From Curtobacterium sp. 9128 (GTDB lineage: Bacteria > Actinomycetota > Actinomycetes > Actinomycetales > Microbacteriaceae): a DNA stretch of 64,000 bases. The notes below the pieces were generated by a model. That model was given only the letters and a program-made list of their open reading frames with translations, searched no databases and had not been told where the DNA came from. Positions 1-64,000 of the stretch are shown in pieces (positions within the stretch are counted from its first letter, which is position 1; every line of letters begins with the position of its first letter). The stretch spans positions 1,860,001-1,924,000 of the forward strand of contig NZ_LT576451.1 in assembly GCF_900086645.1 (NCBI RefSeq). Reading direction: 5' to 3'. The translations under genes and the position numbers were made by a program.

Positions 1-2
1 AG

Positions 3-215
3 GCCGCCGCCGGCAACACCTCGGCGGACGTGCACTTCCAGACGGTGACGATCGAACCCGGGGAGACGCTCTGGCAGCTCGCCGAGCAGACCGCACCCAA
101 CGCCGACCCGCGTGACTTCATCGCGGACGTCGTGAGCCTCAACGCGCTCGACGGTTCCGGTGTCCAGGCCGGCGAGCAGATCGCCATCCCGGCCAAGTAC
201 GCCCCGGCGAAGTGA
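3..215 (+). CDS. LysM-domain protein, 5' end outside window
   Basis: The frame is already open at the window edge, so only the last 70 residues are visible. They contain one LysM module: the GETLWQLAE segment followed by a short loop, the NALDGSGVQAGEQIAIP half, and then the C-terminus. LysM modules bind N-acetylglucosamine polymers such as peptidoglycan, so a secreted or membrane-anchored cell-wall protein is likely. Any signal peptide or membrane segment would lie upstream and cannot be seen. In related actinobacteria a small LysM gene often sits between lexA and hisC, and the position fits. The product beyond the LysM domain is unknown. Confidence 0.75.
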   Translation, partial: AAAGNTSADVHFQTVTIEPGETLWQLAEQTAPNADPRDFIADVVSLNALDGSGVQAGEQIAIPAKYAPAK

Positions 216-315
216 GCGGAGCGCACGGAGTCGACGGCCCGGCGTCCTGATCGCGTCGGCGGGTGCACAGGGCATGACCGTCCGGACGGCCGGTCACCGT
301 GCAGCCCGACCGCTC

Positions 316-321
316 TACGAT
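316..321 (+). promoter_or_regulatory. -10 box (TACGAT) of a leaderless hisC transcript
   Basis: TACGAT ends 6 nt before the GTG at 328. No Shine-Dalgarno sequence fits that GTG, so transcription probably starts at the start codon itself. No clear -35 is visible. Confidence 0.6.
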
Positions 322-327
322 GGATCG

Positions 328-1434
328 GTGGCATTCACGCTCGAAGACCTCCCGATCCGAGACGACCTCCGCGGTCAGAGTCCCTACGGGGCACCGCAGA
401 AGCACGTCCGCGTGCAGCTCAACGTCAACGAGAACACGCATCCGGTGCCGCAGGACGTCGCGGACGACATCGTCGAGTCGGTCCGTCGGGCGCTCGGGAC
501 GGTGAACCGGTACCCGGACCGCGAGTTCACCGAGTTGCGCGAGTCGCTCGCGGGGTACCTCGGGCACGACCTCGCGGCCGAGCAGATCTGGGCGGCGAAC
601 GGCTCGAACGAGGTCATCCAGCAGCTCCTCCAGGCGTTCGGCGGTCCCGGGCGCAGTGTGCTCGGTTTCCCGCCCACCTACTCGATGCACTCGATCATCG
701 CGTCCGGCACCGGCACGCAGTGGATCGCTGCCGAGCGCGACGCCGAGTTCCGCATCTCGCCCGAGACCGCGGTCGCAGCCGTGCGTGCGCACCGCCCGGA
801 CGTCGTGTTCCTCTGCGGACCGAACAACCCGACGGGCACCCCGCTGGACCTCGCGACGATCGAAGCGGTCTACGACGCCACGGACGGCATCGTCATGGTC
901 GACGAGGCGTACGCCGAGTTCATGCCGGTGGGGCAGCCGACCGCGCTGACACTGCTGCCCGGTCGCGAACGACTCGTCGTGTCCCGCACGATGAGCAAGG
1001 CGTTCGCGTTCGCGGGCGCCCGCGTCGGGTACCTCGCGGCACACCCCGCCGTGATCGACGCCCTCCGTCTCGTCCGCTTGCCGTACCACCTGTCCGCGCT
1101 CACGCAGGCGGCGGCGGTCGCGGCGCTCCGGCACGCACCCGAGATGCTCGCGATGGTCGACGACATCCGGGGCCAGCGAGACCGCATGGTCGACGGGCTC
1201 CGCGCGATGGGCTACTCGCCGTACGAGACGTGGTCGAACTTCGTCCTCTTCGGCGGTGTGGCCGACCCGCGCGCGGCGTTCGAGTCGCTGCTCGAACAGG
1301 ACGTGATCGTCCGGGACCTCGGGATCCCGAACCACCTCCGGGTGAGTGCCGGCACCGAGGAGGAGACCACCGCGTTCCTCGACGCCATGCGCCGGGTGGC
1401 CGCCGAACAGCCGCCGGTTAGGGTTGCAGCATGA
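328..1434 (+). CDS. hisC: Histidinol-phosphate aminotransferase
   Basis: A 368-residue fold-type I PLP aminotransferase that converts imidazole acetol phosphate and glutamate to histidinol phosphate in histidine synthesis. Visible motifs are NNPTGTP (cofactor and substrate binding), DEAYAEF (the Asp that pairs with the pyridine nitrogen) and SKAFAFAG, whose lysine, about residue 224, forms the Schiff base. The frame is open back to base 160, but the upstream part is Arg/Ser-rich and unlike the family. GTG 328 gives [15 protein letters not shown], the normal HisC beginning, and lies just after a TACGAT box. The stop overlaps hisB by 4 nt, so the two are translationally coupled. Confidence 0.95.
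1419..1424 (+). promoter_or_regulatory. Possible internal -10 box (TAGGGT) for hisB
   Basis: TAGGGT lies inside the last codons of hisC and ends 6 nt before the hisB ATG, the same geometry as the other leaderless starts in this window. It may give hisBH a second promoter, but it could be chance in coding sequence. Confidence 0.4.
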
Positions 1435-2033
1435 CCGCCCGTACCGCCGAGACCACCCGCTCGACGAGTGAATCGACCGTTTCCCTGTCGCTCGACCTCG
1501 ACGGCACCGGCAAGTCCGAGATCGCGACGAGCGTGCCGTTCTTCGACCACATGCTGACCGCGTTCAGCAAGCACTCCCTCATCGACCTCCGGGTGCAGTC
1601 CTCCGGGGACACCGACATCGACGTGCACCACACGGTCGAGGACACCGGGATCGTGCTCGGCCAGGCCCTCAAGCAGGCGCTCGGCAACCGTGCCGGCATC
1701 GGTCGCTACGGCGACGCGCTCGTCCCGCTCGACGAAGCGCTGGCGCAGGCGGTCGTCGACGTGTCCGGCCGTCCGTTCCTCGTGCACTCCGGCGAACCCG
1801 CCGGCTTCGAGTTCCACCGGATCGGTGGCCACTTCACCGGGTCGATGGTCCGCCACGTCTTCGAGGCGATCACGTTCAACGCGGGCATCACCGTGCACGT
1901 CCGCCTGCTCGAGGGTCGCGATCCGCACCACATCGCGGAAGCGGAGTTCAAGGCGTTCGCGCGGGCGATGCGCCGTGCGGTCGAGCTCGACCCGCGCGTC
2001 GACGGCATCCCCTCGACCAAGGGCGCGCTGTGA
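1431..2033 (+). CDS. hisB: Imidazoleglycerol-phosphate dehydratase
   Basis: A 200-residue monofunctional HisB that dehydrates imidazole glycerol phosphate to imidazole acetol phosphate. The family's metal-binding signatures are present: FFDHML (about residue 37), [10 protein letters not shown] (about 64-73) and [15 protein letters not shown] near the C-terminus. Length is normal for the monofunctional form, with no fused phosphatase. It overlaps hisC at the start and hisH at the end by 4 nt each, as in a coupled operon. Confidence 0.96.
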
Positions 2034-2665
2034 CCGCGAAGCCGAACGTCGTCGTCCTCGACTACGGGTCGGGGAACGTGCACTCCGCGGCGAAGGCGCT
2101 CGAGCGTGCCGGCGCCGAGGTCACGCTGACGGCCGACAAGCGCACGGCGCTCGACGCCGACGGACTGCTCGTCCCCGGCGTGGGCGCGTTCGCGGCCGTC
2201 ATCGACCAGCTCGAAGGCGTCCAGGGCGGCGAGATCGTCGACCACCGGCTCGCGGGTGGCCGTCCGGTCCTCGGGATCTGCGTCGGCATGCAGGTGCTCT
2301 TCTCCCGAGGGGTCGAGCGCGGGGCAGACGTCGAGGGGCTCGCGCAGTGGCCCGGCACCGTCGAGCAGCTCGACGCCGAGGTCCTGCCGCACATGGGCTG
2401 GAACACGATCGACGCCCCGGCGGATTCCGTGCTGTTCGACGGCCTCCGCGACGAGCGGTTCTACTTCGTGCACTCGTACGGCGTCACCGACTTCCCGCTC
2501 GAGGCGTACGGTCCGTTCCGCGCGCCGAAGCTCACGTGGGCCGAGCACGGTCAGCGCTTCATCGCCGCCGTCGAGAACGGACCCCTCACCGCGACCCAGT
2601 TCCACCCCGAGAAGTCCGGCGAGCCGGGCATCCAGATGCTCCGCAACTGGGTGAACTCGCTCTGA
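2030..2665 (+). CDS. hisH: Imidazole glycerol phosphate synthase, glutaminase subunit
   Basis: A 211-residue class I glutamine amidotransferase that supplies ammonia to HisF. The nucleophile Cys84 lies in GICVGMQ, and the His192/Glu194 pair lies in [11 protein letters not shown]. The start [13 protein letters not shown] is typical of HisH. hisF is not in the window, so the partner subunit must be encoded elsewhere. The 115 bp after the stop have no gene and carry a copy of the GAGCCTCCCGTCCG motif. Confidence 0.95.
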
Positions 2666-2720
2666 CCCACGCCGCGCCGTGGGCCGACCACGGTCCAGGT
2701 GACGAGCGTGCCGGACCCGC

Positions 2721-2737
2721 ACCGAGCCTCCCGTCCG
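2721..2737 (+). repeat. Copy of dispersed motif CCGAGCCTCCCGTCCGG
   Basis: This single half-copy lies between hisH and priA. The same core occurs in hairpins at 14857, 33100 and 41352, and once inside the TIM-like gene near 51265. Here no complementary arm is nearby, so it is probably a relic rather than a terminator. Confidence 0.5.
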
Positions 2738-2780
2738 GCCACGTACCGGCACCGCACCCCGCAACGAAACCGACAGGACC

Positions 2781-3527
2781 ATGACCGACCTGACCTCGAC
2801 CCCGCCCCTCGTCCTGCTGCCCGCCGTCGACGTCGTCGACGGCCAGGCGGTCCGCCTGACCCAGGGCGAGGCCGGCAGTGAGACCTCGTACGGCGACCCG
2901 GTGACCGCTGCCCGGACGTGGCGCGACCAGGGTGCCGAGTGGATCCATCTGGTGGACCTCGACGCGGCGTTCGGTCGCGGCGACAACCGCAAGGTGATCG
3001 CGCACGCGATCAAGGAGGTCCACGGCGTCTCGGTCGAGCTCTCCGGTGGCATCCGCGACGATGCGTCGCTCGAAGCCGCGCTCGCGACCGGCGCTGCACG
3101 CGTCAACCTCGGGACCGCCGCGCTCGAGAACCCGGCGTGGGCCGCGCGGGTGATCGGGGAGTACGGCGAGCAGATCGCCGTCGGGCTCGACGTCCGCGGC
3201 ACCACCCTGGCCAGCCGCGGTTGGACCGAGGACGCCGGCGACCTCTGGGAGGTCCTCGACCGACTCGAGGACGCCGGGTGTGCCCGCTACGTCGTGACGG
3301 ACGTCACGAAGGACGGCACGCTGCAGGGGCCGAACGTCGAGCTGCTGCGCCAGGTCTGCGACCGCACCGACCAGCCCGTCGTGGCGTCCGGCGGCATCTC
3401 GACCCTCGACGACCTCGTCGCGCTGCGGGAGCTCGTGCCGCACGGACTCGAGGGCGCGATCATCGGCAAGGCCCTGTACTCCGGCGCGTTCACGCTGCCG
3501 GCCGCGCTCGACATCGCGTCGGAGTAG
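2781..3527 (+). CDS. priA: Phosphoribosyl isomerase PriA (HisA, possibly also TrpF activity)
   Basis: A 248-residue (beta/alpha)8 barrel that isomerises ProFAR to PRFAR in histidine synthesis. The two catalytic aspartates are in [12 protein letters not shown] (Asp17) and [14 protein letters not shown] (Asp174), and the phosphate loops are ELSGGIRDD and [11 protein letters not shown]. The loop [15 protein letters not shown] matches actinobacterial PriA proteins such as that of Mycobacterium tuberculosis. Those enzymes also isomerise phosphoribosyl anthranilate for tryptophan. Dual function is inferred and depends on whether the genome lacks a separate trpF. The SseB-family gene follows 3 nt after the stop. 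Confidence 0.93.
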
Positions 3528-3530
3528 CGG

Positions 3531-4343
3531 ATGGTGGGCATCTCGAACGGGCGCGGCGGCGGACCGGAGGACGGGGCGACGCGCCACGACCACGCGGCGG
3601 ACTCCGCCGGGTTCCCGTGGGCGGGTCGGACGTTCGACAGCCACGACGACGCGTTCGCCGACGACGACGGACTCGCCGACCCGGCCGTGCTCTCCGCGAT
3701 CGCCGCGCTGCCCGCAGGCTCGTCGCAGGCCGACGTCGTCTCCGCGTTGCGAACGGCTCGCCTGCTGATCCCGCTGGTCGCCGAGGCCGGCGAGATCGGG
3801 GAGACCCCGGACGGCCGGCTCGTCGACAAGACGCAGGAGCTCTCGATCGTCACCGTCGCCGGGCCGGACGGCCGAACCGTCATGCCCGCGTTCACCTCGG
3901 TGGCGGCGATGCAGGCCTGGGACGCCACGGCACGGCCGATCCCGGTCGAGTCCCGCCGGGTCGCGATGGCCGCCGCGAGCGAGGACACGCAGCTCGTGGT
4001 GCTCGACCCGACGTCAGCGAGCGAGTTCGTCCTCCGTCGGCCGGCGGTCTGGGCGATCGGGCAGGACCTGCCGTGGACGCCGTGCTTCGAGGACCCGGGC
4101 GTCGCGGCCGCCTTCGCCGCCTCGGTGGACGGCGAGCGCAGCGTCGCCCGTGTCGAGCTCGAGCCGGGCGACCCGCTCGGCCGCTTCGCCGGCCCGGAAC
4201 TGACCGTGGGGCTGGCACTGCACCCGGGGCTCGACCGCGCGCAGGTCGGTGAGCTCGTCGGGCGTCTGCAGCAGCGGTGGGCGGGCGATCCCGTCATCGC
4301 GGAGCGGGTCGACAGCATGCGGGTCGCGTTGCGGGCGGCCTGA
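3531..4343 (+). CDS. SseB-family protein
   Basis: A 270-residue protein with the SseB N-terminal fold. After an acidic disordered arm of about 50 residues come the segments ADVVSALRTARLLIPLV, ELSIVTVAGPDGRTVMPAFTS and AWAIGQDL-type strands known from this family. No signal peptide or membrane helix is visible. Function in actinobacteria is not established; the name comes from an enterobacterial protein with a different setting. It begins 3 nt after priA and is probably co-transcribed with the his genes. The pairing of an SseB gene with priA recurs in relatives. Confidence 0.75.
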   Translation: MVGISNGRGGGPEDGATRHDHAADSAGFPWAGRTFDSHDDAFADDDGLADPAVLSAIAALPAGSSQADVVSALRTARLLIPLVAEAGEIGETPDGRLVDKTQELSIVTVAGPDGRTVMPAFTSVAAMQAWDATARPIPVESRRVAMAAASEDTQLVVLDPTSASEFVLRRPAVWAIGQDLPWTPCFEDPGVAAAFAASVDGERSVARVELEPGDPLGRFAGPELTVGLALHPGLDRAQVGELVGRLQQRWAGDPVIAERVDSMRVALRAA

Positions 4344-4381
4344 GCCCGGCGGTGCGGCCCGGCTCCGGTCGGCTGCGCTTG

Positions 4382-4387
4382 TACGAT
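4382..4387 (+). promoter_or_regulatory. -10 box (TACGAT) of a leaderless parA transcript
   Basis: TACGAT ends 6 nt before GTG 4394, with no ribosome binding site between. It opens the parA-scpA-scpB-rluB run. Confidence 0.6.
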
Positions 4388-4393
4388 GGCCCG

Positions 4394-5272
4394 GTGAGCA
4401 CCAACCCGACGACACAGCCCGGCACCGGCGAGACCACGTACGGTCCGACCGGCCGGCCCGTTCGGGAGTTCCCCGTTCCGGAGGAACTCGACGGTCACGG
4501 GCCCGCACGCATCATCGCCCTCTGCAACCAGAAGGGCGGCGTCGGCAAGACCACGACCTCGATCAACCTCGGTGCCGCGCTGGCGGAGTACGGCCGCAAG
4601 GTCCTCGCCGTCGACTTCGACCCGCAGGGTGCCCTGTCCGCAGGGCTCGGTGTCCGCACGCACGACATCCCCACCGTGTACGACCTGCTGATGGGCTCCA
4701 TCAAGGACCCGAACCAGGTCATCCAGCCGACGAACACGCCGTACCTCGACGTCATCCCGGCGAACATCGACCTGTCCGCGGCCGAGGTCCACCTCGTCAA
4801 CGAGGTCGCCCGGGAGCAGATCCTCGCGAGCGTCCTGCGCAAGGTCGCGGGGGACTACGACGTCATCCTCGTCGACTGCCAGCCCTCGCTCGGCCTGCTC
4901 ACCGTCAACGCCCTCACCGCCGCGCACGGCGTGCTGATCCCGCTGGAGTGCGAGTTCTTCGCCCTCCGTGGTGTCGCGCTGCTCATCGAGACGATCGACA
5001 AGGTGCGCGACCGGCTGAACCCCGCCCTGAAGCTCGACGGCATCCTCGCCACGATGTACGACTCGCGGACGCTGCACTCGCGCGAGGTCATGGAACGCGT
5101 CGTCGACACCTTCGACGAGAGCGTGCTCGACACCGTGATCGGCCGCACCGTGAAGTTCCCGGACGCCACGGTGTCGGCCCGCCCGATCACCCAGACCGCT
5201 CCGGACCACGCTGCGGCGCACGCCTACCGGCAGCTCGCACGAGAGCTCGTCCAGCGTGGCGCCGTCGCCTGA
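4394..5272 (+). CDS. ParA/Soj-family chromosome partitioning ATPase
   Basis: A 292-residue ParA-family ATPase. The deviant Walker A motif KGGVGKTTT starts at about residue 47, followed by AVDFDPQGALSAGLG (A') and VDCQPSLGLLTVNAL (Walker B region). ParA ATPases move or position DNA and complexes by ATP-dependent binding to the nucleoid. This copy lies directly before scpA and scpB rather than next to parB, an arrangement common in actinobacteria, so it may work with the SMC-ScpAB condensin. The frame extends back to 4277, but GTG 4394 follows a TACGAT box and gives the family-like N-terminus. It overlaps scpA by 17 nt. Confidence 0.88.
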   Translation: MSTNPTTQPGTGETTYGPTGRPVREFPVPEELDGHGPARIIALCNQKGGVGKTTTSINLGAALAEYGRKVLAVDFDPQGALSAGLGVRTHDIPTVYDLLMGSIKDPNQVIQPTNTPYLDVIPANIDLSAAEVHLVNEVAREQILASVLRKVAGDYDVILVDCQPSLGLLTVNALTAAHGVLIPLECEFFALRGVALLIETIDKVRDRLNPALKLDGILATMYDSRTLHSREVMERVVDTFDESVLDTVIGRTVKFPDATVSARPITQTAPDHAAAHAYRQLARELVQRGAVA

Positions 5273-6080
5273 CGCCACCGACGGGTCGGGCTTCCGCGTC
5301 CGGCTGCGGAACTTCGACGGCCCGTTCGACCTGCTGCTGTCGCTCATCACGAAGCACGAGCTGGACATCACCGAGGTGTCCCTCGGCGTCGTCACGGGGG
5401 AGTTCATCGCCTACGTCCGGCTGGCGGAGTCCGCGGACGAGCTCGACGAGGCGAGCGAGTTCCTCGTCGTCGCCGCGACCCTGCTCGACCTGAAGATCGC
5501 CGGGCTGCTGCCCCAGGGCGAGCTCGTCGACGCCGAGGACGTCGCACTCCTCGAAGCGCGTGACCTCCTCTTCGCCCGACTCCTGCAGTACCGGGCGTTC
5601 AAGCAGGCCGCCGACTGGTTCGGTGCGCGCTGGAACACCGAGTCGCGCCGGCACGTCCGCAGCGTCCGGCTCGAGGAGCGGTTCCGCGCCCGCACGCCGG
5701 AACTCGTCTGGACGCTGTCCGTGCAGGACTTCGCGGCCCTCGCCGCGCTGGCGTTCGCTCCGCGGGAGATCCCGACCGTCGGCCTCGACCACCTGCACGC
5801 CCCGCTGGTCAGCATCCGGGAGCAGGCAGCCGTCGTCGTCTCGATCCTCCGCACGCGCGCCGGATCGGGCGATCCGGACGTCTCGTTCCGGGAACTGGTC
5901 GCCGGCGTCGACATGACGGGTATCGTGGTGGCTCGCTTCCTCGCGATCCTCGAGCTCTACCGGAACGCGTCGATCACCTTCGAGCAGGACGAGCCGCTCG
6001 GGGAGCTCACCCTGCGGTGGACCGCGGAGCACTGGACCGACGAGAGCCTCGCCAATCTTGGAGCCGACTATGACGGATGA
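5256..6080 (+). CDS. scpA: Segregation and condensation protein A
   Basis: The kleisin subunit of the SMC-ScpAB condensin, 274 residues. The N-terminal signature FRVRLRNFDGPFDLLLSLI, which contacts the SMC neck, follows a short acidic leader. The helical middle (FLVVAATLLDLKIAGLLPQ) and a C-terminal winged helix (ITFEQDEPLGELTLRWTAE) complete the family pattern. GTG 5256 lies inside the end of parA, so translation is coupled. The end overlaps scpB. Confidence 0.93.
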   Translation: MAPSPDATDGSGFRVRLRNFDGPFDLLLSLITKHELDITEVSLGVVTGEFIAYVRLAESADELDEASEFLVVAATLLDLKIAGLLPQGELVDAEDVALLEARDLLFARLLQYRAFKQAADWFGARWNTESRRHVRSVRLEERFRARTPELVWTLSVQDFAALAALAFAPREIPTVGLDHLHAPLVSIREQAAVVVSILRTRAGSGDPDVSFRELVAGVDMTGIVVARFLAILELYRNASITFEQDEPLGELTLRWTAEHWTDESLANLGADYDG

Positions 6081-6795
6081 CGTCCACGACGTCTCGAGTG
6101 CCGAACCCGGCGGTGCGGACGAGGTCGCCGACGCCCGGGCGATCGAGCAGTCGATCCGTTCCGGTGCCGCCGGTGCGCCCGTATCGGACGCGCCGGTCGG
6201 GTCCGGTGCATCGGTGCGGTCCGACGCGCCGGTCGACCGGCAGCTCGAGGCGATCCTGATGATCGCGGACGAACCACAGTCCCTCGTGTCCCTCGGTGCG
6301 GCCGTCGGTGCGCCCGTCCCCGTCGTCCGCCAGGCCATCGAGCGCCTCGTCGCGGACTTCGACGGCGTCGACGGCACCGTCCGCCGCGGCTTCGAGCTGC
6401 GCGAGGTCGGCGGTGGATGGCGCTTCTACGTCCGAGCCGACCTGGACGCCGTCGTCGAACAGTTCGTCGAGGCCGAGCGCCCATCGCGGTTGTCGCAGGC
6501 CGCGCTCGAGACGCTGGCCGTCGTCGCCTACAAGCAACCGATCACCCGCTCCCAGATCGCTTCGATCCGGGCCGTCAACGTCGACGGGGTCGTCAGGACG
6601 CTGGTGGCCCGCGGGCTCATCGAGGAGTCGTTCACCGACTCCGAGACCGGTGCCATCAACTACGTCACGTCCGGGTTGCTCCTGCAGCAGCTCGGCATCA
6701 ACTCGCTCGACGAACTCCCGCTCATCTCGCCCCTCCTGGAGGACGGCGCCGACGGCTTCGAGCAGAACGAAGGGATCCCCGATGGCCGCGTATGA
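6070..6795 (+). CDS. scpB: Segregation and condensation protein B
   Basis: A 241-residue ScpB with two winged-helix domains that bind the ScpA linker. Diagnostic segments are QLEAILMIADEP, LSQAALETLAVVAYKQPITRS and IRAVNVDGVVRTLVARGLI. ATG 6070 is preferred over the in-frame TTG at 6058 because a GGAG lies 6-7 nt before it. About 55 N-terminal residues are Ser/Ala/Pro-rich, include a GAPVSDAPVGSGASVRSDAP near-repeat, and are probably disordered. It overlaps scpA by 11 nt and rluB by 14 nt. Confidence 0.93.
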   Translation: MTDDVHDVSSAEPGGADEVADARAIEQSIRSGAAGAPVSDAPVGSGASVRSDAPVDRQLEAILMIADEPQSLVSLGAAVGAPVPVVRQAIERLVADFDGVDGTVRRGFELREVGGGWRFYVRADLDAVVEQFVEAERPSRLSQAALETLAVVAYKQPITRSQIASIRAVNVDGVVRTLVARGLIEESFTDSETGAINYVTSGLLLQQLGINSLDELPLISPLLEDGADGFEQNEGIPDGRV

Positions 6796-8701
6796 GGACG
6801 GACGACACGGCGGCGCCGGTCGCGGGGGTGCGGGTCGCGGAGACGCCGGCCGCTCCGGCGGTGGACGCACTGGAGGCTCGGGTCGCCCGGGCGGGTCGGG
6901 TCGCGACGGGGACCGGTACCCCGGTCGTCCCGGTGGTGCGGACCGCGGCTACGGCGACCGTTCCGGCGGTCGCTCGGGTGCCCCGGGCCAGCGCGACGAC
7001 CGTGGGTACGGCCGCCGCGACGACGACCGCGGAGCGCCTCGCCGGGACGACCGTGCTGGTGACCGTGGGTACGGTCGCCGTGATGACGATCGTGGGTACC
7101 GTCCGCGTCAGGATGACCGTGGTGGTCCCCGTCGGGACGACCGTGGTGGTCCGCGTCGCGATGACCGTGGCGCTGCGAGCGGTGGGTACGGCCGTCGTGA
7201 CGACGATCGTGGGTACCGTCCGCGTCAGGACGACCGTGGTGGTCCGCGCCGCGATGACCGTGGCGCCGGTGACCGTGCGTACGGCCGCCGTGACGACGAT
7301 CGTGGGTACCGTCCGCGTCAGGATGACCGTGGTGGTCCCCGTCGGGATGACCGTGGTGGTCCCCGTCGGGATGACCGTGGTGGTCCGCGTCGCGATGACC
7401 GTGGCGCTGCGGGCGGTGGGTACGGCCGCCGTGACGACGATCGTGGGTACCGTCCGCGCCAGGACGACCGTGGTGGACCCGGTCGTGACGACCGCGGTGC
7501 CCCCCGTCGTGACGACCGCGGGTACGGCCGCCGAGACGACCGGCCCCAGGGCGTTCGTGACGATCGACCGCAGGGTGGCCGCGACGACCGCGGGTACGGC
7601 CGTCGCGACGACGACCGCCGCGGCGCGCCGACCGGAGACCGTCGGACGGATCGCCCCCGGTGGAGCAACGCCGACCGCGACCAGCGCGACCAGCGCAACC
7701 GCCGGGACGACCGCGGCCGCGATCGCCGCGAGGACGACGGGCAGGCCAGCCGCGTCTGGCACAACGGTCGACGCTACGTCGGCGGGACCGCGACCGTCCG
7801 GAACCGTGCGACGACGCCACGACCAGCGGGGGAGCGCGACGCCGCGGGGACCCCGGTGGAGGGCACGCCGGAACGCCCGATCATCCCCGAGTGGGACGCA
7901 GCAGATGGTGCGTCGACACCGGCCGACCTGCAGCCGGACGGTGAGCGCCTCCAGAAGGTCATCGCTGCGGCCGGTGTCGCGTCGCGACGGGTCGCCGAGA
8001 ACCTGATCGCCGAGGGGCGTGTCACCGTGAACGGTGCCGTCGTCGAGGCCCTCGGGCGTCGGGTCGACCCGGAGACGGACGCGATCGCGGTCGACGGTGT
8101 GCCCGTGCAGGTCGACACCTCGCGCCGCTACGTCCTGCTGAACAAGCCGACGGGCGTCGTGTCGAGCATGCTCGACGAACGCGGCCGTGCCGACCTGTCG
8201 CAGTTCGTCGAGAAGTTCGAGGAGCGCCTGTTCAACGTCGGGCGACTCGACGCCGAGACCTCGGGCCTGCTGCTGCTCACGAACGACGGTGCACTCGCCC
8301 ATGTGCTCGCGCACCCGTCGTTCGGCGTGACCAAGACCTACATCGCGAAGGTCGCCGGCAACGTCAACCCCGCCACGGTCCAGCTGCTGCTCGACGGCAT
8401 CGACCTGGAGGACGGCCCGATCGCCGCCGACAAGGTCCGCCTGCTCGAGTCGTCGCGGGGGGAGTCCCTGGTCGAACTGACGCTGCACTCGGGCCGCAAC
8501 CGCATCGTCCGCCGCATGTTCGATGCGGTCGGTCACCCGGTCAACGAGCTGGTCCGCCGGTCGTTCGGGCCGTTGCACCTCGGGAGCCTGCCGAGTGGCC
8601 GGACCCGCGAGCTGAGCAACGTCGAGCTCGGCAAGTTGCTCGGCATCGCGCGCGGTGCGAGTGCGCCGACGGGACCGGACTCCGCGGAGACCAGCGACTG
8701 A
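6782..8701 (+). CDS. rluB: RluB-type 23S rRNA pseudouridine synthase with long RD/RG repeat arm
   Basis: A 639-residue protein in two parts. Residues 1 to about 350 are low complexity: a Gly/Arg/Asp-rich leader, then repeats of modules such as GYGRRDDDRGYRPRQDDRGG. From about residue 387 comes an S4 RNA-binding domain (GERLQKVIAAAGVASRRVAE). The RsuA/RluB/RluE catalytic domain follows, with YVLLNKPTGVVSS, the catalytic Asp near residue 489 in GRLDAETSGLLLLTNDG, and HSGRNRIVRRMFDAVGH. RluB makes pseudouridine at a single 23S rRNA position (2605 in E. coli). The enzyme core is complete; the arm is probably a disordered RNA-binding tail. The ATG overlaps the end of scpB. Confidence 0.9.
   Translation: MAAYEDGRHGGAGRGGAGRGDAGRSGGGRTGGSGRPGGSGRDGDRYPGRPGGADRGYGDRSGGRSGAPGQRDDRGYGRRDDDRGAPRRDDRAGDRGYGRRDDDRGYRPRQDDRGGPRRDDRGGPRRDDRGAASGGYGRRDDDRGYRPRQDDRGGPRRDDRGAGDRAYGRRDDDRGYRPRQDDRGGPRRDDRGGPRRDDRGGPRRDDRGAAGGGYGRRDDDRGYRPRQDDRGGPGRDDRGAPRRDDRGYGRRDDRPQGVRDDRPQGGRDDRGYGRRDDDRRGAPTGDRRTDRPRWSNADRDQRDQRNRRDDRGRDRREDDGQASRVWHNGRRYVGGTATVRNRATTPRPAGERDAAGTPVEGTPERPIIPEWDAADGASTPADLQPDGERLQKVIAAAGVASRRVAENLIAEGRVTVNGAVVEALGRRVDPETDAIAVDGVPVQVDTSRRYVLLNKPTGVVSSMLDERGRADLSQFVEKFEERLFNVGRLDAETSGLLLLTNDGALAHVLAHPSFGVTKTYIAKVAGNVNPATVQLLLDGIDLEDGPIAADKVRLLESSRGESLVELTLHSGRNRIVRRMFDAVGHPVNELVRRSFGPLHLGSLPSGRTRELSNVELGKLLGIARGASAPTGPDSAETSD
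6991..7622 (+). repeat. Degenerate tandem repeats encoding the RluB RD/RG arm
   Basis: DNA blocks built on GGTACGGCCGYCGYGACGAC and GTCGGGAYGACCGTGGTGG recur many times in this stretch. The 15-residue module DDDRGYRPRQDDRGG is encoded four times. Units are multiples of 3 nt, so copy-number change would keep the frame. The repeats are coding and in one frame, so this is not a CRISPR or intergenic array. Confidence 0.85.
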
Positions 8702-8711
8702 TCGCCGGGGC

Positions 8712-9971
8712 TCAGGAACGCTGCGCCGCACGGTAGGCCTCGGCCCCCGTGCGCCAGCGTTCCGCCTCGACGTCGAAGTCCGGCACGTCGTCGAGATCAG
8801 GGCCGCCGGCGGCGAAGTGCTCGACGATCGCCTCGTTCGCACTCCGTCCGATCGATGCACCGCGGTCGATCACGACGCGCTCGGCGGAACGGATCGCCCG
8901 GTCCGCGTCGGTGCCGTCCCGGAGCGCACCGACGATCGCCCGAGCCAGCTCGGCCGCGTCGAGCAGTGCGAGGTTCACCCCGTTGCCCCCGAACGGCGAC
9001 ATGACGTGGGCGGCGTCGCCGAGCAGGGTCACCCCGGCCACGTGGCGCCACTCCATCGGCGTCGGGAGCGCCATGATCGGGCGGTTCGCGAGCGAGCCCT
9101 CGCTGTCGGCGACCACGCGGAGCAGCTCGGGGGAGAAGTCCCGGAACCGCACCAGCAGCTCGTCACGCACCCGCTCGGTGTCCGTCGCCTGCGTGGCGTT
9201 CGCGTCGAGCGCCGGGCTCTCGGCCAGTACGCCGCCGCGCCCGTCCGCCGTGCCGAGGCCGGCAGCGGCGAGCCAGTCGAGGTCCACGCGCATCCCCAGG
9301 TAGCCCCGGACCACGTCGTCGCTGTTGCGCTGCAGGACCATCGTCCGACCGTCGCCGTTCGCCCAGAGGTGCCCGTCGCCGACGAGTCGGGCGATCTCCG
9401 GGTGTGCCGTGGAGACCGCCGTGAAGAGGACCTCGACGAAGCTGACGCCGGTGTAGTGGGGGAGCGTGTCGGTCAGTGCCGCCCGGACCCGTGACCACGC
9501 GCCGTCGGCGCCGATGACGAGGTCCGCGCGGTCGACGGCGCCGTCCGCGAAGACGAGCTCGTGCGGAGTACCCGGCACGACCTCGGTCAGCTTCCGGCCC
9601 CACCGGATGGTCCCGGGCGCCAGCGACCCGGCGAGCATCGAACGGAGCTGGGCGCGGTCGATCTCGGGCGCAGCGAACTCGTCCGGTGACGCGACGTGCT
9701 CCATCAGCAGGGTGCCGTCCGGGCCGACCATGCGCTTCGACTGCCCTTCAGGCCGTGCGAGGGCGGCGAACTCGTCGACGAGGCCGGCGTCCTCGATCGC
9801 GATCTGACCGCTGTCGGCGTGCAGGTCGAGCGTGCCGCCCTGGTTCCTGGACGCGAGCGACAAGTCGGCGTCGTACACGGTGAGCCGCAGCCCCGCGCGC
9901 TGCAGCACCCGGGCGCAGAGCAGTCCACCCGGTCCGGCTCCGATGATCGCGATGCTCGGTTGGTCGTCCAT
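8712..9971 (-). CDS. FAD-dependent monooxygenase, TetX/PHBH type
   Basis: A 419-residue class A flavoprotein monooxygenase. It has the N-terminal Rossmann motif IAIIGAGPGGLLCARVLQ, the middle DG motif LVIGADGAWSRVR and the C-terminal FAD motif LLGDAAHVMSPFGGNGVNLA. The overall pattern is closest to TetX-like enzymes that hydroxylate aromatic or polyketide compounds with NAD(P)H and oxygen. The substrate is unknown and tetracycline resistance should not be assumed. It is divergent from a TetR regulator across a gap with two perfect palindromes, so the regulator probably represses it. The start is preceded by an AGGAAAGGA ribosome binding site. Confidence 0.87.
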   Translation of the reverse strand: MDDQPSIAIIGAGPGGLLCARVLQRAGLRLTVYDADLSLASRNQGGTLDLHADSGQIAIEDAGLVDEFAALARPEGQSKRMVGPDGTLLMEHVASPDEFAAPEIDRAQLRSMLAGSLAPGTIRWGRKLTEVVPGTPHELVFADGAVDRADLVIGADGAWSRVRAALTDTLPHYTGVSFVEVLFTAVSTAHPEIARLVGDGHLWANGDGRTMVLQRNSDDVVRGYLGMRVDLDWLAAAGLGTADGRGGVLAESPALDANATQATDTERVRDELLVRFRDFSPELLRVVADSEGSLANRPIMALPTPMEWRHVAGVTLLGDAAHVMSPFGGNGVNLALLDAAELARAIVGALRDGTDADRAIRSAERVVIDRGASIGRSANEAIVEHFAAGGPDLDDVPDFDVEAERWRTGAEAYRAAQRS

Positions 9972-9991
9972 GGTCCATCCTTTCCTCGTTG

Positions 9992-10041
9992 CCGAACGAT
10001 CGTTCGGTCAGCATGACGATAACCACCGAACGATCGTTCGG
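9992..10041. promoter_or_regulatory. Double palindromic operator between monooxygenase and TetR gene
   Basis: Two identical 16-bp perfect palindromes CCGAACGATCGTTCGG occupy 9992-10007 and 10026-10041, with centres 34 bp apart. The second lies just upstream of the TAGGAT box of the TetR gene. The first is 20 bp before the monooxygenase start, on the transcript side. Their placement fits auto- and cross-repression by the adjacent TetR protein. Confidence 0.85.
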
Positions 10042-10045
10042 CAAG

Positions 10046-10051
10046 TAGGAT
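10046..10051 (+). promoter_or_regulatory. -10 box (TAGGAT) of the TetR-family gene
   Basis: TAGGAT ends 7 nt before ATG 10059 and sits 4 bp after the second palindrome, so a repressor bound there would block polymerase. Confidence 0.55.
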
Positions 10052-10058
10052 GGCGACC

Positions 10059-10664
10059 ATGAGCAACGCGACCTCGACCCGCCGACCCGGCAGCGAGACC
10101 CGCGCGGAGATCCTCCGCGTCGCGCTGGAGCTCTTCACCAGCCGCGGGTACGAAGGCACCTCCATCCGAGACATCGCCGAGGCGCTCGGCGTCACGAAGT
10201 CGTCGCTCTACTACCACTTCGCCAGCAAGGAGGCGATCATCCGTGCGCTGCTGGACGATCGCCGCGGAGAGCTCGACGCCCTGCTCGCCTGGATCGACGA
10301 GCAGCCGCCGGGCCCGGACCTGCTGCGCCGGACCGCCCTGCGCTGGGTCGACTCGACCTCGCCCGGCCGGATCCGCGGGATGCGGTTCGCGCACGCCAAC
10401 CGGCCGATGATGCAGAAGTTCGCCGACGAGGGCGGCGACATCCGTTCGTGGTTCGACGAGGTCGTCGATCGGCTCGTCCCGGCGGACGCCCCATGGACCG
10501 AGCGACTCCGCGCGCGCATGGCGTTCGACACCGTGAGTGCGGCACTGTTCGCCGCGCTGGGAACCCGCGCGTCCGAGGAAGAGGTCCTCGCGACCGCCCG
10601 TGCCGCGACGATCGCACTCACCGATCCGGAACGACCGGGACCGGTCGGTAGGGTTGCCAGGTGA
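10059..10664 (+). CDS. TetR-family transcriptional regulator
   Basis: A 201-residue TetR repressor. The N-terminal helix-turn-helix is [20 protein letters not shown], then [20 protein letters not shown]. The C-terminal half is the variable ligand-binding helical domain. ATG 10059 is preferred over ATG 10050 because the latter overlaps the likely -10 box. The two palindromes in the divergent promoter are the probable binding sites, with the FAD monooxygenase as target. The inducer is unknown. The stop overlaps the GTG of tyrA by 4 nt, which looks fortuitous in function. Confidence 0.9.
10649..10654 (+). promoter_or_regulatory. Possible -10 box (TAGGGT) of a leaderless tyrA transcript
   Basis: TAGGGT ends 6 nt before GTG 10661, the same sequence and spacing as before hisB. 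It would let tyrA escape control by the TetR promoter. Confidence 0.45.
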
Positions 10665-11785
10665 CCCAGACGCCCCATCCCGGCACGACACCGGAGCCCG
10701 ACCGCCGGCTCCGCGGACCCGTGCGCGTGGTCGGCGCCGGCCTGCTCGGCGCGTCGATCGGCCTCGGTCTCCGGCAGAAGGGCGTGGAGGTCATCCTCGA
10801 CGACGTCTCACCAGCAGCGCTCGCGCTCGCCGTGGACTACGGCGCCGGCCGTCGTCCAGCCGACGGGGACGCTCCCGAACTCGTCGTCGTCGCGGTCCCG
10901 CCGGACGTCACCGCGCAGGTCGTCGAGCGGGAGCTCACCGCCTACCCCGACGCGGTCGTCACCGACGTGGCGAGCGTGAAGTCGGTACCGCTCGAGCGTC
11001 TCCGTGCCGCCGGCGCCGACGTCACGCGGTACGTCGGTTCGCACCCGATGGCCGGTCGCGAGCGCAGCGGCCCGACCGCGGCGCGCGCCGACCTGTTCAT
11101 CGGTCGCCCGTGGGTGATCGCCGGTCACGACGACATCACGCACCGCCGGGCGGCCGTGGTCGAAGCCCTCGCCCTCGACCTCGAGGCGACGGTCGTCCCG
11201 ATGGAGCCCGAACCGCACGACCAGGCCGTGGCGATCATGTCGCACGTCCCGCAACTCGTCTCGACGCTGATGGCCTCCCGGCTCCGCAGCGCTCCCGAGT
11301 CGGCGCTCGGACTGGCCGGCGGGGGCGTCCGCGACGTCACCCGGGTCGCGGCGAGCGATCCAGGGCTCTGGGTCCAGATCATCGGGGCGAACGCCGCGCA
11401 CATCCGGCCGGTCCTGAGCGACCTGCGGGACGAGCTGACGAAGGTCATCGACGCCCTCGCCGACCCCGACGCACCCGGTGCTCCGCGGACGATTGCCGAG
11501 ACCATGGCATCGGGGAACCGCGGCGTCGAGCGACTCCCGGGCAAGCACGGCACCACCAAGCGCTTCGCCCAGGTCGTCGTCCTCGTGGACGACCGACCCG
11601 GGCAGATCGCCGAACTCCTCACGACCATCGGCGAGATCGGCATCAACCTCGAGGACATGCGCCTCGAGCACTCACCCGGAGCACCGATCGGCATCGTCGA
11701 AGTGTCGGTCGTACCCGAGCAGGAACAGCGACTCGTCGACGAACTCGAGAGCCGCGGATGGAGGATCGCAGCAGCATGGGCCTGA
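10661..11785 (+). CDS. tyrA: Prephenate dehydrogenase
   Basis: A 374-residue NAD(P)-dependent dehydrogenase that converts prephenate to 4-hydroxyphenylpyruvate for tyrosine. The nucleotide-binding start [19 protein letters not shown] is followed by [15 protein letters not shown], which carries the conserved catalytic His and substrate-binding residues, and by [16 protein letters not shown]. The last 80 residues ([20 protein letters not shown]) form an ACT domain, so feedback control by an amino acid is likely. The end overlaps cmk by 10 nt. Confidence 0.93.
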
Positions 11786-12633
11786 ACGACCAGAACGAGT
11801 CCGGCGTGACCGGTGGGCCCGACGGCCCCGACACCGGGCTCCCCACGCCCGTCGACCAGCCCGGCCCGGTGACCGGTGGCGACATCGGCGGCGCCGACGG
11901 CCAGGGCAGTGGCGAACCGGGCCTGACCCGCGACCCGATGCCGGCCGGTCTCGCGGACGGCGCGTACGTGGCGAAGTTCGTGATCGCGGTGGACGGCCCG
12001 GCCGGCAGCGGCAAGTCCAGCGTCTCGCGGGCGGCCGCTCGCGCGCTCGGGTTCGGCTACCAGGACACCGGCGCCGCCTACCGCGCGCTGGCGTGGCACG
12101 CCCTGCAGCAGGAGGTCGACCTCGACGACGCCGCGGCGATCCTGGCGAGCTGGGACACGTTCGACTACGAGATCGGCACCGACCCGGACGCGTACTTCGT
12201 CCGCGTGGCGGGCACCGACGTGACCGATGCGATCCGGACCCCGGAGGTGACGGCGGCGGTGGCGCACATCGCGAAGCTCCCCGACGTCCGGAAGCGCCTC
12301 GTGCAGCTGTTCCGGAACGTGATGCGCAAGACCGATGCGAAGGGGATCATCACCGAGGGCCGGGACATCACGACGGTGGTCGCGCCCGACGCCGACGTCC
12401 GGATCCTCCTGACCGCCGACGAGCAGGTTAGAATGGCCCGACGCTCGGCGGAGGTCACGACCCAGTCGGCCGCCGAGACCTCGGCTGCACTCGCCCGACG
12501 TGACGCAGCCGATGCGAAGGTCGTCGACTTCATGAACGCCGCGGACGGCGTGACGACGCTCGACTCCACCGATCTCGACTTCGACCAGACCGTGCAGGCG
12601 GTCGTCGACCTGGCCCGCGCGGCCGGACACTGA
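11776..12633 (+). CDS. cmk: Cytidylate kinase
   Basis: A 285-residue (d)CMP kinase that phosphorylates CMP and dCMP to the diphosphates. The P-loop GPAGSGKSS is at about residue 74, followed by the CMP-binding [13 protein letters not shown] and [20 protein letters not shown] segments. The family is about 225 residues; the extra 60 at the N-terminus are Gly/Pro/Asp-rich and probably disordered. ATG 11776 is chosen because a GGAGG lies 11 nt upstream. A start nearer the kinase core cannot be excluded. The order tyrA-cmk-der is conserved in the family. Confidence 0.92.
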
Positions 12634-12691
12634 CACCGGCCCGACGGGCCCGAACACACGCGGCCGACCGGCCGCCGGCAAGGAACCCACC

Positions 12692-14218
12692 ATGGCGCAG
12701 CTGGACAACGGACCAGAGCACGACGACTTCCCGGAGTACGACGACGCCCTCGGCGAGCGTCTCGCGGGCCTCGACGAGTCGGAAGCGGAGCAGCGGGCGA
12801 CCGCACTCCGCGCCGGCCTCGAGGACTACGACCTCGACGAGGAAGACGTCGCGCTCCTCGACTCCGCGCAGTTCGGCGAGGACGGCGTCGCGTACCTGCC
12901 GGCACTCCCGGTCCTCGCGATCGTCGGTCGTCCGAACGTCGGCAAGTCCGCGCTCGTGAACCGCATCATCGGTCGCCGCGAAGCCGTCGTGCAGGACGTC
13001 CCCGGCGTCACGCGTGACCGTGTGAGCTACAAGGCCGAGTGGAACGACAAGCGCTTCACCCTGGTGGACACCGGCGGGTGGGAGCCCGATGCGAAGGGCA
13101 TCAACGCCTCGGTCGCGCTCCAGGCAGAGGTCGCGATCGACCTCGCCGACGCCGTGCTGTTCGTCGTCGACGTCACGGTCGGCATCACCGCGACCGACGA
13201 GCACGTCGTGAAGATGCTGCGCGGCACCGACAAGCCGGTGATCGTCGTGGCGAACAAGTCCGACGACGACCGCCGCGACCTCGACGCCTACGAGCTCTGG
13301 AACCTCGGGCTCGGCGAGCCACACCCGGTCTCCGCCCTCCACGGTCGTGGCGTCGCGGACCTCCTCGACCTCATCATCACGACCCTCCCCGACGTCTCGG
13401 CGGTCGCGAAGCAGGAGATCGGCGGCCCTCGTCGCGTGGCGATCCTCGGACGCCCGAACGTCGGCAAGAGCTCGCTGCTCAACAAGGCGGCCGGCGAAGA
13501 ACGCGTCGTCGTGAACGAGCTCGCCGGCACCACCCGCGACCCCGTGGACGAGCAGGTCGAGCTCGGTGGCCGTGTCTGGCGCTTCGTCGACACCGCCGGC
13601 ATCCGCAAGCGGGTGCACCTCCAGCAGGGCGCGGACTTCTACGCCTCGCTCCGTACGACGGCCGCGCTCGAGAAGGCCGAGGTCGCCGTGGTCGTCCTCG
13701 ACGTCACCGAGCCCGTGTCCGTCCAGGACCTCCGCATCATCGACCTCGTGCTCGAGTCCGGTCGCGCACTGGTCCTCGCGTACAACAAGTGGGACCTGCT
13801 CGACGACGAGCGTCGTCGGTACCTCGAGCGTGAGATCGAACAGGACCTCGCGCACGTGGCGTGGGCGCCGCGCGTGAACATCTCGGCCCGCACCGGCCGG
13901 CACCTCGAGAAGCTCGTCCCGGCCCTCGAGACCGCGCTCGAGTCGTGGGACACCCGCATCCCGACGGGCAAGGTCAACGCCTTCATCGCCGAGCTCGTGC
14001 AGGAGCACCCGCACCCGGTCCGTGGCGGCCGCCAGCCGCGCATCCTGTTCGGCACCCAGGCCGCGAGCCAGCCGCCGACGTTCGTGCTCTTCACGACCCA
14101 GTTCCTCGACCCGCAGTACCGCCGGTTCATCACCAGGCGTCTGCGCGAGGTCTGGGGCTTCGCTGGAACGCCGATCACCGTGAACATGCGCGTCCGCGAG
14201 CGCCGGAAGCGCACCTGA
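12692..14218 (+). CDS. der: Ribosome-assembly GTPase Der
   Basis: A 508-residue protein with two tandem Era-like GTPase domains, needed for 50S subunit maturation. G1 motifs GRPNVGKSA (about residue 79) and GRPNVGKSS (about 253) are each followed by DTGGW or DTAGI (G3) and by NKSDD or NKWD (G4). The C-terminal KH-like domain ends in [19 protein letters not shown]. The N-terminal 70 residues are acidic, which is usual in actinobacteria. An AAGGAA ribosome binding site lies 8 nt before the ATG. Confidence 0.96.
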
Positions 14219-14246
14219 TCCCTCCCCGGAACGGCATGCACGGGCG

Positions 14247-14252
14247 TACGCT
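14247..14252 (+). promoter_or_regulatory. -10 box (TACGCT) of the membrane-anchored protein gene
   Basis: TACGCT ends 6 nt before ATG 14259, with no ribosome binding site in between. Confidence 0.5.
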
Positions 14253-14258
14253 CCGTGC

Positions 14259-14804
14259 ATGTCACCCGGGCACGGGCCCACGCCGAACGGCTGGGCAGCG
14301 ATCGGTGCGGCCGGCGTGATCGTCGCTGCGGCGGTCTTCTTCTGGCTGCTCGCTCCGGCCCCGACTGCGCACACGGCCGTCGAGCGTGCGCCGACGAACG
14401 CCGTCGCGACCGTGCCACCGCACCCGGAGCCCTGGTACCGCACGGGGCTGCCGGTGGACGGAGACATCATCCCGATCGGCGTCAACACGACGGGCCACGT
14501 CACGGTGACGAGGTCGGGCGAGCGTGCGCTGCGGGTCACGATCACGGACTTCCGGACCGACCTCGCGACCGCGGACGTCCGGGTGCAGCTGACCGGCGGC
14601 GACGTGGTGGGCACCGGGCAGGAAGCACGGTGGGTCCCGGACGGCGACCCCGTCGAGGTCGGCACGATCCCGCACGGCGCGACGTCCGCGGTCATCGACC
14701 TGCGCGTCCCGCAGATCCTGCCGCCCCAGGTGCACTCGCTCGTGATCCTCGACTGGAACACGACCACCATCCTGGGTGGTGCCGAGCTGCTGCCAGCCGG
14801 CTGA
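14259..14804 (+). CDS. Membrane-anchored extracytoplasmic protein of unknown function
   Basis: A 181-residue protein with one hydrophobic segment, WAAIGAAGVIVAAAVFFWLL (about residues 12-31), and no cleavage site that I can see. It is therefore probably a type II membrane anchor with the rest outside. The exported part reads as beta-strand rich (HVTVTRSGERALRVTITDF, ADVRVQLTGGDVVG). It has no cysteines and no catalytic motif. I do not recognise the family. It follows der but has its own -10 box. Confidence 0.7.
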   Translation: MSPGHGPTPNGWAAIGAAGVIVAAAVFFWLLAPAPTAHTAVERAPTNAVATVPPHPEPWYRTGLPVDGDIIPIGVNTTGHVTVTRSGERALRVTITDFRTDLATADVRVQLTGGDVVGTGQEARWVPDGDPVEVGTIPHGATSAVIDLRVPQILPPQVHSLVILDWNTTTILGGAELLPAG

Positions 14805-14856
14805 CGCCGTCGACCCGGCCACGCCGGTCGCGCGGGGTGCGCGCCGGTCGCGATCC

Positions 14857-14886
14857 GAGCCTCCCGGCTGGTCGGACGGGAGGCTC
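14857..14886. terminator. Intergenic hairpin of the GAGCCTCCCG family
   Basis: GAGCCTCCCG (14857-14866) pairs perfectly with CGGGAGGCTC (14877-14886) around a 10-nt loop. There is no T-tract. It lies after the 14259 gene and before the next gene and may act as a terminator. The arm sequence recurs at 33100 and 41352. Confidence 0.6.
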
Positions 14887-14925
14887 GTGGCACGTGATCC
14901 GCGCCGGATACGGCACCATGGACGG

Positions 14926-15450
14926 GTGACGCTGCAATCCATCGCGGACCGGGCCGACCGGCTGTGGTGCCGACTCCGGCTCGACCGCCTGGCCGGCGGC
15001 CGACAGGCCGACTACGTGATCCGTGAGGACATGCTCGCGCACCCCGCGACCGTGCGGTCGTTCCGGTGGATCCGCTGGTTGCTCGTCGCCGAGACGTTGG
15101 TGGGTCTCGCCGCGATCGTCGTGGCGATCCTGCTCACGCGGGCCGGCGAGACGATCCCGTGGGCCGTGTGGTTCCGGGCGACCGTGGTGCTCCTCATCAC
15201 GCTGACGCTGTACGTGTTCGCCTGGCGTGCGCAGCTCGGGTACTACTGGGCGTACCAGCGGCTGCGGTTGTTCAGCAGGATCTTCCCGATCGTGACGCTC
15301 ATCATCGCGGCGATCCCCGGGCTCTACCCGTTCTGGATGGTGATCGAGCAGATCGTCTTCTCGGTGTTCATGATCGGCATCGGTGACGTGCTCACATCCG
15401 ACCACATGCGCTCGGCCTTCCCGAAGCCCGCGAAGCGTGCGGCTCCGTAG
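14926..15450 (+). CDS. Multi-pass membrane protein of unknown function
   Basis: A 174-residue protein with four predicted hydrophobic segments (starting about WIRWLLVAETLVGLAAIVVA, then WFRATVVLLITLTLYVFAW, FPIVTLIIAAIPGLYPFW and IVFSVFMIGIGDVLT). The N-terminal 45 residues are charged and soluble. GTG 14926 is chosen because a CACCAT box ends 6 nt before it. The frame upstream runs through the hairpin and is not credible coding. The family is not recognised and no active-site motif is seen. Confidence 0.7.
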   Translation: MTLQSIADRADRLWCRLRLDRLAGGRQADYVIREDMLAHPATVRSFRWIRWLLVAETLVGLAAIVVAILLTRAGETIPWAVWFRATVVLLITLTLYVFAWRAQLGYYWAYQRLRLFSRIFPIVTLIIAAIPGLYPFWMVIEQIVFSVFMIGIGDVLTSDHMRSAFPKPAKRAAP

Positions 15451-15453
15451 GAT
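15448..15453 (+). promoter_or_regulatory. -10 box (TAGGAT) before the 108-residue acidic protein gene
   Basis: TAGGAT overlaps the stop of the preceding gene and ends 6 nt before ATG 15460. Confidence 0.5.
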
Positions 15454-15459
15454 CGCGTC

Positions 15460-15786
15460 ATGACGATGTTCGGCGGGGTGCGGTTCGACCCGGAGGACCT
15501 GCCCCGGTTCGCCGGTGACCTGTTCGACCACGTGGCTACGGGCGGGACGGCCCCCGATGCGGACGGCGCACCGTTCGCCGATGCAGTCGGGGTCCTCGCC
15601 GGGTCCGGTGGCGGCGCGGTCGACACCGACGTGTTCGACGCGGCGGAGTTGCTCGGGTACCTGCTCGCCGTGGTCCACGCGGAGACGTCGTTGCCCGACG
15701 CCGTGTTCGTCGAGCCTGTGGACGCCCGCGAGCGGCGTTCTCGTGTGGAGGAAGCGGTTCGCCGGATCGTCGGGTACCGCTCCTAG
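15460..15786 (+). CDS. Small acidic protein of unknown function
   Basis: A 108-residue acidic soluble protein starting MTMFGGVRFDPEDLPRF. A helical stretch AAELLGYLLAVVHAETSLPD and a basic C-terminal helix RRSRVEEAVRRIVGY are visible. It has no cysteine, signal peptide or recognised domain. The leaderless -10 box and strong actinobacterial codon use support it being real. No function can be assigned. Confidence 0.6.
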   Translation: MTMFGGVRFDPEDLPRFAGDLFDHVATGGTAPDADGAPFADAVGVLAGSGGGAVDTDVFDAAELLGYLLAVVHAETSLPDAVFVEPVDARERRSRVEEAVRRIVGYRS

Positions 15787-15851
15787 GACCCCGGGTCCCA
15801 GGGACCATCGGGGCCTGTCACCGATCCCGGAGCCGGAGGATCGTGGACGAC

Positions 15852-16727
15852 ATGACGAACACGACGCTCCCCGGCGGCACCTACCGTCTCGCCGACGACC
15901 TCGAACTCACCCGTGTCGGGTACGGCGCGATGCAGCTGGCCGGACCGGGGGCGTTCGGCCCGCCCGCCGACCACGACGAGGCGATCCGCGTGCTCCGCGA
16001 GGTCGTCGACCTCGGCATCACGCACATCGACACCTCGGACTACTACGGCCCGTTCGTGACGAACGCCCTCATCCGCGAGGCGCTCGCGCCCTACCCGGAC
16101 GACCTGCGCATCGTGACGAAGGTCGGCGCTCGACGCGACGAGCAGGGTGGGTGGCCCGAGGCGCGGGAACCGCACGAGCTCATCGAGCAGGTGCACGACA
16201 ACCTCCGGAACCTCGGCGTCGAGCGACTCGACGTGGTGAACCTGCGCATGGGTGGCATGGAAGGCCCACAGCCCGGATCGATCGCTCCCCAGTTCGAGGC
16301 GCTCGCCGAGCTCCAGCAGCAGGGGCTCATCAACCACCTGGGGCTCTCGACGGTGGACGCCGAACAGCTCGCGGAGGCGCAGGGCATCGCACCGGTCGTG
16401 TGCGTGCAGAACCTGTACAACGTCGCGCACCGTGAGGACGACCCCTTCGTCGACCTCACCGCTGCGCAGGGGATCGCCTTCGTGCCCTACTTCCCGCTCG
16501 GCGGCTTCTCGCCGATCCAGTCAGGGGCGCTCGATGCGGTCGCCGCCCGTCTCGAGGTGTCGCGCCTGACCGTCGCGCTGTCGTGGCTGCTGCAGCGGTC
16601 GCCGAACATGCTCCTGATCCCGGGGACGTCGTCGGTCGCGCATCTGCGCGACAACGTCGCGTCGGCGGGCTTCGCGCTGCCGGCCGACGCGGTGGCTGAG
16701 CTGGACGCGATCGGCACCGCCGCGTAG
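15852..16727 (+). CDS. Aldo/keto reductase
   Basis: A 291-residue NAD(P)H-dependent (beta/alpha)8 aldo/keto reductase. Catalytic Asp and Tyr lie in THIDTSDYYGP, and Lys in RIVTKVG. Where most members have a catalytic His after the next strand, this protein reads VVNLRMGG, with Arg in its place, as in the YdbC-like branch. The cofactor segment LLIPGTSSVAHLRDN is intact. ATG 15852 is preferred over GTG 15843 because GGAGGA lies 11 nt before it. The substrate is unknown. Confidence 0.87.
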   Translation: MTNTTLPGGTYRLADDLELTRVGYGAMQLAGPGAFGPPADHDEAIRVLREVVDLGITHIDTSDYYGPFVTNALIREALAPYPDDLRIVTKVGARRDEQGGWPEAREPHELIEQVHDNLRNLGVERLDVVNLRMGGMEGPQPGSIAPQFEALAELQQQGLINHLGLSTVDAEQLAEAQGIAPVVCVQNLYNVAHREDDPFVDLTAAQGIAFVPYFPLGGFSPIQSGALDAVAARLEVSRLTVALSWLLQRSPNMLLIPGTSSVAHLRDNVASAGFALPADAVAELDAIGTAA

Positions 16728-16757
16728 ACAGGCCGTTGCGTCCGTCCTGTGGACACG

Positions 16758-16788
16758 TTGACGGGCTGTCGCGGCACGTCCATAAGAT
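16758..16788 (+). promoter_or_regulatory. Candidate promoter of the T7SS locus
   Basis: TTGACG (16758-16763) and CATAAGAT (16781-16788) form -35 and -10 elements about 17-19 nt apart. A GGGGG run then precedes GTG 16806 by 6 nt, so unlike its neighbours this gene has a leader with a ribosome binding site. Confidence 0.55.
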
Positions 16789-16805
16789 GGTCGCGGGGGT
16801 GACGT

Positions 16806-19800
16806 GTGAAACTCAAGATGACCATCGGCGGCACGGCAGGGGGCGATCGCGACGTCGTCGTGACGGCGGACGTGACCGCGACGATCGGGAGCCTCGCGAA
16901 CCGGTTGGCGACCGGCAGTCCGGCCGGGGTGCACCCGCTCACGCTGCGCGTGCAGTTCCCGGACCGCCCGCAGGCCCGGCTGCTCAACCCGTCGGCGACG
17001 GTGCACGAGTCCTCGCTGCGGTCCGGCTGCCGGGTGGAGGTCGTGCCGGTCACCGAGCGGCGGCGTGGGGACGACGTGGAGGACGCACCCGCCGCCGTCG
17101 TGCAGGTCCTCGCCGGTCCGGAGGCGGGACACGAGTACACGCTCTCGCGCGGCGTGAACCTCATTGGACGCGATGCGATGGCGCAGGTGTACCTCGCTGG
17201 TGACGACGAGGTCTCGCGCCGCCACGCGTCGGTCACGGTCGGCGAGACGATCGAGGTCGTCGACCTCAACTCGGCGAACGGCGTCTCCGTCGACGGTCGG
17301 CTCGTCGCACGGGCCTTCGTCGAGCCGTCGTCCGAGGTGCAGGTGGGGGAGTCCCGGCTCCGCATCGTGCCACTCGCGTCCAGTGGACTCCCGACGCTCC
17401 CCGGTGCCGCCGAGACGCCGTCGGAGTTCTCGCGGTCCCCGCGGGTGGATCCCGCGTACCGGGGCCGGTCGTTCACGCTGCCGGAGATCCCCGTCCCCGG
17501 CGAGAAGCCACGGCTCCCGATCATCGCGATCATCGCGCCGATCGTGCTGGGCGCCGTGCTGTTCCTCGTCACGAAGCAGCCGTACACGCTCATCTTCATC
17601 GCGCTGTCCCCGGTGATCATGATCGGGACGTGGATCGACCAGCGCGTGCAGGTCAAGCGGCGGAAGCGCGACGAACGGCAGCGCTTCGAGGACTCGCTCG
17701 CGGACGTCCGCACGCGGCTCGCGGCGGAGCGGGCGCGCGAGATCGACGCCCGGGTGGCCGAATCGCCAGCTCCCGCCGTCGTGACGGCGGCGATGCGGAC
17801 GGGGTCAGAGCTGCTCTGGACGCGCAAACCCGAGCACACCACGTTCCTCGAGGTCCGGTTCGGCGCAGGGACCCAGCCGTCGCACGCATCGATCACGCTG
17901 CCGTCGAAGAACACCGGCAGCGTCGACGACTGGAACCGCGCAGAAGCACTCGCCGACGAGTACGCCACCGTCGGTCCCGTCCCGGTCATCGAGACGTTCG
18001 AACGAGCCGGTGCGATCGGCGTCGCCGGGACCGGACTCGCTGCCGACGACGTCGCTCGGTCGCTCGTCGTGCAGCTCGTCGGACTGCACAGCCCGGCCGA
18101 CCTCGTCGTCACGGCCTTCGCCGGCGGCACCACGACCGAACAGTGGGGGTGGTTGAAGTGGCTGCCGCACGTCGACTCCGCGTACAGCCCGCTCCGCTCC
18201 GGCGGGCTCGTCAGCGACTTCGCGGGCGCGTCGACGCTGCTCGCCGAACTCGAGGGGCTCGTCGCCACCCGCCGTGACGCCGGCGCGGGTCGCGGCGAGC
18301 AGGTGCGGTCGCGTCTGGACGAGGGGCACGCGCTCGACGAGGAGCACGGCGAATCCGTCGACCGGCTGCCGGCGACCCCCGCGGTGCTCGTCATCGTCAC
18401 CGCGGAGGCCCCGGCCGACCGCGCTCGGCTGGTGGCGCTCGCCGAGGAGGGCGCGGACTTCGGCGTCTTCGTGCTGTGGCTCGCCCCGACGCAGCAGGCG
18501 CTGCCGGTGGTGTGCCGGACGTACATCTCCCTCGACCGCTCCACCGGGACCGCGACCGTCGGGTTCGTGCGGTCCGGCCAGGCGGTCGTGCTCGACGAGC
18601 TCGACCGCGTCGACGTGATCGAGGCCGCGACCGTCGCCAGGGCCATCGCACCCGTCCAGGACACCGGCGCCCGTGTGCTCGACGAGACCGACCTGCCGCA
18701 CAGCGTCGCGTTCGTCGACCTGTACGAGGGCGACCTCGCCGGCGACCCGGTGGCCGTCGTCAGCCGCTGGGCGAAGAACGACAGCATCACCGCGGACTGG
18801 GTGCCCGGAGCCGGTCGCGAAGCCGGCGGGATCCGGGCGGTCATCGGGCAGGGACCGAGCGAGCCGCTCGCGCTCGACCTCAGGACCCAGGGTCCGCACG
18901 CACTCGTCGGCGGGACCACGGGTTCCGGCAAGAGCGAGTTCCTGCAGACGTGGATCATGGGGATCGCGGCCGAGTACGCCCCGGACCGCGTGACGTTCCT
19001 GCTCGTCGACTACAAGGGCGGTGCGGCGTTCGCCGAGTGCGTCGGGCTGCCGCACACGGTCGGACTCGTCACCGACCTCAACCCGCACCTGGTCCGCCGC
19101 GCCCTGACGTCGTTGCGGGCGGAACTGCGGTACCGCGAGCACCTCCTCAACGAGCGGGGTGCGAAGGACCTCGTCACGCTCGAGCAGCGCGGTGATCCGG
19201 CGGCGCCGCCGTCGCTCGTGATCGTCATCGACGAGTTCGCCGCCCTCGCCTCCGAGATCCCCGAGTTCATCGACGGGGTCATCGACGTCGCACAGCGTGG
19301 TCGTTCGCTGGGGCTCCACCTCGTGATGGCGACGCAGCGGCCGAGCGGGGTCATCAAGGACTCCCTGCGCGCGAACACGAACCTCCGCATCGCCCTGCGC
19401 GTCGCCGACGAGGTGGACAGCGCCGACGTCCTCGGTGTGCCCGACGCGGCGTGGTTCGATCCGGGCACCCCCGGACGCGCTGCGGCGAAGACGGGACCGG
19501 GGCGCGTCCTGGACTTCCAGACGGCGTACCTCGGTGGACGGTCGGACGACGTCGTGCACGAGCCCGACATCGACGTGCAGGACTTCCCGTTCGGGCCGGG
19601 CACGATGTGGCCGAGTGCCGCACGGGCTCCGCGGGACACCGCTCGCGCGAAGGACATCGAGCGGCTCGCCGGCACCATCGCGGCCGCGGCGGATCGACGC
19701 TCGCTCGCGATCCCGCGGAAGCCGTGGCTCGACCAGCTCGGCGAGAGCGTCGACCTCGGCGCGGTCGGGCGATCCGACGGAGCGTCGCTCGTCATCGGCA

Positions 19801-21410
19801 CGCTCGACGTCCCGGAACACCAGCAGCAGACCGCCTACGCCGTCGACCTCGACGTCGTCGGCAACGTCGCCGTGCTCGGGACCGGTGGCTCCGGCAAGTC
19901 CACGGTGCTCCGCGCCGTCGCCATCGCGGCGTCCTCGGTGGCCGACGACCACCCCGTGCAGGTCTACGGACTCGACTTCGGCGGCGGCGGACTCTCGATG
20001 CTCGATGCACTGCCCACCGTCGGGTCCGTGATCAGCGGGCCGGATGACGAACGCATCACGCGCCTCCTGGTCGATCTGGAGGCGACCATCTCGGACCGTT
20101 CGCAGCGGTTCGCGGCGGCCCGATCCTCCTCGCTGACCGAGTACCGGACCGTCACCGGCGAGGCGGAGCCGCGCATCCTGGTGCTCGTCGACGGGATGGG
20201 CGCGTTCCGGAACGAGTACGAGTTCCGGCCCGGCACGCTGCAGCTGTTCGACCAGGTGCTCGCGATCGCCTCCACCGGGCGGGCGCTCGGCGTGCACCTC
20301 GTGATGTCGGCCGACCGTGTCGGGGCCTTCCCGACGAACCTGCAGGCGAACATCGGCGAACGGATCGTGCTGCGGCTCGCGAGCGACATCGAGTACAACG
20401 CGGCCGACGTGGCCGCGGACGTGCTCGAAGACGCCGTCCCCGGGCGTGGACTCGTGGGATCGCACGAGGTGCAGATCGCCGTCCCGGCCGGGAGTGCCGA
20501 CCTCGTCGTGCAGGCCGGGGCGGTGGAGGCGCTGTCTCGTTCCCTGGTGGCGCATGGGGTACCGGCGACGCCAGCGGTCCGCCGGCTGCCGTCGTCCGTC
20601 CCGGTTTCGTCGTTGCCGGTCGCGGTCGACGGCCGGCCCGTGATCGGCCTGGCCGACGACACGTTGGCCGCCGTCGGCATCCCGACCGATGGTCTCTTCG
20701 TCGTCACCGGGCCGTTCGGGTCCGGACGGAGCACGACGATGCGGACGCTCATCGGGTCCGTCACGGCGACGTACCCGGACCGTCCCGCGTACCTCGTCGT
20801 CGGGCGTCGGAGCGCGCTCCGGGACGCCACTGACTGGGCCGCGGTCGCGAGTGACTCCGACTCGGCCGACGCGCTTGCCAGCCAGCTGGCGTCGTCGCTC
20901 GAAGCAGGAGGGACGATCGACCCGTCGCCGTTCATCGTGATCGAGAACGTCGGCGACTTCGAGGGGCTGCCAGCCGAGTCGCAGGTCGCGCGGCTGATCA
21001 AAGCCGCTCGACGCGCAGGGGTGTTCGTCCTCGCCGAGGCCGACACCGTCACCGCGCCGAGCGCCTGGCAGCTCTTCGGGGAGCTCAAGACCGCCCGCGC
21101 GGGCATCGCGCTGCAGCCGGAGGAGACCGACGGGCTGACGCTGTTCCGGACGGCGTTCCCGCGCTGTACGCGGTCGGACTTCCCGCTCGGGCGGGGGTTC
21201 ATGGTCGACTCCGGACGGGTCACCCGGGTGCAGGTCGCGTTGCCGGGTTCTGGTTCCGGTTCTGATTCGGGTTCTGGTTCTGGTTCTGGTTCGGGTTCCG
21301 GTTCTGGTTCGGGTTCTGGTTCCCATCGCATGGGTGAGGAATTCTCCTCCTCTGGTAGCGTGCCAGATGTCGCCGGAGGGGCTGGCGACGAGAACCGAAC
21401 GAGGGGATGA
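16806..21410 (+). CDS. Type VII secretion motor ATPase (EccC/EssC-like) with ubiquitin-like and FHA domains
   Basis: A 1534-residue FtsK/SpoIIIE-family motor. In order: a ubiquitin/YukD-like N-terminus (residues 1-80), an FHA domain (about 98-190, with LIGRD, SRRHASV and LNSANG), two membrane helices (about 237-277), then three ATPase domains. Walker A motifs are GGTTGSGKSE (about 702), GTGGSGKST (about 1025) and GPFGSGRST (about 1302). The third has Arg for the P-loop Lys. Domain 1 has the Walker B run LVIVIDEFAAL. In T7SS this motor recognises WXG100 substrates and drives export. A Gly-Ser repeat tail follows the last domain. No EccB, EccD, EccE or mycosin gene is nearby. Confidence 0.9.
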   Translation: MKLKMTIGGTAGGDRDVVVTADVTATIGSLANRLATGSPAGVHPLTLRVQFPDRPQARLLNPSATVHESSLRSGCRVEVVPVTERRRGDDVEDAPAAVVQVLAGPEAGHEYTLSRGVNLIGRDAMAQVYLAGDDEVSRRHASVTVGETIEVVDLNSANGVSVDGRLVARAFVEPSSEVQVGESRLRIVPLASSGLPTLPGAAETPSEFSRSPRVDPAYRGRSFTLPEIPVPGEKPRLPIIAIIAPIVLGAVLFLVTKQPYTLIFIALSPVIMIGTWIDQRVQVKRRKRDERQRFEDSLADVRTRLAAERAREIDARVAESPAPAVVTAAMRTGSELLWTRKPEHTTFLEVRFGAGTQPSHASITLPSKNTGSVDDWNRAEALADEYATVGPVPVIETFERAGAIGVAGTGLAADDVARSLVVQLVGLHSPADLVVTAFAGGTTTEQWGWLKWLPHVDSAYSPLRSGGLVSDFAGASTLLAELEGLVATRRDAGAGRGEQVRSRLDEGHALDEEHGESVDRLPATPAVLVIVTAEAPADRARLVALAEEGADFGVFVLWLAPTQQALPVVCRTYISLDRSTGTATVGFVRSGQAVVLDELDRVDVIEAATVARAIAPVQDTGARVLDETDLPHSVAFVDLYEGDLAGDPVAVVSRWAKNDSITADWVPGAGREAGGIRAVIGQGPSEPLALDLRTQGPHALVGGTTGSGKSEFLQTWIMGIAAEYAPDRVTFLLVDYKGGAAFAECVGLPHTVGLVTDLNPHLVRRALTSLRAELRYREHLLNERGAKDLVTLEQRGDPAAPPSLVIVIDEFAALASEIPEFIDGVIDVAQRGRSLGLHLVMATQRPSGVIKDSLRANTNLRIALRVADEVDSADVLGVPDAAWFDPGTPGRAAAKTGPGRVLDFQTAYLGGRSDDVVHEPDIDVQDFPFGPGTMWPSAARAPRDTARAKDIERLAGTIAAAADRRSLAIPRKPWLDQLGESVDLGAVGRSDGASLVIGTLDVPEHQQQTAYAVDLDVVGNVAVLGTGGSGKSTVLRAVAIAASSVADDHPVQVYGLDFGGGGLSMLDALPTVGSVISGPDDERITRLLVDLEATISDRSQRFAAARSSSLTEYRTVTGEAEPRILVLVDGMGAFRNEYEFRPGTLQLFDQVLAIASTGRALGVHLVMSADRVGAFPTNLQANIGERIVLRLASDIEYNAADVAADVLEDAVPGRGLVGSHEVQIAVPAGSADLVVQAGAVEALSRSLVAHGVPATPAVRRLPSSVPVSSLPVAVDGRPVIGLADDTLAAVGIPTDGLFVVTGPFGSGRSTTMRTLIGSVTATYPDRPAYLVVGRRSALRDATDWAAVASDSDSADALASQLASSLEAGGTIDPSPFIVIENVGDFEGLPAESQVARLIKAARRAGVFVLAEADTVTAPSAWQLFGELKTARAGIALQPEETDGLTLFRTAFPRCTRSDFPLGRGFMVDSGRVTRVQVALPGSGSGSDSGSGSGSGSGSGSGSGSGSHRMGEEFSSSGSVPDVAGGAGDENRTRG
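21246..21323 (+). repeat. Thirteen GGTTCN hexamers coding a Gly-Ser tail
   Basis: Thirteen consecutive 6-bp units (mostly GGTTCT, GGTTCC or GGTTCG, one GATTCG) encode Gly-Ser pairs at the C-terminus of the T7SS motor. Unit changes keep the reading frame, so the tail can vary in length without loss of the gene. Confidence 0.9.
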
Positions 21411-21412
21411 CC

Positions 21413-21709
21413 ATGCCGAACATCAACGTGTCCTACCAGGAGCTCAACGGCAACGCGGACCGGCTGCTTGCTGGTCGTGACGAGATCAACGCGACGCTGT
21501 CGAAGCTGCAGGCACAGATCGCATCGCTGACGCAGGCGGGGTTCCAGACGGACCGGTCGTCGGGGGCGTACAACGACGCGTACCAGCGCTTCACCTCCGG
21601 TGCGCAGAACACCATCGGTGGGCTGAACGACCTGGCGCAGTTCCTGCGCACCACGGCGACCACGCTGGGCGACGTGGACCAGCAGCTGGCGTCGAAGCTG
21701 GGTCGCTGA
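21413..21709 (+). CDS. WXG100/Esx-like small secreted protein
   Basis: A 98-residue, mostly helical protein with the size and hairpin layout of WXG100 substrates. A first helix (YQELNGNADRLLAGRDEINA) is followed by a turn and a second helix ending LGDVDQQLASKLGR. The Trp-X-Gly turn itself is absent: the equivalent region reads AGFQTDRSSGAYNDAYQRF. ATG 21413 is preferred over ATG 21407 because GAGGGG lies 6 nt before it. It directly follows the motor gene and is the likely Esx partner for secretion. Confidence 0.8.
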   Translation: MPNINVSYQELNGNADRLLAGRDEINATLSKLQAQIASLTQAGFQTDRSSGAYNDAYQRFTSGAQNTIGGLNDLAQFLRTTATTLGDVDQQLASKLGR

Positions 21710-21783
21710 GCCGGTCCGATCACAACGACACGGTCGGTACCGCTGGGGCGGTGCCGGCCGTGGATTCGTCACGGGGGTGACAA

Positions 21784-22074
21784 GTGGGCGGAGAGCTCAA
21801 GGTCGTCTACGCCGCACTCGATGCGGCGTCGGCGAAGGTGACGGCTGCGGCCGATGACATCCAGATCGGCTCACGAATCCGGCAGGGGGCCGGAGATGCC
21901 GAACTGGGATCGGATGCCGTGGCGTCGGCGCTGTCGAACGCGACGGCGCAGCAGGTGCAGCGGTCGGATCTCGTCGCGGAGAACGTGCGAGTTGCGGCAA
22001 AGTTCCCGCTGCAGGCCAAGCGGTCGTACCAGGAACAGGACTCTGCGCTGGCCGGAGCGGCGGCGAAGCAGTGA
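21784..22074 (+). CDS. Small helical T7SS-associated protein
   Basis: A 96-residue, cysteine-free protein predicted to be nearly all helix (VVYAALDAASAKVTAAADDI, RSYQEQDSALAGAAAKQ). Size, position between the Esx-like gene and the large substrate, and the 4-nt overlap with the substrate gene suggest that it is the chaperone or co-secreted partner of that substrate. It has no WXG motif and I do not recognise a named family. Confidence 0.72.
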   Translation: MGGELKVVYAALDAASAKVTAAADDIQIGSRIRQGAGDAELGSDAVASALSNATAQQVQRSDLVAENVRVAAKFPLQAKRSYQEQDSALAGAAAKQ

Positions 22075-23801
22075 GCTGGACACACGATGATCCGAGCCAG
22101 GGCAGTCCGGCCGCGATCCAGGGGCTGGCGCAGCTCCGGAGTGCGCGTGCAGGCAAGATCCGTGACGCCCAGCAGTCGTTGCAGGGTGCGGGATCGGGTT
22201 CTGGGGCAGAGTGGAAGGCGATGAGCCAGACCGCGTTCGCCTCGAAGCTGTCCGCGGATGCGGCGGACATCGAGTTGCTCGCGACGGGACTCGAGGCGCA
22301 GGCGTCCGCTCTGAAGACGTATGCCGGGCAACTGTCCCAGTTGCAGGACCGGCAGCGGGTGCTTGAGCAGCAGCGGTCCAGCGTGCAGATGGACCTTGGT
22401 CTCGCGAAGCTGAAGCTCAGCACGTCGAGCGCCGAGCTGCCGGCACTGCTCAAGGCGGAGACTCCCGATCCCGATGCGACGGCAGCTGCGAAACGGAAGT
22501 CCGCCGCTGCGCAGACTGCGGTCGATGATGCGCAGGCAAAGACCCGCGCGATCGACGCGCAGTGGGACCAGCTGGTTTCTGATCGGCGGTCGATGGACTC
22601 GACCTGTGTTGCTGCGTTGCAGGGCGAGGGCGTCCTCGGCAGCCTCGCCGGCGTCACGACCGCTGGCGTCGCTGGCAGTACCCCGGCAGCGCTTCTCGCC
22701 ATGATCGGCAACCTGAGCGCAATCGACCTCAAGATCCTGCTGAAGCAGCATCCGGAGCTCGCGGCAGCGCTTGACAAAGCTGCGCCGTCCGAAGTGTCGA
22801 CGTGGTGGAGTTCGCTTCCGGCCGGGCAGCAGGCCGCACTCGTGGCGGGGCTCCCAGCGGTGATCGGCGCGCTCAACGGTGTGCCGGCGCTCGCGCGGGT
22901 GGCGGCGAACAAGATCAATGCGGCGGAGCGACTCGGCGTTGTGCGAGACGAGATCGCCCGCCTGCGGAAGCTCGCGTCCGACGCGGGGACTCCCCAGCGT
23001 TTCGATGATCAGATCGCAGCGCTGGAGGACGAGCGTGACTACCTGAAGCGTGCGACGGGTGATCATCCCACGGTCCAGCTCTACTTGTACGATCACGCGA
23101 AGGACCGGATCATCGAGATGATCGGAACTCCGACGGATGCCACGAGAAACGTGATCACCTACGTTCCCGGAACGTTTGCAGACATGGGCGGGTTCTTCAG
23201 CGGTGAAACACAAAAAGTGGCGAGGTATATGCAGCAGCAAGGTGGAGTCGGCACCGTGGCGTTCGTGTACAAGGATGGAACCTTCCCGCAAAGCATCCCC
23301 GAAGCCAATTCCGAGGCTTTTGGGCTCGCGTCGGGCAAGCGTCTTGCGAACTTTGACTTCGGACTTCGAAGCCAACCCGATCTGCGATCCGCGCAACAGA
23401 TCGCTATGGGTCATAGTTGGGGCACTGCGAATGTGACTTCGTCGGAGGTGGCAGGTGCTCATTACGACAAAGTGCTGTCACTTGCGGGTGCTGGCGTGCC
23501 CTCCGGTTGGGAAAAGCGTGACGGAACCCGTTACGCGGACTTCTCCTACGATGACATCCTCCAGGATGCTCAGCATATCTCTGGCGGGTTGGTTTGGGAT
23601 GGCCGAAACCCGCGCGAGGTGGGCTTTGATCACGGCTCCTACTATTCCCCTCCGGATAAATACAAGGACTTCCCCTTGAATGGCGTGTATGACTCGCTAC
23701 GAAACGGGATGGGGCTTCACAATTTGATCGCGGGGACGGATGTCGAGAATCAGGGAGCGCTTCGCGACATGAAACAATTCATCTACGGAGGACGCCCGTG
23801 A
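22071..23801 (+). CDS. Putative T7SS substrate with C-terminal alpha/beta-hydrolase domain
   Basis: A 576-residue protein in three parts. The first 190 residues resemble an actinobacterial T7SS signal domain: EWKAMSQTAFASKLSADAAD, then long coiled-coil helices (QLSQLQDRQRVLEQQRSS). A helical middle is rich in Ala and Leu. The C-terminal 220 residues look like an alpha/beta hydrolase of the DUF1023 kind, with VITYVPGTFADMGG and the nucleophile elbow GHSWG (Ser449). Candidate His residues lie in VGFDHGSYY and GMGLHNLI. The natural reading is an exported lipase or esterase, perhaps an antibacterial effector. From about 23060 the DNA is less GC-rich, suggesting separate origin of the toxic end. 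It overlaps its neighbours by 4 nt on both sides. Confidence 0.78.
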   Translation: MSWTHDDPSQGSPAAIQGLAQLRSARAGKIRDAQQSLQGAGSGSGAEWKAMSQTAFASKLSADAADIELLATGLEAQASALKTYAGQLSQLQDRQRVLEQQRSSVQMDLGLAKLKLSTSSAELPALLKAETPDPDATAAAKRKSAAAQTAVDDAQAKTRAIDAQWDQLVSDRRSMDSTCVAALQGEGVLGSLAGVTTAGVAGSTPAALLAMIGNLSAIDLKILLKQHPELAAALDKAAPSEVSTWWSSLPAGQQAALVAGLPAVIGALNGVPALARVAANKINAAERLGVVRDEIARLRKLASDAGTPQRFDDQIAALEDERDYLKRATGDHPTVQLYLYDHAKDRIIEMIGTPTDATRNVITYVPGTFADMGGFFSGETQKVARYMQQQGGVGTVAFVYKDGTFPQSIPEANSEAFGLASGKRLANFDFGLRSQPDLRSAQQIAMGHSWGTANVTSSEVAGAHYDKVLSLAGAGVPSGWEKRDGTRYADFSYDDILQDAQHISGGLVWDGRNPREVGFDHGSYYSPPDKYKDFPLNGVYDSLRNGMGLHNLIAGTDVENQGALRDMKQFIYGGRP

Positions 23802-24283
23802 AGTGGCCTCAGGTCCTCGTCGTAGTTTTGGGAACTTCGCTTCTGACGGGATGTGTCATGAATACGAACGAAGATGCGGTAAGTCCGGAGAAGCGGATTT
23901 CGGAGGCGAAGTCGCGCACCCAGCAACTCGAACTGCGGATCGCGAAATTCATTCCTGACCGGGACGTGCGTGAGATCAATCAGCTCCCGAAGGGCTCGCT
24001 GCAGTCGTGTGATTCAGGCGATATGTGGGCAGGCGGGATCACGATCAGCCTGCGAGCCGATGTGAGGCCGATTGCTGCGCTCGGCGAGCTTCGTCAGAAA
24101 GCTGAGACGGCTGGGTTCGAGGTGGACCAGAGTAAATCCTTCAACGGTACTGAGCGTGTTACCGTCTCGGAAAAAAACGGAGCCTCAGTATTGCTCGACG
24201 TCACAACGCACGGCATCGAGGGTGGGTCGTTCTCGGAGTGCTTCTCGCTGCCCGACGACTTTTACCGTGGGGGAGAGTACTGA
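23798..24283 (+). CDS. Lipoprotein, family A (candidate immunity protein)
   Basis: A 161-residue lipoprotein with signal peptide MKWPQVLVVVLGTSLLTGC, lipobox LTGC and Cys19 as the acylation site. The mature part shares a pattern with the product of 25562: RTQQLELRIAKFIP, then GSLQSCDSG, WAGG, a GFEV strand and a closing FSECFSLPDDFYRGGEY. Two other cysteines (in LQSC and SEC) are conserved in both and could form a disulphide. It starts inside the stop of the hydrolase gene, the usual place for an immunity gene. Immunity is inferred from order and location only. Base composition is low for this genome. Confidence 0.72.
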   Translation: MKWPQVLVVVLGTSLLTGCVMNTNEDAVSPEKRISEAKSRTQQLELRIAKFIPDRDVREINQLPKGSLQSCDSGDMWAGGITISLRADVRPIAALGELRQKAETAGFEVDQSKSFNGTERVTVSEKNGASVLLDVTTHGIEGGSFSECFSLPDDFYRGGEY

Positions 24284-24353
24284 GGTAAATGATGCGTCAG
24301 TGCAGAGCCGAACGAGTAGGGTCGCTGTCAATGGGGAAAATGAGGCGGAAGCA

Positions 24354-24887
24354 TTGAAGCTACCTCGCACCGCGATGGTGGCTGTCGCGAGCGTCGGTTT
24401 TCTTTCTGTGATCTCGACCGCCGGGTGCAGCGGGGCTAACACCGGAGAACAATCGAACGTGAGTACGTCCCGGATTGCTCATGCAGGTGAAGCCCTCGAC
24501 GTCGCCCGAGCACAGCTCTCCAAGATGCCTGGCATCTCCGAGTCCTCCATCAAAGTCGACAGGACGGTAACCGGACTGCAGACAAATCGTCGCATCTGGA
24601 TCGAGGCGACGAGCGACTCGACGTCACGAGACGAACAGGCAAGGCAGGTGGAGCAACTTTTCCGACTTGGTTGGTCCGTCAACGACGTCGATGCGAACAA
24701 GGGGGTCAGTGTGCGGATGCACACCTCACCGCAGGTGATCGTCGGTGACCTTCTTGACAGTTCGTGGACTGACCGCGAGTTCCGTTCCTCACCGGGGAGC
24801 TTCAGAGCGCTCGTCGTCGTCCCGCGATCGTCCTTGGAATCCAAGCTGGGGAAGTGGCCGGGTGATGTGCCCGACCTCGAGTCGTGA
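24354..24887 (+). CDS. Lipoprotein, family B, copy 1
   Basis: A 177-residue lipoprotein. TTG 24354 gives MKLPRTAMVAVASVGFLSV with lipobox TAGC (Cys25). The frame is open further upstream, but only this start yields a basic n-region, and it makes the protein exactly as long as its paralogue at 25003. Shared pattern: HAGEALDVARAQLSKMPG, TVTGLQTNRRIWIEA, LGWSVNDVDANKGVSVRM, then SPQVIVGD and a closing KWPGDVPD. It has no cysteine besides the lipid-modified one. Function is unknown; it lies between the two family A genes. Confidence 0.68.
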   Translation: MKLPRTAMVAVASVGFLSVISTAGCSGANTGEQSNVSTSRIAHAGEALDVARAQLSKMPGISESSIKVDRTVTGLQTNRRIWIEATSDSTSRDEQARQVEQLFRLGWSVNDVDANKGVSVRMHTSPQVIVGDLLDSSWTDREFRSSPGSFRALVVVPRSSLESKLGKWPGDVPDLES

Positions 24888-25002
24888 AAGTCGGGGATCG
24901 ACGACGCCCACGACCGGTCATTCAGATCGGTCGTGCAAGACAAGACAAGGCGACTGCGACGGTCGACCACTGCGGCCACGATTGCCACAACAAGGGAGCG
25001 AC

Positions 25003-25536
25003 TTGATAGGCCGACGTCGACGCCTCGCGTGCATCGGTGCGGCCATCGTCATCGTGGGGTCGGGCGGAGGGTGCAGCGCAATGGGTCCCCGAGATCAGGC
25101 ACCGACAAGCTCGATTGAGACGGCGCACCCACACGCGGGGCAGTCTCTCGAAGCCGCGCGTGGACAGCTTCGAGCCATGTCTGGCCTGACTGACACATCC
25201 GTCGACATCGATGAGACGGTGTCGGGGCTGAACACGCACCACCAGGTGCTCGTGACTGCGACGGTCGACGATCCCGCACGGCTCCCGACGGTGATCAACA
25301 CGTTGGCGCAACTCGGCTGGTCGGTGAACGACCACGAGCCGGACGCCGGCATCTTCGTCGGGATGCGACTCTCGCCACAGCCCGTGATCGGAGATATTGC
25401 AAAGGAGGAAGGGTGGACCGATGCTGCCTATGCCACGTCGACGGATCGGTTGAAGCAACTGGTGCTCCTGCCGGAAAGCGCGGTCGAGAAGCGCTTCGGA
25501 GAATGGCCGGGCTCCGCACCAGACGCTTCCGGCTGA
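25003..25536 (+). CDS. Lipoprotein, family B, copy 2
   Basis: A 177-residue paralogue of the 24354 product. TTG 25003, preceded by GGGAG, gives MIGRRRRLACIGAAIVIVG and a weak lipobox GGGC (Cys24). It matches copy 1 along its length: HAGQSLEAARGQLRAMSG, TVSGLNTHHQVLVTATV, LGWSVNDHEPDAGIFVGM, SPQPVIGD and EWPGSAPD. Identity looks moderate, so the duplication is not recent. Its GC content is closer to the genome average than that of copy 1. Function is unknown. Confidence 0.7.
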   Translation: MIGRRRRLACIGAAIVIVGSGGGCSAMGPRDQAPTSSIETAHPHAGQSLEAARGQLRAMSGLTDTSVDIDETVSGLNTHHQVLVTATVDDPARLPTVINTLAQLGWSVNDHEPDAGIFVGMRLSPQPVIGDIAKEEGWTDAAYATSTDRLKQLVLLPESAVEKRFGEWPGSAPDASG

Positions 25537-25561
25537 CAGTCTCGACCGTGCAACCGAGTCG

Positions 25562-26089
25562 GTGCGCACCGTGAGGCTGGCTGCGCTCGTCGTGGTGGCC
25601 GTTCTGCTGCTGACGGGATGTGGTCGGACGGAGGCGGATGACACCAGCACACCTTCTGCGACGTCCGGTGCCGGGACCGCCGACACCGAAAAGCTGATCC
25701 ACGCACAGAAGATCCGCACGCAGGCGATCGAACTCCAGATCGCGGAGAGCATCCCTGGTCACGGCGAGGTTCGCCAGTCGAAGAACGGAGCGCTGTTCGC
25801 CTGCGCTGGGGGTGGTCGCCAGTGGGTGGGCGGTGCGGATGTCGTGATGGACGGTCGAACCGACATCGATTCGATCGTGGAGTCGCTCCTGCAGCGATGG
25901 GACGGTCATGACGGGTACATCGCGAACCGAACCTCCGATTCGGCGGGCCGCCCGACCGCCGAGATCGTCGGCGCTGACGGCGAGGGCTACCTCGTCGCGC
26001 AGGGAACGACCGACAACGATGTCACGCTCACCTCGTCCTCGCGTTGCTTCGCAGTGCCGGATGGGTTCAGCGGGGCTGGGTCCTGGTAG
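25562..26089 (+). CDS. Lipoprotein, family A, copy 2
   Basis: A 175-residue paralogue of the 23798 product. Signal peptide MRTVRLAALVVVAVLLLTGC has the lipobox LTGC (Cys20). A Ser/Thr-rich linker follows, then the family pattern: KIRTQAIELQIAESIPGHGE, GALFACAGG, WVGG, and the closing SSRCFAVPDGFSGAGSW. The two family A cysteines are conserved. It closes the T7SS locus; the next gene is an unrelated MetE-like protein with its own promoter. Confidence 0.7.
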   Translation: MRTVRLAALVVVAVLLLTGCGRTEADDTSTPSATSGAGTADTEKLIHAQKIRTQAIELQIAESIPGHGEVRQSKNGALFACAGGGRQWVGGADVVMDGRTDIDSIVESLLQRWDGHDGYIANRTSDSAGRPTAEIVGADGEGYLVAQGTTDNDVTLTSSSRCFAVPDGFSGAGSW

Positions 26090-26176
26090 CCGTAGTCCTC
26101 ACAACGAGCGTCGTGACCGGCGCGCTCGTCATCGTGGTCAACACTCCCTGAGCGCGGCGCCGCAAGCGACCGTCGA

Positions 26177-26182
26177 TAGCAT
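26177..26182 (+). promoter_or_regulatory. -10 box (TAGCAT) of the MetE-like gene
   Basis: TAGCAT ends 6 nt before ATG 26189, with no ribosome binding site; a leaderless start. Confidence 0.55.
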
Positions 26183-26188
26183 CGACTG

Positions 26189-27319
26189 ATGACCTCGCAG
26201 CGACCGCCGTACCGTGCCGACATCGTCGGCAGCTTCCTCCGCCCCGCCAGCGTGAAGGACGCCCGTCAGCGTGCTGCCGCGGGCACGATCGACCCGATCG
26301 AGCTGCAGTCGGTGGAGGACGAGGCAATTCGCGGCCTGATCGACTCCGAGGTCGAGGCCGGGCTCCAGCTCGCGACCGATGGTGAGTTCCGCCGTGCCTG
26401 GTGGCACCTCGACTTCTGGGGCGGCCTGAACGGCGTCGAGGTCGTCGAGCTGGATCACGGCATCGCGTTCCAGGGGGTCGAGACCACCCCGAAGGGCATG
26501 CGGGTCACCGGCCCGGTGTCGTTCCCAGCCGATCACCCGTTCCTCGCGCACGCCGCGTTCGTGCTCGCCGAGGCAGCGCGGCGCAGTGTGACGGCGAAGA
26601 TGACGATCCCGTCGCCGACCGTGTTCGACTTCCGGCTCGACGCCGACCAGATCCGCACGGACCACTACGCCGACCGCGATGCGATCACCGACGACCTCGT
26701 GCAGGCCTACCGCGACGCGATCGCCGCGTTCTACGACGCGGGCGTCCGTTACCTGCAGCTCGACGACACGGCGTGGGCGTACGCCTGCTCCGATGTGGAG
26801 ATGGAGAAGGCACGAGCTCGGGGGATCGAGACCGACGGCATCGCGGAGCGGTTCGCCACGATCATCCGCCGGGTCCTCGACGGTCGGCCCGACGACCTGG
26901 TCGTGACGACGCACGTGTGTCGCGGGAACTTCCGGTCGACGTGGATCGCGTCGGGCGGGTACGAGCCGGTGGCGGAGCAGATGCTCGGGCACACGGGTTA
27001 CGACGGATTCTTCCTGGAGTACGACAGCGACCGTGCGGGTGGATTCGAGCCGCTGCGATTCCTGCCGAAGGGCGACCAGGTGGTGGTCCTCGGGCTGATC
27101 ACGTCGAAGTCGGGGGAGCTCGAGGACCCGGCGGTCATCGAGCGTCGGATCGCCGAGGCCGCCGAGTTCGCCCCGCTCGACCAGCTGGCGCTGAGCCCGC
27201 AGTGCGGTTTCGCATCGACCGAGGAGGGCAACGTCCTGACCGAGGACGAGCAGTGGGCGAAGGTCGGATCGGTGGTCGAGATCGCCGAGCGGGTGTGGCC
27301 GACCGCTGCCCGCCCCTAG
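26189..27319 (+). CDS. MetE C-terminal-like methyltransferase (YxjG/YxjH type)
   Basis: A 376-residue protein that matches only the catalytic C-terminal barrel of cobalamin-independent methionine synthase. It starts RADIVGSFLRPASVKDARQ as in stand-alone YxjG/YxjH-like proteins. Zinc ligands are visible as THVCRGN (His, Cys) and SPQCGF (Cys), and the substrate region as TDGEFRRAWW and YLQLDDTAWAY. These proteins probably transfer a methyl group to homocysteine or a related thiol, but the methyl donor of this branch is uncertain. Full MetE is about 750 residues, so this is a single-barrel relative, not a truncation. Confidence 0.82.
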   Translation: MTSQRPPYRADIVGSFLRPASVKDARQRAAAGTIDPIELQSVEDEAIRGLIDSEVEAGLQLATDGEFRRAWWHLDFWGGLNGVEVVELDHGIAFQGVETTPKGMRVTGPVSFPADHPFLAHAAFVLAEAARRSVTAKMTIPSPTVFDFRLDADQIRTDHYADRDAITDDLVQAYRDAIAAFYDAGVRYLQLDDTAWAYACSDVEMEKARARGIETDGIAERFATIIRRVLDGRPDDLVVTTHVCRGNFRSTWIASGGYEPVAEQMLGHTGYDGFFLEYDSDRAGGFEPLRFLPKGDQVVVLGLITSKSGELEDPAVIERRIAEAAEFAPLDQLALSPQCGFASTEEGNVLTEDEQWAKVGSVVEIAERVWPTAARP

Positions 27320-27321
27320 CC

Positions 27322-27368
27322 AGCCCGCACGGCGGCAAGACACCATCTAGCCCGCACGGCGGCGAGAC
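27322..27368. repeat. Two-copy 27-bp tandem repeat after the MetE-like gene
   Basis: AGCCCGCACGGCGGC followed by RAGAC occurs at 27322-27341 and 27349-27368, period 27 bp, filling the gap between two convergent genes. The arms do not form an obvious hairpin. Function is unknown. Confidence 0.8.
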
Positions 27369-27373
27369 GCCCG

Positions 27374-29521
27374 CTAAGCGACGGTAGCGAGCGCGAACGG
27401 CAGCACGGCGGATGCCCCCGCACGTCGGAGCTCCCGACCGGCGACGGTCATCGTCCACCGGCTGTCGACGAGGTCGTCCACGAGCAGCACCGGTCCTTGG
27501 TGCGATTGCAGCGCCGAAGACAGAGCAGGCCCGACCGTGAAGCTGTCCCACACGCCGGCCAGCCGGTAGGCGCTGTTCGTCGCACCGTCCCCTCGCGGCG
27601 TCCCACCGGTGCGGTCGAGCGTCCCGAGGAACTCGAGCTTCCCGATCGACGACAGTGCCTGCGCGAGCGACGAGACGAGCTGCGGCCGGGACTGCGACGA
27701 CATCGCCACGACACCGGTCGGCCGGGTCTCCCACGGCCAGTCCTTGAGCGCCCGGATGCAGCCGTCGAGGAGTTCGCGCGAGACCGGTGCGTCGGCGACC
27801 CCGGACGCGAAGAGCGCGCGCAGCGGACCACCCCAGCCGAGGTCGGTCAGACGGGCGACGGCGCGACCGGGCGCGACGACCTCGTCGGCGGCGAGCTTGC
27901 CGCGCACGGGCACGTTCAGCGCGGACATGCCCGAGGGCCACTGCGCGCGGGGAGCGATCTCGACGCCGACCTGGTCGAGCGCCGAGGCGGCACCCGCTGA
28001 TGCGTCCGAAGGGACGTCGGCCGGGTACCAGGCGCCCGCACAGTTGTCGCAGCGGCCACAGGGTTCTGCCGAGGGGTCGTCGAGGTCCTGCTGCAGGAGC
28101 TGCATCCGGCAGGCGGAGGTCGACTCGTAGTCGAGCATCGATGCGGCCTCGGCAGCGCGGGCGGCAGCGACACGTTCGTAGCGCGCGGCGTCGTACTCCC
28201 ACGGCTGCCCGGTCGAGACCCACCCTCCGGTCACCCGGCGGACGGCACCATCGACGTCGAGGACCTTGAGCAGGAGCTCGAGGGTGGACCGCTTGATGTC
28301 GACGAGCCCTTCGAGTGCGACCGTCGACATCGCCGAGTCGGTCGACAGCGCGCCGAGGACCGCGGACGCGCGGGCTTCCGTCGGCATCGAGGCGCTGGCG
28401 AAGTACTTCCAGATCTCCTGGTCTTCGTACCCGGGGAGCAGGAGCACGTCGGCGTTGTCCGTCGCACGGCCGGCACGTCCGATCTGCTGGTAGTAGGCGA
28501 CGGGGGAGGACGGCGCCCCGACGTGCACGACGAACCCGAGGTCCGGCTTGTCGAACCCCATGCCGAGGGCGCTGGTGGCGACGAGGGCCTTCAGCTCGTT
28601 GCCCTTCAGCTGCTGCTCGAGCTGTTCGCGTTCGTCGGTGTCGGTGCGCCCGGTGTACGCACGGACGGCGTACCCGCTCTCGCGCAGGAGGCGCGCGATG
28701 TCCTCCGCCGCGGAGACGGTCAGCGTGTAGATGATGCCGCTGCCCGGCAGGTCACCGAGGTGCGCCAGGAGCCACCCGAGCCGGGCTCGGGCATCGGGGA
28801 GCGTGAGGACCCCGAGACGCAGGGAAGCGCGAGCCAACGACCCGCGGATGGTGAACACCGGGTCGGCTGGACCCGCGGTGAGCTGCTCGGCGACGTCCTC
28901 GACCACGCGCTCGTTCGCGGTGGCGGTGGTCGCCAGCACGGGCACGCCGTGCGGCAGGGACCGGATGAGTTCGGCGAGGCGCCGGTAGTCGGGACGGAAG
29001 TCGTGGCCCCAGTCCGAGATGCAGTGCGCTTCGTCGACGACGAGCATGCCCATCCGGGCGATCAGCGTCGGCAGCTGTTCGTCGCGGAACTTCGGGTTGT
29101 TCAGCCGCTCGGGGGAGACGAGCAGGACGTCCACCTCGTCACGGGCGAGCGCGGCCTGCGTGTCGGACCACTCATGGGCGTTCGCGGAGTTGATGGACAC
29201 GGCCCGGACACCCGCGCGGGCAGCGGCAGCGACCTGGTCGCGCATCAGGGCCAGCAGCGGCGACACGAGCACCGTCGGGCCCCCGCCGCGACGCCGCAGG
29301 AGCGGGGTCGCGAGGAAGTACACCGCGGACTTGCCCCACCCGGTGCGCTGGACGACGAGTGCACGCTGCCGGTGTTCGACCAGGGCCGAGATCGCTTCGA
29401 GCTGACCGGGGTGGAAGACGGCGTCGGGACGCCCGGTGAGCGCAGCGAGCGCTGCCTGCGCCTCGGCAGCGATGTCTGCAGAAGGCGAGGCGTTCGGCGG
29501 GGCTGCAACGGGGGTGTCCAT
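27374..29521 (-). CDS. RecQ-family DNA helicase with phosphoribosyltransferase-like C-terminus
   Basis: A 715-residue superfamily 2 helicase. Motif I is RTGWGKSAVYF and motif II DEAHCISDWGHDFRPDYRRL; motif VI lies in YYQQIGRAGR. A cysteine cluster (CRMQLLQQDLDDP, then CGRCDNC) matches the RecQ zinc domain. The HRDC domain is missing. Instead the C-terminal 200 residues end with GPVLLVDDLVDSRWTMTVAG, which resembles the PRPP-binding loop of type I phosphoribosyltransferases. RecQ unwinds DNA 3'-5' in repair and replication restart. The role of the tail is unknown. The start codon is the ATG just after the preceding lipoprotein gene on this strand. Confidence 0.87.
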   Translation of the reverse strand: MDTPVAAPPNASPSADIAAEAQAALAALTGRPDAVFHPGQLEAISALVEHRQRALVVQRTGWGKSAVYFLATPLLRRRGGGPTVLVSPLLALMRDQVAAAARAGVRAVSINSANAHEWSDTQAALARDEVDVLLVSPERLNNPKFRDEQLPTLIARMGMLVVDEAHCISDWGHDFRPDYRRLAELIRSLPHGVPVLATTATANERVVEDVAEQLTAGPADPVFTIRGSLARASLRLGVLTLPDARARLGWLLAHLGDLPGSGIIYTLTVSAAEDIARLLRESGYAVRAYTGRTDTDEREQLEQQLKGNELKALVATSALGMGFDKPDLGFVVHVGAPSSPVAYYQQIGRAGRATDNADVLLLPGYEDQEIWKYFASASMPTEARASAVLGALSTDSAMSTVALEGLVDIKRSTLELLLKVLDVDGAVRRVTGGWVSTGQPWEYDAARYERVAAARAAEAASMLDYESTSACRMQLLQQDLDDPSAEPCGRCDNCAGAWYPADVPSDASAGAASALDQVGVEIAPRAQWPSGMSALNVPVRGKLAADEVVAPGRAVARLTDLGWGGPLRALFASGVADAPVSRELLDGCIRALKDWPWETRPTGVVAMSSQSRPQLVSSLAQALSSIGKLEFLGTLDRTGGTPRGDGATNSAYRLAGVWDSFTVGPALSSALQSHQGPVLLVDDLVDSRWTMTVAGRELRRAGASAVLPFALATVA

Positions 29522-29587
29522 GGCCCCATGCTGTCAGGACCGACCGACGAAACGCAGGCCGAGCCTCCAGGCTGTGGAGAACGCGCG

Positions 29588-31060
29588 CTACTGGTACGTG
29601 ACCAGCGACGGCGTCGGCGCCACGTCCTGCATGGTCTGCGCAGGCGTCAGCATCGGCTGGTCCTCGTCGTAGAAGTTTTTCCATCCCCAGTGCGTGCCTG
29701 CTGGCGCATCGGCGTGCAGCGCCTTCCACGTCGCCTGCTTGTCCGGCTGCGATCCCTGCCCGTCGGCGTGGATGAGCAGGTCGAGCTCGGGGTGCGACTC
29801 CAGCGACGAGCGGTCCTGGATCATCGACAGCCGGAACTGGTGCAGGACGAGTGCCTTCGGCGGCAACCCCTCCGATCGGACGAGCTGTGCGAGCCAGTCC
29901 GAGACCTGGTTCACCTCCGAGGCGTTCACGCTCCCGATCTGCTGCAGTGGCACCTGGTCCGCCGTCAGCCGCCACTCCGGGTCGAGCGCGAGCCACACAC
30001 CGGGCTGCTTCAGGAGCGACTCGTACCGCTTCGCCTGGGACAGGAAGTCCGCGCGTCCGGGCTGGAGATCGATGATCACGGGCATGCCGGCATCGTGGGC
30101 GGCGTCGACGTAGGGCTCCAGCGTCGAGACGGGGAGCTCGGTCGAGTAGTCCCCGTCGGCGCCGGCGTCACCGGCCGCGACGGTGGCGATGACCTCGAAC
30201 GCGGGGGTCACGGGCTCGTCGGACACGTCGTCGTACGACGCCGCGAGCTGCTTCGCGCGCGACACGGACGCCGCCGGGTCCTGCTCCCCGAGCACGCCGA
30301 GGGCCGGGGCTCCTGGTGCGCCGTACATCGCGACGTACCGGTGTCCGTCGAACGGGCGCTGCCCGCCGTGCGGCAGCTGGAAGCCGCTCTCCGCAGCGCG
30401 GACCGTCCACGTCGAGTCACCGAGCCCACCGAACGCGGACCCGACGAACAGCGTCGGCGCGTCGCGGTGGTCGTGGAGCGCGGTCACGACGTCGGGTGCC
30501 GCAGCCGGGTCCGTCACGCCGTCCGGCATGGTCACCACGCGTGCTCCAGCCGCCTTCGCGGTCGCCACCGGGGCAGCGTCGGCCGTCTCGTCCGCCACCA
30601 CGACGGTCGTCGGCCTGGAGGACCGGGTCGACTTCGGCGCGTCGCCTTCCTCCGGCGCGGATCGCCGCTGGGCGTCGGTGTCGATCCGGACGTCGCCCTC
30701 GGCCTGGTACCAGGTGACGCCGAGGCGGTCGAGTTCGCGGGCGACGGTCTGTTCCTGCTTCGTGCTGGTCAGGAGTAGGGGGACGTGCGCTTTCGTCGCA
30801 GCATCGGCCGCGGTCTCGATGGCACTGTCGTTCCCGGCTGGCGCGACGACGGCGCCGGGTGCGGTGGCGAAGAGCGCCCGACTCGCCCGGATCGACCGTT
30901 CGACGGGATCCTGTTCGTCCGCGACGGACACGGTGTCGGGGGAGGCCTTCGTCAGCGTCGGCCGGTCGTCGTGGGCTTCGGCCTTCGTGCATCCGGCGGC
31001 GCCGAGCACGAGGCCGGCTGCCGCGAGTGCGACGAGGGCACGGGCGGTACGGGAACGCAT
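29588..31060 (-). CDS. Large lipoprotein of unknown function
   Basis: A 490-residue exported lipoprotein with signal peptide MRSRTARALVALAAAGLVLG and lipobox GAAGC (Cys24). The N-terminal half (to about residue 250) contains Rossmann-like segments such as TTVVVADETADAAPVA and VPLLLTSTKQEQ, which resemble cell-wall-binding repeat type 2 modules. The C-terminal half (PVIIDLQPGRADFLSQAKRY, WLALDPEWRL, LPPKALVLHQF) reads as a TIM-barrel with acidic residues, like a glycoside hydrolase. No family is named with confidence. It lies upstream of recQ on the same strand, 66 nt away. Confidence 0.7.
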   Translation of the reverse strand: MRSRTARALVALAAAGLVLGAAGCTKAEAHDDRPTLTKASPDTVSVADEQDPVERSIRASRALFATAPGAVVAPAGNDSAIETAADAATKAHVPLLLTSTKQEQTVARELDRLGVTWYQAEGDVRIDTDAQRRSAPEEGDAPKSTRSSRPTTVVVADETADAAPVATAKAAGARVVTMPDGVTDPAAAPDVVTALHDHRDAPTLFVGSAFGGLGDSTWTVRAAESGFQLPHGGQRPFDGHRYVAMYGAPGAPALGVLGEQDPAASVSRAKQLAASYDDVSDEPVTPAFEVIATVAAGDAGADGDYSTELPVSTLEPYVDAAHDAGMPVIIDLQPGRADFLSQAKRYESLLKQPGVWLALDPEWRLTADQVPLQQIGSVNASEVNQVSDWLAQLVRSEGLPPKALVLHQFRLSMIQDRSSLESHPELDLLIHADGQGSQPDKQATWKALHADAPAGTHWGWKNFYDEDQPMLTPAQTMQDVAPTPSLVTYQ

Positions 31061-31290
31061 CGGGCCACCCTACGAGCCGGGTGCTGGGCGCCGCATGTCC
31101 GGGGTGGGGTCGGGCGGTGTCGCTCTGGTGCTCTCTCGGGGTCGCGTGGGCGCTCGCTTTGGGTCGCGCGCGATCGAGTGCGCGGAAGCGGCGAGCACCG
31201 GCATCCGGAGGGAGCCGTTTCTGCGCGCTCGATGCCCGGACACGGGGCCGGCCGGAACGGGACGTGGCGCGGCAGGGGTCCGGCGTCCGC

Positions 31291-31296
31291 TATGCT
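31291..31296 (+). promoter_or_regulatory. -10 box (TATGCT) of the tRNA-Pro gene
   Basis: TATGCT lies about 70 nt before the tRNA. The 230 bp before it (from 31061) hold no gene that I can support, only GC-rich sequence; a GAGTCCTCCGGGACTC hairpin lies between the box and the tRNA. Confidence 0.45.
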
Positions 31297-31368
31297 GGTC
31301 GGGCTGCTCCGCGCTCGGTCGGGTGCGGGTGGCGGAGTCCTCCGGGACTCCGAGCCCTCTGGGGCTCG

Positions 31369-31442
<74 letters not shown>

Positions 31443-31469
31443 CCGAACCGAACTGCTGGTGAGAACACA

Positions 31470-31519
31470 GCAACGAGAAGGGGCCCACAGCCGACTGGCT
31501 GTGGGCCCCTTCTCGTTGC
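31470..31519 (+). terminator. Strong hairpin terminator after tRNA-Pro
   Basis: A perfect 23-bp stem: 31470-31492 pairs with 31497-31519 around a GACT loop. No T-tract follows. It separates the tRNA from the convergent TetR gene and may stop transcription from both sides. Confidence 0.85.
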
Positions 31520-31547
31520 CCTCCACCGCGGAGCCCAGCGGGCGAGT

Positions 31548-32159
31548 TCAGAGCCCGAACGTCCGATCCCAGATCGTCGTCACGACCTCGGTAGCGTCGT
31601 CGAGGTCTGTTCCCGCGCGCGAGGCCTCGTAGAACGTCCGCTCGGTCATCCCGACGAGCGCGCCGACGAGCGCCGCGGTGCGGTCGTCCGGCCCGACAGA
31701 GTCCGTGGACCCGAGCAGCTCGGTGACGCTCCGCACGGTGTCGTCCCGTGTCGCCGACCACAGCTGCTCGATCACCGGCACCGACGGGGCGAGCTCGACC
31801 GCTGCGCGCATCACGGCGCCGTGCCTTGCCCAGAGATCCCGGGTGAGGTCGATCGCACTCCGCAGTGCATCACGCGGCGCACCCGGGAGCGCCCGCTGCC
31901 GGCTCGCCACGGCACCCTGCAGCTCCGCGGTGACGCGTTGGACGAGGGCAGCGAGGACGTCGTTCTTCGACCGGAAGTAGAAGTACAGCGCGCCGCGGGT
32001 GAGACCGGCCGCGCGGGCGATCGTCTCGACCGTCATGCCCTCCGAGCCGAGCTCGACGAGCTGCTGCTCGGCTTCGTCGAGGATCTTCCGCTCCCGAAGT
32101 GCACCCTTCGACGGGCTCGCGACACGGCGGCCGTGCTCGTCGTAGGCGTAGGGAGGCAT
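31548..32159 (-). CDS. TetR-family transcriptional regulator
   Basis: A 203-residue TetR protein. The DNA-binding part is ILDEAEQQLVELGSEGMTVE followed by TIARAAGLTRGALYFYFRSK. The ATG at 32159 is preferred over the upstream TTG because a TATCCT box ends 6 nt before it and the extra residues would run into the operator. It is divergent from an SDR gene with a 37-bp near-palindrome between them, so it likely represses itself and the SDR. The ligand is unknown. Confidence 0.88.
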   Translation of the reverse strand: MPPYAYDEHGRRVASPSKGALRERKILDEAEQQLVELGSEGMTVETIARAAGLTRGALYFYFRSKNDVLAALVQRVTAELQGAVASRQRALPGAPRDALRSAIDLTRDLWARHGAVMRAAVELAPSVPVIEQLWSATRDDTVRSVTELLGSTDSVGPDDRTAALVGALVGMTERTFYEASRAGTDLDDATEVVTTIWDRTFGL

Positions 32160-32175
32160 AGCTGCAGGATACCGC

Positions 32176-32212
32176 GTCGACAAAAATCAACACAGCGTTG
32201 ACTTTTATCGAC
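32176..32212. promoter_or_regulatory. Near-perfect 37-bp palindromic operator
   Basis: The arms GTCGA..AAAA.TCAAC and GTTGA.TTTT.TCGAC are mirror images about position 32194. The right arm contains TTGACT, a candidate -35 for the SDR gene. It is probably bound by the adjacent TetR protein. Confidence 0.8.
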
Positions 32213-32233
32213 TTCGCGTTGAACATGGACGGC

Positions 32234-33085
32234 ATGACCAAGAACTTCGTGATCACCGGCGTCAGCTCCGGCTTCGGCCGTGCCTTCGCCGAGGCGGCCC
32301 TCGCCGCCGGGCACACCGTCGTCGGCACCGTCCGGCGATCTGCGGACGCCGCCGAGTTCGAGGCGCTCGACGCCACCGGACGGGCACGCGCTGTCCTCCT
32401 CGACGTGACCGACGACGACGCCGTCATCCGCGTCATGGCGGACATCGAGCAGGACCTCGGTCACATCGACGTCCTCATCGCGAACGCCGGCTACGGGCAC
32501 GAGGGCGTCCTCGAGGAGTCGCCGATGGCCGACCTCCGCCGACAGTTCGACGTGAACGTGTTCGGTGCCGTCGCAGTCGTCAAGGCCGTCCTGCCCGGCA
32601 TGCGCGCACGGCGCTCCGGACACATCCTCGGCGTGACGTCGATGGGCGGGCTCATGACCGTCCCCGGGCTCGCGTACTACTGCGGCAGCAAGTTCGCGCT
32701 CGAGGCGATCCTCGAGACCCTCGGGAAGGAGGTCGCGGCGTTCGGCGTCCACGTCACGGCGATCGCTCCCGGCTCCTTCCGGACGGACTGGGCCGGACGC
32801 TCCATGGTCCGCGCCGATCGCTCGATCCCGGACTACGACGCACTCATGGACCCGATCCGCGCGAACCGGCAGAAGGCGAACGGGAACCAGCTCGGCGATC
32901 CCGCGAAGGCGGCCGCGGCCGTGCTCGCCGTCATCGAGAGCGATGCGCCGCCCGCCCACCTCCTGCTCGGATCGGATGCGCTCCGCCTCGTCACCGCCGG
33001 GCGCGACGCGCTCGCCACGGAGATCGCGGCGTGGGCGGACGTGTCCCGTTCCACGGACCTCGCCGACGGAGCACAGCTCCGCTGA
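32234..33085 (+). CDS. Short-chain dehydrogenase/reductase
   Basis: A 283-residue classical SDR. Cofactor motif TGVSSGFGRA, then NAGYG, a Ser in GVTSMGG and the catalytic pair YCGSK. The Pro-Gly region AIAPGSFRTDWAG is normal. The cofactor is probably NADP(H), given no Asp at the end of beta-2. ATG 32234 is chosen over ATG 32225 because GAACAT ends 7 nt before it with TTGACT 16 nt further up, a leaderless layout. Substrate is unknown; it is probably induced through the divergent TetR. Confidence 0.86.
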   Translation: MTKNFVITGVSSGFGRAFAEAALAAGHTVVGTVRRSADAAEFEALDATGRARAVLLDVTDDDAVIRVMADIEQDLGHIDVLIANAGYGHEGVLEESPMADLRRQFDVNVFGAVAVVKAVLPGMRARRSGHILGVTSMGGLMTVPGLAYYCGSKFALEAILETLGKEVAAFGVHVTAIAPGSFRTDWAGRSMVRADRSIPDYDALMDPIRANRQKANGNQLGDPAKAAAAVLAVIESDAPPAHLLLGSDALRLVTAGRDALATEIAAWADVSRSTDLADGAQLR

Positions 33086-33099
33086 TCCCGCGAGCGGCT

Positions 33100-33143
33100 C
33101 GGACGGGAGGCACGGTGCGGGCCCGCACCGTGCCTCCCGTCCG
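33100..33143. terminator. 44-nt perfect palindrome, GAGGC/GCCTC hairpin family
   Basis: 22 bp of stem with no unpaired loop (33100-33121 against 33122-33143), after the SDR stop. The outer arms are CGGACGGGAGGC and GCCTCCCGTCCG, the same as in the hairpins at 14857 and 41352. A terminator is likely. Confidence 0.8.
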
Positions 33144-33293
33144 GCCGTCGGTCGCGTCCACGGCCGCGACCCGCGCCGCGGATCGTGACGTCCGGTGACG
33201 GCTGCGCCCGTTCCGGTGACGCTCCGTGACCCAGGGTGACCGGGGGTGACGACCCGCGTTGTGCAACACCTGTCGGCGGTTGACGATGACGTC

Positions 33294-34712
33294 ATGACCC
33301 GGCCGCTCATCTACAACGCGTTCGTCCACCTGACACCGAACCACCACTCGCACGGCTACTGGCGCACGCCCCAGGGCAGCGTGCAGTACGGCTACAAGGA
33401 CCTCGAACCGTGGGTGGCGGAGGCGAAGGTGCTCGAGCGCGGCCGGTTCGACACCCTGTTCATCGCCGACGTGGTGGGCACGTACGACCTCGAGGCCGGT
33501 GACGGGACCGCGACCATCCGGAACGGTTCGCAGTTCCCCGGCAACGACCCGGCGTCGATCGTCTCGGCGCTCGGCCTCGTCACCGACCACCTCGGGCTCG
33601 TGGTCACGAGCAACGTCATCCAGGACCACCCGTTCTCGTTCGCGCGCAAGCTCTCGACGCTCGACCATTACACGCACGGCCGGGTCGGCTGGAACATCGT
33701 CACGAGCTACCTGTCGAACGGCTTCCGCAACTTCGGGTACGAGGACATCGTCGGCCACGACGAGCGCTACCGCTGGGCCGACGAGTACACGGAGGTGGCC
33801 TACAAACTCTGGCAGGCCTCGTGGGAGGACGGCGCCGTCCGACATGACGTCGCGACGGGGGAGTACTTCGACCCCGACCGGATCCACACGATCGACCACG
33901 TCGGCCCGCGCTACCGCGTGCAGGGACCGCACATCGTCGAGCCGTCGCCGCAGCGCACGCCGCTGCTGTTCCAGGCCGGGAACTCGCCGGCGGGCATCGA
34001 CTTCGCCGTCCGCAACGCCGAGGTGACGTTCCTGCCGTCGAACACGCCGGAAGCCGCTCGTCGGGACATCGCGAAGCTCGCGGCGGCCGCGACGGCGGTG
34101 GGTCGTCCGCCCGGGACCCTGAAGTCGCTCGTGCAGCTCTCGACGGTCATCGGGTCCACCGAGGAGGAGGCGAAGCGGAAGCAGCAGCACCTCCGCGACA
34201 ACATCAGCATCGAGGGGCTGCAGGGCTTCTACGCGGGCAACACCGGGATCGACCTGCCGTCCATCGACCCGGGGACACCGCTCGCCGAACTGGCCCGCCG
34301 TGTCGACCTCGGGGACCACGTGCGGAGCGTCTTCCGTGCCGCGACCGAGGTCTACGACGACCCGGTGGCCGTGACGTGGCGCGAGTTCCTCACCGAGAAG
34401 GCGCTGCTGCCCGGACGGTTCGCGGGCACGCCCGAGCAGATCGCCGACGAGGTCGAACGGTGGGCGGCGGCCGGCGTCGACGGCTTCAACGTCGTGCCCG
34501 TCACCTCGCTCGGGTGGTACGAGGAGTTCGTCGACCACGTCGTCCCGGTGCTCCGCCGGCGCGGGCTCATCCAGGACGAGTACGCACCGGGGACCCTCCG
34601 CGAGAAGCTGTTCCGGGATGGACCGGGCCTGCCGCCGTGGCACCGGGCGCACGACTGGACCGAGGAGATCGCGTCCCACCCCGTCCGTCGGACCGCGGGG
34701 GTGGCACGGTGA
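33294..34712 (+). CDS. FMN-dependent monooxygenase, NtaA/SnaA/DszA family
   Basis: A 472-residue flavin-dependent monooxygenase of the luciferase-like nitrilotriacetate/sulfone-monooxygenase branch. It shows RPLIYNAFVHLTPNHHSHGYW, the RFDTLFIADVVGTYD strand, VGWNIVTSYLSNGFRNFG, and PLLFQAGNSPAGIDFA. These enzymes use FMNH2 from a separate reductase to oxidise organosulfur or amino-polycarboxylate compounds. ATG 33294 is preferred; the frame is open to GTG 33246, but the extra residues are not family-like. It overlaps the next gene by 4 nt and starts an operon with an ABC importer. Confidence 0.87.
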   Translation: MTRPLIYNAFVHLTPNHHSHGYWRTPQGSVQYGYKDLEPWVAEAKVLERGRFDTLFIADVVGTYDLEAGDGTATIRNGSQFPGNDPASIVSALGLVTDHLGLVVTSNVIQDHPFSFARKLSTLDHYTHGRVGWNIVTSYLSNGFRNFGYEDIVGHDERYRWADEYTEVAYKLWQASWEDGAVRHDVATGEYFDPDRIHTIDHVGPRYRVQGPHIVEPSPQRTPLLFQAGNSPAGIDFAVRNAEVTFLPSNTPEAARRDIAKLAAAATAVGRPPGTLKSLVQLSTVIGSTEEEAKRKQQHLRDNISIEGLQGFYAGNTGIDLPSIDPGTPLAELARRVDLGDHVRSVFRAATEVYDDPVAVTWREFLTEKALLPGRFAGTPEQIADEVERWAAAGVDGFNVVPVTSLGWYEEFVDHVVPVLRRRGLIQDEYAPGTLREKLFRDGPGLPPWHRAHDWTEEIASHPVRRTAGVAR

Positions 34713-35935
34713 GCGTCACGGAGACCGTCCGGTCGACGACGGACGACCTCCTCGCACCGTTCGCCGACGTCGTGGCAGAGCTCGCGGAGACCGCGGCCGC
34801 CCGTGACGACACCAGGACCCTGCCGTTCGCGCAGGTGGCCGAGCTCGCCCGGCGTGGACTCTGGGCGCTGCGCGTCCCGGTGTCGCACGGGGGACGCGGC
34901 GCGAGCATCGCCGAACTCACCCGAGTGCTCGTCGCCGTCGCCGAGGCGGACCCGAACGTGGTGCAGGCGCTGCGGTCCCACGTGCTGTTCACCGAGGCGA
35001 TCATCGCCGCCCCCGACTCGCCCGACCGGGACCGGTGGCTCCGCCGGATTGCCGGCGGGGCCGTCCTCGGCGGAGCGCACACCGAACGCAACCGGCAGAA
35101 CACCGACCACTTCGGCACGACCGTCACCACCGGTGGCGACGGGGTCCGTCGGGTGGACGGCGTCAAGTACTACAGCACCGGGTCGTTGTACGCGGACTGG
35201 ATCGTGACGAACGCCGAGGCCGACGACGACCGGCTCGAGACGCTCGTCGTCGCCGCCGATGCGCTGGGTGTCACCCGCGTCGACGACTGGGACGGCTTCG
35301 GGCAGCAGCTCACCGCGAGCGGGACGACGCGCTTCGAGGGCGTCGTCGTCGACGAGGCGGAGCAGCTGCACGTCGAGCTCGGGAGCGAGGGCACCTCGCT
35401 CGCCCAGCACCTGCACCTCGTCGCGCTCGCCGGGATCGCCCGCGCCGTGCACCGCGACGTCGTCGCCTTCGTGCGCGACCGTCGGCGGTGGTTCGCACAG
35501 AGCCGCGGCGAGCTGCCCCGGCACGACGCCCAGGTGCAGGAGGTCGTCGGGGAGCTGAGCACCACCGCCTACCTCGCCGAGACCGTCGTGGCCGACGTCG
35601 CGCGTGCGCTCGACGCGCTGCGGGCCGGAGCCGCGGACGGGTCGGCGACCCCTGCCGACGAGGACACCGTGGAGCTCCGCGTCTACCGCGCACAGGTGCT
35701 CCTCGTCCGCGACGTCCCAGCGGCCGCCACACGACTGTTCGACGTCGGCGGTGCCTCGGCCCTCAGCCGGTCGAGACGCCTCGACCGGCACTGGCGGAAC
35801 GCCCGCACCCTCGCCACCCACAACCCGATCCCGTACCGGCTCTCGTCGATCGGCGACCACGACCTCAACGGCACCTCGCCGTTCCGCGCCTGGTTCAGCG
35901 GCGTCGACCTCCGCGGTCGCGCTGCCCAGGGCTGA
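34709..35935 (+). CDS. Acyl-CoA-dehydrogenase-like flavin monooxygenase (DszC/SfnB type)
   Basis: A 408-residue protein with the acyl-CoA dehydrogenase fold but without the catalytic glutamate context of fatty-acid enzymes. The end LATHNPIPYRLSSIGDHDL is typical of DszC/SfnB-like flavin monooxygenases, as are GGAHTERNRQNTDHFGTTV and GVKYYSTGSLYADWIV. Such proteins hydroxylate sulfur or nitrogen compounds using reduced flavin. Coupling by a GTGA overlap to the NtaA-like gene suggests that both work in one pathway. No flavin reductase is present in the operon. Confidence 0.82.
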   Translation: MSVTETVRSTTDDLLAPFADVVAELAETAAARDDTRTLPFAQVAELARRGLWALRVPVSHGGRGASIAELTRVLVAVAEADPNVVQALRSHVLFTEAIIAAPDSPDRDRWLRRIAGGAVLGGAHTERNRQNTDHFGTTVTTGGDGVRRVDGVKYYSTGSLYADWIVTNAEADDDRLETLVVAADALGVTRVDDWDGFGQQLTASGTTRFEGVVVDEAEQLHVELGSEGTSLAQHLHLVALAGIARAVHRDVVAFVRDRRRWFAQSRGELPRHDAQVQEVVGELSTTAYLAETVVADVARALDALRAGAADGSATPADEDTVELRVYRAQVLLVRDVPAAATRLFDVGGASALSRSRRLDRHWRNARTLATHNPIPYRLSSIGDHDLNGTSPFRAWFSGVDLRGRAAQG

Positions 35936-35962
35936 GACCGCCCCACACCCGAGGAACCCACC

Positions 35963-37243
35963 ATGCAGAAGACCAGACTCATCGGTGCGATCGGCGCCGC
36001 CCTCGCCACCGCACTCGTGCTCGCGGGGTGCTCGACGGGCGGGGCGGCGTCGTCACCGGTGTCGCTCGGCCCGACCAAGGGCGACACCGACGTGAAGCTC
36101 GCCGTGATCGTCGCGAACTCGAACCCGTGGAACACCGAGTACGGGAAGTCGTTCAAGGCCGCGGCGGAGCAGCTCGGCGCGTCCGACGTCCGGGTGCTCA
36201 ACGCCGACAGCGACGCGCAGCAGCAGAGCGAGCAGATCGACTCGCTGCTGAATGCCGGGTACAAGGGCATCGGCCTGAACCTCGCCGCCCCGAACACCGC
36301 CGAGCTGTCGAAGAAGTTCCAGGCGCACGACGCCTACTTCGCCAACATCTTCCAGAACGAGGAATGGAAGACGGTCTACGACGCGCCGGACGACCGGCAG
36401 GTGTCCTACGTCTCGCCGAACTACTACAAGTCGGCGTCCGACGCGACGGAGGCCCTGGCGAAGTCCGTCGACGGCAAGAAGACCGAACTCATCGCGCTCG
36501 CCGGGAACGACAGCCCGTACACGATCGCCAACCAGGCGTACCTCGGCCTCACCGACACCCTGAAGAAGCACGCGAACATCACGCTGGTCGGGAACGTGGA
36601 CACCCCGTGGACGGCGGAGAACAGCCAGAAGAAGGTCGCTGACCTGCTGGCCGCCCACCCGGACGCCACCGCCTTCTTCGCCACGGACGCCGCGGACGTG
36701 GACGGTGCCGTGGCTGCGATCCGCGCGATCGGCAAGACGCCAGGGAAGGACATCCAGATCGTGTCGGCGCACTCCGCCGGCGACGTCGCACAGTTCGTCG
36801 AGCAGGAGACCGTCCTCGCTGCCGCCGCGATGCCCGGCAGCTGGACGGGGTACCAGGAGGCGGCGCAGCTCTTCGACGCGCTGAACGGCAAGCTCCCCGG
36901 TGACTCGTTCCGCCAGCTCGAACTCACGCTGCCGCTCATCACGAAGGACAACGCCGCGGACTTCATCACCCGCTACGTCGACACCCCGATCGACCGGCAG
37001 CTGTCCGCGCGGGCGATCTCGCAGGTGTACTCCGCCGACGACTGGGACCTGCAGGCCGAGTACACGCCGATCACCGACCTGCCGCACCTCTGGCCGACGT
37101 CGAAGGAGCCGAGCGGGTACGAGCAGAACGCGACGTTCACGAATCTCCAGGAGTCCGGAGCGCTGGACGACGCGGCGAAGACCCTGCAGCACAACGACGT
37201 CATCGATCCGTTCGACCCGAAGCCGGAGTTCCCGACACGATGA
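35963..37243 (+). CDS. ABC importer substrate-binding lipoprotein, sugar type
   Basis: A 426-residue lipoprotein with signal MQKTRLIGAIGAALATALVL and lipobox LAGC (Cys23). The mature part is a type I periplasmic-binding fold: LAVIVANSNPWNTEYGKSF, then IDSLLNAGYKGIGLNLAAP and ATAFFATDAADVDGAVAAIR, as in RbsB-like proteins. A GAGGAA ribosome binding site precedes the ATG. It is the ligand receptor of the importer encoded by the next two genes; the ligand is probably the substrate of the two upstream oxidoreductases. Confidence 0.88.
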   Translation: MQKTRLIGAIGAALATALVLAGCSTGGAASSPVSLGPTKGDTDVKLAVIVANSNPWNTEYGKSFKAAAEQLGASDVRVLNADSDAQQQSEQIDSLLNAGYKGIGLNLAAPNTAELSKKFQAHDAYFANIFQNEEWKTVYDAPDDRQVSYVSPNYYKSASDATEALAKSVDGKKTELIALAGNDSPYTIANQAYLGLTDTLKKHANITLVGNVDTPWTAENSQKKVADLLAAHPDATAFFATDAADVDGAVAAIRAIGKTPGKDIQIVSAHSAGDVAQFVEQETVLAAAAMPGSWTGYQEAAQLFDALNGKLPGDSFRQLELTLPLITKDNAADFITRYVDTPIDRQLSARAISQVYSADDWDLQAEYTPITDLPHLWPTSKEPSGYEQNATFTNLQESGALDDAAKTLQHNDVIDPFDPKPEFPTR

Positions 37244-38807
37244 CCGCGACGACTCGTGTCCGCCTGACCGGCATCGGGAAGGACTTCACCGGGGCCACCG
37301 TGCTCGACGGCGTCGACCTCGAGCTCCGGAGCGGAGAGGTCGTCGGCCTCATCGGCGAGAACGGTGCAGGCAAGAGCACGCTCCTCAACGTGCTGTCCGG
37401 CGTCTTCCCGCCGAGCCGCGGCACGGTCGAGGTCGACGGTGCCCCCGTCACGGTCCCCGACTACCGGGCGGCGAACGAGCTCGGGCTGTTCCGCGTCTAC
37501 CAGGACCTGGCACTCGTCGAGTCCTTGACCGTCGAGGAGAACCTCCTGCTCGGCTGGGAGCGGCGGTTCGCCCGCGCACTCGGGACGGTCGACCGACGTC
37601 GTCGTCGAGTCGTCGCGACGCGCGCACTCGAACGGCTCGGCCTGCCGGCGACACTCGCCGGGCGGCGAGCAGCGGACCTGTCGTCGAGCGTGCAGCAGAG
37701 CCTGAGCTTCGCGAAGGTGCTGGCGACCATCGACCTCCTCGGCACGCCGAACCCCGTGGTGTTCCTCGACGAGCCGACCACGAGCCTCGACAAGCACGGC
37801 GAGGAGCGCTTCCTGCAGGTCGTCCGCGAGCTCGCGACCGACGGCGCCGCGATCGTGTTCGTCTCGCACCTGCTCGAGGAGATCCTGTCGGTCACCGACC
37901 GCGTCCTCGTGCTCAAGGACGGCCGGCTCGTGGCGGAGCGGCCGACCGAGGGACTCCTCGAGGAGGACCTGCACCGGCTCATGGTCGGTCGGGTCCGCTC
38001 CGAGCAGTACTACCGGGAGCACCTGCAACGGCAGCACGAACCGGGTCCGCTGGACACCGGCGTCGAGGTCACCGGTCTCCGCGTCGACGGCACCGGACCG
38101 GAGGTGACCCTCCGCATCGCCCCGGGGGAGGTCGTCGGGCTCGGCGGCCTCGAGGGATCCGGCAAGGACGAGATCGGCGCGCAGGTCGCCGGTGCGGCGG
38201 ACTCCTCGCACGTGCTGACCTTCGACGGCGAGCCGGTCCGCTACGGCTCGGTGCGGGACGCCGTCGAGCGCGGCATCGTCTACCTGCCCCGGGACCGCGC
38301 CACGTCAGGGGTCTTCGCGGACAAGAGCATCCGGTTCAACCTGGTGATCGGTTCGCTGCACGACCGCTACGCGAACCGTCTCGGCGTGATCAGGAGACGC
38401 CGCACCCGATCGGCCGCGAGCGAGCTCGTCGCGGCGTACGGCGTCAGGACCCGCGGGATCGAACAGCCCATCGGGGAACTCTCCGGCGGGAACCAGCAGA
38501 AGGTGCTCATCGCACGCTGGTTGCACCGGCACCCGAGGCTCGTCGTCCTCGACGCCCCCACCCAGGGTGTCGACACCGGATCGCGCGAGTCCATCTACGA
38601 GGCGATCCGGGCCGCGGCGGCCCAGGGGTCGGCGGTCCTCGTCATCAGTGACGACCTGCTCGAGCTCATCGGGCTGTCCGACCGCGTCCTCGTCGTCCGC
38701 GACCGTGCGGTCGTCGCCGACATCCCGTCGCCGCCCGGCGCGAAGCCACGGGAGGACGACGTCGTCCCGTTCATGTTCCGTCCGTCCGACCTGGAGACCG
38801 TCTCGTC

Positions 38808-38811
<4 letters not shown>
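37240..38811 (+). CDS. ABC importer ATPase, two domains (RbsA type)
   Basis: A 523-residue tandem ATPase of the CUT2 class. Domain 1 has Walker A GENGAGKSTLL and Walker B VVFLDEPTTSLD, but its signature is degraded to LSSSVQQ. Domain 2 has an intact signature LSGGNQQKV, a Walker A-like GGLEGSGKDE, and Walker B VVLDAPTQGVD with Ala for the catalytic Glu. One composite ATP site should therefore be active and the other not. It overlaps its neighbours by 4 nt on both sides. Confidence 0.9.
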
Positions 38812-41340
<2,529 letters not shown>

Positions 41341-41351
41341 TCGGAACCAAG

Positions 41352-41409
41352 CCACAGACGGACTGGAGGCTCGGTGCCAGCTGGCACCGAGCCTCCCGTC
41401 CGTCTGTGG
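41352..41409. terminator. Long hairpin after argG, GAGGC/GCCTC family
   Basis: A 27-bp stem with one mismatch (41352-41378 against 41383-41409) and an AGCT loop. The inner arm GGAGGCTCGGTGCC and outer GCCTCCCGTCCG relate it to the hairpins at 14857 and 33100. It lies between convergent genes. Confidence 0.8.
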
Positions 41410-41497
41410 TGGCGACCCGGGCCGCATCGCACCCCGTCACGCACGTCGCGCCCCGTCGTGAGCGGGCGCGATGTCCACACGGGGGTGCGACCCGGCG

Positions 41498-42199
41498 TCA
41501 GGACAGCACCGACTCCACCACGTCGGCGACGATGTCGGGTCGGGTGATGAACGGGTGGTGCCCGGTCGGGACGTCGACGGCGCGTGTCGCGCGTGCCGCG
41601 TGCGAGCGCTGGAGCGCGACGGTGGTGCTGCGGTCGTCGGTGCACACCAGGTACGTGGAATCGACGCCCTGCCAGCCAGCAGCGCTCGTCGGGGTGACGA
41701 ACGCGGCAGCGGTCTGGGTGGTCACGCGCTCCCAGGCGGCGCGTTGCACGGACTCGTCGGCGTCCTGCAGGAACCGCGCGCCGAACGAGGCAGCGTCGTA
41801 GCCCGCGACAGCGAGGGTGCCGTCCCCGGCGTCGCCGATCGACACGGGGTCCGGTTCGTCGGCCATGATCGCGCCCTGCGCCTGCCCGACGTCGGGCAGG
41901 TACGACGACACGTACAGCAGCTGCCGGACGGCCGGGTGCGATCCGGCCTCCGCGATGACGGTGCCGCCGTAGGAGTGCCCGACGACGATCGCCTCGTCCA
42001 CCTCGTCGAGTGCTGCGCGGAGTGCGGCGGCATCGGCGACGAGGCCACCGGCGGGGCGGCCGGACGTGGTCTCACCGCATGACGGGAGTTCGACGGCCCG
42101 ACTGCGGATCCCGGTCCGTTCGGACAGCAGGTCGGCGGTCGGCTGCCACCACCAGGCACCGTCTCGGACCAGGGCGCCGTGTACGAAGAGGAGTTCCAT
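41498..42199 (-). CDS. Alpha/beta-hydrolase
   Basis: A 233-residue alpha/beta hydrolase. The oxyanion region is LLFVHGALVRDGAWWW, the nucleophile elbow GHSYGG, and the closing His lies in TGHHPFI. The order and length resemble the plant-esterase/salicylate-esterase-like group (Abhydrolase_6). The substrate is unknown. It has a leaderless start (TAGCGT box at 42207) inside the short gap after the FAD monooxygenase gene, which lies upstream on the same strand, so both may be co-transcribed. Confidence 0.86.
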   Translation of the reverse strand: MELLFVHGALVRDGAWWWQPTADLLSERTGIRSRAVELPSCGETTSGRPAGGLVADAAALRAALDEVDEAIVVGHSYGGTVIAEAGSHPAVRQLLYVSSYLPDVGQAQGAIMADEPDPVSIGDAGDGTLAVAGYDAASFGARFLQDADESVQRAAWERVTTQTAAAFVTPTSAAGWQGVDSTYLVCTDDRSTTVALQRSHAARATRAVDVPTGHHPFITRPDIVADVVESVLS

Positions 42200-42206
42200 G
42201 GTGCCG

Positions 42207-42212
42207 ACGCTA
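42207..42212 (-). promoter_or_regulatory. -10 box (TAGCGT, minus strand) of the hydrolase gene
   Basis: TAGCGT on the minus strand ends 7 nt before the ATG at 42199. It partly overlaps the end of the gap after the monooxygenase gene. Confidence 0.45.
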
Positions 42213-42217
42213 CGACC

Positions 42218-43435
42218 TCAGCGCTCCAGGTGGGCGTAGTCGGGCAGGTCGATGCGGTCGGCAGGCGGGGTGAACAGTCGCCCGGCGACCTTGCCGACGA
42301 GGGGGCTCGACCCCGCGCGGACGGCGAGCCCGAACAGCGCGACGCCGGCCCGCGACTTCGGGTTGGCGACGCGTGGTGCGCCCGGCGGGAGCTGCTGCGC
42401 CTGGTCGACGTACGGCCGCATGATCCGCTCGTACCCGCGGAAGGCGTCCCGGTGGTCGACGTGCGCGGCGAGCTCCCCGGCGAGGACGTACGCCCCGGTG
42501 ATGGCGAGACTCGTGCCCATGCCGCTGATCGGCGAGGCGCAGTACGCGGCGTCGCCCACGAGTGCGACGCGGCCGGACGTCCACCGGGGTGCCCGGACCT
42601 GGCCGATCGACTCGGAGTACAGGTCGTCGGCGACGTCGAACCCGTCGAGGACCCGCTGTGCCTCCCACCCGGCGTCGGCGAAGCGCTCGCGGAGGCGGGC
42701 GCGCTGGGCGTCGACGTCTCGGAGCTCGGCACCGGCCTGCTCGCGCGTGCGGTCGGTGAGGAACGACATCGCCGCACGGATCGTGCCGTGCGCGTCGGGG
42801 CGCAGGGTGACGGACCGTCCGCCCGGAGCGCTGTACCACCGCCACCAGTCGTCGTCGGCGGCCGTGCGGGGGATCGTCGCGTACGTGGTCTCGAGGCCGA
42901 GGGACCGGATCGTCGGCTCCGTGCCGAAGACGAGTCGCCGCGTGGACGACCCGATCCCGTCGGCCGCCACCACCAGGTCGAAGTGCTCGGACGGTGCGTG
43001 CTCGAACTCCACGCGGACGGCGTCGGCGCCCTCGTCGTCGTGGATCGCGGTGATGCGGTCGCCGTAGCGGTACTCGGTGTCGGCGGTGGTCTGCGCGACG
43101 AGGAGCGCGGCGAGGTCGCCGCGCAGGACCTCGAGTTCGGCGGTCGCGCCGCCGGAGTCCGTCGTGCCGGCGGGGAACTCTGCGATGACGCGGCCGCTCG
43201 GTCCGATGAAGCGGGTGCCGACCTCGCCGGTCGTTGCGCGACGGATGTCGTCCTCGATGCCCATCCGGCGCGTGACCTCGCGGCCGGCACCCCGCACGTC
43301 GACGTTCTGCCCGCCGGTGCGGAGCGCTGGCGCGCGCTCGACGACGGTCGTCTCGTACCCGTACCGGTGCAGCCAGTACGCCAGGGCGGGACCGGCGATG
43401 CTCGCGCCGGAGATGAGGACGCGTCTGCGGGTCAT
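42218..43435 (-). CDS. FAD-dependent monooxygenase, PHBH type
   Basis: A 405-residue class A flavin monooxygenase, distinct from the one at 8712. FAD motifs are LISGASIAGPALAYWLHRYG, LVVAADGIGSSTRR and LVGDAAYCASPISGMGTSLA. The Ser in the first motif is usual for this branch. Substrate is unknown, probably an aromatic or polyketide-like compound. It is divergent from the MmyB-type regulator at 43587, which may control it. Together with the hydrolase at 41498 it could form a small detoxification or degradation unit. Confidence 0.86.
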   Translation of the reverse strand: MTRRRVLISGASIAGPALAYWLHRYGYETTVVERAPALRTGGQNVDVRGAGREVTRRMGIEDDIRRATTGEVGTRFIGPSGRVIAEFPAGTTDSGGATAELEVLRGDLAALLVAQTTADTEYRYGDRITAIHDDEGADAVRVEFEHAPSEHFDLVVAADGIGSSTRRLVFGTEPTIRSLGLETTYATIPRTAADDDWWRWYSAPGGRSVTLRPDAHGTIRAAMSFLTDRTREQAGAELRDVDAQRARLRERFADAGWEAQRVLDGFDVADDLYSESIGQVRAPRWTSGRVALVGDAAYCASPISGMGTSLAITGAYVLAGELAAHVDHRDAFRGYERIMRPYVDQAQQLPPGAPRVANPKSRAGVALFGLAVRAGSSPLVGKVAGRLFTPPADRIDLPDYAHLER

Positions 43436-43457
43436 GGTGCTCCTTCTCGCAGGGTGG

Positions 43458-43491
43458 GGTGGGCCGGTCGGGCTGGTGGGCCGGTCGGGCT
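43458..43491. repeat. Perfect 17-bp tandem duplication upstream of the monooxygenase
   Basis: GGTGGGCCGGTCGGGCT occurs twice head to tail (43458-43474, 43475-43491), between the divergent monooxygenase and MmyB-type regulator genes. It could be a doubled binding site or plain slippage. Confidence 0.85.
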
Positions 43492-43573
43492 CTCCGATTC
43501 AACCGGAGCGAGCCTGCACGCCGCCGGGACTGGGGTGTACCACCAGGGCGTTCCACGTCCGGGCTGCGGCTCG

Positions 43574-43579
43574 TACCGT
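43574..43579 (+). promoter_or_regulatory. -10 box (TACCGT) of the MmyB-type regulator gene
   Basis: TACCGT ends 7 nt before ATG 43587; a leaderless start. Confidence 0.5.
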
Positions 43580-43586
43580 GGTGGGC

Positions 43587-44504
43587 ATGTCGAACAAGGA
43601 CGACGTCAAGGAGTTCCTGACCTCCCGTCGTGCACGGGTGACCCCCGAGCAGGTCGAGCTCCCCGGCGGTCCCGGCCGTCGGGTGCCCGGTCTCCGGCGG
43701 ACCGAGGTCGCGATGCTCGCGGGCATGAGCGTCGAGTACTACGCGCGTCTCGAGCGCGGCGACCTCTCCGGGGTGTCCGACGTCGTGCTCGCGTCCCTCG
43801 CCGACGCGCTGCTGCTCGACGACGCGGAGCGTGAGCACCTCTTCGACCTCGCACGAGCGGCCAACGCGTCCCCGGTGCGGCGCCGTCGACGCCAGCCTGC
43901 GCAGTCGGTGCGCACGAGCATGCAGTGGGCGCTCGACGGCTTCACCGCCGGTCCCGCGTTCGTCCGGAACGGTCGGATGGACGTCATCGCGGAGAACCAG
44001 CTGTTCCGCGGCCTGTACTGGGACATGTACGCGCAGCCCGAGCGTCCGGTGAACCTCGCCCGGTTCACGTTCCTGCACCGCGACCTCGCCGAGCGGTTCT
44101 ACCCGAGCTGGACGACGGCCGCGGACATCAACGTCGGGATCCTCCGCACCGAGGCCGGCCGGAACCCCGATGACTGCGCACTGCAGGACCTCATCGGCGA
44201 GCTGTCAACGCGGAGCGTCGAGTTCCGGACCCGCTGGGGTGCCCACGACGTCCGGCACCACGCGAACGGCAGCAAGCACTTCCACCATCCGGTCGTCGGC
44301 GATCTCGACCTCGTCTACGAGGCCATGGAGCCGATGGGCGACCCCGGACTGAACTTCCTCGTGTACTCGGCCGAGCCCGGCTCGCCGACCGAGGACTCCC
44401 TCCGGTTGCTCGCGAGCTGGGTGGCGACGCAGGAAGACGAAGCACGACAGAAGGAGCGCCATGCAGATCGAACCCAAGCAGCCCACGACCAAGAACCCGC
44501 CTGA
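43587..44504 (+). CDS. Helix-turn-helix regulator with MmyB-like ligand domain
   Basis: A 305-residue regulator. The N-terminal XRE-type HTH reads LRRTEVAMLAGMSVEYYARL, then ERGDLSGVSDVVLASLADAL. The C-terminal two thirds match the MmyB-like domain (AFVRNGRMDVIAENQLFRGL, NLARFTFLHRDLAERFY, HHPVVGDLDLVYEAM), thought to bind a fatty-acid-like ligand. In actinobacteria these regulators usually sit beside an oxidoreductase that they control. Here one is divergent (42218) and an SDR follows. The stop lies 44 nt inside the next gene. Confidence 0.88.
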   Translation: MSNKDDVKEFLTSRRARVTPEQVELPGGPGRRVPGLRRTEVAMLAGMSVEYYARLERGDLSGVSDVVLASLADALLLDDAEREHLFDLARAANASPVRRRRRQPAQSVRTSMQWALDGFTAGPAFVRNGRMDVIAENQLFRGLYWDMYAQPERPVNLARFTFLHRDLAERFYPSWTTAADINVGILRTEAGRNPDDCALQDLIGELSTRSVEFRTRWGAHDVRHHANGSKHFHHPVVGDLDLVYEAMEPMGDPGLNFLVYSAEPGSPTEDSLRLLASWVATQEDEARQKERHADRTQAAHDQEPA

Positions 44505-44862
44505 GCAGTTCGTCGGCGACGTCTACCTCGACCCGATCGCCGGGCCGAAGGAGTCGGGTCAGACGATGACCGTCGCCAAGGTCCGCTTCATGCCGGGTGC
44601 CCACACCGCGTGGCACTCGCACGCCAAGGGGCAGACGCTCCACGTCACCGAGGGTGTCGCCCTGATGGGCACGCGTGACGGCGGCGTCATCGAGGTCCTC
44701 CCCGGGCAGACGGTGTACACGCCCGCCGGCGAGGAACACTGGCACGGCGCGACGCCGGACGACTCCATGGAGCACCTCGCGATGCTCGACCTCGCGGACG
44801 ACCCCGCGACCACCACGACCTGGCTCGAGCACGTCAGCGACGAGGAGTACCACCGCCCATGA
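44461..44862 (+). CDS. Cupin-domain protein
   Basis: A 133-residue single cupin. Metal ligands are visible as HTAWHSH and the later EEHWHGATP, with the GQTLHVTEG strand between. It resembles small cupins related to carboxymuconolactone-decarboxylase partners and mandelonitrile-lyase-like proteins, often found beside SDRs. The reaction is unknown. It starts 44 nt before the stop of the regulator gene, preceded by GAAGGAG-like sequence, and overlaps the next gene by 4 nt. Confidence 0.85.
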   Translation: MQIEPKQPTTKNPPEQFVGDVYLDPIAGPKESGQTMTVAKVRFMPGAHTAWHSHAKGQTLHVTEGVALMGTRDGGVIEVLPGQTVYTPAGEEHWHGATPDDSMEHLAMLDLADDPATTTTWLEHVSDEEYHRP

Positions 44863-45524
44863 GCACCATCGCCATCATCGGAGCAGGAAAGGGCCTCGGC
44901 ATGGCCGTCGCCCGGCGATTCGGACGCGAGGGCTTCTCCGTCGCGCTGATCGCCCGCAACCAGCAGCGCGTCGACGCCCTCGTCGAGATCCTCGGCGACG
45001 AGGGGATCACCGCAGCCGGCTACACGGCGGACGTCCGCGACCAGGACGCCCTCCGCACCGCGCTCGTCCGTGCGAGCGAGGACCTCGGCCTGATCGAGGT
45101 CCTGCAGTACAGCCCGCTGCCGGCGAAGGAGTTCATGCGCCCGGTCCTCGAGACCGTCGCCGACGACCTGGTCGGCCCGGTGGAGTTCTCGATCTACGGC
45201 CCCGTCACCGCGGCCCACCAGGTCATCCCCGGGATGCGGGCGCTCGGCCGCGGCACGATGCTGTTCGTCAACGGCGGGAGCGCGGTCCGCCCCGGTGCCC
45301 GGGTGACCGGGACGTCCGTGGCGTTCGCGGGGGAGAGCGCCTACGCGCAACTCCTGCACGACGCCCTCGCCGACGAGGGCATCCACGTCGGCCAGGTGAT
45401 CATCCCGTTCGGGATCGACGACGGGGATCCGTCGCACTCGGGGGAGTCCGTCGCCGAGCGCCTCTGGTCGATGCACGTCGAGCGCGGCGACTTCCGCGTC
45501 TACGCGGAGGCCATGCCCGACTGA
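44859..45524 (+). CDS. SDR-fold protein with degenerate active site
   Basis: A 221-residue Rossmann protein of the SDR superfamily. The cofactor motif is IAIIGAGKGLGMAVARRFG. The usual NAG motif reads LQYSP, and the Tyr-X-X-X-Lys pair cannot be found: the equivalent region reads TSVAFAGESAYAQLLHD. It is shorter than classical SDRs. It probably binds a dinucleotide but may not be a normal reductase. It is the last gene of the regulator-cupin-SDR run. Confidence 0.78.
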   Translation: MSTIAIIGAGKGLGMAVARRFGREGFSVALIARNQQRVDALVEILGDEGITAAGYTADVRDQDALRTALVRASEDLGLIEVLQYSPLPAKEFMRPVLETVADDLVGPVEFSIYGPVTAAHQVIPGMRALGRGTMLFVNGGSAVRPGARVTGTSVAFAGESAYAQLLHDALADEGIHVGQVIIPFGIDDGDPSHSGESVAERLWSMHVERGDFRVYAEAMPD

Positions 45525-45530
45525 GTCGAC

Positions 45531-45572
45531 GGTGACGACGGCGGCGGCAGTGCCGCCGCTGTCGTCGTCACC
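45531..45572. terminator. Shared hairpin between convergent genes
   Basis: GGTGACGACG plus GCGGCGGCA pairs with the TGCCGCCGC and CGTCGTCACC segments downstream, with a 3-nt bulge. It overlaps the methyltransferase stop and would work in both directions. Confidence 0.55.
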
Positions 45573-46248
45573 GCCGCCGGACGAGCACCACGCTGTCGAG
45601 GAGGTCGTGCACGGTCCCGTCGTCGCGCTGCACCGACCGCGGTCGTGTCTCCGCAGCGACGACGTCCCACCCTTCGGGCGCGAGCGCAAGGGCGTCGAGG
45701 TCGTCCGACGGCGTCGGGAAGCGGTGTCCGTGGAACTCCTCGGGGACGCCGCCAGGGGGTGCGGCGTGCGCGGTCACGAGCAGGTGCCCACCGGGTGCGA
45801 CGAAGCGGGTGGCCCGGTGCAGGATCGCGTCGCGGGGGATCTCGACCGGCCAGGACTGCAGGAAGGACGCCGTGACGAGGTCGAAGCGCTCTTCGGTGTC
45901 CCAGACGGCGAGGTCGGCGGCGACGAAGGTCACACGGTCCCCGAGCTCGGCAGCCTCCGCCGCAGCGCGTCCGCGGTCGGTTGCCGTAGCCGACAGATCG
46001 ACGCCGGTCGCCGCCCACCCCTGCGCCGCGAGCCAGAGGACGTCGCCGCCCTCCCCGCACCCGAGGTCGAGCGCCCGCAGGTCCCGCGGATCCCGTCCGC
46101 GCCGCGGCGATACGTGCCGTTCCACCGTGTCGGCGAGCACCGCGTTCACCCGGCCGGACCACATGCGGTCCTGGTCGGCGTAGCGGGCTTCCCAGTACGT
46201 CGCGGGGTCGGGAGACGCGTCTGCGGGGATGTCGTGGTGCTCGTGCAT
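45568..46248 (-). CDS. SAM-dependent methyltransferase
   Basis: A 226-residue class I methyltransferase. Motif I is ALDLGCGEGGDVLWLAAQGW, with ATGVDLS and VTFVAADLAVWD as motifs II and III. The YWEARYADQDRMWSGRVNAV start is typical of the thiopurine/tellurite-resistance-like group. The ATG at 46248 is preferred over the upstream in-frame ATG at 46305, because the extra 19 residues are not family-like. Substrate is unknown. Confidence 0.82.
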   Translation of the reverse strand: MHEHHDIPADASPDPATYWEARYADQDRMWSGRVNAVLADTVERHVSPRRGRDPRDLRALDLGCGEGGDVLWLAAQGWAATGVDLSATATDRGRAAAEAAELGDRVTFVAADLAVWDTEERFDLVTASFLQSWPVEIPRDAILHRATRFVAPGGHLLVTAHAAPPGGVPEEFHGHRFPTPSDDLDALALAPEGWDVVAAETRPRSVQRDDGTVHDLLDSVVLVRRR

Positions 46249-46314
46249 CGTACGATCCAGCCACACGCCCCGCTCGGCGGGCAAGCCCCGTTGCCGGATC
46301 GGCAAGGACCGGTG

Positions 46315-47061
46315 CTACTCCGTGGGGACCGGGTCGGCGTGCTCGATGCGGGCGCTCGCCGTGGCCATGTGCTCGTCCATCGCACGCTGGGTCGCAGCGA
46401 CGTCTCGCGAACGCATCGCGTCGAAGACCGCACGGTGCTCGCGGTACGCGGCCTCGGTCGCCTCTCGCGTGGTCACCCGGCGGCCGACCCACACGCTGAG
46501 CATCGAACGAAGGCTCTGCAACAGGTCGGCGAGCACGTCGTTGCCGCCGGCCCGGGCGAGCAGGATGTGGAAGCGGACGTCGGCCTCGATGAAGGCGGTC
46601 GGATCGTCGAGCGCCGCGTCCTGCTGGTCGAGGGTCGCGCCGAGTGCGTCGAGTTCCTCGTCCGTCGCGCGCTGCACGGCCAGGATCGCCGCCGTCCGTT
46701 CGAGCGACGAGCGGATCTCGAGGAGTTCCCGCGTCCGGTTGGACGCGAGCATCAGGCCCCAGGACAACGTCGTGGGGAGGAGGTCCGACGTGCCACCGCG
46801 CAGGTACGTGCCCGATCCCGGCCGGATCTGCACGATGCCGAGGATCTCGAGCGCCGCGAGGGCCTCACGGACGGCCGAACGACCGACCCCGAGCTGCTCG
46901 GCGAGGATGCGCTCGGATGGCAGGCGCGACCCGGGGGCGAGGTCGCCGGCGGTCAGCAACGAGACGAGCTGACGGGCGACCTCTGAGGCGGGTGAACCCG
47001 TCGGTACGGACTCGAGCTCGAGTCGCATGTTGAGCGGGTCGTTCTCGCTGAACGCGGGCAT
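46315..47061 (-). CDS. GntR/FadR-family regulator
   Basis: A 248-residue FadR-subfamily protein. The winged helix is GSRLPSERILAEQLGVGRSA, then VREALAALEILGIVQIRPGS. The C-terminal FCD domain has the expected pattern (ADVRFHILLARAGGNDVLAD, REHRAVFDAMRSRD) with metal-binding Asp and His residues. The ATG at 47061 lies 6 nt after a TACGAT box; the frame runs further, but through the operator. It is divergent from the catabolic operon at 47223, which it very likely represses until a sugar-acid or its phosphate binds. Confidence 0.9.
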   Translation of the reverse strand: MPAFSENDPLNMRLELESVPTGSPASEVARQLVSLLTAGDLAPGSRLPSERILAEQLGVGRSAVREALAALEILGIVQIRPGSGTYLRGGTSDLLPTTLSWGLMLASNRTRELLEIRSSLERTAAILAVQRATDEELDALGATLDQQDAALDDPTAFIEADVRFHILLARAGGNDVLADLLQSLRSMLSVWVGRRVTTREATEAAYREHRAVFDAMRSRDVAATQRAMDEHMATASARIEHADPVPTE

Positions 47062-47067
47062 GGGGAG

Positions 47068-47073
47068 ATCGTA
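47068..47073 (-). promoter_or_regulatory. -10 box (TACGAT, minus strand) of the GntR regulator
   Basis: TACGAT on the minus strand ends 6 nt before the ATG at 47061, next to the GTCAAC operator sites. Confidence 0.6.
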
Positions 47074-47080
47074 CCGTTCG

Positions 47081-47102
47081 GTCAACTGGTCAACCGGTTG
47101 AC
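47081..47102. promoter_or_regulatory. GntR/FadR operator, three GTCAAC half-sites
   Basis: GTCAACCGGTTGAC (47089-47102) is a perfect 14-bp palindrome, and an extra half-site GTCAAC is at 47081-47086. TTGACA at 47098-47103 is a likely -35 for the MFS-dhaK operon, so binding would block it. The rest of the gap, 47103-47222, is the leader of that operon, with AGGAG before GTG 47223. Confidence 0.75.
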
Positions 47103-47222
47103 AAATACGAGGGGTGCAATGCACACTGTCCTGGGCGCGCCGAAGCGCCCCGAACTCGTTCCGGAACCCGCACGCGCAGCAGCGCCGGACGAGGTCGACC
47201 ACCCCATCGAGCAGGAGTCATC

Positions 47223-48617
47223 GTGGACATCCCCGCCACGCGAGGTATCCCCACCTCGGTCGTCGAGAAGACGACCATCCGCAAGATCTCCATCCGCATC
47301 GTGCCGTTCGTGGCGCTGATGTTCTTCATCAACTTCCTCGACCGCACCGCGATCTCCTTCGCGGCGCCGAACGGCATGGAGGCGGACCTCGGTCTGACCG
47401 CCGCGCAGTTCGGTTTCGCCTCCGGTGTGTTCTTCATCGGCTATCTCGTGCTCGAGGTGCCGTCCAACCTGGCCCTGCACAAGTTCGGCGCGCGGATCTG
47501 GCTCGCCCGCATCATGATCACGTGGGGCATCGTCTCGCTGCTCTTCACGTGGGTGCAGAACTACCCGCAGCTCGTCGGCCTGCGCTTCCTGCTCGGCATC
47601 GCCGAGGCCGGGTTCTTCCCCGGCGCGATCCTGTTCCTGTCGACGTGGGTACCCGCACGCCACCGCGGCAAGATGCTCGCGCTGTTCTACCTCGCGCAGC
47701 CGCTGACGAGCGTCATCGGCTCCCCGCTCGCCGGCTGGCTGATGACCCACGAGGGACTGCTCGGCGGACTCGCCGGCTGGCGCTTCATGTTCCTCTGCGT
47801 GTCGATCCCCGCGATCATCGTCGGCATCCTGTGCCTCTTCGTCCTCAAGGACAAGCCGTCCCAGGCCAAGTGGCTCGACGAGGACGAGAAGGTCTGGCTG
47901 GAGACCGCGCTCGCCAAGGACGCACAGGGCAAGAACGACGGCCACGGCAAGGGTGGTCTGCGCGCCGCGTTCGGCAACGGCCGCGTCTGGATGCTGGCGT
48001 TCGTCTACTTCGGCTTCATCTACGGGCTCTACGCGCTGAGCTTCTTCCTGCCGACGATCATCGACGGCTTCCAGGAGCAGTTCGGCACGTCGTTCGACCT
48101 GTTCCAGAAGGGGCTCATCACCGCCATCCCGTACGTGCCCGCCGCGGTCGTCCTGTACTTCTGGTCGCGTGATGCCTTCCGCCGCGGCGTGAAGGTCTGG
48201 CACATCGCGCTGCCCGCGCTCGTCGGCGGCCTCAGCATCCCGGTGGCGCTCTACATGAACTCCCCGGCGGCCACCGTCGCGGTCATCGCGATCACCGCGT
48301 GCTCGATCTTCGCCGCGCTGCCGAACTTCTGGACGGTGCCGACGCAGTTCCTGTCCGGTGCCGCAGCGGCCGCCGGCGTCGCGCTCATCAACACCGTCGG
48401 CAACCTCGGTGGGTTCGCGGCGCCGTACATCACGGGCGCGGTCAGCGAGTGGACCGGCGGGTACCAGATCCCGATGTTCATCGTCGGCTTCTTCATGATC
48501 CTGTCGAGCGTGCTCATGGTGATCGTGTCCCGACAGCACCGCGGCACCGGCGACGCCGGCTCCGCACCGACGACGACCGACGCCGAGCGCGCGGTCACCA
48601 CGGAGGCAGGCGCATGA
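47223..48617 (+). CDS. MFS transporter, anion:cation symporter family
   Basis: A 464-residue protein with 12 predicted helices. The FINFLDRTAISFAAPNGMEA start and the long central loop fit the ACS family, which takes up organic acids such as tartrate, hexuronates and phthalate. Supporting motifs are RFLLGIAEAGFFPGAILFLS and FFMILSSVLMVIVSRQ at the end. AGGAG lies 5 nt before GTG. As the first gene of the operon, it is the likely uptake system for the substrate, which I infer to be D-apionate or a related sugar acid. Confidence 0.88.
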   Translation: MDIPATRGIPTSVVEKTTIRKISIRIVPFVALMFFINFLDRTAISFAAPNGMEADLGLTAAQFGFASGVFFIGYLVLEVPSNLALHKFGARIWLARIMITWGIVSLLFTWVQNYPQLVGLRFLLGIAEAGFFPGAILFLSTWVPARHRGKMLALFYLAQPLTSVIGSPLAGWLMTHEGLLGGLAGWRFMFLCVSIPAIIVGILCLFVLKDKPSQAKWLDEDEKVWLETALAKDAQGKNDGHGKGGLRAAFGNGRVWMLAFVYFGFIYGLYALSFFLPTIIDGFQEQFGTSFDLFQKGLITAIPYVPAAVVLYFWSRDAFRRGVKVWHIALPALVGGLSIPVALYMNSPAATVAVIAITACSIFAALPNFWTVPTQFLSGAAAAAGVALINTVGNLGGFAAPYITGAVSEWTGGYQIPMFIVGFFMILSSVLMVIVSRQHRGTGDAGSAPTTTDAERAVTTEAGA

Positions 48618-50326
48618 CCCGGCTGTTCAACGACCCGGCGGACTTCGCGGACGAGATGGTGGACGGGTTCGTGGCGGCGAACCAGCGGTGGGTGCGGAAG
48701 GTGCACGGTGGTGTCGCTCGGTCGACTGCGTCCACCGACGGCACGGTCGCCCTCGTGATCGGCGGCGGGTCGGGCCACTACCCGGCGTTCGGCGGGCTCG
48801 TCGGCCACGGGCTCGCCGCCGGTGCGGCGATGGGCAACCTGTTCGCCAGCCCGAGCGCGCAGCAGGTCGCCGCGGTCGCCCGCGCAAGCCAGCACGGTGG
48901 CGGCGTGCTGCTGTCCTACGGCAACTACGCCGGCGACGTGCTCAACTTCGACGCCGCCGCCCGGGCACTGACCGAGGCGGGGATCGAGGTCCGCACGGTC
49001 CGCGTCACGGACGACATCGCGAGCGCCGACGAAGCGGAGAAGGGGAAGCGGCGGGGGATCGCGGGGGACCTGTGCGTGTTCAAGGTCGCCGGCGCCGCCG
49101 CAGAGCGCGGCGACACACTCGACGAGGTCACCGCCGTCGCCACCCGTGCGAACGACCGCACCCGGTCCTTCGGCGTCGCCTTCTCCGGCTGCTCCCTGCC
49201 GGGCGCGGACGAACCGCTCTTCACCGTGCCCGAGGGTCGTATGGCGATCGGGATGGGCATCCACGGTGAGCGGGGCATCGACGAAGCCGACGTCCCCACC
49301 GCCGACGGACTCGCCGAGCTGCTGGTCGACCGGCTCCTGGCCGAACGGCCGACCGGAGCCGGCGACCGGGCCGTCCCGATCCTCAATGGGCTCGGCAGCG
49401 TGAAGTACGAGGAGCTCTTCGTGGTGTTCAACGCCGTGCAGCAGCGCCTCACCGATGCGGGCATCACGATCGTGGAGCCCGAGGTCGGCGAACTCGTCAC
49501 GTCGTTCGACATGGCCGGAGTCTCGCTGACGCTCTTCTGGCCGGACGCGGAACTCGAGGAACTCTGGGCCGCACCCGCGGACACCCCCGCGTACCGGAAG
49601 GGCGCTGCGGTCGCGCAGGAGCGGCTCCCCGAGGACGTCCTCACCGCCGGTGCGCAGGTCCAGGTCACCCCCAGCACCCCCGAATCCCAGGAGTCCGCCC
49701 GCGTCGTCGCCGAAGCGATCACCGCGATCCGCGCGACCATCGACCGCCATGCCGACGAGCTCGGTCGGATCGACGCGGTCGCCGGGGACGGCGACCACGG
49801 CATCGGCATGCAACGCGGCTCCACCGCCGCCGACGCGGCAGCACGCGACGCCGCCGAGCGCAGCGCGGGCGCCGGCACGGTCCTCGCGATCGCGGGGGAC
49901 GCGTGGTCCGACAAGGCCGGTGGCACCTCCGGTGCGATCTGGGGTGCCGCCCTGGAGGCTCTGGGTCGCGTCATCGGGGACCGTGAACGTCCCACAGCGG
50001 CGACCGTCCAACGCGCGGTGCACGCCGCCACCGACGCGGTCCTCGCCTTCGGCGCGGTCGTCGGCGACAAGACCATGGTCGACGCCCTCGTCCCCTTCGA
50101 CGACGTCCTCACCACCCGCATCACCGCCGGCGACGACCTGACCACCGCCTGGTCCGAAGCATCAGCGGCTGCCACCAGCGCTGCCGACGCGACCGCGTCC
50201 CTCCTGCCCCGCATGGGCCGGGCACGCACTCACGGTGAGGACGCCGTCGGCACACCCGACGCCGGCGCGATCTCGTTCGCCCTCATCGCCGCAGCGGTCC
50301 TGTCGACGATCTCCGTCCCCGCCTGA
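48614..50326 (+). CDS. Dihydroxyacetone-kinase-family kinase, candidate L-erythrulose kinase
   Basis: A 570-residue fusion of DhaK and DhaL domains. The DhaK part (1-330) has [18 protein letters not shown] for substrate binding and GMGIHGERG, whose His binds the ketose covalently as a hemiaminal. The DhaL part (about 370-570) has [14 protein letters not shown] for Mg-ATP and [13 protein letters not shown]. Members act on dihydroxyacetone or on erythrulose (LerK and DerK of Mycobacterium). With TIM-like and RpiB-like isomerases next door, erythrulose is the more likely substrate. It overlaps the MFS gene by 4 nt. Confidence 0.88.
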
Positions 50327-50355
50327 CCCGCACGCACCCCCTGAAAGGCATCACC

Positions 50356-50838
50356 ATGAGCACGCAGTTCCGTCTGGTCGTCGGCTCCGACGACGCCGGG
50401 TTCGACTACAAGGAGATCATCAAGGCCGACCTGGCGAAGGACCCGCGCGTCGCGTCGGTCGTCGACGTGGGCGTCGACGCGGACGGGCACACCGCCTACC
50501 CGCACGTCGCCGTCGACGCGGCCCGCATGGTCGCGAACGGCGACGCCGACCGGGCGATCCTGATCTGCGGCACCGGGCTCGGTGTGGCGATCGCGGCGAA
50601 CAAGGTCCCCGGGATCCGTGCCGTGACCGCGCACGACTCGTTCTCGGTCGAGCGGTCGATCCTGTCGAACGACGCGCAGGTGCTCTGCATGGGGCAGCGC
50701 GTCGTCGGGGTCGAGGTCGCCCGCCGGATGGCGAAGGAGTGGCTCGGCTACGAGTTCGACCAGACCTCCGCCAGCGCCGAGAAGGTCGCCGCGATCTGTT
50801 CGTACGATGGCTCGGCTCCGGTCGGAACGGACGCCTGA
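50356..50838 (+). CDS. RpiB/LacAB-family isomerase, candidate D-erythrulose 4-phosphate isomerase
   Basis: A 160-residue RpiB-family aldose-ketose isomerase. The active-site Cys is in [15 protein letters not shown], and the phosphate-binding [18 protein letters not shown] segment follows. Ribose-5-phosphate isomerase would also fit the sequence. Next to an erythrulose-type kinase and a TIM-like enzyme it matches EryI/DerI, which forms D-erythrose 4-phosphate. Start ATG 50356 follows a GAAAGG site. Confidence 0.85.
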
Positions 50839-51626
50839 TGACGGCCACGGCAGCGCCCCGACTCACGATCGGGGTGTCACTGAAGATGTACTTCGGCCAC
50901 GCCCGGACGCTCGAGTGGGCGTCCACCGTGGCCGACATCGCCAGCGAGCACCCCGCCGTCACGAGCGGCGCCGTCGACCTGTTCGTGATCCCCACGTTCC
51001 CGTCGCTCGTCCCGGTCCGGTCGGTCCTCGAGGGCACACCGGTGCTCCTCGGCGCCCAGGACCTGGCGTGGGCGGACGAGGGTGCGTTCACCGGCGAGGT
51101 CTCCGGGCGTGAGCTCGCGGAGATCGGCGTCGACCTCGTGGAGATCGCGCACGCCGAGCGCCGCAGTCTGTTCCACGAGACGGACGACGACATCGCCGGG
51201 AAGGTCCACGCTGCCTTCCGCAACCGCCTGCGTCCCCTGATCTGCGTCGGGGAGACGACCCGAGCCTCCCGTCCGGAAGCGATCTCGGACGTGACGGCGC
51301 AGCTCGACCGATCCGTCTCGACGGCCGTCGCCGACGGCATCGCCGGCCCGGTGATCGCGGCGTACGAGCCGGTCTGGGCCATCGGCGCGCCGCAGCCGGC
51401 GCCGGACGACCACATCGTCGAGGTGCTCGCGGGCATCGAGGCGCACCTCGCGACCCGGCCGGAACTGGCCGGGAGCGTCGTGATCTACGGCGGAAGTGCC
51501 GGACCCGGCCTGCTCACCCGAGGACAGGGCGGCATCGGAGGACTGTTCCTCGGCCGCTTCGCGCACGACCCCGAAGCGATCAGGACGATCCTGGACGAAG
51601 CGCAGGCCCTGGCGGTGACCGCATGA
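50838..51626 (+). CDS. TIM-like isomerase, candidate L-erythrulose 1-phosphate isomerase
   Basis: A 262-residue triosephosphate-isomerase fold. Catalytic residues are Lys in VSLKMYFG, His in EIAHAERRS (where TPI has GHSERR) and Glu in AAYEPVWAIG; the phosphate site is IYGGSAGPG. The altered N-terminal Asn (Ser-Leu-Lys) and altered HSERR loop set it apart from housekeeping TPI and match EryH/LerI. A genuine tpiA should exist elsewhere. Its start overlaps the previous stop as TGATG. Confidence 0.85.
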   Translation: MTATAAPRLTIGVSLKMYFGHARTLEWASTVADIASEHPAVTSGAVDLFVIPTFPSLVPVRSVLEGTPVLLGAQDLAWADEGAFTGEVSGRELAEIGVDLVEIAHAERRSLFHETDDDIAGKVHAAFRNRLRPLICVGETTRASRPEAISDVTAQLDRSVSTAVADGIAGPVIAAYEPVWAIGAPQPAPDDHIVEVLAGIEAHLATRPELAGSVVIYGGSAGPGLLTRGQGGIGGLFLGRFAHDPEAIRTILDEAQALAVTA

Positions 51627-52453
51627 CGTCGCTGCTCGGGCTCTCCACGTACGCCTACTTCTGGCGGATGTCCGACCGTGTGCCGTCGCCGATGTCGCTC
51701 GACGACGCGATGCGGGACGCGGCGGCCCACGGGGTCGACCTCTTCCAGATCTGCGACCACCTGCCGCTCGACACCGCATCGGACGAGCGTCTGGCTGCCA
51801 TCCGCTCGCTCGCCGGCGAGCTCGGGCTCGTGCTCGAGGTGGGGACCAGGGGGACCGCGCCGGAGCACCTCGCGCGGTACCTGCACATCGCGGTGGCGCT
51901 CGGCGCGACGCTCGTCCGCTCGATGTGGAGTTCCGGCGACGACCTGCCGTCCGGCGACGAGACCGAACGCCGGCTGCGTGCGGCGCTGCCCGCGTACGAA
52001 GCCGCCGGCGTGACACTCGCCCTCGAGACGTACGAGGTCGTACCGACCGCGGACCTCGTCGCCGTGGTCACAGCGGTCGCGTCCCCGGCCCTCGGGATCT
52101 GCCTGGACCCGGCGAACACCGTCGCGAACCTGGAACACCCGTCCGACGTCGTCGCCGCGTGCGCCCCGCACACCCGGAACTGGCACGTCAAGGACGCCGA
52201 CTTCACCCGCTCGCCGGGATGGGTCGGGTTCCAGTACACCGGCGTGCCGATCGGCACCGGACGCATCGACCACGTGGCCGTCCGTGACGCGATCGACCCG
52301 CACGGCCGGGACATCAACCGGGTCATCGAGTTCTGGCTCCCGTGGCAGGACGCCACCGTGGGCGCAGACGGCGATCCAGCACAGACCACCACGCGCGTCG
52401 AGGCGGCGTGGACCGAACACACCATCGAGTACACCAGGAGCAAGGAATCATGA
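51623..52453 (+). CDS. Xylose-isomerase-like TIM barrel, candidate 3-oxo-isoapionate decarboxylase
   Basis: A 276-residue AP-endonuclease-2/sugar-isomerase-fold protein. The metal-binding residues are visible in order: LALETYE (Glu), ICLDPANT (Asp), WHVKDADF (His, Asp) and RVIEFWLP (Glu). Most relatives are sugar isomerases or epimerases. In the published D-apionate pathways a protein of this fold, OiaC, decarboxylates 3-oxo-isoapionate to L-erythrulose, and that role would connect the kinase and the dehydrogenase of this operon. This is an inference from context. It overlaps both neighbours by 4 nt. Confidence 0.78.
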   Translation: MTSLLGLSTYAYFWRMSDRVPSPMSLDDAMRDAAAHGVDLFQICDHLPLDTASDERLAAIRSLAGELGLVLEVGTRGTAPEHLARYLHIAVALGATLVRSMWSSGDDLPSGDETERRLRAALPAYEAAGVTLALETYEVVPTADLVAVVTAVASPALGICLDPANTVANLEHPSDVVAACAPHTRNWHVKDADFTRSPGWVGFQYTGVPIGTGRIDHVAVRDAIDPHGRDINRVIEFWLPWQDATVGADGDPAQTTTRVEAAWTEHTIEYTRSKES

Positions 52454-53364
52454 CCGACACCGCCATCAGCCACACCATCGCAGCAGGCTCCGGCACCGCC
52501 GACGTCACCGTCGCCGTGATCGGTGCCGGCGGCAAGATGGGCACCCGCGTCTCGAACAACTTCGCGAAGAGCGAGTACACGACGCTCTACAGCGAGGCCT
52601 CGCCGGCGGGCCAGGAGCGCATCGAGGCCCTCGGCCGATCGATCACCGACAGCCTCGAGGCCGCGAAGGCCGCCGACGTGGTCGTCCTCGCCGTGCCGGA
52701 CGTCCTGCTCGGCACGATCTCCGAGCAGCTCGTGCCGGTCATGCGGCCCGGTGCGACGATCCTGACGCTTGACCCGGCCGCCGCGTACGCCGGGCTGCTC
52801 GCGAAGCGCGAGGACATCCACTACGCCGTTGCGCACCCGTGCCACCCGTCGGTGTTCCTCGAGCGCACCACCAAGGAGGAGTGGGACGACACCTTCGGTG
52901 GCATCGCCGCCCCGCAGGAGGTCATCGCTGCGTTCGACGCGTCCGAGTCCCTCGGTGACGAGGGCGACGCCGCCAAGGCCGTCGCCGAAGCCGTCATCAC
53001 GACCATGTACGCGCCCGTCATCCAGGTGCACTGGGTCACCGTCAAGCAGCTCGCCGTCCTGGAGCCGACCCTCGTCGAGACGATCGCCTGCATGATCGGC
53101 GACTTCCTCAACGACGCCCTCGAGGAGACCGTCACCGGTGTCGGGGTTCCCCGTGAGGCCGCCCGCGCGATGCTCTACGGCCACACCTGGATCGCACTGA
53201 CGAACGGGCTCCGCGGCTCGAACCCGTTCTCGGACGCCTGCCACATCGCGATGGGCTACGGCCGCGACAAGCTCATCAAGGAGGACTGGAAGCAGGTCTT
53301 CGACGACAGCGAGCTCGACAGCGTCATCGCGAAGATGCTCAAGATCGACGCCGTCAAGCGCTGA
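52450..53364 (+). CDS. Phosphogluconate-dehydrogenase-like NAD enzyme, candidate D-apionate oxidoisomerase
   Basis: A 304-residue NAD(P)-binding protein. It starts with VAVIGAGGKMGTRVSNNFAK and contains VLAVPDVLLGTI, then VAHPCHPSVFLERT and a helical C-terminal domain ending in LINEEDWK-like acidic helix (KLIKEDWKQVFDD). The second half resembles the phosphogluconate-dehydrogenase C-terminal family to which D-apionate oxidoisomerase (ApnO) belongs. ApnO oxidises D-apionate and shifts a carbon to give 3-oxo-isoapionate. The assignment rests on family memory and context. Its 3' end overlaps the convergent MocR remnant by 11 nt. Confidence 0.78.
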   Translation: MTDTAISHTIAAGSGTADVTVAVIGAGGKMGTRVSNNFAKSEYTTLYSEASPAGQERIEALGRSITDSLEAAKAADVVVLAVPDVLLGTISEQLVPVMRPGATILTLDPAAAYAGLLAKREDIHYAVAHPCHPSVFLERTTKEEWDDTFGGIAAPQEVIAAFDASESLGDEGDAAKAVAEAVITTMYAPVIQVHWVTVKQLAVLEPTLVETIACMIGDFLNDALEETVTGVGVPREAARAMLYGHTWIALTNGLRGSNPFSDACHIAMGYGRDKLIKEDWKQVFDDSELDSVIAKMLKIDAVKR

Positions 53365-54909
53365 CGCCGTCCGCTCGCGCCGTCCGCTGACCGCGGCGGC
53401 GCGGGCGGCAGGCCCAGAGCTCCTCGAGCAACGCGTCGACGACGAGTTCGAGCGCCGGGAGCGCCACCGCGCCGTACCCGAGTACGACCCCGTTGCCGGC
53501 CGACCCCTGCGTCACCTCGTAGTCCGCGAGCTCCGCCACGAGGACCCCGCGCGACGCCAGCCGGGCGACGACGTCGGCGGCGGCGGGGCGACCCGGCCAC
53601 GAGACCACCGCGTGCAGCCCGCCGTTCAGGGCCCGAGCCTCCAGCCCGGTCGTGCCGGACGCACCGGCCAGCCGCGCCGCGATCAGCCCACGTCGGTGCG
53701 CGTAGTCGCGCCGCACCCGCCCCAGATGTCGGCGGAACGCCCCGGTCCTGAGCAGGTGCGCGACCGCCGCCTGCACGGGCTCCGCGACGACCGCACCGCG
53801 CGCGACGCGTGCCGCGACGACGGCTTCGGCGACCACGGCGTCTGCTGCCCGATCGCGGTCGGGCAGCACGACGTACGCGCACCGCAGCCGCGGGTCGAAG
53901 GTCTTCGAGAACCCACCGACGTGCAGGACCGACGCGTCGAGCGCGGCGAGGGCCGGGACGGGCTGCCCGCGGTGCCGGAACTCGGAGTCGTAGTCGTCCT
54001 CGACGACGAGCGTGCCCGTGTCGGCGGCCCAGGCGAGCAGGCGCTGCCGGTTCGCGACCGGCATCACCGAGCCGAGCGGGTACTGGTGGGTGGGCGTGAC
54101 CATGACGGCGTCCACGGTCGTGTCGGCGAGGTGTGACAGTGACATGCCGTCCGGCCCGACGGGAACCGGCACGACGATCCCGCCCGCACTCGCGGCCGCA
54201 CGGTGGCCGGAGCGGTAGCCGGGGTCCTCGACGGCGATGCGCGGTGGGCGGCCGAGCGCGTTGCGGAGTGCCTCGGTCACGAGCGACACCGCGTCGGAGG
54301 TCCCGGCGGCGACGACCACCCGCGACGGGTCGGGGGCGAACCCGCGGCTCAGCCCGAGCTGCACGGCGATCTGCTCCCGGAGTGCCGGGAAGCCGAGCGG
54401 GTCGGGCAGGGTGTTCCGGAGCGGCTGGTCCGCCGCCGCCCGCCAGGCGGCGCGCCAGTCCCGGGCGGAGATCGCGGTGACGGCGGGGATCCCGGGGCGT
54501 GCGTCGACGACGCCGGCCTCCGGAGCCGGCACAGCCCCGGCGGCCCGCGCAGCCCCGGCGGCCCGCGCAGCCCCGGCGGCCGGCACAGCCCCGGCGGCCC
54601 GCGCAGCCCGGCGGCCCGCGCAGCCCCGATCGCCCGCGCGTCCCCGTCCGCGGACGGGTTCGTGCTCGAACCCGTGCCCGGGGCCGGGTCCACCGACGCG
54701 ACGACCCGCGCCGCCGCCCCGTGCCTGGTCCGGATGTACCCCTCGCCGTCGAGCTGCTCGTACGCCGCGACCACCGTCCCGCGGGCGACCCCGAGCTCGG
54801 CAGCGAGCACCCGTGTCGACGGCAGCGCGTCCCCGGCGCGGAGCGTCCCGTCGTGCACCATGCCGCGCACCCGGGCGACGACGCCGGCGGTCTTGCCGAA
54901 CTGGTCCAT
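53354..54909 (-). pseudogene. MocR/PdxR-type regulator broken by a frameshift in a tandem repeat
   Basis: The two halves of one gene are in different frames. The N-terminal winged helix (LRAGDALPSTRVLAAELGVA, then RGTVVAAYEQLDGEGYI) runs from ATG 54909. The aminotransferase-like half runs to the stop at 53354, with VEDPGYRSG, VVEDDYDSEFRHRG and the PLP lysine in VGGFSKTFDPRLR. The switch lies in the linker, where one 18-bp repeat unit is 17 nt. Restoring one C gives a 518-residue protein, normal for MocR. As written, translation ends at 54349 after 186 residues. It is divergent from a PNPOx-like gene, the usual MocR partner. Confidence 0.88.
54531..54637. repeat. 18-bp tandem repeat with one 17-bp unit in the MocR linker
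   Basis: Units of CAGCCCCGGCGGCCCGCG start at 54532, 54550, 54568, 54586, 54604 and 54621. All steps are 18 bp except the last, 17 bp, because the unit at 54604 has CCC instead of CCCC. In the gene's direction the 18-bp units encode AAGAAR-like hexapeptides. Confidence 0.93.
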
Positions 54910-54944
54910 GGCACTCGATCCGATCTGGACTACTAACTGGTCCA
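54899..54944. promoter_or_regulatory. Direct repeats AACTGGTCCA, probable MocR sites
   Basis: AACTGGTCCA occurs at 54899-54908 and 54935-54944 in the same orientation. The second also forms the inverted repeat TGGAC..GTCCA (54926-54944). MocR proteins commonly bind direct repeats in the divergent promoter, which fits. The first copy overlaps the MocR start codon. Confidence 0.6.
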
Positions 54945-54954
54945 CTCCCGAACC

Positions 54955-54960
54955 TAGCGT
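54955..54960 (+). promoter_or_regulatory. -10 box (TAGCGT) of the PNPOx-like gene
   Basis: TAGCGT ends 7 nt before ATG 54968 and lies 10 bp after the second AACTGGTCCA copy, so a MocR protein bound there could act on it. Confidence 0.55.
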
Positions 54961-54967
54961 GATCGCC

Positions 54968-55708
54968 ATGACCAGCACCCCCGCCGTCCCCTCGATGTCC
55001 GTCCGCCGGAAGCGCGACCGCCAGGCCACCGATCCCGAAGCCCTCCGCGAGGTCCTCGCCGAGGCGTTCGTCGCCCACGTCGGCGTGGTCCGTGACGGCC
55101 ACCCGATCGTGCTGCCGTTCCTCTGCGGCGTCGGCGACCTCGGCGCAGGGCCCGTCCTGCTGCTGCACGGGTCGACCGGGGGTGGCCTGTTCCTCGACGC
55201 CGGCGCCGATGGTGTGCCGGTCGCCGCGACGGTGACGCACCTCGACGGCATCGTCTTCGCCCGCTCGACCTTCGACAGCTCGGCGAACTACCGGAGTGCG
55301 ATGATCGCCGGCCGCGCGACCGTGGTGCCCACCGAACTCCGCGCCGAGGCACTGTGGCAGGTCAGCGACCACCTGATGCCCGGCCGCCGTGACGAGGTGC
55401 GCGAGATGGCCGCCAAGGAGGTCAGGCAGACCCAGGTCCTGCAGGTCCCGCTCGAGCACGCGAGCGTCAAGATCCGGTTCGCCGGCGTCGGCGAGGACCC
55501 CACGGACGGCGAGGACCACGGCGTCTGGGCGGGCGTCCTGCCGGTCGCGCTGCGCGCGGGAGCCCCGATCGCGGGGGACATCTCGGGGGACGCGCCGGTC
55601 GACGCGTCGGTCCTCGGGCTTGCGGCGCGCCTCGACGACGTCGCGGCCGAACGGGAGGCCCGGCTCGCCGCCGTCATGCGGCCGACGGTCGACGAGACGG
55701 TCGCCTGA
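54968..55708 (+). CDS. Pyridoxamine 5'-phosphate oxidase-fold protein
   Basis: A 246-residue split-barrel flavoprotein of the Pyridox_ox_2/NimA-like group. Typical segments are MSVRRKRDRQATDPEALREV, FVAHVGVVRDGHPIVLPFL, SANYRSAMIAGRATVV and a VKIRFAGVGE strand. Such proteins bind FMN or F420 and are not necessarily PNP oxidases. ATG 54968 follows a leaderless -10 box. Pairing with a divergent MocR gene suggests control by it, which would be lost or altered if that gene is truly frameshifted. Confidence 0.84.
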   Translation: MTSTPAVPSMSVRRKRDRQATDPEALREVLAEAFVAHVGVVRDGHPIVLPFLCGVGDLGAGPVLLLHGSTGGGLFLDAGADGVPVAATVTHLDGIVFARSTFDSSANYRSAMIAGRATVVPTELRAEALWQVSDHLMPGRRDEVREMAAKEVRQTQVLQVPLEHASVKIRFAGVGEDPTDGEDHGVWAGVLPVALRAGAPIAGDISGDAPVDASVLGLAARLDDVAAEREARLAAVMRPTVDETVA

Positions 55709-55890
55709 GGAATCTGGGAGACCTGGCGGTTCCTGTGACGGCCCGCAGGGACTCGCCGGTCTTCCCCAGCCGGGATCAGGTTCGTGACCAATACGTTATC
55801 TTCCCGAGTCGCCGTTCCCGACGGCGCGATCGCACTGCTGCGACCGTGCCCGTGCACCACTGCTCGACGGCTCGAGACCCGGAAGGAACC

Positions 55891-56820
55891 ATGGGACGCC
55901 ACGCCCTGCCCGCAGCAGCCGACGACCGTCAGCCCGCGCCGCCTGCTCTTCCCACCTCCCGTGCCCGCGGTCGACGATCGGCATCCGGTCCCGTCGCGGC
56001 CCGTTCCACCTACGTCGAACACGCGAAGCCCGCCAGGGTGATCGCACTCCGGCAGGCGTCCTCGGTACGGCCGGTCGCCGTGGCCCAGCCGGCAGGCGCC
56101 GCCTTCGTGTCCCGCTCCGGCGCGCTCCGCGCGGAACGTGCGCTCGATCCCCGGCACGTGCGTCGTGCGACGAACGCCAAGCGTGCCGCGATCCTGCTCG
56201 CGCCGGCGCTCGCGTTCACCTCGGCGCTCACCCTGTCGATGCCGGCGAACGCCGCGACGCCGGACGTCACCGCGGCGCAGACCGTGTCCGCCGCCGAGCC
56301 GCTCCAGAACTACACCGTGGCGCACGACGTCCAGGTGCCGATCACCACCACCGACGGCATGAGCGCGACGACCACGACCGTCGTCTCGTACCCGACGCTC
56401 GTGACGCGCTTCGGCGTGACCACGGCGCAGGCGCAGGCCGCACTGTCCACGGCGCTCTCCGCGGGCGGCGATCGGGCGACGATCCTGTCGACGGCGCTGC
56501 AGTACCTGGGCGACCCGTACGTCGAGGGCGGGGCGAGCCACTCGGGCATCGACTGCTCCGGGCTGACGATGGTGGCGTACCAGGCGGTCGGCATCCAGCT
56601 GGCGCACTACGTCCCGACCCAGGACGCGGCCGCGACGACGATCCCGGAGTCCGAGGCGAAGCCCGGCGACATGGTCGTGTACGACAACGAGGACCACGTC
56701 GGCCTCTACCTCGGCGAGGGTCTCGTGCTGCAGGCGCCGCACCCCGGCGAGGTCGTCGACATCGTCCCGATGTACGCCGCCGCGCACCACTTCGCCCGCC
56801 TGTTGCCCGCCGGTTCCTGA
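55891..56820 (+). CDS. NlpC/P60 cell-wall endopeptidase, secreted
   Basis: A 309-residue exported protein. A basic disordered N-terminus of about 95 residues precedes the hydrophobic segment AAILLAPALAFTSALTLSMP and an AxA-type cleavage site (PANAATP). The C-terminal NlpC/P60 domain has the catalytic Cys in SGIDCSGLTMVAYQAVG and the His in NEDHVGLYLG. It should cut peptide stems in peptidoglycan. GGAAGGAA lies before the ATG. The 180 bp before it carry a TACGTTAT sequence (about 55793) that may be its -10 box, and no other recognised element. Confidence 0.87.
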   Translation: MGRHALPAAADDRQPAPPALPTSRARGRRSASGPVAARSTYVEHAKPARVIALRQASSVRPVAVAQPAGAAFVSRSGALRAERALDPRHVRRATNAKRAAILLAPALAFTSALTLSMPANAATPDVTAAQTVSAAEPLQNYTVAHDVQVPITTTDGMSATTTTVVSYPTLVTRFGVTTAQAQAALSTALSAGGDRATILSTALQYLGDPYVEGGASHSGIDCSGLTMVAYQAVGIQLAHYVPTQDAAATTIPESEAKPGDMVVYDNEDHVGLYLGEGLVLQAPHPGEVVDIVPMYAAAHHFARLLPAGS

Positions 56821-56849
56821 CCGGACGCCGGCCCGTGCCACGCGTCCCG

Positions 56850-56855
56850 TAAGCT
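56850..56855 (+). promoter_or_regulatory. -10 box (TAAGCT) of rlmN
   Basis: TAAGCT ends 6 nt before ATG 56862. The GGAG between them could also act as a weak ribosome binding site. Confidence 0.45.
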
Positions 56856-56861
56856 GGAGTG

Positions 56862-58094
56862 ATGGCCGCCGACACCCGAACCCCGTTCGAAGAGCAGCGC
56901 TCTGCTCGCCCGCAGGTGCGCCCGCGCACCGAGGGCTGGACCCAGGCCACCGACGGCGAGGGCCGTCCGCTCCTGCAGTTCGCGTCGCCCAAGCGTGGCA
57001 AGCCGCCGGAGCACCTCGCCGACCTGTCGGTGGAGGAACGCGAGGCCAAGGTGGTCGAGCTCGGGCTGCCGAAGTTCCGCGCCAAGCAGCTGTCGACGCA
57101 CTACTTCACGCACTACTCGTCCGACCCGTCGACGATGACCGACCTGCCCGCCGCCCAGCGGGAGCAGCTCGTCGCCGGGATGCTCCCGCCGCTCCTCACC
57201 GAGACGAGGCGTCTCGCGACGGACAAGGGCGACACGATCAAGTTCCTCTGGAAGCTGCACGACGGCGCCCTCGTCGAGTCGGTGCTCATGCGCTACCCGG
57301 GGCGCATCACGCTCTGCGTCTCGTCCCAGGCCGGCTGCGGGATGAACTGCCCCTTCTGTGCCACTGGACAACAGGGCCTGACGCGCAACATGTCCACCGC
57401 CGAGATCATCGAGCAGATCGTCCGGGCGAACGCGGCCATCGCCGCGGGAGAGCTCGGGGGAGACCCGCGCAAGGGCGGCAAGGACCGCGTCGACGCCGAG
57501 CGCGTGACGAACATCGTGTTCATGGGCATGGGGGAGCCCCTGGCGAACTACAAGCGGGTGATGGACGCCGTCCGGACGATGGTCGCGCCACAGCCGCACG
57601 GCCTCGGCATGAGCGCTCGCGGCATCACGGTGTCGACCGTCGGGCTCGTCCCCGCGATCAACAAGCTCGCCGACGAGAACATCCCGATCACCTTCGCGCT
57701 CTCGCTGCACGCGCCGGACGACGAGCTCCGTGACGAACTCATCCCGGTCAACTCGCGGTGGAAGGCGGACGAGGCCATCGATGCCGCCCACAACTACTAC
57801 GTCAAGACCGGGCGACGGGTCTCGATCGAGTACGCGCTCATCAAGGACATGAACGACCACGCCTGGCGCGCCGACCTGCTCGCCGAGAAGCTCAACAAGC
57901 GCGGCAAGGGATGGGTGCACGTCAACCCGATCCCGCTCAACCCGACGCCCGGATCGGTGTGGACCTCGTCGGAGGTCCACGTGCAGGACGAGTTCGTCCG
58001 CCGACTCAACGCCGCCGGCATCCCGACGACCCTCCGCGACACCCGTGGCAAGGAGATCGACGGGGCCTGCGGGCAGCTCGCCGCTGCCGAGTAG
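56862..58094 (+). CDS. rlmN: Dual-specificity 23S rRNA/tRNA adenine-C2 methyltransferase
   Basis: A 410-residue radical SAM methyltransferase for A2503 of 23S rRNA and A37 of some tRNAs. The iron-sulfur cluster motif is [15 protein letters not shown]. The two methyl-transfer cysteines should be the one in the C-terminal [10 protein letters not shown] and one in the earlier SSQAGCG region. [18 protein letters not shown] and ISVALHAP-like [20 protein letters not shown] complete the family pattern. ATG 56862 is preferred over the adjoining GTG. Confidence 0.94.
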
Positions 58095-58113
58095 TCGGCC
58101 GTTCCACCTCGAA

Positions 58114-58141
58114 GGGCACAGTGCGTTCGCGCACTGTGCCC
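58114..58141 (+). terminator. Hairpin terminator after rlmN
   Basis: GGGCACAGTGCG and CGCACTGTGCCC pair perfectly around a TTCG tetraloop. A short C/T-rich tail follows. It ends rlmN ahead of the rRNA promoter region. Confidence 0.85.
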
Positions 58142-58296
58142 CTCGTCGTCCCGGGGTTCAGCCGTCGCTCGCTGGATCGAGTGCGCAGACGATGCACTCC
58201 CGGCGCCGGAACCGCCGCCACTCCTGCGCACTCAGGCCGTTCGCGGCACCCGTCCATGGGCGGCCGGACGCGCGACACGCCCGGGGGGAGCGCCGG

Positions 58297-58326
58297 TTGG
58301 CGGGGCCCCCGGGGCGTGTGTAGAGT
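58297..58326 (+). promoter_or_regulatory. Candidate rRNA operon promoter
   Basis: TTGGCG (58297-58302) and TAGAGT (58321-58326) with an 18-nt spacer. Transcription would start near 58333, giving a leader of about 360 nt before 16S. No gene is seen in 58142-58696; the rest is the processed leader. Confidence 0.55.
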
Positions 58327-58531
58327 AATCACTCGTTGCCGCTGAGGCGGAGAACGGAACGGCCGAGACGGACACCAGGGTGCAAGCCCCGGAAGTCGCA
58401 GTCCGGACGGGTTCCCGCTCTGGCAACCACTCCCCGCAGAAGCCGAAGAGATTCGGCGTGCTCGGGAAACAAGAACGAATGCCTCTCTGGCGGAACCTCT
58501 TTCGGGGTCGAGCGGGGAGTGCGTCTGGTCC

Positions 58532-58540
58532 TTGAGAACT
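58532..58540 (+). promoter_or_regulatory. rRNA leader element TTGAGAACT
   Basis: The same TTGAGAACT recurs in the 16S-23S spacer at 60545-60553, each followed by an ACA-rich stretch. Placement in both leader and spacer fits the boxA-type antitermination signals of actinobacterial rRNA operons. Confidence 0.6.
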
Positions 58541-58696
58541 CAACAGCGTGCACATTGTCAATGCCAATTTATTGACCCCGTGCTCGGCCGGTTTTGCTGG
58601 TCGAGTCGGAGACAATTCCTTTTGGATTGAAGATTGTCAGTAGACAGTCAACAGTCAAGATCAACTCGCTGGCACTTCGGTGTTGGTTGTAATTTT

Positions 58697-63770
<5,074 letters not shown>

Positions 63771-63905
63771 AACACAACTATTTCCCGACACTTCGGTGTT
63801 GGGGCTCGCGTCCACTTTGTGGTTCCCGACAGACGATCGGGAATCAATTGAATACTTCAGCAACGGCTTGAAGGAACATGTTGAGACCAGATCATGGTCG
63901 ACAGT
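63771..63905 (+). other. 23S-5S spacer
   Basis: About 135 nt with no tRNA. It contains short inverted repeats (CCCGACA / TGTTGGGG) near 63784 that probably form a processing stem. Confidence 0.7.
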
Positions 63906-64000
63906 GTTCCGGTGGTCATAGCGAGAGGGAAACGCCCGGTCACATTCCGAACCCGGAAGCTAAGCCTCTCAGCGCCGATGGTACTGCAAGGGGGACCTTG
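63906..64000 (+). rRNA. rrf: 5S ribosomal RNA, 3' end outside window
   Basis: The first 95 nt are visible, from GTTCCGGTGGTCATAGCGAG through CGAACCCGGAAGCTAAG to GATGGTACTGCAAGG. The window ends before the last 25 or so nucleotides. Confidence 0.93.

Follow-up and report, generated by a model that had tools for sequence, protein, structure and literature searches.

A type VII secretion locus of Curtobacterium with a predicted lipid-attacking hydrolase, candidate immunity lipoproteins and exchangeable cassettes behind a conserved motor

The window analysed here is a 64,000-nucleotide stretch (G000:C1:1860001-1924000) of the 3.94-Mb single-contig genome of Curtobacterium sp. 9128. From position 16806 to 26089, on a single strand, it encodes a type VII secretion system (T7SS) motor, a WXG100 protein, a 96-aa partner, a 576-aa putative effector and four lipoproteins, set among the following flanking genes:

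12692..14218, + strand: presumably a Der/EngA-like GTPase (named from its sequence, no family assigned); it flanks the insertion site and lies next to the recQ site in most of the genomes viewed
15843..16727, + strand: aldo/keto reductase, left flank (PF00248, E = 1e-48)
16806..21410, + strand: T7SS motor of the EccC/EssC type, 1534 aa, with an FHA domain, a hydrophobic pair at about residues 237-277, FtsK/SpoIIIE ATPase domains and a Gly-Ser tail
21407..21709, + strand: WXG100 protein, EsxA-like (PF06013, E = 6.5e-14, over the cut-off); its start overlaps the motor stop
21784..22074, + strand: small partner of the effector, 96 aa, with YxxxD near its C-terminus; 4-base overlap with the effector
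22071..23801, + strand: putative effector, 576 aa, with a WXG-like N-terminal region (W48, F56) and a predicted diverged alpha/beta hydrolase (GHSWG, Ser449, His550)
23798..24283, + strand: lipoprotein 1 of the alpha family, the candidate cognate immunity protein; overlaps the effector by 4 bases
24354..24887, + strand: lipoprotein 2 of the beta family, a candidate orphan immunity protein against the type 2 effector; start taken as TTG at 24354
25004..25536, + strand: lipoprotein 3, beta family, 37% identical to lipoprotein 2; start taken as TTG at 25004
25562..26089, + strand: lipoprotein 4, alpha family
26189..27319, + strand: methionine-synthase-like protein (Meth_synt_2), right flank (PF01717, E = 1.3e-11)
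27374..29521, - strand: presumed RecQ-like helicase, right flank of the site, with a match in 62 of the 66 genomes of our genus survey

Start and stop codons overlap by four bases at three junctions: motor to WXG100, partner to effector, and effector to lipoprotein 1. All the parts from which an earlier, sequence-only reading had assembled a compact T7SS locus (motor, two Esx-size proteins, a GHSWG protein and four lipoproteins) are present. The block sits at an insertion site between der-u181-u224-aldo/keto reductase and recQ. In four surveyed genomes recQ had no match that reached the threshold; the other 62 comprise 18 that carry an orthologue of the window's motor (motor A) and 44 further sites that we viewed (41 plus G057, G043 and G044). 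The 41 sites yielded zero matches to our T7SS queries, the stretches from G022 and G062 being too short or without the far flank. The exceptions are G057, with a single alpha gene at the recQ site, and G043 and G044, with an effector and an alpha gene between der and u224 and no motor. The aldo/keto reductase gene also flanks many motor-less sites.

Family and structure-based searches agree with the earlier assignment of a T7SS-type motor bearing an FHA domain. Pfam detects FtsK_SpoIIIE (E = 2.7e-57) and FHA (E = 1.3e-7), and a PDB profile search recovers EccC (4nh0, which we take to be the T. curvata protein; E = 1.1e-81), YukB (E = 1.8e-57) and the FHA proteins GarA and OdhI. Matches to the NCBIfam equivalogs for EssC and EccC are strong yet fall short of their cut-offs (EssC, 533.7 versus 778.4 bits). 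The FHA domain retains the GR, SRRH and NG residues that bind phosphothreonine in FHA domains. The locus thereby holds both general marks of a T7SS, an EccC/EssC-type FtsK/SpoIIIE motor and a WXG100 protein. For the possible ubiquitin-like domain at motor residues 1-90, which the earlier reading had named, our sequence searches returned no Pfam family and no meaningful PDB profile match.

The effector reaches no Pfam cut-off, including that of PF06259 (Abhydrolase_8, which we take to be the former DUF1023). Three relatives in the same genome, B, C and D, do exceed the PF06259 cut-off (E = 1.6e-22, 5.7e-24 and 2e-31), and an hhalign comparison of 13 A-type effectors with B, C and D gave a probability of 99.9 and E = 4.5e-31 over 498 columns, part of this score coming from the N-terminal half. 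Across 15 aligned sequences W48 and F56 in the WXG-like region, and His448, Ser449, Gly451 and His550, are invariant; we infer Ser449 and His550 to be catalytic. With homology at the profile level and the nucleophile in register, the effector is, on these comparisons, a diverged relative of the Abhydrolase_8 alpha/beta hydrolases, with GHSWG where that family has [AG]HSYG. Lipase activity of the predicted hydrolase is likely. The hydrolase-type effector of the sequence-only reading thus gains support from profile-profile homology, its enzyme activity being a prediction. PDB searches with the effector and its relatives gave no meaningful sequence match, the best being a weak one (E = 0.7) to gastric lipase in the region of the nucleophile. 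The window effector shows no LXG domain at E <= 1, and its relatives match WXG100/T7SS_signal weakly. Cassettes B and C, at 1,946 and 1,967 kb, each comprise a small partner, an effector of about 580-600 aa and three lipoprotein-like genes (the lipobox not being clear in all); none of the surrounding ORFs that were read encodes a motor. Hydrolase D is a 508-aa Abhydrolase_8 protein at 1,625 kb without an evident WXG-like N-terminus.

EccB, EccD, EccE and a mycosin, all noted as absent in the earlier reading, were indeed not found among the locus ORFs scanned, nor did we recognise EsaA, EssA or EssB in the motor A locus, or the kinase TsdD, TsdH or the Ig-like TsdI beside motor A. A genome-wide search (26 of 30 candidates scored) found no EccD, the component that would mark an ESX (T7SSa) system, in the window's genome. 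The EccD search works in the genus, since 21 of 66 genomes exceed its cut-off; among the 18 motor-A genomes G063 alone does so, and no named control genome reached it. The EccB search matched 0 of 66 genomes and no control genome. The absence of EccD from the results bears on what a minimal T7SS needs. The earlier reading had offered either other ecc copies or a minimal machine, and had proposed a genome search for them: for EccD no copy turned up elsewhere, whereas two further motors did, at 312 and 524 kb, and all 18 motor-A genomes show one or more additional motor matches. Upstream of the 312-kb motor lies an Ig-domain protein (Big_9).

The genus survey bears on whether motor A alone serves the effector; its effector and motor counts are lower bounds. 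Full-length effector relatives occur in at least 12 other genomes of the genus, and motor orthologues (81-99% identity over residues 1-731) in at least 17. Among the matches listed, motor A and the effector occur together in 8 genomes, the motor only in 10, the effector only in 5 and neither in 43 (Fisher p = 0.004, ignoring kinship). The 5 of 13 effector genomes without a motor-orthologue match, among the matches listed, are G048, G057, G014, G043 and G044, and in G033 the effector cassette lies away from motor A. For these two reasons the earlier description of a self-contained system was too strong, and export by motor A is something we infer. The effector might instead be exported, and be toxic, via another T7SS encoded in the same genome at 312 or 524 kb, or envelope parts of such a system might be borrowed by motor A. 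These motor-less effectors, the further motors in all 18 motor-A genomes and the lack of any recognised membrane accessory gene at the motor A locus, bar flanks also seen at motor-less sites, fit such an arrangement. However, the effector lies directly behind motor A and WXG100 in 7 of 18 motor loci, and YxxxD, a T7SSa signal, is present in the partners of 8/8 motor-A-type cassettes versus 0/5 at the remaining effector-A loci in the genus, although those 8 are related to one another. We consider this alternative rather unlikely, though by no means negligible. The partner itself is Esx-sized and reached no family cut-off.

The four ORFs behind the effector each have a signal-peptide-like start and a lipobox, as read by eye. 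None reached a Pfam or NCBIfam cut-off or matched DUF576 at E <= 1, and the lipoproteins of cassettes B and C gave no DUF576 match at E <= 10. A first iterative search merged most of them into a single family; this was driven by the signal peptides, and once these were removed the families separated into alpha (41 members, including lipoproteins 1 and 4), beta (33, including lipoprotein 2) and gamma (18, from cassettes B and C). Because it is 37% identical to lipoprotein 2, lipoprotein 3 is placed in beta. Iteration from lipoprotein 1 drifts into gamma (59) and never into beta. In 26 alpha sequences the lipobox Cys is invariant and two further Cys are nearly so, as expected for proteins outside the cell.

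All 18 motor A loci found in the genus were mapped, and each carries exactly one of two cassettes. Type 1, the window's cassette, is present at 7 loci (the window's own, G052, G011, G063, G032, G035 and G031) and type 2 at 11 (G005, G040, G060, G054, G030, G033, G053, G051, G004, G023 and G013). The type 2 cassette encodes a 187-aa helical protein, a 284-aa protein, an effector of about 510 aa and beta lipoproteins; the effector carries GFSLGG and has weak alpha/beta hydrolase matches under cut-offs. By eye the 284-aa protein had appeared EspG-like, an assignment that we dropped for lack of Pfam or PDB support. Both effectors occur together in none of the 18 fetched motor stretches. Lipoproteins of the other type do persist: beta at four type 1 loci (the window's own, G032, G035 and G031) and alpha at three type 2 loci (G030, G051 and G013). 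Lipoproteins 1 and 4 go with the window's hydrolase, and 2 and 3 with the alternative hydrolase; since the latter is missing from the locus, 2 and 3 look like orphan immunity genes.

On the motor tree the cassette type has switched at least four times, the starred branches forcing four. The type labels show some clustering on the tree, with 38 and 54 of 500 shuffles giving as few changes. Reportedly, the motor co-varies with the cassette in S. aureus EssC variants. No such co-variation was seen here: in seven motor segments, compared across 14 of the 18 motors, mean identity is about as high for motors of different cassette types as for motors sharing one. For the last motor domain the mean is 0.960 between types versus 0.964 and 0.958 within, and the largest excess in any segment is within type 2 (0.767 versus 0.709). 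A plasmid search gave three weak matches.

Comparison with a sister genome, G011, places the variation at the toxin end. At the nucleotide level the aldo/keto reductase gene is 97.4% identical, the motor 95.9%, WXG100 98.7% and the part for effector residues 1-200 93.5%; identity falls to 77.6% in residues 201-350, 59.4% in the hydrolase, 52.7% in lipoprotein 1 and 65.3% in lipoprotein 4, with lipoproteins 2 and 3 mostly unalignable, and is back to 94.3% in the gene after the lipoproteins. The toxin and immunity genes are mostly 47-65% identical between the window and its sister. Measured over 150-base windows, identity stays at 0.87-0.99 as far as position 22,800 and is <=0.65 from 22,900, at about effector residue 280. 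GC content drops from about 0.68 in effector residues 1-200 to 0.57 in the hydrolase. Between a type 1 genome (G035) and a type 2 genome (G013), identity runs at 93-99% from the beginning of the motor gene to within WXG100 (whose last sampled window has 89%), then about 50-60%. These alignments show the toxin end and the lipoproteins diverging together, as one block, between sister genomes whose motor is conserved, which makes the site a natural experiment in allelic exchange with the motor almost unchanged.

Beyond the genus, a GTDB genome scan returned 60 loci, of which 46 (L131-L176), from 11 named Micrococcales genera, were analysed; one partial locus (L177) and 13 weak Streptomyces or Pseudonocardiaceae matches were left out, and 9 of the 46 come from Curtobacterium or kin genomes already in the genus survey. 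By locus, an alpha lipoprotein lies directly after the hydrolase in 45/46, with a 4-base overlap in 42; the profile used was built from Curtobacterium loci, and 9/46 test loci come from those genomes. At the 46th locus, L173, the sequence ends 371 bases past the hydrolase gene and one alpha gene lies upstream. The L176 lipoprotein has no clear signal peptide from the chosen start. Counted by ORF, an alpha lipoprotein stands behind 45/47 hydrolases versus 1/641 other long ORFs of the same stretches, and a lipobox ORF with a 4-base overlap follows 43/47 versus 5/641, a codon-GC filter having been applied to the 641 control ORFs but not to the hydrolases. The window-type effector N-terminus was detected in the Curtobacterium, Cryobacterium (except L138) and Frigoribacterium loci, and was not detected in the Microbacterium, Arthrobacter, Paenarthrobacter and Leucobacter loci of the 46. 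The pairing persists where the N-terminus differs, which argues that the lipoprotein goes with the hydrolase and not with the delivery domain or motor. At the level of gene order, the survey shows that in 11 genera the hydrolase gene is almost always paired with one for an alpha lipoprotein, usually with the two overlapping. This near-constant adjacency, and the co-variation of the toxin domain with the gene next to it, point to a toxin-immunity family of 11 Micrococcales genera that is open to testing.

Copies of the alpha lipoprotein also occur without an effector, and in the genus they lie mostly in T7SS-related loci. Alpha arrays with no adjoining full-length effector A were mapped in G054 (after WXG100 and a truncated partner), G053, G060 and G022; the loci L072, L073 and L075 show such arrays with 3-5 copies. 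G016 has alpha copies beside a 65-residue effector remnant (L129). Only L084 (at the recQ site), L085 (a 3.5-kb contig) and L086 (a weak match) have no T7SS genes in the fetched stretch. The earlier reading had held that lipoproteins occurring widely away from T7SS genes would speak against it; apart from these three, they did not, and 45/47 hydrolases are followed by one. Its view of the lipoproteins as one set of immunity or accessory factors survives in part: the pairing is immunity-like, and the set divides into two families.

The 45/47 figure would also suit lipoproteins that are secretion or folding accessories, as a part of the machine or a lipase-specific foldase: they are probably co-transcribed with the hydrolase and tethered at the place where an exported enzyme is expected to fold. 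A machine part would, however, track the motor, and a foldase would hardly be hoarded. The arrays at L072, L073 and L075, the lone copy at L084 and the L129 remnant, together with two families that track two hydrolases behind one motor, leave this reading improbable. The window lipoproteins are best read, from their genomic behaviour, as immunity proteins, which gives a likely role to lipoproteins that match no Pfam or NCBIfam cut-off. Hydrolase D, with no evident WXG-like N-terminus, indicates that relatives of the domain can serve elsewhere, and the hydrolase might by the same token be a nutritional or host-directed exoenzyme beside unrelated surface lipoproteins. We hold this very improbable, because block-wise divergence, cassette switching and near-obligate pairing are hallmarks of toxin-immunity systems.

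Our preferred model, which we consider probable on comparative grounds, is an interbacterial weapon at a fixed chromosomal site: a lipid-attacking hydrolase toxin would be exported by the motor, and the producer guarded by lipoprotein 1 and probably lipoprotein 4. The motor would be primed for effector export by WXG100 and by a helical pair in which the 96-aa partner joins the effector N-terminus. Once outside the cell, the effector's C-terminal alpha/beta hydrolase, a probable phospholipase or lipase, would attack the cytoplasmic membrane of a competitor on its outer face. Lipoprotein 1, and probably also 4, anchored on the outer face of the producer's cytoplasmic membrane, would bind the hydrolase and so protect the cell. 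In other genomes a second hydrolase with its own lipoprotein family fills the same slot, and lipoproteins of the absent type persist, as 2 and 3 do here. The cassette looks like a weapon swapped among related bacteria.

T7SS antibacterial toxins have mostly been described from Bacillota, and the picture of T7SS in Actinomycetota is dominated by mycobacterial ESX and virulence. The closest known system, and nearest proven case, is TslA/TilA of S. aureus, a T7SSb lipase toxin system (TslA/TlaA1/TlaA2/TilA) in which phospholipase activity of TslA was shown (PMC10730906, in the part available). As described there, both systems join an alpha/beta lipase-type toxin to a helical T7 targeting domain with small helical partner(s), place an immunity lipoprotein next to the toxin domain, and carry tandem variable lipoprotein copies. 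They differ in that the toxin precedes the targeting domain in TslA, the window effector having the usual, opposite order; in that TslA has two small partners and the window one plus WXG100; and in that TilA is a DUF576 protein, whereas the window lipoproteins have no DUF576 match. Unlike the TslA system as described in that part, the window locus is from Actinomycetota and has an FHA-bearing EccC/EssC motor, and phospholipase activity is here a prediction. Abhydrolase_8 proteins (PF06259) of Actinomycetota share the domain family at the profile level, and cassettes B and C share the window's gene order; the window effector differs in its GHSWG motif and in having no Pfam match of its own.

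Among the classes of the T7SSa-j scheme (PMC11217815, in the part available), T7SSd is similar in having an FHA-bearing EccC/EssC motor in Actinomycetota, with no separate ubiquitin-like gene seen at the window locus, and is unlike it in that no kinase, TsdH or TsdI was recognised beside motor A. The available part of PMC11217815 makes no mention of a motor with a fused ubiquitin-like domain. A bolder reading, which we find quite doubtful, is that motor A represents a stripped-down subtype outside T7SSa-j: a single motor with fused ubiquitin-like and phosphothreonine-reading FHA domains and one WXG100 protein, without EccB/EccD/EccE-type partners, serving a swap site where two lipid-attacking hydrolases with their own lipoprotein immunity families replace each other. 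In the S. aureus and streptococcal T7 immunity repertoires, orphan genes included (PMC9484751, in the part available), strings of non-identical immunity genes likewise occur with the cognate toxin present or absent; unlike those described there, the window site has two lipoprotein families, unmerged in profile searches, for two alternative hydrolases.

Searches of the open-licence literature found nothing on DUF1023 together with type VII secretion, or on Microbacterium with EssC, toxin and type VII secretion; among the matches listed, nothing joined PF06259 to T7SS and Microbacteriaceae were not mentioned. Other matches concerned mainly Bacillota or were unrelated. A Curtobacterium genome note (PMC8830320) mentions a WXG100 gene in the part available.

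The C-terminal Gly-Ser tail of the window's T7SS motor is encoded by 12.8 copies of a 6-base repeat, GGTTCT (window 21246-21322). The tail is in-frame and length-variable; a motor 97% identical to it, in another genome of the genus survey (G011), carries no Gly-Ser repeat tail.

At a type 2 locus with an orthologue of this motor (L079, G051:C1:1176500-1194500, at 5294-7628), the stretch from motor end to WXG100 holds two alpha lipoproteins, the family that accompanies the window's hydrolase effector. It also holds fragments in which the C-terminal end of the motor is present once more in diverged form, and looks like the scar of a cassette swap. Short fragments of the type 2 hydrolase also lie 3' of the intact gene at two fetched loci (L069 10227-11328; L080 10071-10265), where they resemble silent toxin ends.

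Two further motors lie in the window's own genome, at 312 and 524 kb:

L009 (G000:C1:308000-327999) 1829-15459, 312-kb motor locus
L010 (G000:C1:522000-541999) 9073-13406, tandem pair of T7SS substrate cassettes

Upstream of the 312-kb motor a bacterial Ig-domain protein is encoded; downstream of the motor come three WXG100-like genes and a putative polymorphic toxin of 1172 aa. This layout is in part like that published for T7SSd, which has the Ig-domain protein TsdI. Adjoining the 524-kb motor, the tandem cassettes each encode a WXG-like protein of ~475 aa and a WXG100 sequence of 97 residues, identical between the two.

In three Leucobacter loci (L159, L161, L166), a motor gene immediately precedes the hydrolase effector gene, whose product has an N-terminus unlike that of the window effector.

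The right end of the window has low GC and high skew because a ribosomal RNA operon sits there:

58697-64000, ribosomal RNA operon (16S, 23S, start of 5S)
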